From positions 1 through 51,750 of the forward strand of contig JAUWQY010000009.1 of assembly GCA_030610855.1 (NCBI GenBank): 51,750 bases of DNA, written 5' to 3'. The position numbers and the translations under genes were made by a program. The number at the start of each line of letters is the position of its first letter. Positions within the stretch are counted from its first letter, which is position 1. Positions 1 through 51,750 of this stretch are shown piece after piece. The notes under the pieces were generated by a model that was not told where the DNA came from, searched no databases, and saw nothing but the letters and a program-made list of their open reading frames with translations. Source of the DNA: Dehalococcoidia bacterium. GTDB lineage: Bacteria; Chloroflexota; Dehalococcoidia; GIF9; AB-539-J10.

Positions 1-2160
1 GATGAGCTCGAATTCTGCCTCTTCTCTGATGTCGGCACCAAACAGGAAACTGACTTTGTTCCACGTCAGCTTCAATACTACCCCATTGTTATCTATGTCG
101 CAGCTAGTCCCTTCGAAGAACTCGGGTGGAGGGTTAAGCACTTCAATCTTGATGCCGTTGCCCAAGTCAATCTCCTGTCCTGCCCGAGCCAGGTTATACT
201 CGATTCCTTGATCTGCAACAAGCCTGAGCCATTCCCGGTAGGCAGAAGAATCGTAAGATACTCCAGGCTCAAGCACTTGCTTCACCTTGTATCTCTGAAG
301 AACCTCTACCAGGCCTGTGACATGATCGGCCTGAGGTTGAGTGCAAACCACAAGGTCTATGGTCCTGTTCCAGAAAGGGAGCTTCTCGCTCAGTGCCAAA
401 ACAACTCTCTGTGAGTCGGGACCGCCGTCGATTAGTACGTTCTGGCCATTGGGCGGCTGAATCAAGATGGCATCTCCTTGTCCCACATCAAGAAAACTCA
501 CATGAAGCCTGTCACCGGGGAGGGTAAGGAACACGGACCACACGAGAGTGGCTACTACGAGGAGGGGAAGGACAAGCCATTTGGCAGGGAAGCCCGAGCG
601 GGGTTTGGGAAGGCCTTGGGTGGTGTTCTTCATGCGCGAAGTCAACCCGGAGAATAAATCGGCCAGCTGTTTCCGGTAGCTAAGGCATGCTATAATCCCG
701 GCCAATATAGCATAGTAGGCCCAGACATGCCAGGCGGAAACAGCAGTCAGTTCTAATGAAGAGTAGGGCAAGGCATCGAAGCCCCGAACCACCAAAACGA
801 GATAGCTGAGAAAAAGCCAGGCCAGCCAGCCGAGTACTTGAGCCACAATCAGGGAAAAGAGCCCTGCGAAGGCGACCAACGCTGATGTAACTATGATGGA
901 GGACAATGCAGGCAGTGATAGGAAAGTCGCTGGCAGGGCAACCAGGGAGACTACGCCGAAGTTGTAAGCTATCAGCGGCCAGACCGCTATTATAGCTGCC
1001 AGGCTGGCAGCAAAGACATCGGTCACCATACGGCCCGTGGTCGCCAGCGCCATTTGATCCTCGGATATGGCGGCCACTCCCTTTCTCCCTAATGCCCTGA
1101 AAGTGGGAAAGAGGAGAACGAGTCCAGCCATGGCCGAGAAACTGAGTTGAAAAGAGACGCTCCACAAGAGATGAGGTTGGATTCCGACCATCACTGCCGC
1201 AGCAAAAGCCAGGGCAATGATGGCGCTTCGCTGCCTTCCCAGATATTCAGCTATCAGAAACAAACTTCCCATTGTTGCCGCCCGAATTATCGGCGGACGC
1301 ATCCCGACGAGCAACACATAAAGCCACATAAGCGCGAAAGCCAGCCAGATATATACGGAGCGCTGCCTGCCAAAGATAAGGATGCCAAAGCTGAGGAACA
1401 TGGTTAGAATGATGCCCACATGCAGGCCAGAGATAGCCAGCAGGTGTGCCGTTCCTGTCCTGGAGAAGGCTTGATCGAGAGAGTCAGGTATGTTGCCTCT
1501 CAGTCCCAGCAGAATACCCTGAGCCAATGAGCTTTGCGGCTCCGGCAAGGCTCTGGCGAGGGAAGCGGCGAGTCGCTCCCTCAAAGAGTAAATCCACTGC
1601 AAAGGTTTGAAACCCTGCCCATGGTCGAGAACTTCCACCCCGGGATAGTAGATCACGGAGCGAATTCCCTGGTGAGCAAGGTAGGTCTCATAATCAAAAT
1701 CATCAAATTGGGGAGGCGTCTCCAGTTCTCCAACTATTCTGAGCACGTCTCCGTAACGGCAGATGGGGTATCGAGGAACTCGAATTAGAGCGGTTCCCGA
1801 TACCTCCGTGCTTTCGCCGTCCACAATTACCTCGCTCGCGGAAAATGCCAGCAGGCAGTATCTATCGCGAATGTCGGGCTGCTGTGCCACCGTGCCCTGA
1901 ATCTCCACAACTCCTGTGTCATTGTAGAAACAAAGAGAATGTTCATCTACTGCGGGCAAGGTTGATGGGAGACGAAGGCCGCTGCCGAAGAGGGCAAAGA
2001 GGCACAACGCGGTTACTAGTAAGGCCTTCCTTCTGTTGGGGAGGAGAGGCATAAGCGCGAAAGGGAGAAGTCCCAAGAACAACGTAAGCAGAGGCGGGCT
2101 CATCTTTGAACCCAGGAATATCCCGGCGACCCAGGCACAGCTAACGTAAAGCAGCCACAT
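1..2160 (-). CDS. comEC: ComEC/Rec2-type DNA uptake channel (3' end beyond window)
   Basis: This is a polytopic membrane protein that would carry single-stranded DNA across the cytoplasmic membrane during natural transformation. All 720 codons up to the window edge are open from an ATG at 2160. The N-terminus has hydrophobic segments, an OB-like region follows, and then comes the competence core with the family signature GTAHLLAISGLHVG near residue 235 and many membrane segments. After about residue 530 a metallo-beta-lactamase-like domain begins (FLDVGQGDAILI, then DGG). Its metal motif reads TQPQADH where the family usually has a T-H-x-x-x-D-H type motif, so the first His is replaced by Gln. 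No good ribosome binding site is visible. The C-terminus is missing only because the window ends. The identity is firm; DNA uptake activity is inferred from the family. Confidence 0.9.
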   Translation of the reverse strand, partial: MWLLYVSCAWVAGIFLGSKMSPPLLTLFLGLLPFALMPLLPNRRKALLVTALCLFALFGSGLRLPSTLPAVDEHSLCFYNDTGVVEIQGTVAQQPDIRDRYCLLAFSASEVIVDGESTEVSGTALIRVPRYPICRYGDVLRIVGELETPPQFDDFDYETYLAHQGIRSVIYYPGVEVLDHGQGFKPLQWIYSLRERLAASLARALPEPQSSLAQGILLGLRGNIPDSLDQAFSRTGTAHLLAISGLHVGIILTMFLSFGILIFGRQRSVYIWLAFALMWLYVLLVGMRPPIIRAATMGSLFLIAEYLGRQRSAIIALAFAAAVMVGIQPHLLWSVSFQLSFSAMAGLVLLFPTFRALGRKGVAAISEDQMALATTGRMVTDVFAASLAAIIAVWPLIAYNFGVVSLVALPATFLSLPALSSIIVTSALVAFAGLFSLIVAQVLGWLAWLFLSYLVLVVRGFDALPYSSLELTAVSAWHVWAYYAILAGIIACLSYRKQLADLFSGLTSRMKNTTQGLPKPRSGFPAKWLVLPLLVVATLVWSVFLTLPGDRLHVSFLDVGQGDAILIQPPNGQNVLIDGGPDSQRVVLALSEKLPFWNRTIDLVVCTQPQADHVTGLVEVLQRYKVKQVLEPGVSYDSSAYREWLRLVADQGIEYNLARAGQEIDLGNGIKIEVLNPPPEFFEGTSCDIDNNGVVLKLTWNKVSFLFGADIREEAEFELI

Positions 2161-2519
2161 CGAAGAGCCCCATTCCTGGCAACTATGGATGACCTAGTTT
2201 ACCAGTTTGTCCTGGATCATAGGTAGGCATGATCGCAGTCAGATACCTAAGTCCCACAGAATTCTGCCTGGGCACAGCAGATGACTTAAGTCGGCCAGTC
2301 TCACTACGCCACAGAGATGTGGTATACTGACAGAGGAGTAACACACAAGGGAAGTTTGAACAAACAGGCTGCCTCCAAACCGCGCCAGGAAAGCCGGACT
2401 GAGCAGGGATTTGCCAGGGTCAGAGCTCTCGAAATTAACACAGGACAGAAAGGGGGTCCTAGAACACTGCGGTAACTGCGAACAAGGCGACCGGTTCCCG
2501 CACTAGACTAGATGAGCTT
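2161..2519. other. Intergenic region between comEC and trpB2
   Basis: This divergent spacer should hold promoters for comEC and trpB2. I looked for a T-box leader (conserved TGGNACCGCG) and a trp attenuator ahead of trpB2 and found neither. No convincing -35/-10 pair or terminator stands out. Confidence 0.4.
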
Positions 2520-3803
2520 ATGAAAAAAGATGTAAGACAGATAAATCTTCTGCCAGAAGACTTGCCGAACAGGTGGTACAACATTATCCCGGATTTGCCT
2601 GAACCATTGCCCGCTCCCAAGGGTGATATGACCGCAATGGGCAAGACAATGATTAAGGAATGCCTGAGTCAGGAGTTTTCGGGGCAAAGTTGGATAGAGA
2701 TTCCCGACGAACTTCAAGAAACTTATCAGCAGATCGGCAGGCCGAGGCCCATTTTCCGAGCAGCGAATCTAGAAAGATTCTTGGATACGCCGGCTGAGCT
2801 CTATTACAAGGCCGAGGGGCTTTTCAGCCCGACCGGTTCTCACAAAATAAACACTGCTATAGCCCAGGCATATTATGCCAAGAAACAGGGAGTTGAAAGA
2901 CTGGTTACGGAAACCGGGGCAGGGCAGTGGGGAACCGCTCTTTCCTGCGCAGCAAGGATCACAGGCCTTAAAGCTACGGTCTACTGGGTGAGAGCGGTTT
3001 ATAAATGGAAAGAGGCGAGACGTGATCTCATGAAGCTTTATGGGGCAGAGGTCTTTGCTTCTCCCTCGGGGAATACGGAGACCGGCAGAAAGCTATTGAA
3101 GGAGGATTCCGAGCATCCTGGTTCCCTTGCGATAGCCATTTCGGAAGGCCTGGAAGACGCTCTGTGTGACGATAAAGCGGCTTACGTCCTGGGTTCGGTT
3201 CTGAATCACGTACTGCTCCATCAAACGATTATCGGGCTTGAATGCAAGAAGCAACTGGAAACTATCGACAGATATCCCGATGTTGTCGTTTCTTGCGTCG
3301 GGGGCGGAAGCAATTTCGGCGGAATTGCTTTGCCCTTCCTTGGTGACGTTCTGAAGAAGGGTAAGAAGACGAGGTTTGTCGCCGCCCAAACTCGGGCCGC
3401 TCCGAATTTGCAGGGGGAGTACCGTTATGATAATGCCGACTATTCCGGAATCACCCCCAGACTCAAGATGTACACTTTGGGACATCAAAGGGATATGCCT
3501 CCGGTTTACGGCGATGGGCTCAGGTATCATGGTTGTTCTCCGATTTTAAGCCTTCTAAGAGACAAGGGATACATTGATACCGTTGCTTATCCTACCGATG
3601 AGAAATACGTCTTCGAAGCGGCAAAAGCGTTCTTGTCGCAGGAAGGCTTTCTGCCTGCCCCCGAATCGGCTTATTCGATTGCCGCTGCGATTGACGAGGC
3701 AAAAGAGTGCAAAGAATCCGGAGAAAGAAAGATCATCCTTTTCAATGTCTCCGGTCACGGTTTCATGGACATGCAGGGCTACAGGCAGGTTCTGCAGATC
3801 TAG
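2520..3803 (+). CDS. trpB2: TrpB2-type tryptophan synthase beta chain (PLP enzyme)
   Basis: This PLP-dependent enzyme condenses indole with L-serine to give tryptophan. The 427-residue length and insertions match the TrpB2 subfamily rather than the roughly 390-residue TrpB1 that pairs with TrpA. The PLP lysine is in GSHKIN (Lys109), the TrpB2-type segment ETGAGQWG follows, and the phosphate-binding Gly-rich loop is CVGGGSNFGG. No trpA or other trp gene is adjacent, which is common for TrpB2 and is compatible with an indole-salvage role. The ATG start is preceded only by a weak purine stretch. Family assignment is secure; the physiological role (salvage or biosynthesis) is inference. Confidence 0.9.
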   Translation: MKKDVRQINLLPEDLPNRWYNIIPDLPEPLPAPKGDMTAMGKTMIKECLSQEFSGQSWIEIPDELQETYQQIGRPRPIFRAANLERFLDTPAELYYKAEGLFSPTGSHKINTAIAQAYYAKKQGVERLVTETGAGQWGTALSCAARITGLKATVYWVRAVYKWKEARRDLMKLYGAEVFASPSGNTETGRKLLKEDSEHPGSLAIAISEGLEDALCDDKAAYVLGSVLNHVLLHQTIIGLECKKQLETIDRYPDVVVSCVGGGSNFGGIALPFLGDVLKKGKKTRFVAAQTRAAPNLQGEYRYDNADYSGITPRLKMYTLGHQRDMPPVYGDGLRYHGCSPILSLLRDKGYIDTVAYPTDEKYVFEAAKAFLSQEGFLPAPESAYSIAAAIDEAKECKESGERKIILFNVSGHGFMDMQGYRQVLQI

Positions 3804-4322
3804 ACCGAAAACAGGGGTGGGACTTATGCCCTCCCTGACACACTACTGTCGTTCTGGTCCCCGTCCCGGGCTGTTTTGAACGAAGCGAAGAGCCTCATAG
3901 CGTTCAGACAAGCCTCGCGAGGAATCTCCCTCTCTCAGGCCAAACTCCGGTCGGCAACCCGAGGGAGTAATCCTTTGCTCCGATGTATCGGGGCGTGGCA
4001 ATCTTGCGGGCCGAATTCTGAATCGTGAAATCCAATCTGGAGACAAGTCCCTTCAGGGCCCAAGAACATATTGTAAAATGCATGGAGCAAAGGCCAGAGT
4101 ACTTTGGTTTGCGATTGTCATCTTGATCTCTGCTCCTAGGCTCGTGGATTTCCTTGCTGTCGTCATTCCGCCAAGTCACTATAGCCTATGCATGTGGTAA
4201 AATGGCACCGTAGCCTTCTGTGTATGATCTCGTGTAGGAGACCCCTCTCCGTTGGAAGGGGAGTTAGACGGTGAATAACAAAGAGCTTTGTGGTGAAGCA
4301 TAGTCATAAGGAGGATTAGTTG
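3804..4322. other. Intergenic region upstream of the acyl-CoA operon
   Basis: About 500 bases without a convincing gene; the short minus-strand readings here match no family I know. It ends in a clear ribosome binding site (AAGGAGG at 4308-4314) for the next gene. A short inverted sequence (CTCC...GGAG) lies around 4245-4264 and may be a remnant of a dispersed palindromic repeat. Confidence 0.4.
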
Positions 4323-5885
4323 ATGGCCGGCGAGTCTGACAAGAATCTAGATAAACTGGAAGAGCTAAAGAGAAAACGGGAACACATCTTGCAGATGGGA
4401 GGGGCGAAGGCGGTTGAAGAACGCCATAAGAAGGGACAGCTGTCGGCGAGGGAGCGAGTGGACCGCTTCTTTGATCCGGGCAGCTTCAGTGAGATAGGAA
4501 TGCATGTCAAGCACAGGACGACTGCTTTCGGCATGGATCAAAGGGAGGTGCCTGCTGAGGGGGTCATTACTGGCTTTGGTAGGGTAGATGGCAGGCATGT
4601 CGTTGTTGCTGCTGAGGATTTTACAGCAATGGCGGGGACCTTTGGCGAATACCACGGCAGAAAATTCGTTCGGGCTATGGACTTTGCTAAGGAGAATGGA
4701 TGGCCATTTGTGGGCATGAATGACTCCGGAGGTGCCCGGCTGCAGGAAGGGATGGATACCCTGGAGAGTTACGGATGGCTTTTCAGGTCTCAGATACTTG
4801 CGTCGGGGATAATACCCCAGATAGCCCTGCTTATGGGTCCTTGTTTGGGTGGACAGGCTTATCATCCTGTAATGCAGGACTTCCTCATCCAGACCAGGCA
4901 CACGGGATTCATGGGCATTGCTGGCCCCGCTTTCGTCAAGACGCAGACGGGGGAGGAAATCAGCCTTGAAGAGCTTTCGGGCTACAAAGCTCATGCCGTT
5001 AAATCCGGACAGACACACGTCCTGGCTGAGGACGACGCAGATTGTTTGGACAAGTGTAAGGAACTCTTGTCCTTCTTGCCGTCCAACAACAAAGAGAGAC
5101 CTCCTCGCATTGAGACGGATGATGATCCAGAGAGAAGAGAAGATTTACTGGGCCTGCTACCGCAACATCCACACGAACCTTTCGATATGTATAAAGTTAT
5201 CGAGAACATAGTTGATCATGGTCGTTTCTTTGAGACGATGAGACTGCATGCCAGGAATATGATAACGGGTTTTGCCCGCTTCAGCGGGCGGCCTGTGGGA
5301 ATAGTAGCTACTCAACCGAAATGGATGGCCGGTTGCATAGACATCGATGCTGCCGACAAGGGAGCCAGGTTTGTCAGGTTTTGCGACCTTTTCAACATCC
5401 CCTTAATCACTCTTCAAGATTCGCCCGGTTATCTGATAGGTTCTCAGCAGGATTGGGGCGGAATCCTGCGCCATGGCGCCAAACTGCTTTTTGCCTGGGC
5501 TGATGCCACGGTGCCCCTGATTGCGATCATAATCAGGAAGTCATACGCCGGGGCTCACTATGGCATGCTTGACAAAGCTATCGGGGCCGATTTCGTCTTT
5601 GCCTGGCCTACCGCCCGAATCACCATAGTTGGCGCAGAAACCGCTGCCAGCGTCATCTTCGCCAGAGAAATGAGGGAGGCGAGTAAGCCCGATGACGTAC
5701 GAGCACAAAGAATAAGAGAATACTCAGAAATCTACGAGAACCCGTACCGCGCTGCGGAGAGAGGCTATGTCGATGATGTGATAGACCCCTCAGATACCAG
5801 GAGAGCCATAAACAGGGCACTGGATGCTCTGGCAAACAAATCTGTGGCTCGGCCATGGAGGAAGTATTCAAACATCAATCTGTGA
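4323..5885 (+). CDS. Acyl-CoA carboxylase carboxyltransferase (propionyl-/methylmalonyl-CoA type)
   Basis: This 520-residue protein is a biotin-dependent carboxyltransferase with N- and C-terminal crotonase-fold halves (Carboxyl_trans family). It would transfer CO2 between carboxybiotin and an acyl-CoA such as propionyl-CoA, or act in reverse as the alpha subunit of methylmalonyl-CoA decarboxylase. Visible signatures include FGRVDGRHVVVAAEDF, NDSGGARLQEG and, in the second half, a Gly-rich loop (KSYAGAHYGM). I chose ATG 4323 over the TTG one codon earlier because AAGGAGG lies 8 nt upstream. No biotin carboxylase or biotin carrier gene is nearby, so the partner subunits are encoded elsewhere; the biotin ligase BirA is about 15 kb away. 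Fifteen bases separate it from the acyl-CoA dehydrogenase, so co-transcription is likely. Confidence 0.88.
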   Translation: MAGESDKNLDKLEELKRKREHILQMGGAKAVEERHKKGQLSARERVDRFFDPGSFSEIGMHVKHRTTAFGMDQREVPAEGVITGFGRVDGRHVVVAAEDFTAMAGTFGEYHGRKFVRAMDFAKENGWPFVGMNDSGGARLQEGMDTLESYGWLFRSQILASGIIPQIALLMGPCLGGQAYHPVMQDFLIQTRHTGFMGIAGPAFVKTQTGEEISLEELSGYKAHAVKSGQTHVLAEDDADCLDKCKELLSFLPSNNKERPPRIETDDDPERREDLLGLLPQHPHEPFDMYKVIENIVDHGRFFETMRLHARNMITGFARFSGRPVGIVATQPKWMAGCIDIDAADKGARFVRFCDLFNIPLITLQDSPGYLIGSQQDWGGILRHGAKLLFAWADATVPLIAIIIRKSYAGAHYGMLDKAIGADFVFAWPTARITIVGAETAASVIFAREMREASKPDDVRAQRIREYSEIYENPYRAAERGYVDDVIDPSDTRRAINRALDALANKSVARPWRKYSNINL

Positions 5886-5900
5886 TACAGGAGGAAAAGG

Positions 5901-7058
5901 ATGGATTTCGGCTTCACAGAGGAGCAGAACAGGTTTAGACAGGAGGTGCGTGGGTTTCTTGAGGATGAGATACAGAAGGGGTTCTGGGAACCTGCCTGCG
6001 ATGCCTGGATACAGGGCTTTGATCCTGCGTTTACGAAGAGGGTGGCGGAGAGAGGTTGGATAGGGCTGATCTGGCCCAGAGAGTACGGCGGGCAAGGGCG
6101 CAGCCATATAGATAGACTTATCCTGACCGAGGAAATGCTGCGCTATGGTGCGCCGGCGGCTTGCCACTGGTTTGCTGACCGCCAGGTGGGAGGTGCTATC
6201 CTCTCCTTCGGCTCAGAGGAGTTGAAGAGGGAGTTTCTGCCCAGGATCGCCGGGGGAGAGGCTTTCTTTGGTTTAGGAATGAGCGAACCTGGCGCAGGCT
6301 CCGACCTGGCGTCGCTCCGAACCAGAGCGACAGAGGATGGCGATTATTATGTAATCAACGGTCAGAAGACCTGGACTAGCTGTGCTTACTTTGCCCACTA
6401 CTTCGATGTGTATGCCAGAACAGATCCCGAGGCACCAAAACACAGGGGCATTAGTGAATTCATCGTAGATGCCAGGTCGCCCGGCCTCAGTCGCATTCCG
6501 ATGACCGATATTACAGGCACCGAGGCCTGGAGCGACCTCTTCTTTGACAACGTGCGCGTACATAAGAAGTACTTGATAGGAGAGAAGAACCGTGGCTTCT
6601 ATCAGGTCCTCCATCAGCTTGATTATGAGAGGAGTGGCCTTGAACGCATCATGGGTAACTATCCTCTGTTCGAAGCCATCGTTCAGTTCAGCAAGGAACA
6701 CAAGCTGTCATGCGACCCAGACGTTCGTAGTAAGCTGGCGCAGCTGCGGATTGAATTCGAGGTGGGACGCCTACTGGGGTATAGAGTAACCTGCGTAATG
6801 GAGGAAGGGCGGACCCCGAACTGGGAATCCGCTATGTCTAAGGCCTATTCCACGGAATTTGAGAAACGCCTGGCTAACGTGGCTATGGAGATATTAGGTC
6901 CGTATGGACAGCTGATGCCAGGTTCCAGACTGGTACCTCTTCGGGGCATGGCCCCGCATTCATACCTAGGCTCTAAGGGGTACAGTCTCCAGGCAGGCAC
7001 AACCGAAATCCTGAAGAATATCCTGGCTGCACGTGGATTAGGGTTGCCAGGCTCATAA
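5901..7058 (+). CDS. Acyl-CoA dehydrogenase, first of a tandem pair
   Basis: This FAD-dependent alpha,beta-dehydrogenase of acyl-CoA has the complete three-domain ACAD fold in 385 residues. The central FAD/substrate loop reads GLGMSEPGAGSDLASLRT, and TWTS follows. In the C-terminal region where many ACADs have YEGT with a catalytic Glu, this one has LQAGTTE, so the usual Glu is not at that position. The ribosome binding site is GGAGG, about 7 nt before the ATG. The next gene is a second, divergent ACAD. Adjacent unequal ACAD genes are known in actinobacterial sterol and bile-acid clusters, where they form alpha2beta2 enzymes, and the same arrangement may apply here. The family is certain; the substrate is unknown. 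Confidence 0.9.
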   Translation: MDFGFTEEQNRFRQEVRGFLEDEIQKGFWEPACDAWIQGFDPAFTKRVAERGWIGLIWPREYGGQGRSHIDRLILTEEMLRYGAPAACHWFADRQVGGAILSFGSEELKREFLPRIAGGEAFFGLGMSEPGAGSDLASLRTRATEDGDYYVINGQKTWTSCAYFAHYFDVYARTDPEAPKHRGISEFIVDARSPGLSRIPMTDITGTEAWSDLFFDNVRVHKKYLIGEKNRGFYQVLHQLDYERSGLERIMGNYPLFEAIVQFSKEHKLSCDPDVRSKLAQLRIEFEVGRLLGYRVTCVMEEGRTPNWESAMSKAYSTEFEKRLANVAMEILGPYGQLMPGSRLVPLRGMAPHSYLGSKGYSLQAGTTEILKNILAARGLGLPGS

Positions 7059-7155
7059 TGTGTCGCCCTGAGCAAAGCCAAGGGTGTCAGGGACTGAAGG
7101 ACTCTTCGATGTGGCCCGGAATCTGGTTTGGAATGCTTGATACGGGAGGACAGCG

Positions 7156-8280
7156 ATGAAGCTGAGTCTTACTGAAGAACAAGAGATGCTGAGAAAGACA
7201 GCCCGTGACTTCCTGGCTGACAAATGTCCGAGAGCATTCGTTAGACAGATGGAGGAGAGCGAGAAGGGCTATTCCACAGAACTGTGGCAGGAGATGGCGG
7301 AGTTAGGCTGGATCGGCCTGGCGTTCCCGGAGAGATATGGGGGCGGTGGCATGGGTTTTGTTGACTTGGCGGTGCTGCTGGAGGAGATGGGACGCGCGTG
7401 TTTGCCCGGTCCGTTCTTCTCAACAGTTGTCCTTGGGGGTTTGCCCATCCTGGATGTTGGCAATGAGGAACAGAAACAAGAATACCTGCCCAAGCTAATC
7501 CGTGGGGAGAGAAAATTTACTTTGGCCCTGACCGAACCGGGCTATCAGAACTACGATGCCTCTTCGGTCACGGTCGAGGCCGTTCCTGATGGTGGCCGCT
7601 ATATTATCAAAGGTACGAAACTGTTCGTTCCCGATGCTCATATCGCTGACTATGTGCTGTGTGTAGCGAGGAGGAAGCCTGAGAACGGAATCGCAATATT
7701 CGTGGTAGACGCCAGGAGCCCACAGATAAATTACACTCTATTGAAGAGCATCGGCGGTGATAAGCTATGCGAGGTGGTATTCGATCATGTGCCGGTACCT
7801 GAAGCTGCCGTTTTAGGACAACCAGGCCAGGGTTGGAGCGTGGTGCAGAAGATGATCGAGCGCGCAGCAGTTGCCAAGTGTTGTCAGACGGTCGGGAACA
7901 TCCAGCGAGTATTGGAGATGACCGTGGACTACGCCAAGGAAAGGAAGCAATTCGACCGTCCTATCGGTAGCTTCCAGGTCATACAACACTATTGCGCAGA
8001 TATGGCAACCGATGTTGACGGCGCCAGATTCATCGCCTACCAGGCTGCCTGGATGTTAAGCAAGGGGCTCCCCTGCACCAAAGAAGTGGCCATGGCCAAA
8101 GTATGGATGAGCGAAGCTTCCCAGCGTGTAATGGATTCGGCGCACCAGATTCACGGGGCAATTGGCGTTAGTATGGAGCATGACTTGCATTTTCACACCA
8201 GGCGTGCCAAGGCTGCCGAACTTGCCTTCGGAGGTGCAAGTTTCTATCGAGAAGCGGTAGCCAGAGAGATGGGGTTGTGA
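7156..8280 (+). CDS. Acyl-CoA dehydrogenase, second of a tandem pair
   Basis: This 374-residue ACAD-family flavoprotein has a middle-domain loop (ALTEPGYQNYDASS) that departs from the canonical TEPxxGSD, suggesting altered FAD or acyl binding. The C-terminal domain carries QIHGAIGVSMEHDLHFHTRRA, typical of the FadE-like subunits that pair with a second ACAD. The start is supported by GGGAGGA about 8 nt upstream. It sits 97 nt after the first ACAD and just before a 3-hydroxyacyl-CoA dehydrogenase, so the cluster covers at least two beta-oxidation steps. A heteromeric complex with the preceding gene product is plausible but inferred. Confidence 0.88.
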   Translation: MKLSLTEEQEMLRKTARDFLADKCPRAFVRQMEESEKGYSTELWQEMAELGWIGLAFPERYGGGGMGFVDLAVLLEEMGRACLPGPFFSTVVLGGLPILDVGNEEQKQEYLPKLIRGERKFTLALTEPGYQNYDASSVTVEAVPDGGRYIIKGTKLFVPDAHIADYVLCVARRKPENGIAIFVVDARSPQINYTLLKSIGGDKLCEVVFDHVPVPEAAVLGQPGQGWSVVQKMIERAAVAKCCQTVGNIQRVLEMTVDYAKERKQFDRPIGSFQVIQHYCADMATDVDGARFIAYQAAWMLSKGLPCTKEVAMAKVWMSEASQRVMDSAHQIHGAIGVSMEHDLHFHTRRAKAAELAFGGASFYREAVAREMGL

Positions 8281-8316
8281 CCCGTTGAACAATGAGGCAT
8301 GAAAGGGGTGACTACT

Positions 8317-9177
8317 ATGGAGATTAAGAAGGTAGGCGTTGTTGGCTGCGGATTCATGGGCGCTGGCATTGTCCAGGTCTGTGCCCAGTCTGGCTACGAG
8401 GTGATGGTTGTAGACATCAGCGAAGAGACTCTCAACAAGGGCATAGCAACAATGGAGTACTACCTGAACAGGGATGTGGAGAAGGGCAGAATGTCCCGGC
8501 ATGACAGGGACTTGACGCGAGCCCGCATCAAGGGGAGCGTCGTTCTGGAGGACCTGCATGACCGCGATTTGGTCATAGAAGCTGTCCCAGAGGATTCAGG
8601 ACTTAAGAAGAAGGTCTTTGCCCGGTTGGATAGGATCTGTCCTCAGCATACCATCCTTTGCTCCAACACGTCGTGTCTATCCGTTACCGAGCTTGCTCGC
8701 GTAACCGGCCGGCCGGACAGAGTGATCGGGACACACTTTCTCTCCCCGGTACCGCGCAGCAAGCTACTTGAGATTGTCAGAGCGGACACGACGGATGAGG
8801 AGACCCTGGCCACGGTAAAGGAGTTCGGGCGCTCCCTTGGAAAGGAGATCCTCGTGGCAAAAGACACTCCTGGGTTCGTCTTCAACTATCTGCTGCTAGC
8901 GTTGATAGGAGCTGCCATACGCCTACTGGAGAATGGAGTGGCCAGCGCAGAGGACATCGATAGAAGCTGGACCCTTGGTATGGGCCATCCTATAGGTCCA
9001 CTGGCGTTGGCCGACTTTAACGGTCTGGATGTCGGCTATATGGTAGCCTGTGCGATGTATGATAGGAGCAAAGACCCCCACCTTGCCCCGTCCGCTATCC
9101 TGAAAGAGATGGTTGATTGCGGTCGCTTGGGGCGCAAGACGGGCGAAGGGTTCTACAAGTATAAAGATGAGAAGTAG
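8317..9177 (+). CDS. 3-hydroxyacyl-CoA dehydrogenase (3-hydroxybutyryl-CoA dehydrogenase family)
   Basis: This enzyme oxidises L-3-hydroxyacyl-CoA to 3-ketoacyl-CoA with NAD+ (or the reverse). It has an N-terminal Rossmann fold with GCGFMGAGI near residue 9, the substrate-site segment THFLSPVP, and the helical C-terminal domain (DTPGFVFNYLL, GHPIGPLALADFNGLDV). At 286 residues it matches the single-function HBD/PaaH family. I prefer ATG 8317 to the ATG at 8299: AAAGGGGTG lies 6 nt upstream of 8317 and the resulting N-terminus (MEIKKVGVVGCG) fits the family. It is last in the plus-strand acyl-CoA run and is followed by a stem-loop. Confidence 0.92.
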   Translation: MEIKKVGVVGCGFMGAGIVQVCAQSGYEVMVVDISEETLNKGIATMEYYLNRDVEKGRMSRHDRDLTRARIKGSVVLEDLHDRDLVIEAVPEDSGLKKKVFARLDRICPQHTILCSNTSCLSVTELARVTGRPDRVIGTHFLSPVPRSKLLEIVRADTTDEETLATVKEFGRSLGKEILVAKDTPGFVFNYLLLALIGAAIRLLENGVASAEDIDRSWTLGMGHPIGPLALADFNGLDVGYMVACAMYDRSKDPHLAPSAILKEMVDCGRLGRKTGEGFYKYKDEK

Positions 9178-9180
9178 TAT

Positions 9181-9200
9181 CCTGAAGGGAGGCCTTCAGG
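9181..9200 (+). terminator. Stem-loop just after the 3-hydroxyacyl-CoA dehydrogenase stop codon
   Basis: CCTGAAGG pairs perfectly with CCTTCAGG around a GAGG loop, three bases after the stop codon and facing a convergent gene. No T-run follows, so it is either a weak terminator or a 3'-end stabilising hairpin. Confidence 0.45.
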
Positions 9201-9299
9201 TTGGAGGGACTGTGAAGGCGGCCGCCTTCAATGCTGGGGATGCTGCTTTCGCGAACAGATTTCAGAATTGTGTCGGAGTGGTTTGGCACATGAAGTAGA

Positions 9300-9929
9300 T
9301 CAGCCAAGGTCATCGCGCTTGGCTTCCGGATTCCTCGGCCCTAAGCATACCGTCAAATCTCCTCGGGTTCTCTCTATGATACCTCGTATGTTGTCGGTGG
9401 TTCGCCTCAAGCCATGAGCGAGCAACTCCGGAAAGTCCATGGCCATCAATACTCTGTACATTTCCTCCATTATGCTCAGTAAGTCCTCGCAACGCGAGAA
9501 GTCGCCACGCCTGAGGCTATCCAATACATACCTCCGCAGCTCCCCTACGGACTCTCCCAAGCCATCGAGGTAGGCGGCATTGCTTACATCCAGTGCTCTT
9601 GGCTTCGGCAAGTCTTCGCCGGCAATCAAGGCTAAGGTGATGTATCCTTCAGCTAGCTCCTTCTGAGCATCGTGAACGAAACCTGAATGAAGTAGCCTGC
9701 CATGTCCAGCCAGGTCGAGGTTTAGCTCACGAACTAATTGATGCGCTGAATCGAGGAGTTGTTTTGCCCTGTTGCGCTCCTGACGGTGGAGGGCGCGTAT
9801 GGCATCAGCGCTGTAGCGGATTACCTGACGGCAACTACGCAAGGCTTTCTCTCGCGCCTCATCCTCAGCTGCAAAGTAGGGGCGAAGCTCCGCAGCGATA
9901 ATTCCCAACTCTTCTACTGGTTTTGACAT
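9300..9929 (-). CDS. Translin-family protein
   Basis: This 209-residue, mostly helical protein has the features of translin: a helical N-terminal half, the segment GYITLALIAGEDLP, then GELRRYVLDSLRRGD and the closing helix GLRRTTDNIRGIIERTRGDL. Translins bind single-stranded nucleic acid, and the eukaryotic translin-TRAX complex is an RNase (C3PO). Prokaryotic members exist mainly in archaea and some Chloroflexota, and their role is not established. I do not see clear TRAX-type catalytic acidic residues, so a binding rather than a nuclease role is more likely. The first 16 nt overlap the end of the thiamine synthase gene, so the two are probably translated together. The family call is by pattern recognition. 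Confidence 0.75.
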   Translation of the reverse strand: MSKPVEELGIIAAELRPYFAAEDEAREKALRSCRQVIRYSADAIRALHRQERNRAKQLLDSAHQLVRELNLDLAGHGRLLHSGFVHDAQKELAEGYITLALIAGEDLPKPRALDVSNAAYLDGLGESVGELRRYVLDSLRRGDFSRCEDLLSIMEEMYRVLMAMDFPELLAHGLRRTTDNIRGIIERTRGDLTVCLGPRNPEAKRDDLG

Positions 9930-11014
9930 TCGCTTTCCGCCAGGTCCATTTCAGCGACCAATTTCTGCACCGCTCCCCTGATATCTTCCTCGCCCAGGAC
10001 GGCGCTGATCACAGCTACAACATCGGCTCCGGCAGCCACGACTTCGCCGATGTTACTCTGGTTTATGCCGCCGATAGCCACCAGAGGAGTAGATACTGTT
10101 CGTTTGATCTCTTTCAGCATATCTACTCCTACCACGGTGACTTCCTTTTTCGTTGTCGTGGGAAATATGGAGCCTAGTGCAATGTAGTCTGCCCCCTCAT
10201 TTCGGGCTTTTGTTGCCTGAGACAACGTAGTGACCGAGCAGCCAACTATTTTGTCTATGGGCAGTTCTCTGCGGATTACCGCCAGGGGCAGGTCCCCCTG
10301 ACCAACGTGAAGTCCATCGGCATCAACAGCCATAGCCAGGTCGAGGTAATCATTGACTATGAATAGAACATCAGCTCGACAGCAGAGCTCCTTGAGCCTT
10401 TGCGCTATAAGCAGCAGTTCTCCCCTTTTGCCTTGCTTGTCGCGAAGTTGAATCATCCTGGCACCACCCTCAATAATGTGCCTGCCGATTTCCAGTTCAT
10501 CTCTGTCGGCCAGGAATTGCCTATCCAGAATGACGTAAAGCCCGAGCATCCTCTCTATCTTGTCCCGGCGTGATATTCGGGAAACCAGATCCCGCTCAAA
10601 GGTATAAAGGGCAAACCTCGCCTGCTCAAATCTGCTCGAAGTCAGCGTTGAACTCAGCTCCGGCAACTTGGCAAGCTCCTCTATCACGCGGAGAGCCTCT
10701 TCTGCCCTTTTGGCGTTGGCTGTAACCAGGTCCGTCAAGCCCGGCAGCGAAGCTGTTCCCATATTTGGTTTTCCCTCCCTTGAAGGGAGAGACACAGAGT
10801 GAGGGTGGCCGATATCGTGTTCGGAATCTCGCTGAGATAAGAGCCCTATGCGCAGTGATTTGGTCTCCCGGGCTAGATCATGACGGAGGGTCCTTAACCG
10901 CCGGCTCAGCTCCACATCATTGAGAAGAAAACGAGCGACATCTTCCAGAACCCGCAAGCCTTCACTGGAGCGGTTTAGATTGGCATCAATCATACGCAGC
11001 GGTTGGAGAGGCAC
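9914..11014 (-). CDS. thiE: ThiD2-ThiE fusion: HMP-phosphate kinase domain plus thiamine phosphate synthase
   Basis: The C-terminal 200 residues are thiamine phosphate synthase, a TIM barrel joining HMP-diphosphate and thiazole phosphate. Motifs are IQLRDKQGKRGELL, VNDYLDLAMAVDADGLHVGQ, the GCSV loop, GSIFPTTTKK and the phosphate loop VAIGGI. The N-terminal 120 residues (DANLNRSSEGLRVLEDVARF, then ANAKRAEEALRVIEE) match ThiD2, a domain reported to phosphorylate HMP-phosphate, so the fusion would carry two consecutive steps. Between RDSEHDIG and ANAKRAEEAL there is an insertion of roughly ten residues whose DNA contains the palindrome CTCCCTTGAAGGGAG (10775-10789). The GTG start at 11014 has GAAGGA about 9 nt upstream; the gene overlaps the preceding FmdB-like gene by 29 nt. 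Confidence 0.88.
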   Translation of the reverse strand: MPLQPLRMIDANLNRSSEGLRVLEDVARFLLNDVELSRRLRTLRHDLARETKSLRIGLLSQRDSEHDIGHPHSVSLPSREGKPNMGTASLPGLTDLVTANAKRAEEALRVIEELAKLPELSSTLTSSRFEQARFALYTFERDLVSRISRRDKIERMLGLYVILDRQFLADRDELEIGRHIIEGGARMIQLRDKQGKRGELLLIAQRLKELCCRADVLFIVNDYLDLAMAVDADGLHVGQGDLPLAVIRRELPIDKIVGCSVTTLSQATKARNEGADYIALGSIFPTTTKKEVTVVGVDMLKEIKRTVSTPLVAIGGINQSNIGEVVAAGADVVAVISAVLGEEDIRGAVQKLVAEMDLAESECQNQ

Positions 11015-11360
11015 TTCCTATGTCCTTCAGCGGCGCAGGCAATACACCTTCCCTGGCTGCTTGTATCTGTTCCTGAATCTGAGATGGTAGCTCCTGTCCC
11101 ATGTCCCGGAACTTCTTTTCTGCCCAGCGACCGATATTACGAGGGTCTTTGTAATAACCCTCGCCGGGGTGCATTGTAGGCTCGCCGCTCTCCTCCCATA
11201 CCGTCTGCAACGACTTATGGTAGGCAAAGCTGGAAAGGGCACGTGATAAGTTAGTATTGCCACAAAGCGAGCATTCCGTCGCAAAGGGAGCAGAAACATC
11301 CCTTACCAGAAAACTTAGTCTCCTCTTGCAGTTCTGACAGACAAATTCGTAAATGGGCAT
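10986..11360 (-). CDS. FmdB-family zinc ribbon protein (second of two paralogues)
   Basis: This is a small protein with an N-terminal FmdB-type zinc ribbon: MPIYEFVCQNC, then a second CxxC in ECSLCGNTNL. The remainder is a charged helical tail with no recognised domain. The ATG at 11360 is preferred to the one three codons upstream because MPIYEF is the family N-terminus and GAGGATG precedes it by 6 nt. It is 15 nt from its upstream paralogue and overlaps thiE, which suggests one transcript through to the translin gene. The function of FmdB-type proteins is not known beyond presumed zinc binding and a proposed regulatory role. Confidence 0.75.
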   Translation of the reverse strand: MPIYEFVCQNCKRRLSFLVRDVSAPFATECSLCGNTNLSRALSSFAYHKSLQTVWEESGEPTMHPGEGYYKDPRNIGRWAEKKFRDMGQELPSQIQEQIQAAREGVLPAPLKDIGSASPTAAYD

Positions 11361-11375
11361 GGGACACATCCTCGT

Positions 11376-11759
11376 TCAAAGGCTCTCAGACTTGGTTGCC
11401 CCCTGTCCGAAGCTCTCTTTCTTCTTTTGCTCTATCTGGTCAGCGGGCCATTCACCCCTTTCCATTCTCTCAGTTATTTCCTCATATTCCGGAGGGGATT
11501 TCTCACCGCTACTCATTCTTCTGTTCCACTCGGCTAGCGCTCGAGGGTCATTGCGCATCATGCCGTCGGTCAACTGATGGTCAGAAAGTATGTCTTCATA
11601 AACATCCCTGTGTGTCTTCTGTACAGAAAAAGTGGAGAATATCCGCTTGAGCTCGCTGTTGTCACAGCGAGGACAAGGTGGTGGAGGTGCAGAGAATCCC
11701 GGCCGATATGAGCTCACAATTCGACAACAGGAATCGCACCAATATTCGTAAACAGGCAT
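11376..11759 (-). CDS. FmdB-family zinc ribbon protein (first of two paralogues)
   Basis: This 127-residue paralogue of the next gene downstream starts MPVYEYWCDSC and has the second cysteine pair in CPRCDNSELKR, giving a zinc ribbon in the first 50 residues. The tail (DPRALAEWNRRMSSGEK and acidic helices) parallels the sister protein, which has DPRNIGRWAEKK at the same place, so the pair arose by tandem duplication of the whole gene. An upstream in-frame ATG at 11837 would add 26 residues unlike the family and is rejected. The function is unknown. Confidence 0.72.
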   Translation of the reverse strand: MPVYEYWCDSCCRIVSSYRPGFSAPPPPCPRCDNSELKRIFSTFSVQKTHRDVYEDILSDHQLTDGMMRNDPRALAEWNRRMSSGEKSPPEYEEITERMERGEWPADQIEQKKKESFGQGATKSESL

Positions 11760-11951
11760 TTTGCCTCGGCAGGGAGATTCTAGCATAGTTACGCACCTCA
11801 CCCAAACCATGCTGGAAAAACACAACCATTCTTCCATTTCGTTTGTCTTTGCAAGAAGCCCGGGTGGATGGGGGCTGGCACCGGCAGTTGTGGACGGGTC
11901 CTACGTCCTCACTCTCTGCCTGTGAAGAGGTTACGAGACACGCAGATTTGG

Positions 11952-13145
11952 TTAGGGATAGCCCAATTCTTTCCCCAATACAGCCACTGCCGACACCTGA
12001 GGAGGTCCCCCAAAGGTCTGTGATATGCCGAGCCTGACATCCCTCAGTTGACGCTCGGGCGATTCAGCTTTGCCCTGGAGTTGTTTGTAGACTTCGTAAG
12101 TCATCCTGAGACCGCTAGCGCCTACGGGGTGACCGAAGCATTTCAGTCCACCATCGCTATTTACGGGCAAGCCGCCGCCAAGCTCAAAGAAGCCAGAATC
12201 GATGTCCTCCCTGGCTCTGCCCTCCGGGCTAAAGCCAAGGAGCTCGTAGAGAAGCAACTCTGTGCTGGTAAAGCAATCGTGAACCTCGGCGAGGTCAATT
12301 TGCTTGCGGGGATTCTTTACTCCAGCTTGCTCGTACGCTTGTCGGGACGCGTTCATGACCTCCTCAAAGTGGAGCCAATCGAACCCCGGGCGATTCTGGG
12401 GAAGCAGAGCAGCATGAGCCGCGCCTATGCCTTTTATGTAGACGGGATCATCCCTGTATTTCCTGGCCTGGTTGGCGGGAACCAGGATGGCTGCGGCGCT
12501 GCCATCGCTATTGCCGCAGCAATCAAAGAGACCTAGGGGCCAGGCTATGATGGGAGCGTTCAGCACCTGTTCCAGGGTTATCCGGTTGCGGAAATGAGAC
12601 TTGGGGCAAAGGCTACCATTGTAATGGTTCTTAACCGCAATCTTGGCAATGGCGCGTTTGCCTTCTTCAGGGCTCAGTCCGTATGTGTGGAAATACCGAG
12701 TGGCAATCATGCCGAATGAGCCTGGGGCAGTGCGGCGAGCCTCCAGCACTGTGCTCATGCCTCGGCCAGTTCCCAGGCCAGGAAAGCCAGTATCCTTGAG
12801 TTTCTCCACACCCAGTGCCAGAACTAAGTCGTACATGCCGCAGGCGATACCAAAGCAGGCGTTTCTCAAAGCCTCATGTCCGGTGATGCACCAGTTTTCC
12901 ACTCTGGTCATGGGTATACCGTGCAATTTCAAGGGTCCTGCTAGATGGGTGCAGCCGATGCCGACCACTGGTTGGGTGACGCTCCCATACCAGCAAGCCT
13001 GGATATCCCCGGGGTCGATCCCTGCATCTTCGTAGGTCTCGTAGGCAGCCTCTATCACCAGGTCATCAAGGCCAGCGTCCCATCTCTCGCCAAATCTAGT
13101 GCAGCCCATGCCGACAATGGCAACTTTGTCCTTTATGCTCTCCAT
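11952..13145 (-). CDS. SCP2-type thiolase family protein
   Basis: This 397-residue thiolase-fold protein is of the SCP-x/SCP2 class, which cleaves or forms 3-ketoacyl-CoA. The candidate nucleophilic cysteine is in VENWCITGHEALRNA near residue 85. The later motifs EVHDCFT and CFGHPVGASG supply the catalytic His region. The C-terminal loop reads SQTFGGPPQVSAV instead of the GGxGG of classical thiolases, as expected for this class. It is last in a minus-strand set behind an HMG-CoA-synthase-like/DUF35 protein and a crotonase. Archaeal thiolase, HMGCS and DUF35 proteins form one complex, so physical association here is a reasonable inference. The substrate is unknown. Confidence 0.85.
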   Translation of the reverse strand: MESIKDKVAIVGMGCTRFGERWDAGLDDLVIEAAYETYEDAGIDPGDIQACWYGSVTQPVVGIGCTHLAGPLKLHGIPMTRVENWCITGHEALRNACFGIACGMYDLVLALGVEKLKDTGFPGLGTGRGMSTVLEARRTAPGSFGMIATRYFHTYGLSPEEGKRAIAKIAVKNHYNGSLCPKSHFRNRITLEQVLNAPIIAWPLGLFDCCGNSDGSAAAILVPANQARKYRDDPVYIKGIGAAHAALLPQNRPGFDWLHFEEVMNASRQAYEQAGVKNPRKQIDLAEVHDCFTSTELLLYELLGFSPEGRAREDIDSGFFELGGGLPVNSDGGLKCFGHPVGASGLRMTYEVYKQLQGKAESPERQLRDVRLGISQTFGGPPQVSAVAVLGKELGYP

Positions 13146-13171
13146 TTGCCTATCCTTCCGCGGTCAATGGT

Positions 13172-14029
13172 TCACAACTCTTCCTTCTCTTTCCCTTCAT
13201 AGACCCCGGGAAAAGCTTCCTTCCTCCTGAATCTTTGCCACTCAGGCTTTTCTTTCTGCCAGAATGCATTCTTCCAGTGCTCGGCTTCCTCCGAGGCGTA
13301 GTATTTCCAGAGATACTGTGATGAAAGTGCCTCTATGCCCCGCATATAGGTAGTGGCAGCGTTAAAGCATGCTTTGATACCAGCTATAGCCCCCGGGCTT
13401 TTTTCCAATATTTCGTCGCACCATCTATCCACCTCTTCTTCCAGTCTATCTGCCGGTACTACCTTGTTCACCAACCCCATCTCCAAGGCTTCTTTGGCAG
13501 TATATCTGCGGCAGAGATACCACATTTCCCTGGCTTTCTTCTCTCCTACCACCATCATGAGATCAACGACGCCGAGACCCGGGTCGAAACTTCCCACTAA
13601 GGGGCCAACCTGCCCAAATACCGCGTTTTCTGAAGCAATGGAGAGGTCACACATCTGTTGGTAGACTTGCCCCCCTCCTATGGCATAACCGTTCACTGCC
13701 GCGATAACTGGCTTGGGCATCTCTCGTATCAGGGTTTTGACCCTCAAATCCTTTTCCAGCATCCCCTTTCGATAGCCGGCTTTCGCTTCCCTGGCATCGC
13801 CGCCAGTACAGAACGCCTTGTCGCCAGCGCCAGTAAACACCACTACGCCTACAGTATCATCACTTGCCGCATCCTCAAGAGCTTCGACTAACTCCTCTTG
13901 GGTAGAGGTAGTGAATGCATTATATGCCTCAGGTCTATTTAGGGTCACCCTGGCTACCCCAGGCCTCTTTTCATAGATGATATCTTTGAGCTCAAATCCC
14001 GGCACGTTTTGCCATCTTTTTTCTTCCAT
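13172..14029 (-). CDS. Crotonase-superfamily enzyme resembling MenB / BadI
   Basis: This 285-residue crotonase-fold enzyme has the CoA/oxyanion segments FCTGGDAREAKAGY and AAVNGYAIGGG. The stretch VGSFDPGLGVVDL, followed by REMWYLCRRYTAKEALEMGLVN, is characteristic of dihydroxynaphthoyl-CoA synthase (MenB) and of the related ring-opening 2-ketocyclohexanecarboxyl-CoA hydrolase (BadI), rather than of ordinary enoyl-CoA hydratase. No other menaquinone genes are present and the neighbours are acyl-CoA catabolic genes, so a ring hydrolase in degradation of an alicyclic or aromatic acid is the better guess, though menaquinone synthesis cannot be excluded. It lies 26 nt from the thiolase and 24 nt from the HMGCS-like gene. 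Confidence 0.82.
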   Translation of the reverse strand: MEEKRWQNVPGFELKDIIYEKRPGVARVTLNRPEAYNAFTTSTQEELVEALEDAASDDTVGVVVFTGAGDKAFCTGGDAREAKAGYRKGMLEKDLRVKTLIREMPKPVIAAVNGYAIGGGQVYQQMCDLSIASENAVFGQVGPLVGSFDPGLGVVDLMMVVGEKKAREMWYLCRRYTAKEALEMGLVNKVVPADRLEEEVDRWCDEILEKSPGAIAGIKACFNAATTYMRGIEALSSQYLWKYYASEEAEHWKNAFWQKEKPEWQRFRRKEAFPGVYEGKEKEEL

Positions 14030-14053
14030 TGTTCATCCTCTCATTGTGATATT

Positions 14054-15481
14054 TCACCTGATAGGTCGGCTTTTCCAGAAATAATTATACATGCCCGCAC
14101 CTTCATATAACCTCCTGAAGGTCATCTCCACCGGCATGTCCACCTTCACCTCATTCGGGGCACAATCTGTCATCAGGAGATACGCTCTCGCATTCCGGAA
14201 GTCAAACTCCACCCCTATCTGTGGCACTGTGGGATCATCACTTCTCCCAGCTAGGTTATCCAGGGTATAAGTGAATACCCTGGCTTTCTTGTCCGAGAGC
14301 CTGACCTCCTCAAAATCGTCCTTGCTTCGGCAGTTGTAGCAAACCCTTTCTACAGGGAAAGTAACGGTGCCGCAATTGTTGCACTTGCTACCGTGCATGC
14401 GTATAGCCCAGTTGCGCTCCCTCCAGCTAGTCGTCGCTGCCGGAAAGAGCCTGAAAGGCTCACCAGGTTGAGGCTCTAGCAATCCCCTGTAGCTAAGATA
14501 TCTTGCATAATCAGAAAGCGGTCTCCTGGAGTTCAGGTATCCATTGACGCCTCTCCCGTCCCTTCTGCTCTCTTCAATTTTCTCCGTCACTCTGAGCAAG
14601 AAGGCGTCGCAGCCGCTACCATAGCTGGCCACCAGGATTTTGTCGCCGGCCTTAGCTTGTTCCAAAACAGCCACAAGCATGAGCAAAGCATGAGCACAGC
14701 CGGTAATGCCTACATTGTCGATAAGCAAATCCTGAAGCTGCGTCTTAACATCAAGCCCCAGGCGGCGCGCCAGCCCTTGCTGCGCCCTTGCCGTGGGAGC
14801 ATAAAGCACAGCTTTGGTTATATCCTGGATGGAGAGAGCCTGCTTTCGCATCAAGGCTGACACCGCTCTCTCCATGTTCTCCGTATAGCCGTGCTCTATG
14901 ATGAAGCGATCTTCCCAGGACTGGACATAGATATCTTTATCCAGTCTCCACACATCGTAGAGTTCGTTGGACAGGGAATAACTGCCCTCCACCATGACAG
15001 CAGATTTGGCAGTATTTCCGATTAGCAAAGCTGCTGCAGCATCACCGAAGGTCTGTTCATAGTTTGATCGGGGATAACCTATACGGCAATCAGAGGCGGT
15101 TACTAAGACCTGGCTGGCAGAGCCACTGGCTACGGCATCCAATGCCGCTCTGAACGCCGCCGTTGCTGCCCTCAAGCTATTGCCGAAGTCAGCCGTGATG
15201 ATCTCGGTTCTTAAGTCGGCAGCCGTGGCGACCAAAGTAGAGCATTCCTTCTCCTTATAAGGTGATGTAGTGGAGGCGAAGTACAGGGCATCTACCTTCT
15301 CTCGTTCCAGGCCAGCCAGGCAGTCGATGGCAGCCTCACTTGCCATAGTGACAGTGTCTTCGTCGTTGTTGGCCACACTTCTCTCACCTCCGATTGAGGC
15401 ACTTCCCCAAGCCCCTGCGATAGTATCACGGGCAAGCCGCCATAATGGTATATAGGCACCATACGAAATAATGCCAGCCAT
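14054..15481 (-). CDS. HMG-CoA-synthase-like protein fused to a C-terminal DUF35 zinc-ribbon/OB domain
   Basis: Residues 1 to about 330 have the thiolase-superfamily fold of prokaryotic HMG-CoA synthases (start MAGIISYGAYIPLWRL; FGDAAAALLIGN in the middle). Residues from about 355 form a DUF35 module with a CxxC...CxxC ribbon (SKCNNCGTVTFP, CYNC) and an OB fold. Where HMG-CoA synthases have the nucleophilic Cys (for example in ACKAGTA), this protein reads NSLRAATA, with no Cys. The segment that should bear the catalytic His reads YAPTARAQQ. It may therefore be a structural partner, or catalyse another acyl transfer. The DUF35 domain probably bridges it to the SCP2-type thiolase encoded two genes downstream. 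It is first in its operon. Confidence 0.8.
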   Translation of the reverse strand: MAGIISYGAYIPLWRLARDTIAGAWGSASIGGERSVANNDEDTVTMASEAAIDCLAGLEREKVDALYFASTTSPYKEKECSTLVATAADLRTEIITADFGNSLRAATAAFRAALDAVASGSASQVLVTASDCRIGYPRSNYEQTFGDAAAALLIGNTAKSAVMVEGSYSLSNELYDVWRLDKDIYVQSWEDRFIIEHGYTENMERAVSALMRKQALSIQDITKAVLYAPTARAQQGLARRLGLDVKTQLQDLLIDNVGITGCAHALLMLVAVLEQAKAGDKILVASYGSGCDAFLLRVTEKIEESRRDGRGVNGYLNSRRPLSDYARYLSYRGLLEPQPGEPFRLFPAATTSWRERNWAIRMHGSKCNNCGTVTFPVERVCYNCRSKDDFEEVRLSDKKARVFTYTLDNLAGRSDDPTVPQIGVEFDFRNARAYLLMTDCAPNEVKVDMPVEMTFRRLYEGAGMYNYFWKSRPIR

Positions 15482-15545
15482 GAACTGAATCCTCCCTTAT
15501 CATTGGGGAAGTCCGCTTCCCATCTTCCTGCTAGGCTCTCGGCCA

Positions 15546-15578
15546 TGGCTGTCATCTGATACTACCAGATGACAGCCA
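15546..15578. promoter_or_regulatory. Perfect 13-bp inverted repeat upstream of the thiolase/HMGCS-like operon
   Basis: TGGCTGTCATCTG and CAGATGACAGCCA are exact reverse complements separated by seven bases. The palindrome lies 65 nt ahead of the operon start codon and about 30 nt downstream of the candidate -10 box, which is where a repressor would sit. No T-run follows on either strand, so an intrinsic terminator is less likely than an operator or a leader hairpin. Confidence 0.5.
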
Positions 15579-15606
15579 CTCCTTTGGTATGCGTCGATCT
15601 CCGTAT

Positions 15607-15636
15607 AGACTATGTCCCTCGCCGTGCGGCTGTCAA
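15607..15636 (-). promoter_or_regulatory. Candidate sigma-70 promoter for the thiolase/HMGCS-like operon
   Basis: On the minus strand a consensus TTGACA (15636-15631) is followed after 18 nt by TAGTCT (15612-15607), which matches TATAAT only at its ends. The position, ahead of the palindrome and the first gene, supports it. Confidence 0.4.
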
Positions 15637-15757
15637 GGGTAAAGCTTTGTGGCATCGCCTCATTCCTCGCGCAAAGCTCTCCCGTCCAAAGTAGATTTGA
15701 CCGGCAACCGGCCGGAGCCTCCGGGAGTTTCCTGACACTAACTCGAGTTTGTAGCGG

Positions 15758-16453
15758 CTACTCCAGAGACAGTATCCGGTTGCAACTACTACACTGGATT
15801 ATATTACCAGCTTTAGCTTTCTGCCATTGACTCGTAGGTATGGTGATGTGGCATCCCTGGCATCTTCCCCGCTCTACTTTGACCACAGCCAGTTCTTTGG
15901 TCAGCCTGATTCGTTCATAAAGGTCGAGGACCTCGGAGTCGATTTGGTTGGCCAGCCCAGCACGGGTCTCCCCAAGCCTGCCAAGCACAGTTTCAACTTC
16001 GCTTTTCCTTAGCCCCAGGGTTTCTTGCCTCTGTTGCCACTCTTCCTTCAATCGCCCGAACTCTTCTGCGCCGGCATTTACTCTGGCTTCTATCGCCTCG
16101 GCCTGGCTCATTAACCCTAATAAAGGATCTTCTTTCCGGCTAATCTGGCTCCTAAGCATCACGGCTTCTTTTTCGAGGTTAACCAATTCCTTAGGATTCT
16201 TGGTTGTGCCACCGTAAAGCCTGCTACTAGTCTGCCTGGCTTTCTCTTGAAGATCTTCCAGTTCCCATTCTGACGTCTTTTGCTTTGTCCTTAGGTCTGC
16301 GAGTTGTTCTTCTTCTGAGGAGAGCCTGGATTCGGCGGCAACAAGGGCCTTATTATCGCTCAACCGGTTCTTAGTCTCATCTAGCTCTTGCTGCTTCCTT
16401 TGAAGCTCCAGGTCAATCTGCTGAAGCTTATGAAGTTGTTCTGGCAAACTCAT
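15758..16453 (-). CDS. Coiled-coil protein with C-terminal C4-type zinc ribbon
   Basis: Most of the 231 residues form a long antiparallel coiled coil (LHKLQQIDLELQRKQQEL and several later heptad-rich stretches). A C-terminal C4 zinc ribbon follows: CQGCHITIPTSQW, then CSSCNRIL. This is the widespread DUF164-type family, sometimes described as a putative nucleic-acid-binding protein, without an agreed function. It lies 75 nt downstream of gmk on the same strand and may share its transcript. Confidence 0.82.
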   Translation of the reverse strand: MSLPEQLHKLQQIDLELQRKQQELDETKNRLSDNKALVAAESRLSSEEEQLADLRTKQKTSEWELEDLQEKARQTSSRLYGGTTKNPKELVNLEKEAVMLRSQISRKEDPLLGLMSQAEAIEARVNAGAEEFGRLKEEWQQRQETLGLRKSEVETVLGRLGETRAGLANQIDSEVLDLYERIRLTKELAVVKVERGRCQGCHITIPTSQWQKAKAGNIIQCSSCNRILSLE

Positions 16454-16528
16454 ATCAGCGATTATTGTAGAAGTGAAGTGGCAGTATTGTCAACGAAACC
16501 TCGGCACCTTCCTGTGGAAACCAGGAAG

Positions 16529-17200
16529 CTAAAGATCCACAATCCTGGGTTTCACGCGGCATTTCTCGGCGGCGATAATGGCATCAATCTGGAATACAAC
16601 ATCATCAAGCCTATCCTGGCGGCTTGTTATGGCATAATCGAAGAGCAGCAGGCTTTCTGCTTCCTCTTTAGCCGATTTCAACCTCAGAGCGAGATCCGTC
16701 GAAGACTCACTGAGTCGGTTCCTCAACCTCTTCTCCAGCTCTTCCATCGAAGGAGGCATGAGGAAAATGAATACTGCCTGGGGCAGGATTTTCTTGATAG
16801 TAGCAGCGCCCTGAACATCTACTTTCACTATTACATCGATCCCTTTGGATAGAGCCGAAGTGATTTCGTCTCTTGGCACGCCATAGTAGTTGCCATAGAC
16901 AGTGGCCCACTCCAGAAACCCATCTTCATCTAGTACTCGCTGAAACTTTTGCCGGGAAAGGAAGTGATAGTCCACTCCATTCTTCTCACAAGCACGCTCA
17001 GGACGCGTAGTAGCGGTAACTACATAGTGAAAGTGACGGCCTAACTCCCTCATTCTTGCGAGGATAGCATCCTTACCTACTCCCGAAGGCCCGGAAAGAA
17101 CGACTAGCAGGGGTTGAGACCCGTGGCTTCCTCTCCGCTTCGCCGGAAACTTCGACTCAAAGCCTGGGTCAGGCAGTGCACAGTTCAATTTCTTCCTCAC
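16529..17200 (-). CDS. gmk: Guanylate kinase
   Basis: Guanylate kinase phosphorylates GMP to GDP with ATP. The P-loop GPSGVGKD is at residues 37-44, the GMP-binding segment TATTRPER follows, and the lid/base region (FLEWATVYGNYYGVPRDEI) is intact. The N-terminus is about 25 residues longer than usual and overlaps the upstream remA gene by 32 nt. No better in-frame start lies closer to the P-loop, so the overlapping ATG is kept with some doubt. The remA-gmk order is common in Gram-positive and Chloroflexota genomes. Confidence 0.93.
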   Translation of the reverse strand: MRKKLNCALPDPGFESKFPAKRRGSHGSQPLLVVLSGPSGVGKDAILARMRELGRHFHYVVTATTRPERACEKNGVDYHFLSRQKFQRVLDEDGFLEWATVYGNYYGVPRDEITSALSKGIDVIVKVDVQGAATIKKILPQAVFIFLMPPSMEELEKRLRNRLSESSTDLALRLKSAKEEAESLLLFDYAITSRQDRLDDVVFQIDAIIAAEKCRVKPRIVDL

Positions 17201-17450
17201 ACGGCGCGCATGCAGTGGCCAGTCTATTAGCGATGGTCTCTGCGGTCACGTGAGCCAGTATTATGTGACCAGTGTCAAAGAGAATGGCAGTCTTGGCTTT
17301 TCTGCCGCGCGTGGCGTCAACCACAAGTCCGGTCTCTCTTGATTCTCGGAGGAGGCGCTTCGTCGGTTGCTGATCTACGGGAAGAAAAGCAATCACCCTA
17401 TTTACAGCGATGATACTGCCGAAACCTATGTGAACCAATTCTGTAGCCAT
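17169..17450 (-). CDS. remA: RemA/DUF370 family DNA-binding regulator
   Basis: This 93-residue protein starts with the family pattern ELVHIGFGSIIAVNRVIAF and continues with PTKRLLRESRETGLVVDATRGRKAKTAI. RemA proteins assemble into a ring- or histone-like DNA-binding scaffold; in Bacillus RemA activates matrix genes. Only the family and the gmk linkage can be seen here; the target genes are unknown. A GGAGG-type ribosome binding site lies just ahead of the ATG. Confidence 0.88.
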   Translation of the reverse strand: MATELVHIGFGSIIAVNRVIAFLPVDQQPTKRLLRESRETGLVVDATRGRKAKTAILFDTGHIILAHVTAETIANRLATACAPCEEEIELCTA

Positions 17451-17675
17451 ATCGCCTCCTAACCTAAGTCTTATAACCCGTTGCGTTGTAACTAGACAGC
17501 CTCCCTATGTTACCCTGAGCGACGCTACAGCTCTCTGAGATTCTTCGGTCGCGGACCTTCTACTGAGCGCAGCTGAAGTGCTCCCTCACAATAACATCAG
17601 GGGCGAGTAGTTACATTTCGTTCTGCATTTTTGTTATTGGTTCTTAAATGTTGTTAAGCATTCAGGATTCCGTGC
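17451..17675. repeat. Spacer with degraded dispersed-repeat sequence
   Basis: No gene is visible. The middle (about 17510-17600: ACCCTGAGCGACGC, GAGATTCTTCGGTCGCGG, CTGAGCGCAGC) resembles the intergenic repeats with TCATTGCGAG/GAGATTC modules seen elsewhere in the window. The match is loose. Confidence 0.3.
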
Positions 17676-19067
17676 TCAGGAATTATCAACGCTCAGCGCT
17701 TGTTGCATATGCTGCCAAAAGGCAGGATATGATACCTGCGCTGCCTGAGCATGCTTGATAGTTGTTTCTCCTCTGCTTACCAGTGCAGCCACTGCCAGGG
17801 TCATCGCCAGTCGGTGATCAAAATGACTGCTGACCTCCGTGCCCGACAAGGGTCGACCGCCGTATATCACCATGCCGTCCGGCAAAGGCTCGATTCTAGC
17901 TCCAAGACGAGAAAGCTCGCTTGACACAGTGGCAATCCTGTCTGATTCCTTCACCCTCAGTTCCCCGGCATCCCTGATCACGGTCTTTCCTCTGGCAACA
18001 CAGGCTGCTACGGCTAGCACTGGGATCTCATCGATAAGGCGAGGGATGATATCGCCACCGACTTCTACCCCATGTAACTCGCTAGATTCTATCACAATAT
18101 CGGCTAAAGGTTCACCGGCTTCCAGACGCTCATTATCTATTTTCAACCTGGCTCCCATAGCAAGGAGAACATCGATGATTCCTGTTCGTGTTGGGTTGAT
18201 TCCACAATCCCTTATCACTATTCTGGCGTTGGGATGAATCGCCCCGGCAACCAGGAAGTAGGCCGCCGAGCTGATGTCGCCCGGAACCCGCAGGCTGACG
18301 GGGGCTAAGGAACTGCTCAAAGGGAGCAAGGAAACTAGATTTCCCTGAATTTCTAAATCGGCTCCCATCAGTCTAAGTAGTCTCTCAGTATGGTCTCTGG
18401 AAGGGGTTGGTTGGCGGAGGAGGGTATTGCTGCGGGCAAAAAGACCCGCGAGAAGAATTGCGGATTTGATCTGAGCACTGGGCATAGGCAGAGTGAAATC
18501 TATGCCGCGCAGCTCCCTGCCTTTGATGACCAGGGGGGCAAAGGAGTCTCCGCCTCTGCCGCAGATATCGGCGCCCATCAACCTCAACGGCTCAATCAAC
18601 CTGTCCATGGGGCGACTACGCAGGGAAACATCACCGGTAATGATGGAGAGGAAAGGCCGCCCGGACAGAAGACCGCCAAGCAGACGCATAGTAGTGGCGC
18701 TATCCTGGGCATTGAGCACACTGGCAGGTTCTTTGAGGCCGTCTTCACCTGCTCCTGAGATCAGTAGACTGGGCGGGTCCTGCGACGCTCTGCTATCGAT
18801 TCTCACGCCCAGCGCTCTGAGGCACCTGACCGTAGCCATGCAATCTTTACCGGGGCCGAAATTGCTGATCTCGGCTTCACCTTTGGCAAGGCTATTGAGG
18901 ATGACAGCCCGGTGGGAGATAGACTTATCGCCGGGAAGGGTTATCTCCCCTTCCAGCCTGAGGGAAGGTCTGACCGTTCTCGTTTCCGCTTTAGCTGAAG
19001 GCTTTTTGTGATGTCCTATTGGATTTCTCCTGTTTGTAGGATTCAGGCAGGCGAATTGCTCAGCCAT
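17676..19067 (-). CDS. aroA: 5-enolpyruvylshikimate-3-phosphate synthase
   Basis: This shikimate-pathway enzyme transfers enolpyruvyl from PEP to shikimate-3-phosphate. Key motifs are present: LPGDKSISHRAV, DEIPVLAVAA, RVKESDRIATV and DHRLAMTLAVAAL. In the PEP-site segment, where most enzymes read GNAGTAMR or NSGTTMR, this one reads QDSATTMRLL, so Ala occupies the position of Gly96 of E. coli; Ala there is typical of glyphosate-insensitive class II enzymes. The ATG at 19067 overlaps the stop of the decayed tyrA by eight bases. It gives 463 residues, about 30 more than usual, with a low-complexity N-terminus that may partly be former tyrA sequence. The start is uncertain. Confidence 0.9.
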   Translation of the reverse strand: MAEQFACLNPTNRRNPIGHHKKPSAKAETRTVRPSLRLEGEITLPGDKSISHRAVILNSLAKGEAEISNFGPGKDCMATVRCLRALGVRIDSRASQDPPSLLISGAGEDGLKEPASVLNAQDSATTMRLLGGLLSGRPFLSIITGDVSLRSRPMDRLIEPLRLMGADICGRGGDSFAPLVIKGRELRGIDFTLPMPSAQIKSAILLAGLFARSNTLLRQPTPSRDHTERLLRLMGADLEIQGNLVSLLPLSSSLAPVSLRVPGDISSAAYFLVAGAIHPNARIVIRDCGINPTRTGIIDVLLAMGARLKIDNERLEAGEPLADIVIESSELHGVEVGGDIIPRLIDEIPVLAVAACVARGKTVIRDAGELRVKESDRIATVSSELSRLGARIEPLPDGMVIYGGRPLSGTEVSSHFDHRLAMTLAVAALVSRGETTIKHAQAAQVSYPAFWQHMQQALSVDNS

Positions 19068-19674
19068 TCTTGCCTTGCTTTGACGATACCAGAGCCGCCG
19101 AATGGAGGATTGGTGAACGGGTGACGTCTGCTGCCGTGCTGTGATGCTCATCAGCGTCAACGATGAAGAGCAAGACTCCGGACTTCTTGACCACGCCCGT
19201 CGCCTTATCTATAGATTCCGGCGAAGGCGGTTGTGCTGGACTGAGGCAGTAAGCGCGACCCTGAAACGGTTCGGCTTCAGCGGCCTGGACGCCATGACTT
19301 TCCCTCGCGGCCGTCGGATATCGGCCCGCGAAATCCGCCGTTTGTGTCAGCAGCGCCGGTGCCCGTTTCATACCTTGAGCTCTGGTACTGGCAGTATCGG
19401 TGACAATGCAGCCAGAGGGAATCTAGGGAAGTATCTCAGAGAATACCTCCTTTACGGTCAAAACCCGCGTGGCATTGATGAGGAACTCAGCCTGTTTTGA
19501 TGCTTCCCTGAGGTGTGTTTCGCCGCGCTCGATGACACCTGGCCTGAAGGCCTCCGCTGCTGTTCTCTGGCGGCGACTGTAACCGGCAATTTCCCGGCCT
19601 GGCTCTTTCTTCTGCCTGAGACCTGACCCGATTGAGGCACCGATGAGCCCCGGGCCAATAATCGCAACACGCAC
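19060..19674 (-). pseudogene. tyrA: Decayed prephenate dehydrogenase (tyrA remnant)
   Basis: The reading frame begins MRVAIIGPGLIGASIG, a Rossmann start typical of TyrA, and continues with IAGYSRR and TVKEVFSEILP. It then hits an in-frame TAG at 19423-19425. The same frame carries on with SGCIVTDTAST, AAEAEPFQGRAYCL and VDADEHH, all TyrA-like. The substrate motif GGHPMAG has become GRYPTAA, and the frame stops about 100 residues short of the usual C-terminal helical domain. One nonsense codon, a ruined active-site motif and a missing C-terminus together argue for a pseudogene. Tyrosine would have to be made by another dehydrogenase or imported. Confidence 0.8.
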
Positions 19675-19858
19675 CTTTCCATTATAGCACGGACCTGTGC
19701 CAGGTCAGAGTGTCGTTGCCAGTCAGTGGAACGGCGTGAGAGGCAGGACAAGCCATTGTTGCGCAATGTGCTGACTTCCTTACCAGTACGGATGATATCG
19801 CTGAAAGAGCGAAAAACACGCAGAAAATTCTCGAGATCTGCCGAATCTTAACAGGTTC

Positions 19859-19886
19859 TTAACATTTGTGTGTTAGACTCTATAAT
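19859..19886 (+). promoter_or_regulatory. Strong sigma-70-type promoter ahead of the InlB-repeat protein
   Basis: TTAACA (19859-19864), a 16-nt spacer and a perfect TATAAT (19881-19886) precede the surface-protein gene by about 125 nt. The rest of the 19675-20012 spacer shows no gene. Confidence 0.6.
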
Positions 19887-20012
19887 CGTATAGGATTCAG
19901 ATCCTGATAAGACTGAACCGGTGCTGTTGGAATCGGACTTGATGGCCAAGCGAGTGATGGCGGTTGGGGCTGTGGGGGGTAAGGCAGTCTTGCGGGATTA
20001 AGGAGAAGAGAG

Positions 20013-20510
20013 CTGAGAGGAAGGCTCAGTATTCTGTTAACCGCAGTGCTGGTGGTGGGGCTGGGCCTGGTCTCAGCGGCAAGGGCTGAGATTCACGATT
20101 CTTGTGAAGCGGCCGCTCTTAGCATCACGGCGGTTGGAGAGATATCGGGGGAGGCACAACGGCACGACCTCGCGATTAACAGCACAGCCGGTGGTGAGGT
20201 AACCGTTCCTGGTGAGGGAAGTTTTGCCTACGAGGAGGGCACGTTGGTTGGCTTGGAGGCGACCCCCGATGTCGGCTATGAGTTTGTCAGCTGGATCGGG
20301 GATGTTGACACCATAGCCAGTGTCCATGCTGCCGAAACCACGATCACCGTTGAGGGCGTATACTCCATAGTGGCCAACTTTGATAGGATTCCAGAGGTAG
20401 TCAATGGGCTCGTTCCACCAGTCAGAAGGGCTCTCATTATCGGAATCGTGGCTGCTGCGACAGTCGTGGGACTGGTGATCTTCTTTGTGCGAAGAAGGAG
20501 AACTGCCTAG
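20013..20510 (+). CDS. Small secreted/membrane-anchored protein with one InlB B-repeat-like domain
   Basis: The protein has a Sec-type signal peptide (basic start, then a hydrophobic run ending VSAARA). One divergent InlB B-repeat follows (INSTAGGEVTVPGEGSFAYEEG, ATPDVGYEFVSWIGDV and ITVEGVYSIVANF). A C-terminal membrane helix and the cytoplasmic tail RRRRTA close it. It is therefore a surface-displayed single repeat on a short anchor, with adhesion or cell-wall contact as the usual role. The start is unusual: the frame has no ATG, GTG or TTG before the signal peptide core, but CTG at 20013 has AAGGAG 7 nt upstream (20000-20005). A GTG at 20046 would cut off half the signal peptide. Confidence 0.7.
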   Translation: MRGRLSILLTAVLVVGLGLVSAARAEIHDSCEAAALSITAVGEISGEAQRHDLAINSTAGGEVTVPGEGSFAYEEGTLVGLEATPDVGYEFVSWIGDVDTIASVHAAETTITVEGVYSIVANFDRIPEVVNGLVPPVRRALIIGIVAAATVVGLVIFFVRRRRTA

Positions 20511-20555
20511 AGCTAAAGACGCTTAATCGAGCTTTTTCCCCTTTACCTCCAGCGT

Positions 20556-20601
20556 GATGGTCGGCTCAAGGGGTCTGGCAAGACCCACGGAGCCGACCAT
20601 C
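20556..20601. repeat. Long nested hairpin between converging genes
   Basis: Outer arms GATGGTCGGCTC and GAGCCGACCATC are exact complements, and inside them GGGTCT pairs with AGACCC around GGCA. The structure sits between the surface-protein gene and the end of birA. It could act as a bidirectional terminator, although no T-run follows on either strand. A 78-codon minus-strand reading across it matches nothing I recognise. Confidence 0.5.
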
Positions 20602-20759
20602 AGGTATGTGGCGAGGAAGGTTTCAGCTTGGTAGAGCGCAAACCCGGGATTGAACGATCTGTAAGACCCGTCGTGAAGCCTGCCCTCCGCTTGGTCCACA
20701 CTTGGATGCCGATTATGACGAGAACAGAGGTGACGACGATATGGGGTTGCGACATTCAA

Positions 20760-21713
20760 CTACTGAGTACAATCCCCGGCCACGGCCTTCTTCAAGGAAC
20801 CGTTCCTTTCCCTTATTATCAACGCCCCGGTGGCATCGACATCTATCGCCCGCCCTGTTATCACCTCACCTGGTGCTGTTATAGTTACATCCTTGTTCAA
20901 TGTCACAGACAATCTCTTCCACTCTTCGAGCAGACTTGCTTCCATCAATGAAGGTTGCCGGTGCTCTATCTCCACTAACAATGCGCCCAGAAACTCCTTC
21001 CTGGAGATGTCTCTTTCCGTGACATGTTTCAGCGAGGTCGCCGTCCCTTCAAGTTGGTGAATAGCGGTGTTGGCGTTTATGCCTATCCCGAGGTTGACGA
21101 AATTCACTTCGCCCATTTCGGCATCCATTTCGGATAAGATGCCGCAGACCTTCTTTCCTTCGATGAAGACATCGTTGGGCCATTTCAGCCCGGCGTTTAG
21201 CCCAAAGAGCTTCCGGATAGTAACTGCCACAGCAACAGAAGCCATCAAGTTTATCCTGGGAGCGTTTGCCGGACTTATTTTGGGTCGGAGAATGAGAGTG
21301 AAGTAAATCCCTCCCATAGGTGATAGCCATTCTCGACCCAGTCTTCCCCGCCCATGGGTCTGGGCTTCGGCAATCACGATTGTCCCCTCCCCTGCTCCCC
21401 TTTTGGCTAACTCTCTTGCCGCATCCATGGTCGAGCCAATCTCCGGGAAGTAGTGAATTCTTTGTTCGAAACCGGGGAATTCATAAGGAAGCAGCAAATC
21501 TGGAGAGGAGACCAGCCTATATCCATTGCGTGAGGCCTCTATTAGATAACCTTCCTTTTCTAAGCTGCGAATATGCTTCCAGATAGAGACCCTGGAGGTG
21601 CCAAGCCGATTGGCAAGCGTCTCGCCGGACAGATAACCACTGCTCTCTCGAAGAGCTTCCAATACTCGTCTCTTCATCTCGGTAATCATCGGTTTGTGAA
21701 TGTTAACGGCCAT
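20760..21713 (-). CDS. birA: Bifunctional biotin-[acetyl-CoA-carboxylase] ligase / biotin repressor
   Basis: BirA activates biotin to biotinyl-AMP and attaches it to biotin carrier domains. The N-terminal winged helix (LANRLGTSRVSIWKHIRSLE) marks the repressor-type enzyme. The ligase domain has EAQTHGRGRLGREW, the KWPNDVF motif and a C-terminal SH3-like domain (ITGRAIDVDATGALII). It is about 317 residues. The start is uncertain: ATG at 21713, a TTG five codons earlier, or ATG at 21689; none has a strong ribosome binding site. It probably serves the carboxylase whose carboxyltransferase is encoded at 4323. Confidence 0.9.
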   Translation of the reverse strand: MAVNIHKPMITEMKRRVLEALRESSGYLSGETLANRLGTSRVSIWKHIRSLEKEGYLIEASRNGYRLVSSPDLLLPYEFPGFEQRIHYFPEIGSTMDAARELAKRGAGEGTIVIAEAQTHGRGRLGREWLSPMGGIYFTLILRPKISPANAPRINLMASVAVAVTIRKLFGLNAGLKWPNDVFIEGKKVCGILSEMDAEMGEVNFVNLGIGINANTAIHQLEGTATSLKHVTERDISRKEFLGALLVEIEHRQPSLMEASLLEEWKRLSVTLNKDVTITAPGEVITGRAIDVDATGALIIRERNGSLKKAVAGDCTQ

Positions 21714-21739
21714 ACTCGTCGTTGTCAATCGCCCCGTAT

Positions 21740-21768
21740 TTGACTATGTCTATTGTTTCGCGCATAAT
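21740..21768 (+). promoter_or_regulatory. Sigma-70-type promoter for the metallo-beta-lactamase-fold gene
   Basis: TTGACT, a 17-nt spacer and CATAAT lie in the divergent spacer between birA and the hydrolase gene, about 125 nt before its ATG. Because the boxes start just upstream of birA, BirA could also bind here, but no operator-like repeat is evident. Confidence 0.5.
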
Positions 21769-21894
21769 TCTGGGTGATACAATTGGGGCGCGTGGGCTTA
21801 CTGGATGCTCGTGTCAAAGGCCTGTAAGGCAGCATTTCGAATTTTGCTGCTGGTATCGACGAAGACAGGAAGAATGGTTATCGGTTAGAGATCG

Positions 21895-22530
21895 ATGGAT
21901 ATTAAGTGGCTTGGACATTCCTGCTTTCTGCTTAAGGGGAAGGGAGGAACCATCATCACAGATCCCTGCCATCCTGACACAGGCTACCGCCTGGCCGGGC
22001 CCAAAGCGGACATAGTAACGGTGAGCCATTTCCATCCCGGCCATAGCTACATCGAAGGCGTCGCCGGCGGTGCCAAGGAGATCAAGAGCCCTGGGGAATA
22101 CGAGATAGGGGGTACTTTCATCACGGGAGTGTCTGTTTTCCACGATAATGAGAAGGGAGGTCTGAGGGGCAAGAATACCGTTTATATCACTGAGCTGGAT
22201 GATATAACTTTATGTCATCTAGGTGACCTGGGGCATCCTCTGGGCCCGCAATTGGTGGAGGAATTGGGGGACATTCATATACTGTTTTTGCCCGTCGGAG
22301 AGGTATCTACCATCCCTGTTGACACGGCTGTGGAAATAGTGAGGCAATTGGCGCCTCTTATCGTCATCCCCATGCACTATAGGACCGAGGTGGTAACCCG
22401 CGAACTCAGTCCTGTGGACAAATTCCTGGAGAAAATGAGGATTCGAGAGCCAGAAGCGAAGCCGAGCCTCTCAGTTACCTCATCTACTCTCCCCGGCAGC
22501 ACGCAGGTCGTAGTTCTTAGCCCGGCCTGA
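21895..22530 (+). CDS. Metallo-beta-lactamase-fold metal-dependent hydrolase (UPF0173-like)
   Basis: This 211-residue cytoplasmic protein has the small MBL fold of the UPF0173/YtkL type: start MDIKWLGHSCFLL, then TDPCHP, and a late IPMHYRT that supplies the third metal-binding His. The main metal motif reads SHFHPGH, so the usual Asp of HxHxDH is replaced by Gly, which may leave only one metal site. The substrate is unknown. It converges with ybeY with a gap of 36 nt. Confidence 0.78.
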   Translation: MDIKWLGHSCFLLKGKGGTIITDPCHPDTGYRLAGPKADIVTVSHFHPGHSYIEGVAGGAKEIKSPGEYEIGGTFITGVSVFHDNEKGGLRGKNTVYITELDDITLCHLGDLGHPLGPQLVEELGDIHILFLPVGEVSTIPVDTAVEIVRQLAPLIVIPMHYRTEVVTRELSPVDKFLEKMRIREPEAKPSLSVTSSTLPGSTQVVVLSPA

Positions 22531-22566
22531 GAATCCGCGAGAACTCGTGCAGGTCATTGTTCGCCA

Positions 22567-23034
22567 TCAAGGCAGGCATTTCTCCAGGAGTTCTCTTTCC
22601 TTTGCTCTCATCCCGGCTTCTTCCTCCGGTTCTTCATGGTCATAGCCTAAGAGGTGAAGCACTCCATGGATAACCAGCAATGCCAGTTCTCTTTCGGTTG
22701 AATGACCTTGTTCTTTGGCTTGCTCCACTGCTCTAGGGTAAGAGATGATTACCTCTCCCAGACGAGTGATGCCATCTGGAGGGAATGCGAAGAAATCATC
22801 GCTGCCCTTCCGCGAAAGCATACAGAAGGCAAGCACATCCGTAGGCTCATCCAGCCCCCGGTAGTCCAGGTTAAGCTGTCGCACCGTCTCAGGATCGGTG
22901 AAAACCAGGCTCACCTCGTAAGGAGGAGCTACGCCTTCAGCCTCGAGGACTTGCTGAGCTATCTTCCTCACCCAGTCCTCGTCCACCAATCCACCGAGTT
23001 TTTCGTCAATAGAGATCGCAGTTCTGGCTAGCAA
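22567..23034 (-). CDS. ybeY: YbeY endoribonuclease (rRNA maturation factor)
   Basis: YbeY is a zinc-dependent endoribonuclease needed for 16S rRNA 3'-end maturation and ribosome quality control. The signature HGVLHLLGYDH (three metal-binding His) is present near residue 125, followed by M-x-x-x-E as expected. The N-terminal half contains LNLDYRGLDEPTDVLAF. The length (155 residues) is normal. Upstream is a 500-bp spacer with repeats. Confidence 0.93.
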   Translation of the reverse strand: MLARTAISIDEKLGGLVDEDWVRKIAQQVLEAEGVAPPYEVSLVFTDPETVRQLNLDYRGLDEPTDVLAFCMLSRKGSDDFFAFPPDGITRLGEVIISYPRAVEQAKEQGHSTERELALLVIHGVLHLLGYDHEEPEEEAGMRAKERELLEKCLP

Positions 23035-23558
23035 CGCTTATCTCAACTCCTTGAACACGGCCCTATCCCGGGCACATCATCATTATAGAGGCTTCCCCGT
23101 TTTTGTTGAAGCCCTCATTGAGGGGGCCTAACTGTCACGCTGAAGGGCAGCAAGAGGTTGTGATTCTGCGCTTCGCTGAGAATCACAACCTCCATCGCGT
23201 CATTGCGAGTCCCGATAGCTCGGAACGAAGGAATCCCCAAGCCGTAAGCAGTAACGAATGATAAAACTGAGATGCCAGGCAAAGCTCAAAGCCCAAATGA
23301 CAAAAACAGCCCCGATTGAATCGGGGCAACCGCATCCTTACGATTTTGAGGTGTCAAAGAATCCTTTGCTTCGGGATTACGATTCTGAGGTATCAAGGAA
23401 TCCTTTCCTTCACGATTACGATAGAGCAAAGGTAGACGTCTTTGCGTTCTGAGTTATCATCTGGATTTTGATATTTGGATTGCTTCAGGGCTGTGATAGG
23501 CAACATTGCCAATGGGCCTGACTTTATATGTTACTGAAGAGCTAGTAAAATAGCAGAG
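23035..23558. repeat. Gene-free spacer rich in repeats
   Basis: Three repeat features occur here. A hairpin with 14-bp arms (GAGGTTGTGATTCT at 23154-23167 and its complement at 23179-23192). The 17-mer GTCATTGCGAGTCCCGA at 23199-23215, identical to 29424-29440. Two tandem imperfect 39-bp units starting TTACGAT at 23338 and 23377, with a third unit begun at 23416. A compact palindrome GCCCCGATT-G-AATCGGGGC sits just before the tandem units. The tandem array happens to be open in one frame, giving a 13-residue peptide repeat, but I do not call it a gene. Confidence 0.6.
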
Positions 23559-26120
23559 ATGGCTGTAACACCTCTCAGGAAACAGTATCTCAGGGTCAAG
23601 CAACGGTACCCCGAAGCGATTGTGTTCTTCCGCCTGGGCGACTTCTACGAGACGTTTGACGAGGATGCCAGGGTCGCCTCGCGGGAACTGGATGTTGTCC
23701 TCACTTCCCGGGAGTTGGGTAAGGGGCAGAGGGTGCCCATGGCGGGGATACCTCATCACGCCCTGGACAACTATCTGGTTAAGCTCATTAACCGCGGTCA
23801 CAAAGTCGCTATTTGCGAGCAACTCAGTCCACCGGGCAAGGGATTGGTGGAAAGGGATGTCGTTCGTGTGGTAACGCCGGGGACGGTGGTCGAGCCCAAT
23901 CTGCTTGAGAGTAAGCGCAATAACTATCTGGCCAGCCTGGTCATTGAAGGCGAGGACGCGGGCATTGCCTATGTTGATATCAGTACGAGCGAGTTTGCCA
24001 CTACTCAGCTTTCTAGTGAAAGGGTAATGCCTGAATTGGAGCGACTTCAGCCCAGCGAAGTTGTTGCTCCCGAAGTTGGCGATGAATACGCTCAGTTGCC
24101 GTTCACCACAAGCCGACTCGATGACTACTGGTTTGACCTGGAGGTTGCCCGGGAAACTCTGCTGGGGCATTTTACCGTGGCCAGCCTGGAAGGTTATGGT
24201 TGCGCTCGTCTGCCTTTAGCTATAATGGCCGCCGGCGCCTTAATTCATTATGTCAAGGAAACACAGAAAGAAACTCTGCCCCGGCTGAGCAAACTCGCTA
24301 CCTACTCTACAGATTCGTTTATGACTCTCGATGGTCAGACTATTCGCAATCTGGAGCTTTTTCAAGGCGGCAGATGGGGAGAAAGCGGTAACTCCCTTCT
24401 CTCCATCATTGACCTGAGCAAGACAGCCATGGGTGGTAGGCTGCTCAGGAATTGGCTGGGGCATCCTCTTCTGGATCTCGGCATCTTGAATCGGCGGCAG
24501 GAGGCACTGGCCTGGTTTCATCGAGATAGTCTGGCTCGCCAAAAAGCTATTGCTCTGTTATCAGATATTGCCGATCTGGAAAGGCTGGTTAATCGAGTGA
24601 GTAGTGGCAGAGTTATGCCACGGGAGTTGATAACGCTTCGCTCCAGCCTGGAAAAGGTGCCGGACTTGAAAGCGACGATGGCAGGTGGGGATGTCACGAA
24701 CTGGCTGAGCGACGAACTCAAGCCCTGCCCCGACATCGTGGACTTAATCGGCGGAGCGATCGCCGATGAACCGGGGGATTTGGAGCAAGGTGGTGTGATA
24801 AGGGAAGGTTTCTCCCCTGAGCTAGATGAAATTCGCGGGAACGCCGGGCAGGCCAGGGAATATGTGGCTGGCATGGAACAGAGGGAGAGAGGGCGCACAG
24901 GGATTAGGTCCTTGAAAGTAGGCTACAATCGGGTGTTTGGCTATTACATCGAGGTATCTCGGGCTAATCTCAACCTGGTTCCTTCAGATTATATTCGTAA
25001 GCAGACTCTGGCGGAGGCGGAGAGATTTTTCACTCCCGAACTTAAGGAGTACGAATCGTTGATTCTCAATGCTCAGGAGAAGATGGCCGACCTGGAGGCT
25101 GCCATCTTCCGGCAACTCTGTCAGCAGATAAGCGCTATGGGTGAGCAGATTCTGGCCAGCGCCAGAGCCATAGCTCAAATTGACGCCCTTGCCGGCCTTG
25201 CCGAGGTGGCAGTGCGGCACGGTTATGTCAGGCCAACGTTGACCGACGAGGATGTCATAGATATTAAGGGAGGGCGCCACCCTGTTGTGGAACAAAGCAT
25301 AGGTCGGGATAGTTTTGTTCCTAACGATGCTTATTTATGTAATAAGAACAATCAACTCATCATATTAACAGGCCCCAATATGTCGGGGAAGTCTACCTAT
25401 CTCAGACAGGTAGCCTTGATCATCCTCCTGGCTCAGATAGGTAGCTTTGTCCCTGCCGATTCAGCGAATATCGGAATCGTTGACCGCATCTTCACCCGAA
25501 TTGGTGCGCAGGAGGACTTAGCCGCCGGTCAGTCCACCTTTATGGTGGAGATGACGGAGGCGGCCAATATCTTGAACAATGCTACCTCTCGCTCCTTCAT
25601 CATCTTGGATGAAATCGGGCGGGGCACCTCGACCTATGATGGACTTTCTATCGCCTGGGCAGTAGCCGAGTTCATCCATAACCGCCCTGAGCTTGGAGCG
25701 AAGACTCTTTTTGCTACTCATTATCATGAATTGGTGGAGCTGGCCAATACCCTGCCCAGAGTGAAGAACTTCAACGTAGCGGTGGCGGAGGAAGGAGACG
25801 AAGTCATCTTTCTACACAAGATTGTCCCTGGCGGTACCGACAGAAGCTATGGCATCCACGTTGCTCAGCTAGCTGGCATGCCGAAATCGGTAATCGTCCG
25901 AGCACAGGAAGTCCTTGCTGAACTGGAAGGCCAGATTTCTAAGAAGGGGAAGGCCCCTCATCGTAGAGCGTCGCCCCAGCTTCCTCTTTTCGCGGAGGGC
26001 TCCCCCTTGGCCGATGAAATCGGCCGGCTCGACATTGATTCCATGTCTCCTCTGGAAGCAATCACCCAGCTCTATGAGCTCAAGCGGTTGGCTCAGGAGC
26101 ATAAGGACCATACGCCCTGA
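23559..26120 (+). CDS. mutS: DNA mismatch repair protein MutS
   Basis: This 853-residue MutS1 recognises mismatches and recruits MutL. The N-terminal mismatch-binding domain has FRLGDFYETF, containing the Phe-x-Glu (FYE) wedge motif. Connector, lever and clamp regions follow. The C-terminal ABC-type ATPase has Walker A TGPNMSGKSTYLRQ, the signature segment DLAAGQSTFMVEM, Walker B FIILDEIGRGTSTYDG and the H-loop FATHYHEL. Length and domain order are standard. The ribosome binding site is weak. It converges with dxs across a 61-bp gap without a clear terminator. Confidence 0.97.
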   Translation: MAVTPLRKQYLRVKQRYPEAIVFFRLGDFYETFDEDARVASRELDVVLTSRELGKGQRVPMAGIPHHALDNYLVKLINRGHKVAICEQLSPPGKGLVERDVVRVVTPGTVVEPNLLESKRNNYLASLVIEGEDAGIAYVDISTSEFATTQLSSERVMPELERLQPSEVVAPEVGDEYAQLPFTTSRLDDYWFDLEVARETLLGHFTVASLEGYGCARLPLAIMAAGALIHYVKETQKETLPRLSKLATYSTDSFMTLDGQTIRNLELFQGGRWGESGNSLLSIIDLSKTAMGGRLLRNWLGHPLLDLGILNRRQEALAWFHRDSLARQKAIALLSDIADLERLVNRVSSGRVMPRELITLRSSLEKVPDLKATMAGGDVTNWLSDELKPCPDIVDLIGGAIADEPGDLEQGGVIREGFSPELDEIRGNAGQAREYVAGMEQRERGRTGIRSLKVGYNRVFGYYIEVSRANLNLVPSDYIRKQTLAEAERFFTPELKEYESLILNAQEKMADLEAAIFRQLCQQISAMGEQILASARAIAQIDALAGLAEVAVRHGYVRPTLTDEDVIDIKGGRHPVVEQSIGRDSFVPNDAYLCNKNNQLIILTGPNMSGKSTYLRQVALIILLAQIGSFVPADSANIGIVDRIFTRIGAQEDLAAGQSTFMVEMTEAANILNNATSRSFIILDEIGRGTSTYDGLSIAWAVAEFIHNRPELGAKTLFATHYHELVELANTLPRVKNFNVAVAEEGDEVIFLHKIVPGGTDRSYGIHVAQLAGMPKSVIVRAQEVLAELEGQISKKGKAPHRRASPQLPLFAEGSPLADEIGRLDIDSMSPLEAITQLYELKRLAQEHKDHTP

Positions 26121-26181
26121 TAGAACGGTCGTAGGATTGGCTGGGGAGATTCACAGAGCAGATGCGGTCTAGAAGCTAATA

Positions 26182-28077
26182 TCAGAGGCTCTTGCTGTGG
26201 AACTCTGTCTGTGCCTTCCGCCGGATTTGAGCCAGGAAATCGATGCATTCCCTGGCTATTCCCTCGGCATCCAGATGGTAGAGAGAGCGAAGAAAGTCCT
26301 GCTTTCCATGGGTTACGAATTCGTCAGGAATGCCTAACCGCTTCACCTTGATGCCCGAGGCCCCGGCCTTCTCCAGCAGCTCCAGCACTGCAGCACCAAA
26401 CCCGCCGCTAAGGACATTCTCCTCTACTATGACCATGTTCTTCGTGCGATTGGCTGCATCCAGAATCAGCTCTGTATCCAGAGGCTTGGCGAATCGGGCA
26501 TTAACTACCAAAGCATCAATTCCCCGTGGAGCCAGATGTTCCGCTGCTTCAAGACAGGGCATGACGGTGGAGCCGATGCCTATTATGGTCATATCACGAC
26601 CCTGCCTTATCATCTCAGCTCTACCTATAGGGATTTGATGAAGCTCGGTGGCCAGGGGAACGCTTGTTCCCTGAGCACGAGGATAACGAATTGCTATAGG
26701 ATGCTCTGTATTCAGGGAGGTATAGAGCAGGTCCTGCAGTTCATTCTCGTCCTTAGGCGCACAAATGATTATGTTAGGCATCAGGCTAAGATAGGATAAA
26801 TCAAATAGCCCTTGATGTGTTCTGCCATCGTCTCCGACGATGCCGCTACGATCCATGGCGAAGATGACAGGCAAATCAGGGAGACAAACATCGTGCAATA
26901 TTTGGTCAAAGGCACGCTGCAGGAACGTAGAGTATATAGCTACGACAGGTATGAAGCCCTGAGTAGCCAGACCGGCGGCTAATGTAACTGCATGCTGTTC
27001 GGAAATCCCTACATCGTAGATGCGGTGCGGGAACTCTTTGACCAGGGGGGACAGGCTGTTACCTTCGATCATGGCAGCACTTATCACTACAAGCCTGGGA
27101 TTGTCCATGAGCAGTCCGCGGACCGTTTTAGCAAATGTCTGACTATAAGTGCGTGTTGTAACCGAGCTCTCACTCTTAGGTGAAACACCGTGGAAGCGAG
27201 TGGGATTATCTTCTGCCGGCTTGTAGCCCTTGCCCTTGATAGTCAGGACGTGGACAATGACAGGCTTGTGGTAGTTCTTCGCCCGAACTAGAGCTTTTTC
27301 CAGTTCAGCAACGTTGTGGCCGTCTATCGGCCCCAGGTAAGTGAAGCCAAGCTGTTCCCACATCATGGTGGGCATAAATACTGCCTTGGCTCCTTCCTTG
27401 AGCCGGTGCAGTGCCCACCGCAGCCTCTTTCCTCCGGGCAAGATTGACAGCAACCGACGTGTCTGTTCCTTGGCTTGTACATAGGGCCTGGTTGTTCGTA
27501 CTACATTCAGCCGCCTGGCTACCGCGCCGACTGTGGGTGAAATGGACATGCCGTTGTCATTGAGTACCACAATGAGCCTTGTGTTTAAGTGCCCGGCATG
27601 ATTCAGCCCTTCGTAAGCCATGCCACAGGTAAGGCATCCATCGCCGATGACAGCTACCACGTGATTATCACTGCGAGCAAGGTCGCGGGTCAAAGCCATG
27701 CCCAGAGCTGCTGAAATGGAGGTGCCGCCATGTCCCGTCGTGAAAGCGTCATGCGGACTCTCATTTCTATCAGGAAATCCTGAGAGTCCTTGATATTGGC
27801 GAAGAGATGAAAACTGCTCCCTTCTTCCCGTTAATAGCTTATGAACGTAGCTTTGGTGTCCCACATCCCAGACTATCTTGTCTCTGGGGCTATCAAACAC
27901 GCGGTGTAAGGCGATAGTAAGCTCGACCGCTCCCAGACTGGATGCCAGGTGCCCTCCGTTTTCAGTGACCCTGCTTACCAGTAGCTCCCTGAGCTCGGAA
28001 CAGAGTTCGCCTAGTTCACCGCGGCTCAGCCACTTCACGTCGTCGGGGCAGTTAACTCTCTCCAGTACCTTGGGCAT
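26182..28077 (-). CDS. dxs: 1-deoxy-D-xylulose-5-phosphate synthase
   Basis: Dxs condenses pyruvate and glyceraldehyde-3-phosphate in the first step of the MEP isoprenoid pathway. The 631 residues show the thiamine-diphosphate motif GDGCLTCGMAYEGLNHAG ending in LNDN, the N-terminal KIVWDVGHQSYVHKLLTGR, the central DRSGIVGDDGRTHQG and the C-terminal transketolase domain. Length and order are normal. It lies next to two geranylgeranyl-reductase-like genes and uppS, so this part of the chromosome is an isoprenoid block. Confidence 0.96.
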   Translation of the reverse strand: MPKVLERVNCPDDVKWLSRGELGELCSELRELLVSRVTENGGHLASSLGAVELTIALHRVFDSPRDKIVWDVGHQSYVHKLLTGRREQFSSLRQYQGLSGFPDRNESPHDAFTTGHGGTSISAALGMALTRDLARSDNHVVAVIGDGCLTCGMAYEGLNHAGHLNTRLIVVLNDNGMSISPTVGAVARRLNVVRTTRPYVQAKEQTRRLLSILPGGKRLRWALHRLKEGAKAVFMPTMMWEQLGFTYLGPIDGHNVAELEKALVRAKNYHKPVIVHVLTIKGKGYKPAEDNPTRFHGVSPKSESSVTTRTYSQTFAKTVRGLLMDNPRLVVISAAMIEGNSLSPLVKEFPHRIYDVGISEQHAVTLAAGLATQGFIPVVAIYSTFLQRAFDQILHDVCLPDLPVIFAMDRSGIVGDDGRTHQGLFDLSYLSLMPNIIICAPKDENELQDLLYTSLNTEHPIAIRYPRAQGTSVPLATELHQIPIGRAEMIRQGRDMTIIGIGSTVMPCLEAAEHLAPRGIDALVVNARFAKPLDTELILDAANRTKNMVIVEENVLSGGFGAAVLELLEKAGASGIKVKRLGIPDEFVTHGKQDFLRSLYHLDAEGIARECIDFLAQIRRKAQTEFHSKSL

Positions 28078-28145
28078 CTCGATCTCCCTCTCTAGATTAT
28101 AGCAAACATCACTCTTTGCCTGTTCCTGCCACCAGGATTGCTGTT

Positions 28146-29294
28146 CTAGGTTCGAAACAGGCGATTAACTATACCTTTGAACCGGCCTGCCTTTCCCTTG
28201 ATATCGGCATACTTCAGTTCGCCCGACATCAAGGCACAGCCAGCTCTCCACGTCGCATCACTCCGGTTGAGCATTCCAAACGCCAGATGAGGGAAGCGGA
28301 TGAAGAATTTCGAGAGCACACGTGCTATTCTCAACTCGGACATTATCTTCTCCTCTACGGCTTCCTGGTAATCCTCCAGTTTCGCGTTGGCATGCACCAG
28401 AGAGTTTTCAATCACCGGTACGGCGAGCTGAGCACTCAGGATAGAGTTGTGGATCCCCTCCCCCGTTAACGGATCAGCAAGCCTGGCTGCATCCCCAAGA
28501 AGCAGAGCTTTATCTTGCCAAACAAGCCTCCCCTTTGTACACGTCGGTATCAAGTGGCTACTGAACCTGGAGATAGAATAATCACTGGTGCCGAGTGAGT
28601 TCAGGAACTCCTGATGGAGCCTGTTTAGATGCTTTGCCCTGGAGGCAAGACATCCGACTCCAATAGAGAGATGGTTGCGCTTGGGGAATACCCAGGCATA
28701 ACCCCCGGGAATGCACACCAGTTCCATCTGGGCCCTCGATTTCCATCTTGCCAGCTCGTCCTCGGGCACGACGATTTCCGACCCTATTGCCGCACCATAT
28801 TCGATGCTCCTTCCCATGCCCAGCTCTCTTGCCACTACGCTATAGGTGCCGTCCGCTCCGGCCACAAGTCGGGAGCGAAGAGTGTTGTCAGCGGTAGAAA
28901 CCTCGACCCAATCACCGCTCATTTGTATTCGTCTTACGTTTTGACCATCAATAAGCACAGCTCCACGTTGCTGTGCCTTCTTCACCAAGAAATGGTCAAA
29001 TACATCCCGCATCACGGTGTAAATCAATGGTTGACCATGTTGTCGCAGATAAGGGCTGCGCAGATCAGAAGTGATGCTAATCTCATAGACCACGTCTTCC
29101 ACTACCTCGGAGATGTCAAAATCGAGGAGTTTCACAGCCTTGCGCGTGATCCCGCCAGCACAACACTTATGGCGAGGCAACTTCTCCTTTTCCAGAAGCA
29201 ATACCCGTATCCCTCTCTTGGCGAGCTCGTAAGCAAGTGTTACCCCGGCAGGCCCAGCACCGTCAACGATTACATCGTCACTTTGTCTCACCAA
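28146..29294 (-). CDS. FAD-dependent geranylgeranyl-reductase-family oxidoreductase
   Basis: This flavoprotein (382 residues) has an N-terminal dinucleotide-binding GAGPAGVTLAYELAKRG, a CCAGG motif near residue 45 typical of the geranylgeranyl reductase family, and the FAD-binding GDAARLADPLTGEGIHNSI. Family members saturate prenyl double bonds in lipids or quinone tails. Together with dxs just downstream this supports isoprenoid side-chain reduction, but the actual substrate cannot be read. The start codon context is unremarkable. Confidence 0.83.
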   Translation of the reverse strand: MVRQSDDVIVDGAGPAGVTLAYELAKRGIRVLLLEKEKLPRHKCCAGGITRKAVKLLDFDISEVVEDVVYEISITSDLRSPYLRQHGQPLIYTVMRDVFDHFLVKKAQQRGAVLIDGQNVRRIQMSGDWVEVSTADNTLRSRLVAGADGTYSVVARELGMGRSIEYGAAIGSEIVVPEDELARWKSRAQMELVCIPGGYAWVFPKRNHLSIGVGCLASRAKHLNRLHQEFLNSLGTSDYSISRFSSHLIPTCTKGRLVWQDKALLLGDAARLADPLTGEGIHNSILSAQLAVPVIENSLVHANAKLEDYQEAVEEKIMSELRIARVLSKFFIRFPHLAFGMLNRSDATWRAGCALMSGELKYADIKGKAGRFKGIVNRLFRT

Positions 29295-29604
29295 CAGAAA
29301 CCCCTCAAAGCGAAGTGATGGAAACCTATCCTTACTATATTATAACCCAGTACGTCGCTTAACAATTCCCCCTCTAGTCCCATTCTCTCATGAAGAGGCT
29401 GTTCAAGATAGCACTCCCATGCTGTCATTGCGAGTCCCGACAAATCGGGACGAAGCAATCTCGGTGGGGCTGGGATGGCCACGCCCCGACAATCCTCGGC
29501 TCGCAGTGCCGAGTGACGGAGAGGTCAGGATGACAGACAGATGTGATTAAGCGATTTGCTATATAATGGTGCTGCTTGCAGAAATCTGAAGACGTGGCAG
29601 GGAA
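29295..29604. repeat. Divergent spacer with a 115-bp MITE-like palindromic element
   Basis: The element spans 29422-29536. Its ends are CTGTCAT and ATGACAG. Inside are the hairpins TCCCGA-CAAA-TCGGGA and CTCGGC-TCGCAGT-GCCGAG. Its first 17-mer is shared with the mutS upstream spacer. No gene is present. Confidence 0.6.
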
Positions 29605-30798
29605 TTGTCGAACCGGGTTTACGATGTCATCATAGTGGGAGCGGGGCCGGCGGGAAGCTCGGCGGCCAATGAACTGGCTTCACTGGGTCATAGTGTCGCT
29701 GTCTTCGAAGACAAGAGCGCACCGGGACTCAGTGTCTGTTGCACAGGGATCATCAGCACCGAATGCTTCCATTCTCTGGGCCTCAGTACAGACGTGATAT
29801 TGACCAGCGCAAGGTCGGCCAAGTTCTTCTCCCCCTCGGGGAGATGCTTAAGGCTGCAGACCGAGGATGTCCAGGCTTATGTAGTTGATCGACCTTTGTT
29901 TGATGAGGCGATGGCCTCCAAAGCCCGGTCTCAGGGGGCGCAGTATTTCTTTTCTTCTCCAGTCACTGACATCATCCCGGGGAAGGACAGGATACAAGCT
30001 GAAACCTTACGCGGCGGTACCAGGGAGGTGTTCAATGCCAGAGCTGTGATCCTGGCTAACGGATGTAGGCCCAGGCTGCCCCGGAGGCTGGGTCTGGGCA
30101 AAATCAACAGCTTCTTCGTCGGTGCTCAGACCGAAGTGGAAGTGAAGGGTATTGACGAAGTCGAGGTACACTTCGGCCATGAAATAGCGCCAGGTTCCTT
30201 CGCCTGGCTTGTGCCTATTTCAGCGGACAAAGCATACGTTGGTCTTTTGGCAGCCTCCTGTGCCAGGTTGCATCTGCGAAGATTCCTTAACAGCCTCTTT
30301 CGCCGTGGTAGAACGACAGGTGAGGAGGTCGAAATCAAGCAGAGGGCTATCCCCTTGGGGACGTTGGCTCGTACCTACGGTGATAGGTTACTGGTAATCG
30401 GAGACGCCGCCGGACAAGTGAAGCCAACTACGGGCGGAGGCATATACTTCGGGCATCTTGGTGCAAAGATAGCTGCCGGGGTGCTCGATGAGGCTCTTAA
30501 CAGTGGCAATTTGACCGCTGGCCAGCTTGCACGTTACCAGAAGCAGTGGAAGGCAAAAATGGGCAAGGAACTCTCCCGCGGCTACCTGGCCAGATGGGCT
30601 TATGCCAGACTGAGCGACCGCCAAATTGAGAGAATATTCAACATCCTGGATTCTAGTGGCGCGGCCGAGGCCTTGCTAAGGTCAGGCGATTTCTCCTTCG
30701 ATTGGCACAGCGGGACAATTCTGGCCGGCCTGAGACGTAGCTCCGCCTATCCCTGGCTGAGAATGCGGCATCTCCTATTTCGTGAGGCTGGTTTATGA
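29605..30798 (+). CDS. Second FAD-dependent geranylgeranyl-reductase-family oxidoreductase
   Basis: This 397-residue flavoprotein has DVIIVGAGPAGSSAANELAS at the N-terminus, a VCCTGI motif near residue 48 in the place of the CCAGG-type motif, and the FAD loop VIGDAAGQVKPTTGGGIYFG. It is divergent in sequence from the neighbour at 28146, so the pair is not a recent duplication and the two may act on different prenyl substrates. Its ATGA junction with uppS means the two are translationally coupled, which fits a role in polyprenyl lipid metabolism. The TTG start has only a poorly spaced AGGGA, so the start is not firm. Confidence 0.8.
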   Translation: MSNRVYDVIIVGAGPAGSSAANELASLGHSVAVFEDKSAPGLSVCCTGIISTECFHSLGLSTDVILTSARSAKFFSPSGRCLRLQTEDVQAYVVDRPLFDEAMASKARSQGAQYFFSSPVTDIIPGKDRIQAETLRGGTREVFNARAVILANGCRPRLPRRLGLGKINSFFVGAQTEVEVKGIDEVEVHFGHEIAPGSFAWLVPISADKAYVGLLAASCARLHLRRFLNSLFRRGRTTGEEVEIKQRAIPLGTLARTYGDRLLVIGDAAGQVKPTTGGGIYFGHLGAKIAAGVLDEALNSGNLTAGQLARYQKQWKAKMGKELSRGYLARWAYARLSDRQIERIFNILDSSGAAEALLRSGDFSFDWHSGTILAGLRRSSAYPWLRMRHLLFREAGL

Positions 30799-31493
30799 GT
30801 CAGGCAAATCACCCTCCTCAGCACGTAGCCATCATTATGGATGGCAACGGCAGATGGGCAAACGAGCGTGGCTTGCCCAGGCTTGCTGGACACAAGGCTG
30901 GTGGTGAGAATATTCGCCCGGTGGTAAAGGCTTTTGCCGACCACGGAGTGAGATACCTGACCCTTTACGCGTTCTCCACCGAGAACTGGAACCGTGCCCG
31001 GGTAGAGGTCGCTGGCTTGCTTGGTCTGCTCGGCAGGAAGATCGACCAGGAAACTCAAGCTTTTCATCAAGAGAATATCCGACTGGTGCACCTGGGCAGA
31101 TTGGATAGGCTGTCTCAGAGAATGAGGCAGAAAGTAAAAGGGGCAGTCGAACTCACAAAGAACAACACCGGACTGACGGTTTGTCTGGCCTTTGACTACG
31201 GTGGACGCGACGAGATTCTCCAGGCAGCGAGGCGTATCGCCAGTGCTGGTATCCCCGGTGGCAGTATAGATGAGTCTGCATTTGCGCGGTACCTATATAG
31301 CGCTGACATCCCGGACCCGGACCTGCTCATACGCACTGGCGGTGAGAGCCGTCTGAGCAACTTCCTCCTCTGGCAGGCTGCCTATAGTGAGCTTTACTTC
31401 ACTCCGGTGCTATGGCCTGATTTTGGTCCCAAAGACGTTCAGGAAGCGCTTTCTGAATACAGACACCGCCAGCGGCGCTTTGGCAGAATATGA
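30795..31493 (+). CDS. uppS: Isoprenyl transferase (undecaprenyl diphosphate synthase family)
   Basis: This cis-prenyltransferase elongates farnesyl diphosphate to the polyprenyl carrier used for cell-envelope glycan export. Motifs are IIMDGNGRWANERGLPRLAGHKAG (catalytic Asp and phosphate loop), LYAFSTENWNR and the C-terminal DLLIRTGGESRLSNFLLWQ followed by SELYF. At 232 residues it has the normal length. Its ATG overlaps the stop of the flavoprotein gene by four bases. Confidence 0.95.
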   Translation: MSQANHPPQHVAIIMDGNGRWANERGLPRLAGHKAGGENIRPVVKAFADHGVRYLTLYAFSTENWNRARVEVAGLLGLLGRKIDQETQAFHQENIRLVHLGRLDRLSQRMRQKVKGAVELTKNNTGLTVCLAFDYGGRDEILQAARRIASAGIPGGSIDESAFARYLYSADIPDPDLLIRTGGESRLSNFLLWQAAYSELYFTPVLWPDFGPKDVQEALSEYRHRQRRFGRI

Positions 31494-31568
31494 GATATTC
31501 CACGCCCACCCAACGATGCGGTTCAAGGGGGGGCCTTGCCTGTCTGCCCGAGCGTTTAGTTTCGGCTC

Positions 31569-31586
31569 TGCCGCGCGACAGCGGCA
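31569..31586 (-). terminator. Stem-loop downstream of tRNA-Ala
   Basis: TGCCGC and GCGGCA pair across six bases shortly after the tRNA 3' end on the minus strand. There is no T-run, so terminator activity is tentative. Confidence 0.3.
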
Positions 31587-31595
31587 ACTCATCTT

Positions 31596-31671
31596 TGGTG
31601 GAGCTGAGGGGAGTCGAACCCCTGACCTCCTCCGTGCAAGGGAGGCGCTCTCCCAATTGAGCTACAGCCCC
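31596..31671 (-). tRNA. tRNA-Ala (anticodon TGC)
   Basis: The minus strand folds as a 76-nt tRNA with acceptor stem GGGGCTG/CAGCTCC, D-arm TAGCTCAATTGGGAGAGC, anticodon stem CCTCC-CTTGCAC-GGAGG with TGC, T-arm GGGGTTCGACTCCCC and an encoded CCA end. Confidence 0.96.
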
Positions 31672-31861
31672 ACGCTTAGTTATTCTATCAAATACTGCAT
31701 GAGAGGAAAAGCTTTGATCTGGCAGGTCATCTGTCAACGCGAATCATCATCAGGGGCTCAATACCTCTTATCATTCCGATGCTTGCTCTGGTATCATTCT
31801 GATTAGCCGCAGTTACGAGCCGAACGCGTGGCGGGGAGCGAACCAGTCCCTTGCTCCGTCC

Positions 31862-32089
31862 CTATCTGCCGCTGCGGTCTTCGGCGATCTTCCTCTTCTT
31901 GCCCAGGATGCGAGCCAGCACGATGCTGAGTTCGCGGAGGATGATCAGTGGCACGGCCAATATTATCTGGGTCATCGCATCGGGAGGAGTGAGAATCGTG
32001 GCCAGAACAAACGCCTGGCGAAGAATAACGGCATAACTCATGTGACGCCTGCTGCGATCGGGCGATTGAGTCCCTGCTTTAAGATTCGT
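31862..32089 (-). pseudogene. tatC: C-terminal remnant of tatC
   Basis: The frame reads RRHMSYAVIL, then VLATILTPPDAMTQIILAVPLIIL and ELSIVLARILGKKR, which is the last two membrane segments and tail of TatC, the twin-arginine receptor. It is preceded by an in-frame TAA at 32090-32092, and the first four helices (about 180 residues) are missing; neither the 70-bp gap upstream nor its other frames resemble TatC. It directly follows two TatA/B-type genes on the same strand, the normal tatA-tatB-tatC order, so this was a Tat operon that lost most of tatC by deletion. Unless another tatC exists in the genome, Tat export would be lost. Confidence 0.75.
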
Positions 32090-32160
32090 TTAGATGTGAA
32101 CCTCGTGGGGAGCTTTCTTTCAGATCAGCGTGAATTCCCACTTCTGGCGAACCACTTTCA

Positions 32161-32454
32161 CTAACTCGGGTTCTGGGACTCAACACCTTCTGTTTCAGTG
32201 CAGGTTGACCTGTGCTGGCTCCCTCTCTCCTCAGTGCCAGTGATGCTCTCACTACGTGTATTAGGAGTTGCACTGAGTTCCTTTTTGAACTCATCCCTGA
32301 ACTGGCTGGTCAGCCCTGAACTGTACTTATCGAATTGCCGAAGAGCCTTGCCCAGTCCTCTGGCAATGTCCGGCACCTTGCCTGGGCCGAAAATCAAGAG
32401 GGCAAGCACCAATATGACAAGCACCTCTGATATGCCGATACCGAATGAACCCAT
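32161..32454 (-). CDS. tatB: TatA/TatB-family translocase subunit
   Basis: This small single-span protein has the Tat hinge pattern ISEVLVILVLALLIFGPGKVPDIARGLGKALRQF, followed by an amphipathic helix and a polar tail of about 50 residues. The glutamate within the hydrophobic start and the longer tail fit TatB better than TatA, though this family is hard to split by eye. It lies 28 nt after tatA and just before the tatC stump. The stop codon is followed by about 70 bp of unrecognised sequence. Confidence 0.8.
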   Translation of the reverse strand: MGSFGIGISEVLVILVLALLIFGPGKVPDIARGLGKALRQFDKYSSGLTSQFRDEFKKELSATPNTRSESITGTEERGSQHRSTCTETEGVESQNPS

Positions 32455-32482
32455 TACACCATTGCTTCTAAGGATACACTAA

Positions 32483-32707
32483 CTACTTCTTGCTCCCAGA
32501 CTTCGCCCCGGTTGCCTCTGTGGTCTCACTGCGCACCTTGGCGCTGTCTGTTTGACTATCGTCGTCCATACCTTCCTTCGCCCTGCGGAATTCCCTTATA
32601 CCCTTCCCTATCGTACCACCGACCTGGGGCAGCTTACCGGCACCGAAGATGATCAGCACTATGAGTACAATTATGACAAGCTCCAGCGGACCTATACGTG
32701 GTATCAT
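32483..32707 (-). CDS. tatA: TatA-family twin-arginine translocase subunit
   Basis: This 74-residue protein has one N-terminal membrane helix and the hallmark [38 protein letters not shown], then a charged tail. TatA oligomers form the pore for folded Tat substrates. The start is clear: AAGGAGGTGAG lies 6 nt before the ATG. A promoter is visible upstream. Confidence 0.9.
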
Positions 32708-32779
32708 TATTGTCTCACCTCCTTAATCCGGTCACCATTTGTAGTAGTGCAGTTTTTCTGGGGTTGTGCCCAGTAATCT

Positions 32780-32808
32780 ATACTATATTACCCCCCTTGC
32801 ACTGTCAG
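32780..32808 (-). promoter_or_regulatory. Sigma-70-type promoter for the tat cluster
   Basis: On the minus strand CTGACA (32808-32803), a 17-nt spacer and TAGTAT (32785-32780) precede tatA by about 70 nt. It lies between selA and tatA, so the tat genes need not depend on read-through from the selenocysteine operon. Confidence 0.5.
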
Positions 32809-32897
32809 GCGCTTGCCAATCCTATTACTGGCTCCGTGCGAAGAAGGTGTGGTTTGACCTGGCTGTGGCGATCGTTCGCTCGTGTGCTGCACGCCGA

Positions 32898-34280
32898 CTA
32901 CGCTTCCAGACAGGCAAGCGACTGTCGCACGGCCCTGAGCATGATCTCGTCCTCCTCCGGAAACACAGAACGTGGATCGAGAAGTAGGGCATCCTTCTCC
33001 ACCCGTGCAACGACGGGTGGTTGGTGCTGTCTCAGCCTTTGGGCCAAGTCTTGAATGCTGGCCTTCCCTGCCAGCCTAATGGCTACGACTCGGGTGGGCA
33101 TCCTGCTTCCGGGGAGGCTGCCTCCCCCGACCACCGACTCTGCAGGAATCACAGTGGCTGATTCTCCTAGAAACTGTGCCCATCTCTCGGCTCGTCTTTC
33201 TACTTCCGATAACGGCGTGGCAATGAAGCGGAGAACTGGTATCTTCTCCACAGCTTCGCCTTTCAGATAATGAGTCAGTGTGACAGACAGGGCGGCAATG
33301 CTGGCCTTATCAATACGCACGGCTCTGGCTAGCGGGTGTTTTCTTAACTTGCTAACTAACTCCGTCCGGCCCAGAATTATGCCTGCCTGGGGCCCGCCGA
33401 GAAGCTTATCCCCGGAGAAGAAGACCAGAGCAGCTCCAACAGAAATGCTATGCTGAACCTGAGGTTCGGGCTCCAGCCCGTAGTCAGTGGTATCGATGAG
33501 GCATCCGCTGCCAATGTCATCTAGCACCGGTATGTTGTGCCGCTGGCCCAGCTCGACCAGCTCTTCGAGCGAAACGGAGTTGGCGAAACCGGTAATCTTG
33601 AAGTTACTGGAATGCACTCGAAGCAAAGCTGCAGTTCTCGGGGTAATCGCTCCCTCGTAATCTGCCACATAGCTGCAATTGGTGGTACCCACTTCCACGA
33701 GCCTGGCTCCGCTCTCCCGCATTACCTCGGGTATTCGGAAGCCTCCACCGATTTCCACCGCCTGCCCGCGAGAGACTATGACTTCCTTCCTTCTCGCCAG
33801 AGCGCTGAGTGCCAGCAGCACGCCGGACGCGTTGTTGTTTACTACGAGAGCAGCTTCAGCATCGGTGAGATGGCAGAGTATCTGGTCCACGTGAGTCTGG
33901 CGAGAGCCTCTCTTTCCGCTTGCCAGGTCGAACTCCAAGTTGCTATAGCCTCGCGAGGCTAACTCTGCCGCTCGTAGCGCCTCAGTGCTGAGAGGAGCTC
34001 TCCCAAGATTAGTATGGAGAATCACGCCAGTAGCATTTATCACCGGCTGCAGGCTGAGACTCGCCATATCATGGGCTTCGCTCACAATCGAGTTTACTAT
34101 TTCCTCAAAAGATGGTGCTGGGCCTCCCATACCCAAGGACTTGCGAGTCTCCGACAGGCGGTGGCGAATTAGAGCCACAATCGTCTGACGGGCAAAAGCT
34201 TGGCAGAGTGTGCGTATACGACCGTCACAGAGCACTTCATCCACGCTGGGAAGCTGGCGAAATTCGGACTCGCCCATCAC
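32898..34280 (-). CDS. selA: L-seryl-tRNA(Sec) selenium transferase
   Basis: SelA converts seryl-tRNA(Sec) to selenocysteinyl-tRNA(Sec) using selenophosphate. This PLP enzyme of 460 residues has the family N-terminal domain (RQLPSVDEVL), VINATGVILHTNLGRAPLS and the PLP lysine in FFSGDKLLGGPQAG. Its ATG overlaps the selB stop as ATGA, so selB and selA are coupled. The whole bacterial Sec pathway (selA, selB, selD, tRNA-Sec) is on this strand within 5 kb. Confidence 0.95.
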   Translation of the reverse strand: MMGESEFRQLPSVDEVLCDGRIRTLCQAFARQTIVALIRHRLSETRKSLGMGGPAPSFEEIVNSIVSEAHDMASLSLQPVINATGVILHTNLGRAPLSTEALRAAELASRGYSNLEFDLASGKRGSRQTHVDQILCHLTDAEAALVVNNNASGVLLALSALARRKEVIVSRGQAVEIGGGFRIPEVMRESGARLVEVGTTNCSYVADYEGAITPRTAALLRVHSSNFKITGFANSVSLEELVELGQRHNIPVLDDIGSGCLIDTTDYGLEPEPQVQHSISVGAALVFFSGDKLLGGPQAGIILGRTELVSKLRKHPLARAVRIDKASIAALSVTLTHYLKGEAVEKIPVLRFIATPLSEVERRAERWAQFLGESATVIPAESVVGGGSLPGSRMPTRVVAIRLAGKASIQDLAQRLRQHQPPVVARVEKDALLLDPRSVFPEEDEIMLRAVRQSLACLEA

Positions 34281-36130
34281 CTCAACACCCTTTGATCGCC
34301 GACCCTGCGCGTTATCCTTTGGCCATCAAGGTGTTCCATCAGTGCTTTAGCGTATTTGCGGCTTGTCTGGAAAAGGTCACGCACTTCAGCCACGGTTATT
34401 GTTCCCTGGCTCTCGATGTGCTCGACAACCCGCTTCACCATCTCCTCGTAGGCTGAGGCAGTGAAGATAATCCCCTCATCTACCTTGACCACCTTTTTCT
34501 GCTCCAACAGCAGATTCAGTAGTTCAGGTTCCAAAGGCGAATCGGTAGGCGGGCAATAAGGGGATTCGGCCAGCATTCTCAGGAAAGCATCCACTCTGGT
34601 CTGTTGCGCTGGGGAGAGTCCAACACTATGCGAAGGAAGCCTCACCACTGCCCCCTCATCTGCAACGTTTCCATGTTCTGTGAGTTGTCGCACAATCCCG
34701 TTAAGGTGCTGGGGTTGTATCCTGAGGCGGCTCCTGAATTCCTCTCTGGGCATGCCCTGCCGGAGGGAGAATGAGGAATGATAGTCTTGCAGTAGCTTTG
34801 TTGCCTCCGCAACGAGATGCTTCCAGTAGCTGCAGGAAAAGAAGAGCTGACGCCCTTCGCCGCTGCTAACCAGCACTGCCTGCCCGGCTCTGGCTAGAGC
34901 TGCCAGCACCTTCCCGGTCTCCACTTCGGGAAGGCAACACTGAAGCGCAAGCTCCCTAACTTCAGATGTCCCCTTGGCCTCTAAGAGGGCAAGCACGGCA
35001 TCCTCGACTGTACCTTCTCTAGCCTTGAGGCTCTCTGTCACGGCAGCCTGATACCGACGGTGGCGCTTGGGGTGAGCGTCCACGATGTCGCCGCCGCCCA
35101 GTGTTCCCCTGGGAGAACGGATGACGAAAAGGTCGCCTTCTACTGCTGCTACTGCAAAAGTCAATCCTATCTGTGCCCAACCACTCTCGGTTGCGCTGAT
35201 TTTCTCTTTATCCAAGAGCCGGATTTTCCCAGCCACTTCACTGGCGCCCGTATGAAATGTGATAGACATATTGTGAGTTACGGGGCTGCTCAGGTCCGAC
35301 ACCGCTCGAAGCTTCACATCAAGCAACCGGGTCGGTTTGAGCCACCCTGGAGAGGCAATGACCATGCCGCGATCCAGCTCCTCAGACTGGATGCCGCCCA
35401 GGTTAATGGCCACGCGGCTGCCCGGAAGAACAAGGTCGGACCTATGCTTGTGAACCTCGATCCGCCTTACATGGGTTTCCAGCCCGGCCGGCAAGACTTC
35501 CACCTGCTGCCCAGTCCGGAGCGTACCATCAATCAGGGTCCCGGTGACTACAGTGCCGAAGCCCTTCATGGTGAAGATACGATCGATGGGAAGCCTGGGC
35601 CTGCCGATGTCCCTCCGCTGGAGGGTGTGATTCAGAAGATTATCAATTACTGCAGTCAACTCAGGCAGACCATCTCCAGTCACTGAAGAAACAGTCACGA
35701 TTGGCGCTTCAGCCAGAGTCGTGCCTTGTATCACCTCCTCAGCTTCCATGATGGCCAGGCCTAACCCTTCTTCATCAACGAGGTCCTTCTTGGTGATAAC
35801 CACGATGCCCTTCTTGATGTTGAGCAGGTCAATGATGGCCAGGTGCTCTCTGGTCTGAGGCATGACCCCTTCATCTGCGGCGATTACCAGCAGAGCCAGG
35901 TCGATTCCCCCCACTCCGGCCAGCATGTTTCTGACGAATTTCTCATGTCCGGGGACATCAACGATGCTGACTTCCTTTCCCCCGGGAAGCCGAAGCCACG
36001 CAAAGCCCAGGTCGATGGTCATCCCCCGCCTTTTCTCCTCGGGCAGACGGTCCGGGTCTATTCCTGTTAGGGCGCGAACAAGAACCGATTTCCCATGATC
36101 TACATGACCTGCGGTCCCCAGTACATACAT
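34277..36130 (-). CDS. selB: Selenocysteine-specific elongation factor SelB
   Basis: SelB delivers Sec-tRNA to UGA codons marked by a SECIS hairpin. The GTPase domain has G1 GHVDHGKS, G3 DVPGHEKF and G4 [10 protein letters not shown]-Tu-like domains 2 and 3 follow, and the C-terminal half consists of winged helices (for example [24 protein letters not shown]) that bind the SECIS RNA. Length (617) and order are standard. It is six bases downstream of selD and overlaps selA. Confidence 0.95.
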
Positions 36131-36136
36131 GGCGAT

Positions 36137-37180
36137 CTACGTTACTCTTATCTTGCCTTTGGGCTCTGCCACCACATGTCCGACGATAGTTGCATCATTG
36201 ATGCCCTCGTCATGCATTCTCCTGACCAGTACTTCTCCGTCTTTTGCCGGGAGCGAGATGAACAGGCCGCCGGAGGTCTGAGCATCAAAAAGAATCAGCA
36301 TCATCTCGTCAGATACGTGGGCCTCTATCATGTGGGCGCGAAATCCCCTGTTGCGGTGTGTTCCGCCGGGAACAAGTCCCCTCCTGACGTACTCCTCGAC
36401 CTTAGGCAGCAGTGGCACCGAGGGTGCATGTATTACCATGCCAACGTTAGCCCCTTGAATCATCCCGCAGGCGTGGCCGAGGAGACCGAAACCTGTAATG
36501 TCGGTGCAGGCATGCACCGTAACATCAAGCATCAGCTCTGACGCCCTCTTGTTCAGAGTAACCATCTGTTGAGTGAGCTGGGCCACAATTCCTTCCTCTG
36601 CGATGCCGGCCTTCATGGCCGTGCTTATGATGCCGCTCCCCAGAGGCTTAGTAAGCACCAGCACATCTCCTTCCACAGCTCCAGTCTTGGTTATCACTCT
36701 CTCAGGGTGGACTATGCCTATGACACAAAGCCCATACTTAAGCTCACGGTCGTCCACGCTGTGTCCCCCTACCAGCGACACCCCTGCCTCTGAGAGCTTG
36801 GCGATTCCTCCACGAAGGATTTCCCTCAGTATAGAGATATCCATGCTTTCTCTGGGAAAACAGACTACGTTCATCGCTGTGACAGGGCGACCACCCATAG
36901 CATAGACATCGCTCAGGGCATTGGCCGCAGCGACCTGTCCGAAGGTGTACGGATCATCAACTATAGGCGTGAAGTAATCAACGGTCTCGATAATAGCGAG
37001 ATCCTCCCTTAGCCGATATACCCCGGCATCGTCGCGTCCTTCCAGCCCGACGATCACATTCGGGTCAACAGGTAGCTCAAGCCCACAAAGTGCCCGGTCC
37101 AGGTCCCCTGGCCCCAACTTAGAGGCTCAACCTGCCCCTCGCACCGTTTCCGTCAACCGCAGATTAGGCTTGTTCTCCAT
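36137..37180 (-). CDS. selD: Selenide, water dikinase containing selenocysteine (UGA at codon 18)
   Basis: SelD makes selenophosphate from selenide and ATP. Reading from the ATG at 37180, which has GAAGGAGAG 6-7 nt upstream, the frame runs through an in-frame TGA at 37127-37129 into the conserved body. The local peptide reads TVRGAG-U-ASKLGPGDL, aligning with the catalytic Cys/Sec plus Lys segment of SelD, so the TGA encodes selenocysteine. A start after the TGA (TTG 37117) would remove the catalytic residue and is rejected. Downstream motifs include DDAGVYRL, DYFTPIVDDPYTFG, NALSDVYAMGG and GGHSVDD. The full product is 347 residues. A perfect TATAAT is on the minus strand at 37223-37228, with no clear -35. 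Confidence 0.93.
37096..37113 (-). promoter_or_regulatory. SECIS-like hairpin in selD mRNA
   Basis: Starting 13 nt after the UGA, GG-CCAGG pairs with CCTGG-A-CC (one bulged A) around the loop GGA. Position and size fit bacterial SECIS elements read by SelB, which lie within the coding sequence just after the UGA. Confidence 0.6.
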
Positions 37181-37249
37181 CGCTCACTCTCCTTCTCTTT
37201 AGTAGAAAAACAAAGCTTCGGCATTATACTCGACAGACTCCCTGAATCT

Positions 37250-37477
37250 CTACTGCACTCCCATAAGGATGACAAGGGCAGCGAGTGCCAACAAGAAATG
37301 GGCTGGACGTACTGAACGTCTAGCCCAGGACATTGTACAAACGGTGCAGCTTAGGCTTTCACTGAGGTAATACAGTAACCTGCCCCAGGAACTCCTGGCG
37401 TCTCCCCAGACGATATGCCTGCCAATCCTCTTGGAGGCTAGCACGCGACCCTCTGTCGTTGTGAACCGCTCGGCCAT
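37250..37477 (-). CDS. Hypothetical small protein between tRNA-Sec and selD
   Basis: An open frame of 75 codons from ATG with AAAGGGA about 6 nt upstream. It has a basic, Trp- and Arg-containing body with two nearby Cys (SCTVC) and a hydrophobic C-terminus (FLLALAALVILMGV) that could be a tail anchor. I recognise no family. It may be a real small membrane protein or a chance frame. Confidence 0.3.
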   Translation of the reverse strand: MAERFTTTEGRVLASKRIGRHIVWGDARSSWGRLLYYLSESLSCTVCTMSWARRSVRPAHFLLALAALVILMGVQ

Positions 37478-37628
37478 AGAATTCCCTTTCACTTACAGCG
37501 AGACACGCCCGCTGATCAATCCCGACTCAATTCCTTCGCCTACCTATTATCATCATCACATTGCCTTTTCTGGCCGGTCACTACCTAGGCAGCATACATT
37601 TTAGAGGAAATTGTTGCTTCTGGCAAAG

Positions 37629-37721
37629 CGGGAGCGGGGGGAGTCGAACCTCCATGGACATCGCTAAATGCCCACCAGCGGATTTGAAGTCCGTGAAGCC
37701 CACCGGGGCTCATCCACTCCC
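37629..37721 (-). tRNA. selC: tRNA-Sec (anticodon TCA)
   Basis: The minus strand folds as a 93-nt tRNA with an 8-bp acceptor stem (GGGAGTGG with CCGCTCCC, one G-T pair), discriminator G, anticodon loop CTTCAAA containing TCA (37687-37685), a long variable arm (TGGTGGGCATTTAGCGATG region) and T-arm GGAGGTTCGACTCC. The CCA end is not encoded. The long acceptor stem, long variable arm and UCA anticodon identify tRNA-Sec. It lies upstream of selD on the same strand. Confidence 0.95.
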
Positions 37722-38003
37722 ATCCTGCGTGTGAGAAGGTGCTATACATCATCAACTGCATATCTCCAGCCAGGGATACGTATGTGAAGCGCTCACGATT
37801 GAATACACCGGAGGCCTGTCTGAGCAGTTCTGCGATCGCATGTGCGCGAGGCAGTTACTCGCTTCTCTCAGCTCTGGGGTCTGCGAATGCCTTGGCAATT
37901 GTTCAAGAACCTGGAGCATTTTCGTAGTCAATATTCTACTACTTGAGGTGTCTTCGAACAAGCCCTCGATTTGAATCATCTAAAATCTAACCCAAGAGGG
38001 AGT
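37722..38003. other. Spacer between tRNA-Sec and the insertion sequence
   Basis: No supported gene. A 75-codon minus-strand reading (37752-37979) has no family resemblance. The right half ends at the left inverted repeat of the insertion sequence. Confidence 0.35.
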
Positions 38004-39341
38004 TGTCAAATCACAAAGAATCTAACTGAAGAATGATGATTCAGCCTGGTTAGTACTTTTAAAGGAGGTAAAACCGGGCTATGGAAAGGATGGACATGCA
38101 TTCAAGAAATGAATACCTGAGGCTATTAAGGGAAAGGTACCTCAAGGCCAAGGCCAGGAAAGAGAAGACGCAGCTCTTAGACGAGTACTGCCGTAATACC
38201 GGACAATCAAGGAAGTACGTCATCTGGAAGATACACAGGGCAGTTCTTAAACCGAGGCAAAGGAAGAAAAGGAAGGAGATATATGACGGTCAGGTCAAAG
38301 CTGCCCTGGCCAAGATATGGGAGATCTTCGACTATCCATGTGGGCAGAGGCTCAAGCCCCTATTAGAGACAGAGATAGAGAGACTAAGGGAGTTTGGGAA
38401 GGTTGAGATAACTGACGAGGTAGCTTTGAAACTTAAGACAATGAGTCCGGCAACAATTGATAGAAAGCTTAAGCACGAGAGAGAGTTCTTGCACCTTTTG
38501 AGAGCAAAAGGCGGACCCAAGGCAGGCTACCTTCTGAAGCAGAAGATTACATAAGGCTTACCGAGTGGGACACCTCACAGATTGGTTATGTGGAAGCAGA
38601 TTTAGTTGTTCATTGTGGCTCATCTACACTGGGAGAGTATATCAATACAGTGAGCAGCACAGATATTTCCTCCGGTTGGTGGGAAGGTGAAGCTATCATG
38701 GGGAAGTCTCAGGAGCATAGTTTTTGGGCTTTAAAGGAAATAAGAAAGAGGACTCCCTTTGAATGGAAAGGGTTGGACTCGGACAATGGCAGTGAGTTCA
38801 TCAACCAAATCTTGTACAAGTATTGCCGGCGGGAGGGGATTGAATTCACCGGGTCGCGGGCAACCAGGAAGAACGATAATGCCTATATTGAGGAAAAGAA
38901 CTGGATCCATGTGAGGAAGATATTTGGCTATCTAAGGTACGACAGCTATGAGGAGCTAGCTATAATGAACGATCTTTATCGTAACGAATTAAGGCTGCAC
39001 AAGAACTTTTCCCAGCCGGTGATGAAGTTACAGAGCAAAGAAAGAATAGGGGGCAAGGTGAAGAGAAGGTACGAAGTAGCGAAGACACCATACCAGAGGC
39101 TCATCGAGCCAAGCCAAATCCCCGAAGGGGTTGAAGAGGAACTCAAGGGAATATATCTGAGTCTGAATCCTGCCCAGCTGAAGAGGAGTATAGATGCCAA
39201 GCTAGCTAAGCTGTACCAGGCTTATGAGGAGAAAAAGAGAAGCCTATATGTCGATCCCCACGAGAAGCGAGTACCTCATATAGTTAGAAATTATATGATT
39301 CAACAATCCCCTGTTGGGTTAGGTACTTAAATGATTTGACA
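38004..39341 (+). mobile_element. Insertion sequence with 10-bp terminal inverted repeats
   Basis: TGTCAAATCA at 38004-38013 and its exact complement TGATTTGACA at 39332-39341 bound a 1338-bp element carrying one transposase region. Looser similarity (CTAAC) continues inside both ends. I see no obvious target-site duplication in the flanks. The element separates the selenocysteine locus from the hydrogenase locus and truncates a small minus-strand frame at its right end. A 65-bp piece of the same transposase is at 51686-51750. The IS family was not identified with certainty. Confidence 0.8.
38081..39330 (+). pseudogene. DDE (rve-type) transposase, frameshifted
   Basis: The first frame (38081-38554, AAAGGAGGT upstream) encodes a basic, helical DNA-binding half. 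The second (continuing to 39330) encodes the integrase-type catalytic core. Candidate catalytic residues are Asp in VEADLVVHCG, Asp in LDSDNGSEF and Glu in NAYIEEKNW. Near 38545-38556 the frame shifts: reading shifts to YIRLTEWDTSQIGYVEAD without interruption, so one base appears to be missing. This is either an inactivating mutation or a programmed frameshift; no clear slippery A-run is present, which favours inactivation. Confidence 0.75.
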
Positions 39342-39450
39342 CGCTTCGCACACCTCTAGCAACGTCATTCTGTGTCGTCCATTTCGCAACTTCGCTGGCT
39401 ACTCTTTCTTTCCAGCCCTGTGGGCTATTCTCTAGTGCAGGTTTAGTCAT
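39319..39450 (-). pseudogene. 5' fragment of an unknown gene truncated by the insertion sequence
   Basis: A very good ribosome binding site (AAGGAGGGAG, 6 nt from the ATG) starts a frame MTKPALENSPQGWKERVASE, continuing about 36 codons to the right end of the insertion sequence and stopping seven codons inside it. It lies directly downstream of the hydrogenase large subunit on the same strand. The rest of the gene is not recognisable on the other side of the element. The function is unknown. Confidence 0.45.
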
Positions 39451-39545
39451 CACAATCTCCCTCCTTGCTCGAACGGTAGTAGGTCATTCTCGCCTACTGA
39501 TACAAGTACCTTAGCACCCGCCGAATAGTATTCCAGATGAGCCAC

Positions 39546-40832
39546 CTATTTGAAGGATACTTGTAACAGGTGTGTAGAGCAGGAAATACAGGGGTCATAG
39601 GCTCTGACCAGCATCTCCAGAGTATGCCTGATCTCATCTTCAGGGCGACTGAGTATAAGAGGCACCAGAGTTTCCATATCCTTCTGGATGTTGTTATGGT
39701 TCTGGTTGGTGGGAATAACACAGTTGCCCTCAGTCAGTATTCCGTTCTCATCATAGGTGTAATCGTGGAACAGGATACCCCGGGGGGCTTCCACGGCGGC
39801 GATACCTCTACCTGCCCTGAACTTGGTTAGGTTATCCTCCTCTTCCAGTCCTCTAGCTAGCATCTGGTCGATAAGGTAAATGCTGTCCTCAACAGCGTGA
39901 AAGGTCTCGACGACTTGAGCCACAGTTATCATAAATGGGTTATGGCAGGGAGCATTCAGGCCGAGTTCTATGGCGGCTCTTTTGGCTCGAGGCAGGAGCT
40001 GGTCATGATTGATATTGAAGCGCGCCAGAGCCCCCACCATATAAGAATCCCGCTTGTTCTTTGTGTACTTGGCGGTGGAATGGGGGACACAGAACTCGTT
40101 AGTTACCTCAAGGTACTTATCCACAGGTACAAGACCCGCGTCGGTTGAGGCAATCTGACCACTGATAAAGGCATACTCTTTAGGGTCTTTCAGGGCAATA
40201 TACTCCGTTTCGCGATTAAAATCGGGAATTTTCAAGGTCTTGAACAGGTCCACCGTGATATCAAGGTCAGCCAGTGCATCCTCAAGTCTATTCCTAAGAG
40301 CTTCCAGTTCACTAAGCTTGGGTAGCTTGGCAAAGCCCCCAACCATGCAGGATAGCGGATGGGTCTTCCTGCCTGCCAGCGCCTCAGCCAGATTATAGGC
40401 CAGCTTCTTCAGACGTAGTGCCATCAGCACTACATCTTTATGCGTTTCTACCAAGGGGAAAACACTGCCTACTCCCAGGAAGTCCGGGGCAGCCAGGAAA
40501 AGGGCATGTAATACGTGGCTCTCCATTATTTCGGCGTTATAAAGAAGTTTGCGTAGGAGTAATGTCTGCTGTGATGGCTGGACACCGAAAGCAGCTTCGG
40601 TAGCCTGTATAGATGCCGTGGTGTGGGATATAGAGCAAATACCGCAGATCCGGGAGGCGATATGGGGGACGTCCTGATAGTTTCTGCCACGAAACATAGC
40701 TTCAAAAAATCGGGGTGATTCCGCAACCTCCCATATGAGTTCCTCAATCTTACCATCCGTGGCATTCAAAACAATGTTGCCGTGGCCCTCAACCCGAGTC
40801 ACCTGATGGACGCTAATATTTATCTTTTTCAT
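39546..40832 (-). CDS. hydA: [NiFe]-hydrogenase large (alpha) subunit, group 3 type
   Basis: This is the catalytic subunit binding the NiFe(CN)2CO centre. The two cysteine pairs are intact: RICGICSISH (Cys63, Cys66, His70) and DPCISCSTH (Cys415, Cys418, His421). Only seven residues follow His421 (LLQVSFK). This resembles the very short C-terminal extension of archaeal sulfhydrogenases, which is cleaved after cofactor insertion. Together with HydD, HydB and HydG modules this is a cytoplasmic, NAD(P)-linked group 3 (3b-like) enzyme. At 428 residues it is normal length for the group. It overlaps the small-subunit gene by four bases. Confidence 0.93.
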   Translation of the reverse strand: MKKINISVHQVTRVEGHGNIVLNATDGKIEELIWEVAESPRFFEAMFRGRNYQDVPHIASRICGICSISHTTASIQATEAAFGVQPSQQTLLLRKLLYNAEIMESHVLHALFLAAPDFLGVGSVFPLVETHKDVVLMALRLKKLAYNLAEALAGRKTHPLSCMVGGFAKLPKLSELEALRNRLEDALADLDITVDLFKTLKIPDFNRETEYIALKDPKEYAFISGQIASTDAGLVPVDKYLEVTNEFCVPHSTAKYTKNKRDSYMVGALARFNINHDQLLPRAKRAAIELGLNAPCHNPFMITVAQVVETFHAVEDSIYLIDQMLARGLEEEDNLTKFRAGRGIAAVEAPRGILFHDYTYDENGILTEGNCVIPTNQNHNNIQKDMETLVPLILSRPEDEIRHTLEMLVRAYDPCISCSTHLLQVSFK

Positions 40833-41569
40833 TTGGTCACCTCAGCATATGTATTGTAAATCTTAAACTTCTCAACCGCCTGTTCTACCGTCAACCCATA
40901 CTTCTTAAGTATATCCTTCTCTGAGTCAATGTTGGGGTCATCAACCAAGCCACGGCAGCCCCAACAGTGTCGACCGCTGTTGACGCATATAGCATCGCAG
41001 CCAGCCCTAGTTACCGGACCTAGACAGGTCATGCCTCTTTCAAAGACACAGACATTGCCTGCCATCTTGCACTCTACACATACAGGGTGGTTGGGTATAT
41101 CCGGTTCCTTGCCCAATAGAAGCGCCTTGATTACCTTGAGAAGCTCGGCGGTAATCGGAGGACAGCCTCGTACATAGTAGTCTACCGAAACGACCGCATC
41201 TACAGGGCGGGCTGGAATGGTATCGTAATATTTGGCGTCCTTCCCGTAGACTATCTTCAAGGCTTCTTCCATGGGTAGGTGATTCTTCAGGCAGTTGATT
41301 CCGCCAATACAGGCGCAGGCGCCTAAGGCGACAAGGACTTTCGCCTGTTCCCGTATCTTTTGCAGCCGTGGTATCTCCGACTCCCTGCTTATGCTCCCTT
41401 CAATGAAGGCAATATCGTAGTCATCTTCCCTCTCCGTCTTGACCTCTCTGAAGTTGACAATGTCCACCGCGCTAAGCAAATCAATAAGCTCTTCTCCGTC
41501 AAGATTGAGCACATCTAACTGACATCCTTCACAACCAGTAAAATCAAAGAACGCTACTTTAGGTTTCAT
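40829..41569 (-). CDS. hydD: [NiFe]-hydrogenase small (delta) subunit
   Basis: This subunit carries the iron-sulfur clusters that relay electrons from the NiFe site. Cysteine motifs are FTGCEGCQLDVLN (proximal cluster start), GACACIGGINCLKN and VRGCPP. A C-terminal segment is rich in Cys (CVECKMAGNVCVFERG, CLGP, CDAIC, CWGC), indicating additional clusters. ATG 41569 is chosen because MKPKVAFFDFTGC is the family N-terminus and it overlaps the preceding stop as TAATG; a start 36 codons upstream is rejected. At 246 residues it matches group 3 small subunits. Confidence 0.92.
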   Translation of the reverse strand: MKPKVAFFDFTGCEGCQLDVLNLDGEELIDLLSAVDIVNFREVKTEREDDYDIAFIEGSISRESEIPRLQKIREQAKVLVALGACACIGGINCLKNHLPMEEALKIVYGKDAKYYDTIPARPVDAVVSVDYYVRGCPPITAELLKVIKALLLGKEPDIPNHPVCVECKMAGNVCVFERGMTCLGPVTRAGCDAICVNSGRHCWGCRGLVDDPNIDSEKDILKKYGLTVEQAVEKFKIYNTYAEVTK

Positions 41570-43896
41570 TATACTGCCTCCCTTAGATTTCTCAGTTGGG
41601 CCAGGGTAAATACCGGTCCCTCCTGGCATACATAGACACCATTGATCTGACAGTGTCCACACTTGCCCACCCCACACTTCATCCTTCTCTCCAGTGACAG
41701 GATTATGTTCTCATCGGGAAGGTCTCTCTTCTTGAGTTGCCCGATGACAAAGCGGTACATTATGGGTGGCCCTACCACCACTGCCATGGTCTTCCTGGGA
41801 TCAATATCGACCTTCGGGATAAGGGTAGTAATAACCCCTACATTCCCCATCCAGCTCTCATCTCCTCTATCCACTGTCTCGTGAAATTCGATTTCTGGGC
41901 TCTTACTCCAGGCAGCAAGCTCGTCCAGGAATAACCGCTCTGCGGGCGACCTGGCTCCAAAAAGCAGGATGGCTCTACCAAAAGAGCTCCGGCGGTCAAG
42001 GACATACTGAACCAGCGAACGCATCGGGACGAGACCAATGCCTCCAGCTATGAAGAGAATGTCCTTGCCTTCAAGAGCCTCTAGTGGGAAGCCATTCCCG
42101 AAAGGACCGCGAATGCCCACCATGGCTCCCTTTTTCAGATTGTGCAGAGCGTTGGTCACATCGCCTACTTTTCTTACCGCCAGTTGGAAAGTCCCGTCCC
42201 TAGTTGGTGATGATGAGACGGAGACGGGTGCTTCCCCAATACCCATAACTGAGACCTCGACGAATTGTCCCGGTCGGTGCCCCAGGGCTTTACCGTCCTT
42301 GAGACTGAACTCAAAGACTTTCTCCCTTTCAGTCAACTCCTCGACCTTCACTAGTTCAGCAAGCCGAGGTGCGTACAATTCAATCTCCGGCCTCACTTCT
42401 CTGAAAATGCGCATGGCTGCTTCTTTGGCCTGGACCGATTCCACTATGGCGTTAAACGCCTCCAGCGGGCTTGCAATCTCAGCCAGGCAGGCGGTAGCAC
42501 ACCGACCACAGCCCACACAGCCAAATCTACCATATCTCTCCAGAATGTATTTCCCCTTACGAAATATCCGATGCCGAAGCCGGCTGGCTTTGTCATGCCG
42601 GAAATTTTCACCGGTGGCTACCTTGGCAAAATCAATCAGCACGCAGCCATCCCATTGCCGTAACCGCTGCCCGTCTTTCAGGTTCAGCGATACATTGTCT
42701 TTGACATCAAAGCAAAAACAGGTGGGACATACCATAACGCAGGAGCCGCAGCTAAGGCAGCTCTCGCTTCTTGATTCCCAATATGGGTCATCGTAGCTCT
42801 CTTCCAACAGCTTCGGCAACCTTTCCTTGGGTATATCAAGGGAGAGCTTATATTTAGCCAATGCCCCGTCTCGAACCGCTTTCTGTTTAGCTATCTCATC
42901 GCCAGTGGGTTCTCTTAGCTGGGCATGCTTTGCTAGGAGGTCGGCGCCCTTTTCTGAGCCTACGCTTACCATGTAGTCAGCGCCAATATTTGTTAGCAGT
43001 AGGTCAAAGCCAGTTTCAGTTAGGTGAGTATCCATGCTGGGGGCAAAGGATTTGGGAGACGGATTAAGGCAATCAACCCCGATGACGATGGTATTCTGCC
43101 GCCGGGCAATGTAGTTAGGGTCGGGATTGGTAGTCATAAACACATCATCCAGTAGCTCGATAGCCTTAATATCGTAAGGGTGTATGCCGATTATAGCTCT
43201 AGGGATGGCTTCGATCACCGGCTCAACCTTTGGCTCGTCCCCGATCTTGAACTTAAGCAGGGTTTCCCTTGCCGGCAGGAGATACTTAGTTGGTGGCGTA
43301 ACGGCAACATCATAATCAAGGTGGAGTTCCTCAAAGCTAGCTATTCTATCGTAAACATACTTGCCATGCCTAGACTTGACCCCAACTATCTCCATGTCTT
43401 TAGCCAGACTTTCCACCATGGATTTCAGACCTTCTTTAGTGATGACCAAGGACTTCTTAACCGCAACTACTTCTACAACAGGAGGTTTAGGTCGTATTTC
43501 CACCTCAGTAGTAACCGTCCGTTCCCGCCCTGCCGAATCAAGGGTTTCCCGGACAAGCCTTTCCAGGTCATCACGGGCAATCGGCCTGACTAGATAATGA
43601 ACAGCGCCAAGCTTCTTTGCCTCGACCGTTGTTTCTGCTGAAGGATAAGCAGTCATGATAATAGACTTAATCCACGGCCGTTGTGCCTTCACCTGCTTCA
43701 GCACCGCTATCCCGGCTTGCCCCGGCAACCCTATATCCAGAACCATAACGTTGAAGTCTTGTTTCTTTATCAGCTCCAGGGCTTCCTCGCCGCTTTCAGC
43801 TGTCGCCACCTGATAACCAGCATCTTTCAGCCAGTCCCTGATTGACTCACGCACAATGGGCTCGTCATCTACAACCAGAACTGAGTTCTCTTCCAT
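41569..43896 (-). CDS. Receiver domain-HydB-HydG fusion: hydrogenase electron-transfer subunit with CheY-like N-terminus
   Basis: The 775-residue protein has three parts. Residues 1-120 are a CheY-like receiver with acidic pair Asp10/Asp11, phosphoacceptor Asp54 (MVLDIGLPG) and Thr82, but Arg104 replaces the conserved Lys (YLVRPI). Residues about 145-490 are the HydB beta subunit of group 3b hydrogenase, with two 4Fe-4S sites at Cys380, 383, 386, 390 and Cys460, 463, 466, 470. Residues about 505-775 are the HydG gamma module: FAD motif RPGQFVEVSV, NAD motif AGGIGLVP and a terminal 2Fe-2S-type site (MKCGVGKCGHC). HydB and HydG are normally separate genes without a receiver. GGAGG precedes the ATG by about 9 nt. 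The receiver could let phosphorylation tune electron transfer to NAD(P); that is inference. Confidence 0.9.
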   Translation of the reverse strand: MEENSVLVVDDEPIVRESIRDWLKDAGYQVATAESGEEALELIKKQDFNVMVLDIGLPGQAGIAVLKQVKAQRPWIKSIIMTAYPSAETTVEAKKLGAVHYLVRPIARDDLERLVRETLDSAGRERTVTTEVEIRPKPPVVEVVAVKKSLVITKEGLKSMVESLAKDMEIVGVKSRHGKYVYDRIASFEELHLDYDVAVTPPTKYLLPARETLLKFKIGDEPKVEPVIEAIPRAIIGIHPYDIKAIELLDDVFMTTNPDPNYIARRQNTIVIGVDCLNPSPKSFAPSMDTHLTETGFDLLLTNIGADYMVSVGSEKGADLLAKHAQLREPTGDEIAKQKAVRDGALAKYKLSLDIPKERLPKLLEESYDDPYWESRSESCLSCGSCVMVCPTCFCFDVKDNVSLNLKDGQRLRQWDGCVLIDFAKVATGENFRHDKASRLRHRIFRKGKYILERYGRFGCVGCGRCATACLAEIASPLEAFNAIVESVQAKEAAMRIFREVRPEIELYAPRLAELVKVEELTEREKVFEFSLKDGKALGHRPGQFVEVSVMGIGEAPVSVSSSPTRDGTFQLAVRKVGDVTNALHNLKKGAMVGIRGPFGNGFPLEALEGKDILFIAGGIGLVPMRSLVQYVLDRRSSFGRAILLFGARSPAERLFLDELAAWSKSPEIEFHETVDRGDESWMGNVGVITTLIPKVDIDPRKTMAVVVGPPIMYRFVIGQLKKRDLPDENIILSLERRMKCGVGKCGHCQINGVYVCQEGPVFTLAQLRNLREAV

Positions 43897-43908
43897 TTCC
43901 GTAACCTC

Positions 43909-44100
43909 CTATTCTTGGCTTTCGCATTTAAGAAGCGTTTCTCGTATCAGCTCTAGGGCTTCCTCACCGCTTTCGGCTGTCGCTACCTGGTAACCAGCCT
44001 TCTTAAGCCGGTCCCTAATTGACTCCCGCACGATTGGCTCATCATCTACAATTAAAACGGTTTGTTGGTCATGTTTTCTAATCCTTACAACGCTACACAA
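43909..44100 (-). pseudogene. Truncated duplicate of the receiver domain
   Basis: This 63-codon frame contains VLIVDDEPIVRESIRDRL and YQVATAESGEEALELI, nearly identical to residues 6-43 of the adjacent fusion, then leaves the receiver fold with an unrelated 13-residue tail and stops. It lacks the phosphoacceptor Asp and everything after it. DNA similarity is high, so this is a partial tandem duplication of the 5' end of the fusion gene or of a shared ancestor. Its stop is 9 bases before the fusion's start codon. A functional receiver is excluded. Confidence 0.7.
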
Positions 44101-44197
44101 TCATTGACGAGCAAACCCTCAACTTGTCGTTTCATTTCGGTTTACTACACGCCTCACGAAGCACCACCCGCAAGATGCTTTTTGTGCCGTAAACAAG

Positions 44198-44665
44198 CTA
44201 TGCATTGGAATGCTCACTCAGCTCTTGACAAACGATTCTAACACAATTAGGGATTGCCTGCCTTGCTGCGGCTGTACACTTTTCACTGAAGGAATGTGCA
44301 TCTCCGACCTCGATGGCAAAGATGACAATCTGTCGCGGCAAAGCCAAACCGAGTCTCCTGCCAAGCTCAATAGCGATGACAAAGTCGAGGTCGTGTGACG
44401 TGTTGGCGTATCCGTTGGTATCAAATGCCTCGAGTTCGAGACGATAAATCTGGCCGGTCTTCCCTTCCATAGTGTGAATGGCATCGATAATAACAGCTCT
44501 ATCGTATCCAGCCAACAACTCCAAGCAGTCCATACCAGTCCCACTTGCCTCTATCACTGTTATATCTAGCTTGTTAAGCTTGTCTCGCAAAGCTCTGACG
44601 GCGTGGAGACCTACACTGTCGTCACCACGCATCGGATTGCCCATGCCCAATATTATCGTCCTCAC
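44198..44665 (-). CDS. Hydrogenase maturation protease
   Basis: This nickel-dependent endopeptidase of the HyaD/HycI/HoxW type trims the C-terminus of the large subunit once NiFe is in place. Motifs are LGMGNPMRGDDSVGLHA (first metal ligand region), VIIDAIHT and TSHDLDF with the conserved His. I prefer the GTG at 44665 (VRTIILGMGN, with GAGG about 11 nt upstream), which matches family length; the frame is open to 44731, so a longer N-terminus is possible. It would act on the short seven-residue tail of HydA. Confidence 0.85.
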   Translation of the reverse strand: MRTIILGMGNPMRGDDSVGLHAVRALRDKLNKLDITVIEASGTGMDCLELLAGYDRAVIIDAIHTMEGKTGQIYRLELEAFDTNGYANTSHDLDFVIAIELGRRLGLALPRQIVIFAIEVGDAHSFSEKCTAAARQAIPNCVRIVCQELSEHSNA

Positions 44666-44899
44666 CTTACCTATTATCCTCAAAGGCTTTTTCAAAACCA
44701 TCGCCACGGCCAGAGATAACCATAAGCCCATTTACTACAAGAGTTCTCTACCTTCAGTGGGAAATGAACCTCTGTCTGCTTTGAGTCCCAGATTCCCACA
44801 GCGAATAGCGATAAGGGTTAGGGAGGCTAGAGCTTGCCTTGCATTGAATATAGTGGACTGCATATTGCATCGCCCACTGTCAATAGCATAATCTTCTAG

Positions 44900-45510
44900 C
44901 TATGGCTTGTCCTTACGGAAAAAGCGTAAGGTTCCATAGCGGCAAGACTTTTCGCCGCCAGACAATTGCTTAAGCTCTTTCACCTTGTCTTCACTGAGAA
45001 AGAGGTATGTGTCGTGCCTATCCATCACCGCTGCTTCGAGAGGGCATGAGGAACATTCATAGTTACGCCTGCAAAGTCCATAAGGGCCGGCACCGAGCGT
45101 CAGCCAGAGGTGTTTATCGTATACTTTTCCCCCTTCTAATTCCTCTAGGGCCTTACCTATTATCCTCTCCAAGTCCGGAACCGTGAAAGGCTTAGGTAGG
45201 AAGTCGAGCACACCTAAACTCTTAGCCTTCTCGTACGTTTCTTCTGACGAATAGGCTGTAATGATCACTCCCTTTGTCTCCGGTTTGAGCGCCTTCGCCT
45301 GCTCGAATACTTGCAGGCCATCAATGCCTGGTAGCCTTAAATCAAGAACAATAAAAGCGAAGTCCTCATTTTTGATTCTCTCTAAGGTACCTCTCCAGTC
45401 TCAGTGCACTCTACCTCGTATCCGTCCTCCATAAGCCATTCCCCCGGGCTTTCCCTCACTCATTCGTGATCTTCTACAATCAGAATCTTCTTTTTCTTCG
45501 GCTCCATCAT
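44900..45510 (-). pseudogene. Response regulator with Cys-rich C-terminal domain, broken by a stop and a frameshift
   Basis: A good ribosome binding site (AAAGGAGG, 6 nt before the ATG at 45510) starts KKKKILIVEDHE, then an in-frame TGA (45460-45462), VRESPGEWLMEDGYEVECTETGE, and a one-base loss near 45384-45392. After the shift the frame gives RIKNEDFAFIVLDLRLPGIDG, VIITAYSSEE and FLPKPFTVPDLERII, completing a receiver with Asp and Lys intact. A C-terminal domain follows: HLWLTLGAGPYGLCRRNYEC, then SSCPLEAAV and a terminal LRFFRKDKP. Two independent lesions make it a pseudogene. The Cys-rich tail resembles one seen in other anaerobes but has no function I can name. Confidence 0.8.
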
Positions 45511-45523
45511 TTCTTGCCTCCTT

Positions 45524-46050
45524 TCACAATATCCTGACATTAGCTGCTCCTGAAGCCATAAGACCAGCTATGATACCGGTTCACAAGTTACCCAAGTTCA
45601 CGCTGACGGCTGCCCGAATTTCGCCTTTTGCTGTTTCAATCGAAACAAAAGCCTTCGATATGATCTAGACTACCTGCTCTACCACACTGAGTATTCGTCA
45701 CCATTTGCCTTGTGCCAATCCTACATTTATCCAGGTTTCGAGATGCTCGCCCAAATCTCCAACCCATGACTCTATCTTCTCAAGATTCCCATTAGCCAAA
45801 GCTGCTCTGGCTTCCTAAGTTGCTTCAACTGGACGCCGAGTGGCTAGGAGATCGTGCGAACCTATCTTCCCGACCTCCATGCTCACTGAGGGTGAGAAGA
45901 GCTTGCGTCACCTAGGGCTCCTAACGAATTCGACTTCTACATCACCCTCTGGGTATAAGCCTCAACACTGCGCCGAGGTCTCCTGCCCCGAAGGTCATGC
46001 TCTGGAATATCGTGTGCTAAAACAACACATTCTAGCTTGTCAAACCTCAT
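45524..46050 (-). pseudogene. DUF4926-like gene with multiple nonsense codons and frameshifts
   Basis: From the ATG at 46050 the sequence reads FDKLECVVLAHDIPEHDLR, then after frame changes AGDLGAVLR and LYPEGDVEVEFVRSPR. These segments fit a DUF4926 domain. The same last frame runs on as MEVGKIGSHDLLATRRPVEA, EARAALANGNLEKIESWVGD, LGEHLETWINVGLAQGKW and IISKAFVSIETAKGEIRAAV, interrupted by TGA, TAG, TGA, TAG and TGA codons, and ends at 45524-45526. Peptide sense is well preserved between lesions, so the decay is recent. It lies between hypE and the response-regulator relic in the same orientation and was probably part of the hydrogenase operon. Confidence 0.65.
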
Positions 46051-46141
46051 CGTAGTCCTCTAGGATAGTCAGTAACAAACCTTAGGAATACCCTCCCCTT
46101 TAAGTATTGTAACCAAGATGGTTACAATTTGCACTGTTTGA

Positions 46142-47188
46142 CTAACATATGCGAGGTAGCATGTCGCCCGTGAGCATATCAACTATTCTAGTGCCGCCAA
46201 CTCTTGTTCTCATTATAACCCTCCCCTTGGGGCCGGACAGCACCTCGCCGATAATGGTAGCCTCATGGCCGTAACGTGCCTTCCGCATTACTTGCACCAT
46301 CCTTTCGGCGTCCTCAGGTGCAACACAGGCAACCAGTTTGCCTTCGTTAGCCACATAAAGGGGATCGTAGCCTAGTATCTCACAAGCGGCAGCTACCTCC
46401 TCACGGATAGGAATTTGTTCCTCTAAAATGCAGATACCGGCCTTCGACTGCCGGGCAATCTCATTTAGTGTGGTGGCAAGACCGCCTCGGGTAGGGTCAC
46501 GCATGGCATGAACCTTATGGCTTGTCCTTAGCATGGCGTCTACCATATGGTTGAGAGGGGCAACATCGCTCTTAAAGCTGTTGCTGAAAGTTAAGCCCTC
46601 CCTTGCGGAGAGGACAGCGATACCATGGTCACCGATGGTGCCTGACACTATAACCATGTCTCCTGGTTGGGCATTGCTACCTGAGATTTTCACTTCTCCA
46701 GAGAGCAAACCTACACCGGCAGTATTGATAAAGAGACCATCAGCGCTACCCTTCTCAACTACTTTAGTATCACCAGCCACAATCTTTACCCTAGCCTCCT
46801 TTGCTGCCCTCTGCATTGAGGTCACAATTCTGCGTAGGGTTGAAATCGGGAGTCCTTCTTCTATGACGAAGGCAGCCGATAAATACAAAGGAGTAGCACC
46901 GACCATAGCCAAATCGTTGACAGTGCCACAGACCGCCAGCCTGCCAATGTCCCCTCCCGGCCAGGAGAGGGGGTTCACTACATATGAATCGGTGGTAAAG
47001 GCTATCTCATCTTCAGATAGCTGTCGCCTTTTAGAAATCCTATCGCTGTCTGTTAAGGGAAAGACGGCAGAGTCATCGCCGGCTTGCAGAATAGGATTGA
47101 TAAATCGAGGCATAAACAATGACTCAATTAAGTCGTGGCTGAGCTTGCCGCCACTGCCGTGGCCCAGGATTATTCTGGCCTTTCGCAT
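46142..47188 (-). CDS. hypE: Hydrogenase maturation factor HypE
   Basis: HypE dehydrates the carbamoyl group received from HypF on its C-terminal cysteine to a thiocyanate, the source of the CN ligands. The N-terminus has GHGSGGKLSHDLI and GDDSAVFPL, the ATP-binding region of the PurM/SelD-like fold has KIVAGDTKVVEKG, and the chain ends MLPRIC with the required terminal Cys. Length (348) is normal. It begins 4 nt after hypD. Confidence 0.96.
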   Translation of the reverse strand: MRKARIILGHGSGGKLSHDLIESLFMPRFINPILQAGDDSAVFPLTDSDRISKRRQLSEDEIAFTTDSYVVNPLSWPGGDIGRLAVCGTVNDLAMVGATPLYLSAAFVIEEGLPISTLRRIVTSMQRAAKEARVKIVAGDTKVVEKGSADGLFINTAGVGLLSGEVKISGSNAQPGDMVIVSGTIGDHGIAVLSAREGLTFSNSFKSDVAPLNHMVDAMLRTSHKVHAMRDPTRGGLATTLNEIARQSKAGICILEEQIPIREEVAAACEILGYDPLYVANEGKLVACVAPEDAERMVQVMRKARYGHEATIIGEVLSGPKGRVIMRTRVGGTRIVDMLTGDMLPRIC

Positions 47189-47192
47189 AACC

Positions 47193-48341
47193 TTACTCCT
47201 TCAATGTAACTGGTTTGTTGTTCGCCTGGGGTTCTCCTGTTTGTGAGAGAGCCTCACCTTCCTCCTCATAAAGATACCAGACAGAGCAAGTTCCCTCGGT
47301 TGAAACCATACACGGACCTACCGGATGTTCAGGGGTACAGGCTTTAGCGAAAAGGCCACACTCGTGAGGTGTAGATACACCACGTAGTATGTCCCCGCAG
47401 CAGCAGCCCGCCGCTTCCTTCGGAGGCCTGGTAACGATTTTAAAGGCACAGTCGGCATCGACCCGTTCGTACCGTTGACCTAACTTCAAACCGCTTTTAG
47501 GGATGATGCCGATTCCCCGCCAGCGAGCATCGGTAACATCAAAGACGGTACTCAGATACTTGAGGGCTATGGGATTTCCCTCTTTGCGAACGGCGCGACG
47601 GTATTGAATGTCCACTCGTGGTTCTTCAGCGCTGATCTGTTCCAATAGCATATCAATCGCTTGCAGTATGTCTAACGGTTCAAAGCCAGCAATAACACAG
47701 GGGATGCCATATTCTCGGGGAATGAATTCATATGGCTGTGAGCCGATAATAGTGCTCACATGCCCGGGACAAATAAAGCCGTCGATATGTACCTCATCGG
47801 AATCAAGCAGAGCCCTCATGGCTGGTGGGATCAATTTATGGACAGAAAGAAAGAAGAAGTTGTCAATCCCCAGTCGCTCTGCCTCAAGGATGGCGCTAGC
47901 TGTAGTTGGGGATGTCGTTTCAAAACCAACGCCAAGAAAGACCACTGATTTACGGGAATTATTTTCGGCAATCTTCAGGGCATCTAGAATGGAATAGACC
48001 ACTCTAATGTCAGCGCCGACAGCCTTAACTTGGGAAAGGCTGGAATAACTTCCTGGCACTTTCATCATATCACCGAAGGTGGTTAGGATCACTTGGGCAT
48101 TTTTAGCGAGAGCGATAGCTTTATCAATGTCAGCGTTAGGGGTTACACACACCGGACAGCCGGGACCGGAAAGCAGGTTGATCTTTTCTGGCAAGATTTG
48201 GCGGATGCCATGCTTAAAAATGGCGACGGTATGGGTACCACACACCTCCATTAGATTGGTCGGGCGCACCTTCTTTTCTTGTATTCTCAGCGCAAGGCCT
48301 CGACCTGCGGCAGAGTTACGAAACTCGTCAATAAATCTCAC
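47193..48341 (-). CDS. hypD: Hydrogenase maturation factor HypD
   Basis: HypD is the iron-sulfur scaffold on which Fe(CN)2CO is assembled with HypC. Conserved motifs are LMEVCGTHTVAIFKHG, GPGCPVCVTP, GFETTSPTTA and the 4Fe-4S region CCCGDILRG with CGLFAKACTPEHPVGPCMVS. At 382 residues it is of normal length. It lies between hypC and hypE on the same strand with short gaps. Confidence 0.96.
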   Translation of the reverse strand: MRFIDEFRNSAAGRGLALRIQEKKVRPTNLMEVCGTHTVAIFKHGIRQILPEKINLLSGPGCPVCVTPNADIDKAIALAKNAQVILTTFGDMMKVPGSYSSLSQVKAVGADIRVVYSILDALKIAENNSRKSVVFLGVGFETTSPTTASAILEAERLGIDNFFFLSVHKLIPPAMRALLDSDEVHIDGFICPGHVSTIIGSQPYEFIPREYGIPCVIAGFEPLDILQAIDMLLEQISAEEPRVDIQYRRAVRKEGNPIALKYLSTVFDVTDARWRGIGIIPKSGLKLGQRYERVDADCAFKIVTRPPKEAAGCCCGDILRGVSTPHECGLFAKACTPEHPVGPCMVSTEGTCSVWYLYEEEGEALSQTGEPQANNKPVTLKE

Positions 48342-48367
48342 CCGGTTTCACCTCGGACAGATCTGGG

Positions 48368-48592
48368 TTAATCGCCCATCCCTTCAGCAATCTCCTCAAA
48401 GAGGCGTATTGTTTCCTCTGCCTCCTTCTCATCCAGCTTCTGAATAGCAAACCCAGCGTGCAAGAGGACATAATCGCCCACCTGGACATCAGGCACAAGC
48501 ATTATGCTTGCCTGGCGGGCGAGCCCACCGACCTCTACTAATGCCTCTAGACTATCTATTTGTAATACTCTAACCGGTACCGCTAAGCACAT
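48368..48592 (-). CDS. hypC: Hydrogenase maturation chaperone HypC
   Basis: HypC carries the Fe(CN)2CO unit from HypD to the large subunit. It starts MCLAVPVRVLQID with the essential Cys2, and has the beta-barrel segments VEVGGLARQASIMLVPDV and VGDYVLLHAGFAI. At 74 residues it is normal. Its first 23 nt overlap the 3' end of hypF, indicating coupled translation. Confidence 0.95.
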   Translation of the reverse strand: MCLAVPVRVLQIDSLEALVEVGGLARQASIMLVPDVQVGDYVLLHAGFAIQKLDEKEAEETIRLFEEIAEGMGD

Positions 48593-51032
48593 GGGTACTC
48601 CCCCTTCTTAACTTGGGACTGGTAACTTTTGCGTTGGCAATCACCGCTTGACCCAAAGCAATGCCTCCATCGTTACAGGGTACCTGGTGATGAATATACG
48701 GTGTAAAGCCCTTCCTCCGCAGATGACCCAGAGTTCGTTTAAGGAGGTAAATATTCTGAAACACACCTCCACTGAGTGCCACTTTGCTTAGACCCTCTTG
48801 CTCCCGAATCAGACAGCAGACCACAGAGACCATCTCGGCCACGGCATTATGGAATTTGGCAGAAATAGTAGCGCTGGGAACTCCAGCTTTTAAATCGTGA
48901 ATGATACTGCAAAGGAGAGGCTCCTGGTCAATAACAACAGGAAGCTTACCTCTTGGCAGGGGCCAATAATATCCCTCTTTAATGCTCTTATCGGCAAGCA
49001 TTTCCAGTTCAATCGCCGCTTGTCCCTCGTAGGTGATGACATCACATACACCTAACAGAGAAGAAACGCCATCAAAAAGCCGACCGCAGCTAGAGGTGAG
49101 GGGAGAGTTAAGCCTTCCCTCAATCTGTCTTCTGACAATCTCAAGTTCCACGGGGTCTATCCGGTCAAACAGGGTAAGGTCGCTGGTCAGATTGCGTGGA
49201 AGATTATACAGATAGCTGATAGCCATGCGATACGGCTTTCTAATTGATGCCTCACCACCGGGCAGCACCACATAGTTCAAGTGAGCACGACGCTCAAAAT
49301 GCTGAAAATCACAAACTAGAAACTCGCCACCCCAGATTCGCCCATCCTCTCCATAGCCGGTTCCATCAAAGGCAACGCCTATTACCGGCTCCTGCACTCC
49401 ATTCTCTGCTAGGCAACTGGCAATGTGGGCGTGATGGTGCTGTACAGGCACAAATTGCGCTCCTCTAGGCAATTGCTCAGCACTGTTGCGTCTTAATTCG
49501 AGGGCATACTTCGTAGAGAGATATTCAGGATGGAGGTCATAAGCAATCACCTCTGGCAAGACCCGGAAAAGCCTCTTAAAGTGTTCTATCCCTGATTCAA
49601 AGGAGCTTAGGGTCTCTAGATTTTCCATATCGCCAATGTGCTGGCTAAGGAAGGCATAATTTTCCTTGGTAATACAAAAGGTGTTTTTTAACTCAGCTCC
49701 GCAAGCGAGCACCGGTCTCATTTCGAAGTCAAGTCTCACTGGGAAGGGGGCGTAGCTCCGTGAACGCCGAATAATAGCCTCTTTACCTTCGAATACCCTG
49801 GTTACCGTGTCATCGCAACGAATGTGGATATCACGGTCATGTAGCAGGAAAACGTCGGCTAGCATCCTAAGACGCTCCAGTGCTTCCTCATTACCTATGG
49901 TGATGGGCTCCTCGCTCATATTGCCGCTAGTCATAACCAGCGCTAGATTATCCGTCTCGTCTCCTCTTCTCTCCAGAAGCAGATAATGCAGAGGTGTGTA
50001 AGGTAGCATGACGCCTAGGTAGGAGTTATTGGGAGCGACCAAAGCTGAGATAGGTGATTCTCCTTTATGGCGCAACAGCACAATGGGTCGCTGCGGCGAC
50101 TCCAGAAGCTGCCTCTCAGCATCACTGACATGGCAATACCTTTCTACTGCCTGACAATCAAGAGACATGATGGCGAATGGCTTGTTCACCCGGCCCTTTC
50201 GCTCCCGTAGAAGAGATATCGCTTTGCTGTTGGTAGCATCGTAGGCTAAGTGAAAGCCACCGAGCCCTTTTACGGCGACAATGGCACCTCGACTAAGTAA
50301 GTGACGTGCCATCATGAAAGCTTCCTCACCCTCAGCGAGGCTGTCGCCTACGGCCTCCCCGTTAACCAGCCACACCCGGGGGCCACAAGTCGGGCAGGCG
50401 TTAGGCTGAGCATGAAAGCGACGGTCACTCGGGTTGTGATATTCCTCTTCACAGCTAGGGCACATCTTAAATGCCGCCATCGTGGTCTTTGGCCTATCGT
50501 AGGGAATATCTTTAATGATGGTAAAACGGGGTCCACAATTAGTGCAGTTAATGAAGGGATAGCGATAACGCCGGTCTAAGGGGTCGAAAAGCTCCCTGAG
50601 ACAATCCGGACAAATACAAATGTCGGGCGAGATTAATACGAACTTGTCTTCCTGCTCCTGGCTAGCTTGAATAATGAAGGACTGGTAGCCGACAGGAGGC
50701 AGAAGACTGCTCTCAATCCGTTCGATTACTGCTAAGGGTGGTGCCTTGAGTGTGATATCCGCAATAAATTCCTCTAACCTATTTGTGAGGCCTTCAACTT
50801 CTATGACCACTCCGCCGGTAGAGTTGAGCACCCAACCTTTCAGTTCGTGGTCATTGGCAAGGCGGTAGACAAAAGGTCGGAAACCAACGCCTTGCACTAT
50901 ACCCCGCACGATAATCCTGGCTCTGATCGGCTCAACGCCTACCGCCTCTGCCCGGCACGTTATGACAGGTGAACCTATCTCTCCCCTCTCAACAGCACGC
51001 CCCGCCAAATTTCCCCAGGTTGCTCGCTTCAT
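48570..51032 (-). CDS. hypF: Carbamoyltransferase HypF
   Basis: HypF uses carbamoyl phosphate and ATP to carbamoylate HypE. Domains in order: acylphosphatase (IIVRGIVQGVGFRPFVYRLA, near residue 40); two zinc-finger units (CPDC...CTNC and CPSC...CPTC, about residues 145-225); YrdC-like domain (AVKGLGGFHLAYDA, KPFAIM); and a Kae1-like domain (VQHHHAHIASCLAENG, GVAFDGTGYGEDGRIWGG, KVALSGGVFQN). It has 820 residues; the N-terminal 35 residues before the acylphosphatase are longer than usual, so the true start may be slightly internal. It begins 8 nt after the hypA-like gene. Confidence 0.96.
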   Translation of the reverse strand: MKRATWGNLAGRAVERGEIGSPVITCRAEAVGVEPIRARIIVRGIVQGVGFRPFVYRLANDHELKGWVLNSTGGVVIEVEGLTNRLEEFIADITLKAPPLAVIERIESSLLPPVGYQSFIIQASQEQEDKFVLISPDICICPDCLRELFDPLDRRYRYPFINCTNCGPRFTIIKDIPYDRPKTTMAAFKMCPSCEEEYHNPSDRRFHAQPNACPTCGPRVWLVNGEAVGDSLAEGEEAFMMARHLLSRGAIVAVKGLGGFHLAYDATNSKAISLLRERKGRVNKPFAIMSLDCQAVERYCHVSDAERQLLESPQRPIVLLRHKGESPISALVAPNNSYLGVMLPYTPLHYLLLERRGDETDNLALVMTSGNMSEEPITIGNEEALERLRMLADVFLLHDRDIHIRCDDTVTRVFEGKEAIIRRSRSYAPFPVRLDFEMRPVLACGAELKNTFCITKENYAFLSQHIGDMENLETLSSFESGIEHFKRLFRVLPEVIAYDLHPEYLSTKYALELRRNSAEQLPRGAQFVPVQHHHAHIASCLAENGVQEPVIGVAFDGTGYGEDGRIWGGEFLVCDFQHFERRAHLNYVVLPGGEASIRKPYRMAISYLYNLPRNLTSDLTLFDRIDPVELEIVRRQIEGRLNSPLTSSCGRLFDGVSSLLGVCDVITYEGQAAIELEMLADKSIKEGYYWPLPRGKLPVVIDQEPLLCSIIHDLKAGVPSATISAKFHNAVAEMVSVVCCLIREQEGLSKVALSGGVFQNIYLLKRTLGHLRRKGFTPYIHHQVPCNDGGIALGQAVIANAKVTSPKLRRGSTHVLSGTG

Positions 51033-51040
51033 AGAGGTAC

Positions 51041-51316
51041 TTACTCCCCTTCAAAAGATACCAGTGTCAAAGCATTCCCTGTTGAGGGCTCTATTTCCAA
51101 TACTGCTTCCCTGGCTATCGTTTTTTCACTTAGCAATTGAAAACAGAAGCGTAATGAGTCTTCGGTTATATGACTATCCTCACCTAATTCAACCTGAATC
51201 TTTGTTATCTTGCTGATTCGGGTCTCTTTCGCTTGGGTGCAAACCCGGTCCTCAGCGCTAAAGACAAACGTGGCTCTGCAATCCGAACGTTGGAGAGACT
51301 TATCCTGAAAGCTCAT
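51041..51316 (-). CDS. hypA: HypA-like protein lacking the nickel motif and zinc ribbon
   Basis: HypA delivers nickel to the hydrogenase large subunit. Residues 30-75 match HypA (SKITKIQVELGEDSHITEDS, then LRFCFQLLSEKTIAREAVLE). Two essential parts are absent. The N-terminus should be MHE... with the nickel-binding His2 but reads MSFQDKSLQRS. The zinc domain with two CxxC motifs should follow LEIE, but the chain jumps to PSTGNALTLVSFEGE and stops at 91 residues instead of about 115. Upstream AAAAAAGGAGGT is a strong ribosome binding site, so it is still likely translated. HypB is not in the window. It probably cannot handle nickel normally; annotating it as a pseudogene would also be defensible. 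Confidence 0.75.
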   Translation of the reverse strand: MSFQDKSLQRSDCRATFVFSAEDRVCTQAKETRISKITKIQVELGEDSHITEDSLRFCFQLLSEKTIAREAVLEIEPSTGNALTLVSFEGE

Positions 51317-51605
51317 TGGATGACCTCCTTTTTTCTCAAATTTTAGTTAGAGTTCGGTCATCCAATGCCAATATAGCCTGAAGTAACTTCAAAGAGCTTG
51401 CAACAACCTAAGCTTGAAACTAATGAGTGGATTGTACCCCCAAGGAATCTCTTTGTCAAACGAGAGCATCGTCCAGGTCACACAGAAAAAATGGTGGCTC
51501 ATCTCTGGTGGAGTATTTCGCGGGCAGCAAATCAAGGAGCAAGGCCACAGCAAAGGCTCCGGTCTTACTCCTCAGTGACGATAGGCAATGCCCTTATCGG
51601 TTGAT
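51317..51605. other. Spacer upstream of the hyp operon
   Basis: No supported gene. It should contain the promoter of the minus-strand hyp/hydrogenase operon; TATATT (minus strand, 51376-51371) and TAAAAT (just ahead of the ribosome binding site) are -10 candidates, but neither has a well-spaced -35. Confidence 0.35.
51379..51391. promoter_or_regulatory. 13-bp palindrome in the hyp promoter region
   Basis: TGAAGTAACTTCA is two perfect 6-bp arms around one base, about 65 nt upstream of the hypA-like start and next to the TATATT -10 candidate. It could be an operator; no regulator gene is adjacent. Confidence 0.35.
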
Positions 51606-51692
51606 TTAAGCTTCCTTGCCCCCATACTTGAAGGAGATCCGCACCTTCGCACGATAAGCGGTAACCTTGCCGTTCTCGATCTGCATGTCCAG
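51606..51692 (-). pseudogene. C-terminal fragment of a dodecin-like gene
   Basis: Reading leftwards, the frame gives LDMQIENGKVTAYRAKVRIS, continues FKYGGKEA and stops. This matches the last strand pair of dodecin, a small flavin-storing protein of about 70 residues. Upstream of the first few codons the sequence switches to insertion-sequence DNA, so the 5' two thirds of the gene are missing here. The exact junction lies in 51686-51692, where the two sequences share a few bases. Confidence 0.55.
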
Positions 51693-51750
51693 CTGAAGAG
51701 GAGTATAGATGCCAAGCTAGTTAAGCTGTACCAGGCTTATGAGGAGAAAA
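51686..51750 (+). mobile_element. Second, partial copy of the insertion-sequence transposase
   Basis: These 65 bases match 39171-39235 with two mismatches and in the same orientation, corresponding to the transposase C-terminal segment PAQLKRSIDAKL. The 5' part of the element is absent; the rest continues beyond the window. It is joined directly to the dodecin-like gene end. Confidence 0.8.

Follow-up and report, generated by a model that had tools for sequence, protein, structure and literature searches.

The window analyzed here, a 51,750-nt stretch of contig JAUWQY010000009.1 (assembly GCA_030610855.1) from a Dehalococcoidia bacterium, carries on its minus strand a [NiFe]-hydrogenase operon in which one gene, rec-hydBG (41569-43896), joins a response-regulator receiver to two hydrogenase subunits. 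The gene is a single uninterrupted reading frame of 775 codons, with an ATG start and an AGGAGG just 5′ of it. Its product comprises a receiver domain (residues 1-119, encoded by 43540-43896), a flexible linker (residues ~123-147), a HydB-like 4Fe-4S module (~148-490) and a HydG-like FAD/NAD(P)H/[2Fe-2S] diaphorase (~501-775). That receiver, HydB and HydG share one frame had been proposed in a sequence-only reading, and the domain searches agree with it: Pfam places Response_reg at 6-115 (2e-28, covering profile positions 1-110 of 111), Fer4_22 at 379-474 (4e-31), FAD_binding_6 at 514-601, NAD_binding_1 at 615-717 and DHODB_Fe-S_bind at 736-768, while NCBIfam places HydB/ShyB at 153-476 and HydG/ShyC at 506-766, both under the equivalog cut-offs. 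The near-full Pfam span fits a complete (beta/alpha)5 receiver fold, as do the alternating strands and helices of the AF2 model, with pLDDT of ~82-95 over residues 1-120. In the same model (pTM 0.53) the domains are confident and residues 124-146 of the linker fall below 50, so the receiver is predicted to sit on a flexible tether; the AF2 models, at pTM 0.41 and 0.53, gave no resolved position for a receiver docking site. The linker varies between genomes and is the least conserved part of the fusion (16-28% identity), with a dN/dS of 0.41 between the window and G301, a genome of the same family.

The fusion lies, as first read, between a gene for a HycI/HyaD-type hydrogenase maturation protease (44198-44731, minus strand; Pfam, NCBIfam) and hydD, the small (delta) subunit gene (40829-41569, minus strand; Oxidored_q6 in Pfam, HydD/ShyD in NCBIfam), with hydA beyond (39546-40832, minus strand; Pfam NiFeSe_Hases). 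The start codon of hydD overlaps the fusion stop and hydD overlaps hydA, the three genes being translationally coupled. The maturation genes hypE, hypD and hypF, assigned by eye from their translations, lie 5′ of the hydrogenase (46142-51032, minus strand). On the other side, a split transposase-like element (38081-39330, plus strand), whose second ORF is weakly similar to IS3/IS481 transposases, separates hydA from a minus-strand selenocysteine cluster of selA, selB, selD and tRNA-Sec (32898-37180 and 37628-37722). SelD itself is apparently a selenoprotein, since reading through a TGA codon at ~37129-37127 gives the start MENKPNLRLTETVRGAGUASKLGPGDL; hence, ORF callers place its start too late.

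The large subunit carries RICGIC near its N terminus and DPCISCSTH-LLQVSFK at its C terminus, that is, the RxCGxC and DPCxxC motifs with a processing peptide, and the HydB Fe-S and HydG FAD/NAD(P) subunits are encoded in the same operon, as judged from domains and fold matches. These features uphold the original assignment to a group-3b-like (HydABDG) [NiFe]-hydrogenase, and the window enzyme is predicted to be cytoplasmic and to couple H2 turnover to NAD(P)H. None of the NCBIfam equivalog cut-offs for HydA/B/G/D or ShyA-D was reached (e.g., 259 vs 700 for ShyA), and scores so far under the cut-offs point to a distant relative rather than an equivalog. The closest solved structures, by both sequence and fold, are chains C and B of Pyrococcus furiosus sulfhydrogenase I (9nez, 9nf0). 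That enzyme (HydBGDA) has the same four modules, with the same Fe-S, FAD and NAD(P)H domains, and hydD and hydA likewise follow in one operon; its HydB and HydG are the best matches. The difference is that in the window HydB and HydG form one polypeptide with an N-terminal receiver. Unfused hydrogenases of Dehalococcoidia and Anaerolineae are also close (HydB ~40-60% and HydG ~55-68% identical, in the order hydB-hydG-hydD-hydA), but they have separate hydB and hydG genes, lack the receiver and fall outside the fused clade described below; their hydB genes begin near the position that corresponds to the end of the fusion's linker. The window genome encodes a second, unfused HydB/HydG pair on another contig (C66; L096 4004-7301), preceded by an FrhB-like protein and a 137-aa protein that looks MvhD-like.

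The domain-architecture search that the sequence-only reading had proposed returned receiver, HydB and HydG in one protein in 13 genomes besides the window, one of the 13 copies (in G040) being cut by a contig end. The class-wide search yielded full-length fusions in nine other genomes, namely eight of one Dehalogenimonas-like genus and UBA5748 (= G263); the further carriers are UBA5627 and AS06 (both from another collection), G040 and G301, the last with 80% identity to the window copy. With the window, the fusion is thus present in at least 14 genomes. Within the Dehalogenimonas-like genus, all eight genomes found in this search have the fusion, and seven of them are single-contig chromosomes, which we take to be Dehalogenimonas strains. 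An assembly join, or a chance fusion without function, might be suspected of a window drawn from a 76-contig draft with tandem receiver copies upstream of the gene. However, the identical architecture in 13 other genomes, seven of them single-contig chromosomes, leads us to reject a join, and the low dN/dS of the receiver argues against a functionless fusion; the chance that either accounts for the gene is negligible. The same orthologs dispose of both outcomes that the earlier reading had named against itself, an assembly join and homologs in which the receiver is always a separate protein. In a 47-row tree of HydB+HydG+HydD, the fused proteins form one clade (100/100), and unfused homologs found in the family to which the window genome belongs fall outside it. 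The fusion arose a single time; its present distribution in Dehalococcoidia is patchy, through transfer or differential loss. Enhygromyxa salina (L050 7605-9743), on a long branch that does not join the fused clade, has a HydB-HydG fusion without a receiver. No receiver was detected in the N-terminal additions to HydB/HydBG in this locus or in Woesearchaeota L057.

The genomic surroundings of the fusion in G301 and G040 indicate the probable wiring of the receiver. One G301 contig (C97) has the order HdrA-like end, histidine kinase, receiver-Cys protein and a solo receiver running off the contig; another (C36) starts with a solo receiver tail, followed by the fusion, hydD and hydA. Judging from the solo receiver split between them, with no overlapping sequence, the 2 contigs probably adjoin. 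The G301 kinase has a hydrophobic N-terminal half followed by HisKA and HATPase domains, and its frame contains one in-frame TAG (L105 ~1395-1397) between the hydrophobic part and the kinase core. In G040, a kinase of the same type stands on one contig in an hypD-hypE-kinase group convergent with hydA, and another contig carries the fusion, a solo receiver and the protease. In both kinases, the hydrophobic half looks membrane-spanning (topology judged by eye). With a kinase and 2 receivers beside the fusion in G301 and a kinase beside hydA in G040, the hydrogenase was probably the direct target of its own two-component system.

In the window, this input is in decay. A tblastn search with the G301 solo receiver recovered only a remnant (43915-44082, minus strand), its head joined to its tail by the deletion of ~50-60 codons that included the Asp54-Lys104 segment and with it the phospho-site. 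The receiver-Cys-rich-domain gene (44894-45507, minus strand), intact in its G301 ortholog, is a pseudogene here, broken by a frameshift and by a stop codon within the frame. Searching 43900-46140 with the G040 and G301 kinases found no kinase remnant. Between hypE and the receiver-Cys pseudogene there is an ORF-free stretch (45520-46140) that looks like decayed coding sequence. The receiver alignment confirms the residues first listed for the fused receiver: the acidic pair Asp10/Asp11, Asp54 and Thr82 are present, and Lys104 is replaced by Arg. That replacement is private to the window genome, with Lys in the other 13 of 14 fused receivers, and was accordingly rejected as a family feature. 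Other changes in the window receiver (R56G, D100H and F106I) fall at positions common to G301 and G040. By plain counts, the receiver has 15 changes on the window branch vs 6 on that of G301, and HydB has 25 vs 19, which is suggestive of an excess of receiver changes on the window branch; the dN/dS of the receiver in this pair is 0.07. In CheY, a Lys-to-Arg substitution still allows phosphorylation and impairs signaling. The idea put forward from the letters, that a two-component signal acts on the enzyme, therefore divides: the wiring is supported by G301 (kinase and 2 receivers) and by G040 (kinase), but a working switch in the window copy is unsupported, given the missing locus kinase, the 2 broken companion receivers and the Arg at 104.

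Other lineages have altered the phospho-site differently. Asp54 is invariant in 14 of 14 fused receivers. The acidic pair region reads D-S/A-D in Dehalogenimonas-type receivers and E-S-D in the UBA5748 type, the Mg2+-ligand Asp11 being Ser or Ala in all fusions of both types. With Asp11 lost in 2 lineages and Arg104 in the window, only G301, where all 5 canonical residues are intact, and G040 keep the full set. A kinase of the hydrogenase-locus type was not found in the Dehalogenimonas genomes, and the receiver dN/dS in Dehalogenimonas pairs (~0.02-0.13) is within the range of HydB and HydG. Retention of the receiver without such a kinase means that phosphorylation cannot be its only use there, and a receiver that has degenerated yet stays under constraint, attached through a flexible linker, is consistent with a pseudo-receiver still in contact with some partner. 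The Dehalogenimonas receiver thus appears to be a constrained pseudo-receiver, and that of the UBA5748-type fusion is perhaps one as well. Extended to the whole family, the same notion would make the receiver now purely a structural or docking element that aids HydBG assembly, dimerization or partner binding, its phospho-site residues being relics. The loss of Asp11 in 2 lineages and of Lys104 in a third while purifying selection holds, the missing kinase type in Dehalogenimonas, and the lost or broken kinase and companion receivers of the window are all as this account expects. It does not expect an unchanged Asp54 in all 14 receivers, nor a full active site together with a kinase in or beside the hydrogenase locus in G301 and G040, and we consider it less likely than the account favored below.

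Still less probable is that the receiver tethers the hydrogenase to the membrane kinase or brings it there, or else drains phosphate from that kinase as a sink, and that enzyme activity is not regulated at all. The hydrophobic, apparently membrane-spanning half of the G301 and G040 kinases and the long, poorly conserved linker, predicted to be disordered, suit such a role, which nevertheless fails to explain why kinase-less Dehalogenimonas keeps the receiver.

Fusion and solo receivers cluster together (92/90; 76/95 with more rows), and their nearest neighbors in the tree are receivers of a second gene cluster, whose central kinase carries an [FeFe]-hydrogenase domain. In the window genome this cluster lies on contig C11 (L095 1387-7075) and comprises a sigma-54-DBD-like protein, the kinase, an NtrC-type regulator and a receiver-TPR-Cys protein; the kinase has 664 aa with ferredoxin, [FeFe]-hydrogenase-like and FeS domains, and is also found in UBA5748, G204 and G210. 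Receivers of the cluster (NtrC and receiver-TPR proteins of window C11, UBA5748 and G204) are the closest to the fusion receiver, at ~50% identity, but their outputs are not enzymes: one is a TPR-Cys protein, the other a sigma-54 activator. The hydrogenase-locus kinases share their kinase core with the [FeFe]-domain family in a tree that is partly unresolved, and the G040 kinase is 60% identical to the C11 kinase over the core. Thus, kinases and receivers of the hydrogenase locus seem related to this cluster in parallel. The 4 H-cluster cysteines of the [FeFe]-domain kinase look retained. No HydG-type maturase was recognized in the 4 genomes that have this kinase, the window genome included; H2 sensing is therefore disfavored, and the kinase is more likely a redox or Fe-S sensor. 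Nor does its presence track the intact acidic pair, an association we rejected because UBA5748 has the kinase near a fusion that lacks the Asp pair.

In our view, the better-supported account, which we favor with some reserve, is that HydBG with its once-acquired receiver was ancestrally the output, on the hydrogenase itself, of a two-component system devoted to this enzyme, and that the input is now being lost in the window. The HydB+HydG electron-transfer/NAD(P)H module gained the N-terminal receiver once, as its own regulatory module. An ancestral membrane-anchored histidine kinase would have phosphorylated the receiver-Cys protein, the solo receiver and the receiver of HydBG, the solo receiver probably being a phosphate sink or competitor. 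Depending on whether the tethered receiver carried phosphate, the diaphorase itself may then have changed, or the way it docks on HydAD, or whether it sits at the membrane kinase, with consequences for H2/NAD(P)H turnover. On this account, phospho-input would have been lost in at least 3 lineages. In the window, where the loss is under way, the receiver probably keeps its fold and is fixed in a single regulatory state; alternatively, the related kinase on contig C11, the one with the [FeFe]-hydrogenase domain, could still supply it with a little phosphate. A stronger form, which we hold tentatively and at a little short of an even chance, is that the HydBG subunit is itself a response regulator through which the kinase switches H2 metabolism post-translationally, and that after kinase loss the receiver became a phosphorylation-independent allosteric module in Dehalogenimonas.

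Response regulators with enzymatic outputs are familiar from CheB, GGDEF/EAL and HD-GYP proteins. These share with the fusion an N-terminal receiver, a linker and a catalytic module, and an enzyme controlled post-translationally; the fusion differs in that a redox subunit of a multisubunit hydrogenase takes the place of the output domain. By membership the enzyme is a group-3b-like [NiFe]-hydrogenase, and by domain it is a response regulator whose output is unusual. We know of no precedent for a receiver fused to a hydrogenase redox subunit. No description of a receiver-hydrogenase fusion was found in open-licence full texts, and mention elsewhere is possible. Hup, Vhu and F420-type hydrogenases are listed in a comparison of Dehalogenimonas genomes (PMC13390414), whose consulted passages mention no receiver fusion. 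The initial statement that no described hydrogenase with such an architecture was known therefore holds for the open-licence papers searched, but the protein itself already lay, unremarked, in published Dehalogenimonas genomes.

Two-component systems usually target transcription or second messengers. Dehalogenimonas bacteria respire organohalides, live on H2 and serve in bioremediation. If the reading is right, a receiver within the redox subunit would mean direct, on-enzyme control of the H2/NAD(P)H balance. The fused proteins would also form a natural series, from an intact switch (G301 and G040) through a decaying input (the window) to a constrained pseudo-receiver (Dehalogenimonas), which makes the question of regulation directly testable.

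Follow-up and report, generated by a model that had tools for sequence, protein, structure and literature searches.

A broken receiver and four-cysteine response regulator gene in a Dehalococcoidia hydrogenase locus, and the gene neighborhoods of its intact relatives

The hydrogenase locus of a Dehalococcoidia bacterium, on contig G000:C14 of a 1.63 Mb draft genome in 76 contigs, includes a stretch at 44900-45510 that resembles a two-component response regulator and that no single reading frame spans. This raises the questions of what the gene encoded, whether it is truly dead, and what its counterparts might do where they are intact. We addressed these using the 51,750 nucleotides of this contig that were analysed (hereafter the window), together with searches of related genomes. 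The explanation that we consider probable is that the stretch is a pseudogene, inactivated recently, from a conserved family of short response regulators, here called RR-C for their receiver and four-cysteine tail, and that the signalling branch of this hydrogenase locus has been lost. This degree of confidence applies to the explanation as a whole, i.e. the pseudogene, the mode of action proposed below for RR-C proteins in relatives, and the loss of signalling at this locus.

The gene can be read from either of two ATG codons, at 45510 and 45507, downstream of a ribosome binding site (Table 1). From 45507 the frame yields MEPKKKKILIVEDHE, meets the TGA, and continues as VRESPGEWLMEDGYEVECTETGE up to 45391; homology resumes in a second frame at 45388 and runs to a stop at 44902-44900 as TLERIKNEDFAFIVLDLRLPG...KPF...CRRNYECSSC...CRYGTLRFFRKDKP. 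A TBLASTN search with an intact homologue (L034) recovers the same two pieces, the first in frame -1 (45507-45391; 77%) and the second in frame -3 (from 45388; 52%). These pieces abut with two bases in place of the expected codon, which indicates a net deletion of one base. The second half on its own matches seven intact homologues from six other genomes (E = 2.8e-60 to 2.2e-49), and is recognised as a receiver by PF00072 (57.7 bits against a cut-off of 30.2). The receiver active-site residues are accordingly split between frames, with the acidic ED pair in the first piece and the aspartate (IVLDLRLPG) and lysine (PKPF) in the second. The receiver is followed by the tail typical of the family, W-x3-G ... 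C-x5-C-x2-C ... C, with four of the four cysteines present. A sequence-only reading of this DNA had described a response regulator broken by a TGA and a one-base deletion, with the receiver Asp and Lys visible after the shift and a strong ribosome binding site retained, and all of this is borne out by the two-frame homology and by both lesions as read. The 80-residue CRRNYECSSC domain that it proposed is a real Cys-rich output part, but one that measures about 73 residues and has four conserved cysteines, extending beyond CRRNYECSSC.

Table 1. Features of the hydrogenase locus and of the broken RR-C gene, in window coordinates
Feature	Position	Strand	Basis or remark
[NiFe] large subunit, sulfhydrogenase HydA type (3b-like)	39546-40832	minus	NCBIfam models
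[NiFe] delta/small subunit, HydD type (3b-like)	40829-41677	minus	NCBIfam models
Receiver fused to HydB- and HydG-like subunits, 775 aa	41569..43896	minus	family models and alignment
Remnant receiver, first ~40 residues and C-terminal end	43909..44100	minus	middle (Asp, Lys) gone in frame
Hydrogenase maturation protease, HycI/TIGR00072 family	44198..44731	minus	family models
Pseudogene of short receiver and four-Cys-tail response regulator (RR-C)	44900..45510	minus	homology in two frames, lesions read directly
Cys-rich tail, all four short-form cysteines kept (C-x5-C-x2-C-x33-C)	44903..45118	minus	alignment and profile match (8.4e-33, the profile's nine rows including this tail itself)
One-base frame slip, receiver residues 39/41	45388..45391	minus	ends of TBLASTN segments and alignment
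In-frame TGA, codon 16 from ATG 45507	45460..45462	minus	sequence; V/L in ten intact homologues
GGAGG ribosome binding site, retained	45517..45521	minus	sequence
Decayed coding remnant, 4 stops, upstream of RR-C	45527..45868	minus	~46 residues like the C-terminal end of relatives' ORFs
HypE, HypD, HypC, HypF, HypA, open	46142..51316	minus	named by eye; HypC/D/E/F match relatives' ORFs

As the source is a draft metagenome in many contigs, the TGA and the slip might be artefacts of assembly or sequencing within a living gene. We regard this as improbable: the two lesions lie within about 75 bases of each other, against 27 other window genes that are open (a comparison biased by those genes having been chosen for openness), a deleted receiver and decayed DNA lie around them between 43.9 and 46.1 kb, and divergence of the window copy is unusually high away from the lesions as well.

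The selenocysteine genes of the window, a cluster at 32898-37117 comprising SelB and SelD, which match their models, and a SelA-like ORF upstream of them (by eye), meant that recoding of the TGA also needed consideration. That a full-length protein might arise by selenocysteine insertion at the TGA and programmed frameshifting at the slip strikes us as exceedingly improbable. TGA terminates 10 of the 27 listed window genes and is thus an ordinary stop here, and the aligned codon specifies Val or Leu, never Cys, in the ten intact homologues. Downstream of it no SECIS-like fold was found, RNA folding being no better than in shuffled sequences (z = 1.49 and 0.41); by eye no slippery sequence stands out where the frame shifts, and two separate recodings would be needed in one short gene. 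A selenoprotein identity for RR-C was rejected on the same grounds, namely Val/Leu instead of Cys in the homologues and the lack of a stable downstream element. We therefore continue with the gene as a pseudogene.

Homologues of this protein in other genomes have one of two architectures. The short form consists of a receiver and about 73 residues bearing W-x3-G, C-x5-C-x2-C and a fourth cysteine 33 residues on (eight sequences aligned), and the receivers of the aligned intact members are complete, with Asp, Thr and Lys. The long form (342-424 aa) has a TPR-like stretch between its receiver and a double tail; across 15 double tails, of which receiver proteins supply 13, eight invariant cysteines make up two C-x12-C-x5-C-x2-C units. 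The source genome has an intact long form of its own (359 aa) on contig G000:C11. No model for the tail was found in Pfam or among the NCBIfam matches listed, and in a profile search of the PDB the best match had E = 0.18. In two AlphaFold predictions the receiver is folded and most of the tail has a pLDDT below 50. RR-C thus pairs a familiar kind of protein with an output module that no Pfam or NCBIfam model covers, the pseudogene itself being ordinary; a literature search, to which subscription papers were largely out of reach, yielded no description that we recognised of this four-Cys domain. From the conservation of the cysteines one might guess at metal or redox sensing. Adrenodoxin-type [2Fe-2S] ferredoxins have a cysteine spacing resembling C-x5-C-x2-C-x33-C. 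We dropped this reading of the tail because of the E-value of that best PDB match and because the 'fourth' cysteine of the long form opens the second C-x12-C-x5-C-x2-C repeat. Related modules also occur in other settings: the protein at 9196-10641 of L063 joins a double Cys module with a TPR-like stretch and a histidine kinase (HisKA/HATPase), and in the one at 3184-4464 of L061, a Planctomycetota MAG, ferredoxin-type domains and a GcvH-like domain flank a related Cys motif.

A search of 60 genomes, i.e. the source genome and 59 relatives, recovered seven full-length RR-C homologues in six of them (G056, G040 with two, G045, G033, G047 and G049). With the tail profile, 44 pattern matches were obtained on genome contigs and reduce to 21 loci, nine of which (L044-L052) carry the short form; with L032 (G040) and L112 (G747), the short form (~205 aa) was read in 11 other genomes. 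Going by length and content, some of these are the same contigs under two handles (L047 and G033, L048/L049 and G047/G049, L052 and G665). As G047 and G049 share the same RR-C protein and near-identical flanks, the 11 genomes perhaps represent 10 independent cases; the L046 copy lacks its start because the contig ends there, and L064, with 19 aligned residues, was excluded from the homologue counts. In a class-wide scan, nine of 393 sampled genomes have the short form besides the broken copy (counting full-length rows). The tail profile matches 20 of 84 genomes of the order and 4 of 400 genomes sampled across the phylum, the source genome being included in both counts. None of 19 genus mates has the short form, and eight of the 19 have the tail in an open frame of 356-434 aa. 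The tail matched nothing in a plasmid collection, and the named records that carry it are mostly Dehalococcoidia MAGs. One of the short-form contigs (L052; JAUVYB010000008.1) is titled Deltaproteobacteria in GenBank; a contig of 64,582 bases that bears the same genes is part of G665, which is listed in the window's class.

We compared neighboring genes in 15 of the 21 tail-profile loci and also in L112 and L032, the latter read by eye, and found that two-component genes adjoin RR-C in all 11 homologue loci read. These fall into two kinds of neighborhood: 1) In seven of the 11 genomes (L044, L045, L047, L048, L049, L032 and L112) RR-C directly follows a histidine kinase gene, and six of these seven have HdrA- or HydB/HydG-like genes nearby. 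HydB- and HydG-like genes are present in five (L044, L045, L048, L049 and L032), four of which also contain HdrA-, MvhD- and FdhB-like genes, the L048 contig beginning just before HydB; L047 retains the end of HdrA, and in L112 only the kinase and RR-C matched the reference genes. 2) In the remaining four (L046, L050, L051 and L052) RR-C occurs with an NtrC-type regulator and a receiver-TPR-Cys gene, and three of the four include RpoN. A full [FeFe]-hydrogenase-like sensor kinase is encoded in L050 and L051, and is replaced by a shorter kinase in L052; L046 is a short contig. The partner kinase in G033 (L047, 945-2207) is read as two ORFs of 150 and 256 aa, and may be split or short. The large (catalytic) [NiFe] subunit had no match in the stretches read of the Hdr/MvhD/HydBG loci. 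In G045 a small-subunit-like hydrogenase gene (L033, 14817-15806; 27% to that of the window) lies past HdrA on the other strand near the contig end, which makes a hydrogenase link possible there. A receiver gene stands beside it, also past HdrA on that strand. The neighborhood survey that had been suggested from the sequence alone thus finds the Cys domain fused to receivers and beside kinases and hydrogenase- or Hdr-type genes, where the alternative would have been that it never occurs with them.

Against this conserved background the window copy has evolved faster. Its end branch is the longest in the tree (0.79 against a median of 0.16), which does not assign it to either the kinase-linked or the FeFe-linked form. 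It keeps 15 and changes 16 of the 31 tail positions that are invariant in ten intact homologues; when intact copies are left out in turn, nine of them lose 0-3 and the odd tandem copy G040b loses 9. For the receiver it keeps 38 of 45 invariant positions (7 changed) and the intact copies lose 0-4, although in both counts copies with close kin in the set (e.g. G045 and G047) lose few by construction. The ratio of third to second codon-position changes in the receiver, 3.2-5.6 for the window copy and 3.5-6.3 in seven intact pairs, is selection-like. In the tail it is 1.45-2.45 against 1.9-9.0 in the seven intact pairs, so that codon-position selection tends to appear weaker in the window tail, with an overlap with the three intact pairs at 1.9-2.3. 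These patterns suggest that the tail drifted first, with its cysteines held, and that the receiver was lost recently. The four cysteines surviving in an otherwise drifted tail could reflect a function that had changed before the break rather than one that was dead. In G040 the RR-C genes are in tandem (L032, 9350-10763), and the divergence of the second one's tail may parallel the drift of the window copy.

The retained cysteines also bear on whether a shorter product is still used. A GTG at 45268 opens a frame to 44900 that would give a 122-residue protein, made up of the last part of the receiver followed by the Cys tail and acting as a Cys module on its own, and receiver-free Cys-module proteins do exist elsewhere (L060, 171 aa; L061, 179 aa, the latter encoded at 189-728 of the same Planctomycetota contig). 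We consider this unlikely, as this GTG falls inside the receiver fold, more than half of the tail invariants are gone and the tail shows weak codon-position bias. We thus return to the pseudogene and to the locus in which it lies.

The hydrogenase of this locus resembles the [NiFe] group 3b sulfhydrogenase HydBGDA in that the four subunit types (HydA/B/G/D) are matched by NCBIfam models in one operon. All four are below the NCBIfam equivalog cut-offs, and the 3b label reflects the subunit set. It differs in that HydB and HydG are fused together and to an N-terminal receiver, an arrangement shared by just one of the 13 loci read, that of G033, where identities are 69% for HydA and 76, 79 and 84% for the fusion receiver, HydB and HydG respectively. 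At E <= 1e-60 HydA is found in 16 of the 59 relatives searched and in none of the 19 genus mates; the loci were read in 13 of these 16, the other three (G025, G045 and G055) being partial matches. The contig nevertheless belongs to the lineage, given that its SelB, which at E <= 1e-60 is found in 12 of the 60 genomes with the source included, is 75% identical to that of the genus mate G014. Between the selenium and hydrogenase genes lies a transposase-like ORF pair (38081-39330; by eye), which possibly relates to how the hydrogenase block came or moved.

All three receivers of the locus are damaged, i.e. that of RR-C, the remnant that lacks its phospho-acceptor half, and that of the HydBG fusion, and the signalling input thus looks decayed; the hydrogenase and maturation genes remain open. 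The remnant is 85% identical over 115 bases of DNA to the fused receiver of the next gene. In that fused receiver the conserved lysine is replaced by arginine (AGG, 43587-43585), a change that may leave it partly active; the lysine is kept in the G033 fusion and in nine further receivers aligned across this site, including the dead RR-C. Among the TBLASTN matches listed there is no kinase between 36.0 and 51.75 kb, the rest of the window having been inspected by eye. Every one of the 11 homologue loci has an adjacent kinase or receiver-TPR-Cys gene, and neither was found beside the window copy. The gap at 45510-46142 was considered as a place for a kinase remnant, with none among the TBLASTN matches listed, and for a DUF4926-like remnant that inspection by eye had suggested, which we dropped as its four pieces matched no family and the one weak match (E = 0.106) lay on another contig. 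Within the source genome the partner kinase of G033 is matched most closely, at 57% over 241 aa, by the kinase of the [FeFe]-sensor protein on contig 11, with five others at 29-40%; this kinase lies two genes from the intact long form. The signalling branch looks abandoned at the hydrogenase locus, with the contig-11 system still open. That this locus was under two-component control, as had been read from the sequence alone, stands in part: a receiver-type regulator is broken here and its homologues lie by kinases and Hdr/hydrogenase-type genes, but no receiver was found near the hydrogenase in the fetched stretch of 12 of the 13 relatives' loci (several cut by contig ends), so that such input is not a general feature of this hydrogenase.

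What RR-C proteins might do where they are intact can be approached through known systems. They resemble single-domain and enzyme-linked response regulators (CheY-like, with non-DNA-binding output) in their complete receiver, in lacking a recognised DNA-binding domain, and in having a kinase gene directly upstream in seven of the 11 genomes; they differ in their output, a four-Cys module not represented by a model in Pfam or NCBIfam. The [FeFe] hydrogenases of group C1 are histidine-kinase-linked putative H2 sensors, whose role is given as undetermined in the table of the HydDB paper (PMC5037454). The contig-11 protein is like these in combining Fe_hyd_lg_C, HisKA and HATPase domains, an assignment by domains, and such a protein adjoins both the receiver-TPR-Cys protein on contig 11 and RR-C in L050 and L051 (homologues at 58-59%).

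In the living relatives, therefore, gene adjacency and complete receiver active sites suggest that the neighboring kinase, either a membrane GAF-PAS kinase or that of the [FeFe]-hydrogenase-like H2 sensor, most likely phosphorylates the RR-C receiver. The Cys module of the phosphorylated protein would then pass on the signal by protein contact, perhaps as a metal- or thiol-bearing protein-binding module whose targets are partner regulators or electron-transfer enzymes of the Hdr/HydBG type. Action by contact is suggested by the gene neighborhood and by the output domain, for which no DNA-binding family was found outside the receiver in Pfam or among the NCBIfam matches listed; any control of the locus need thus not be transcriptional. 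That RR-C instead regulated transcription of the hydrogenase operon in the usual way, through a zinc-ribbon-like Cys module that binds DNA, would fit the C-x2-C pairs, which are frequent in zinc modules, and the NtrC and RpoN genes next to RR-C in some loci. We nonetheless judge it improbable, as no such DNA-binding family was matched, and as the presence of the module in the L063 kinase and in the L061 ferredoxin/GcvH-like protein fits a redox or protein-contact role better. Following on from the contact model, the route would have been dismantled at the window locus, with RR-C dead, the neighboring receiver halved, the lysine of the fused receiver changed, no kinase found in the hydrogenase part of the window, and the hydrogenase kept.

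A more general conjecture, which we offer tentatively and consider unlikely to hold, is that in Dehalococcoidia two-component phosphorelays act directly on electron-transfer enzymes instead of genes, with the Cys module as a plug-in for docking or electron gating and the window as a case in which the hydrogenase persists as its control branch is taken apart. Several arrangements were considered in this regard. Besides the HydBG fusion, receivers are fused to GltD/HdrA-like flavoproteins in three genomes (L108 9523-11742, L109 5656-7878 and L110 9413-11635), directly after HydD/HydA-like genes (28-30%) and with hyp genes further on, their receiver lysine being kept; in the genus mate G005 a NuoF/HndC-like subunit (by eye) has a C-terminal receiver (L041, 5945-8230). 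RR-C genes, for their part, stand at the end of Hdr/HydBG operons.

If the neighborhoods are a true guide, RR-C would couple the sensing of H2 or redox state to hydrogenases or electron-bifurcating enzymes with no transcriptional step, and would then represent a new output module open to direct expression and assay. The pseudogene, together with the two other damaged receivers, would mark the loss of signalling input from the hydrogenase locus of this organism.
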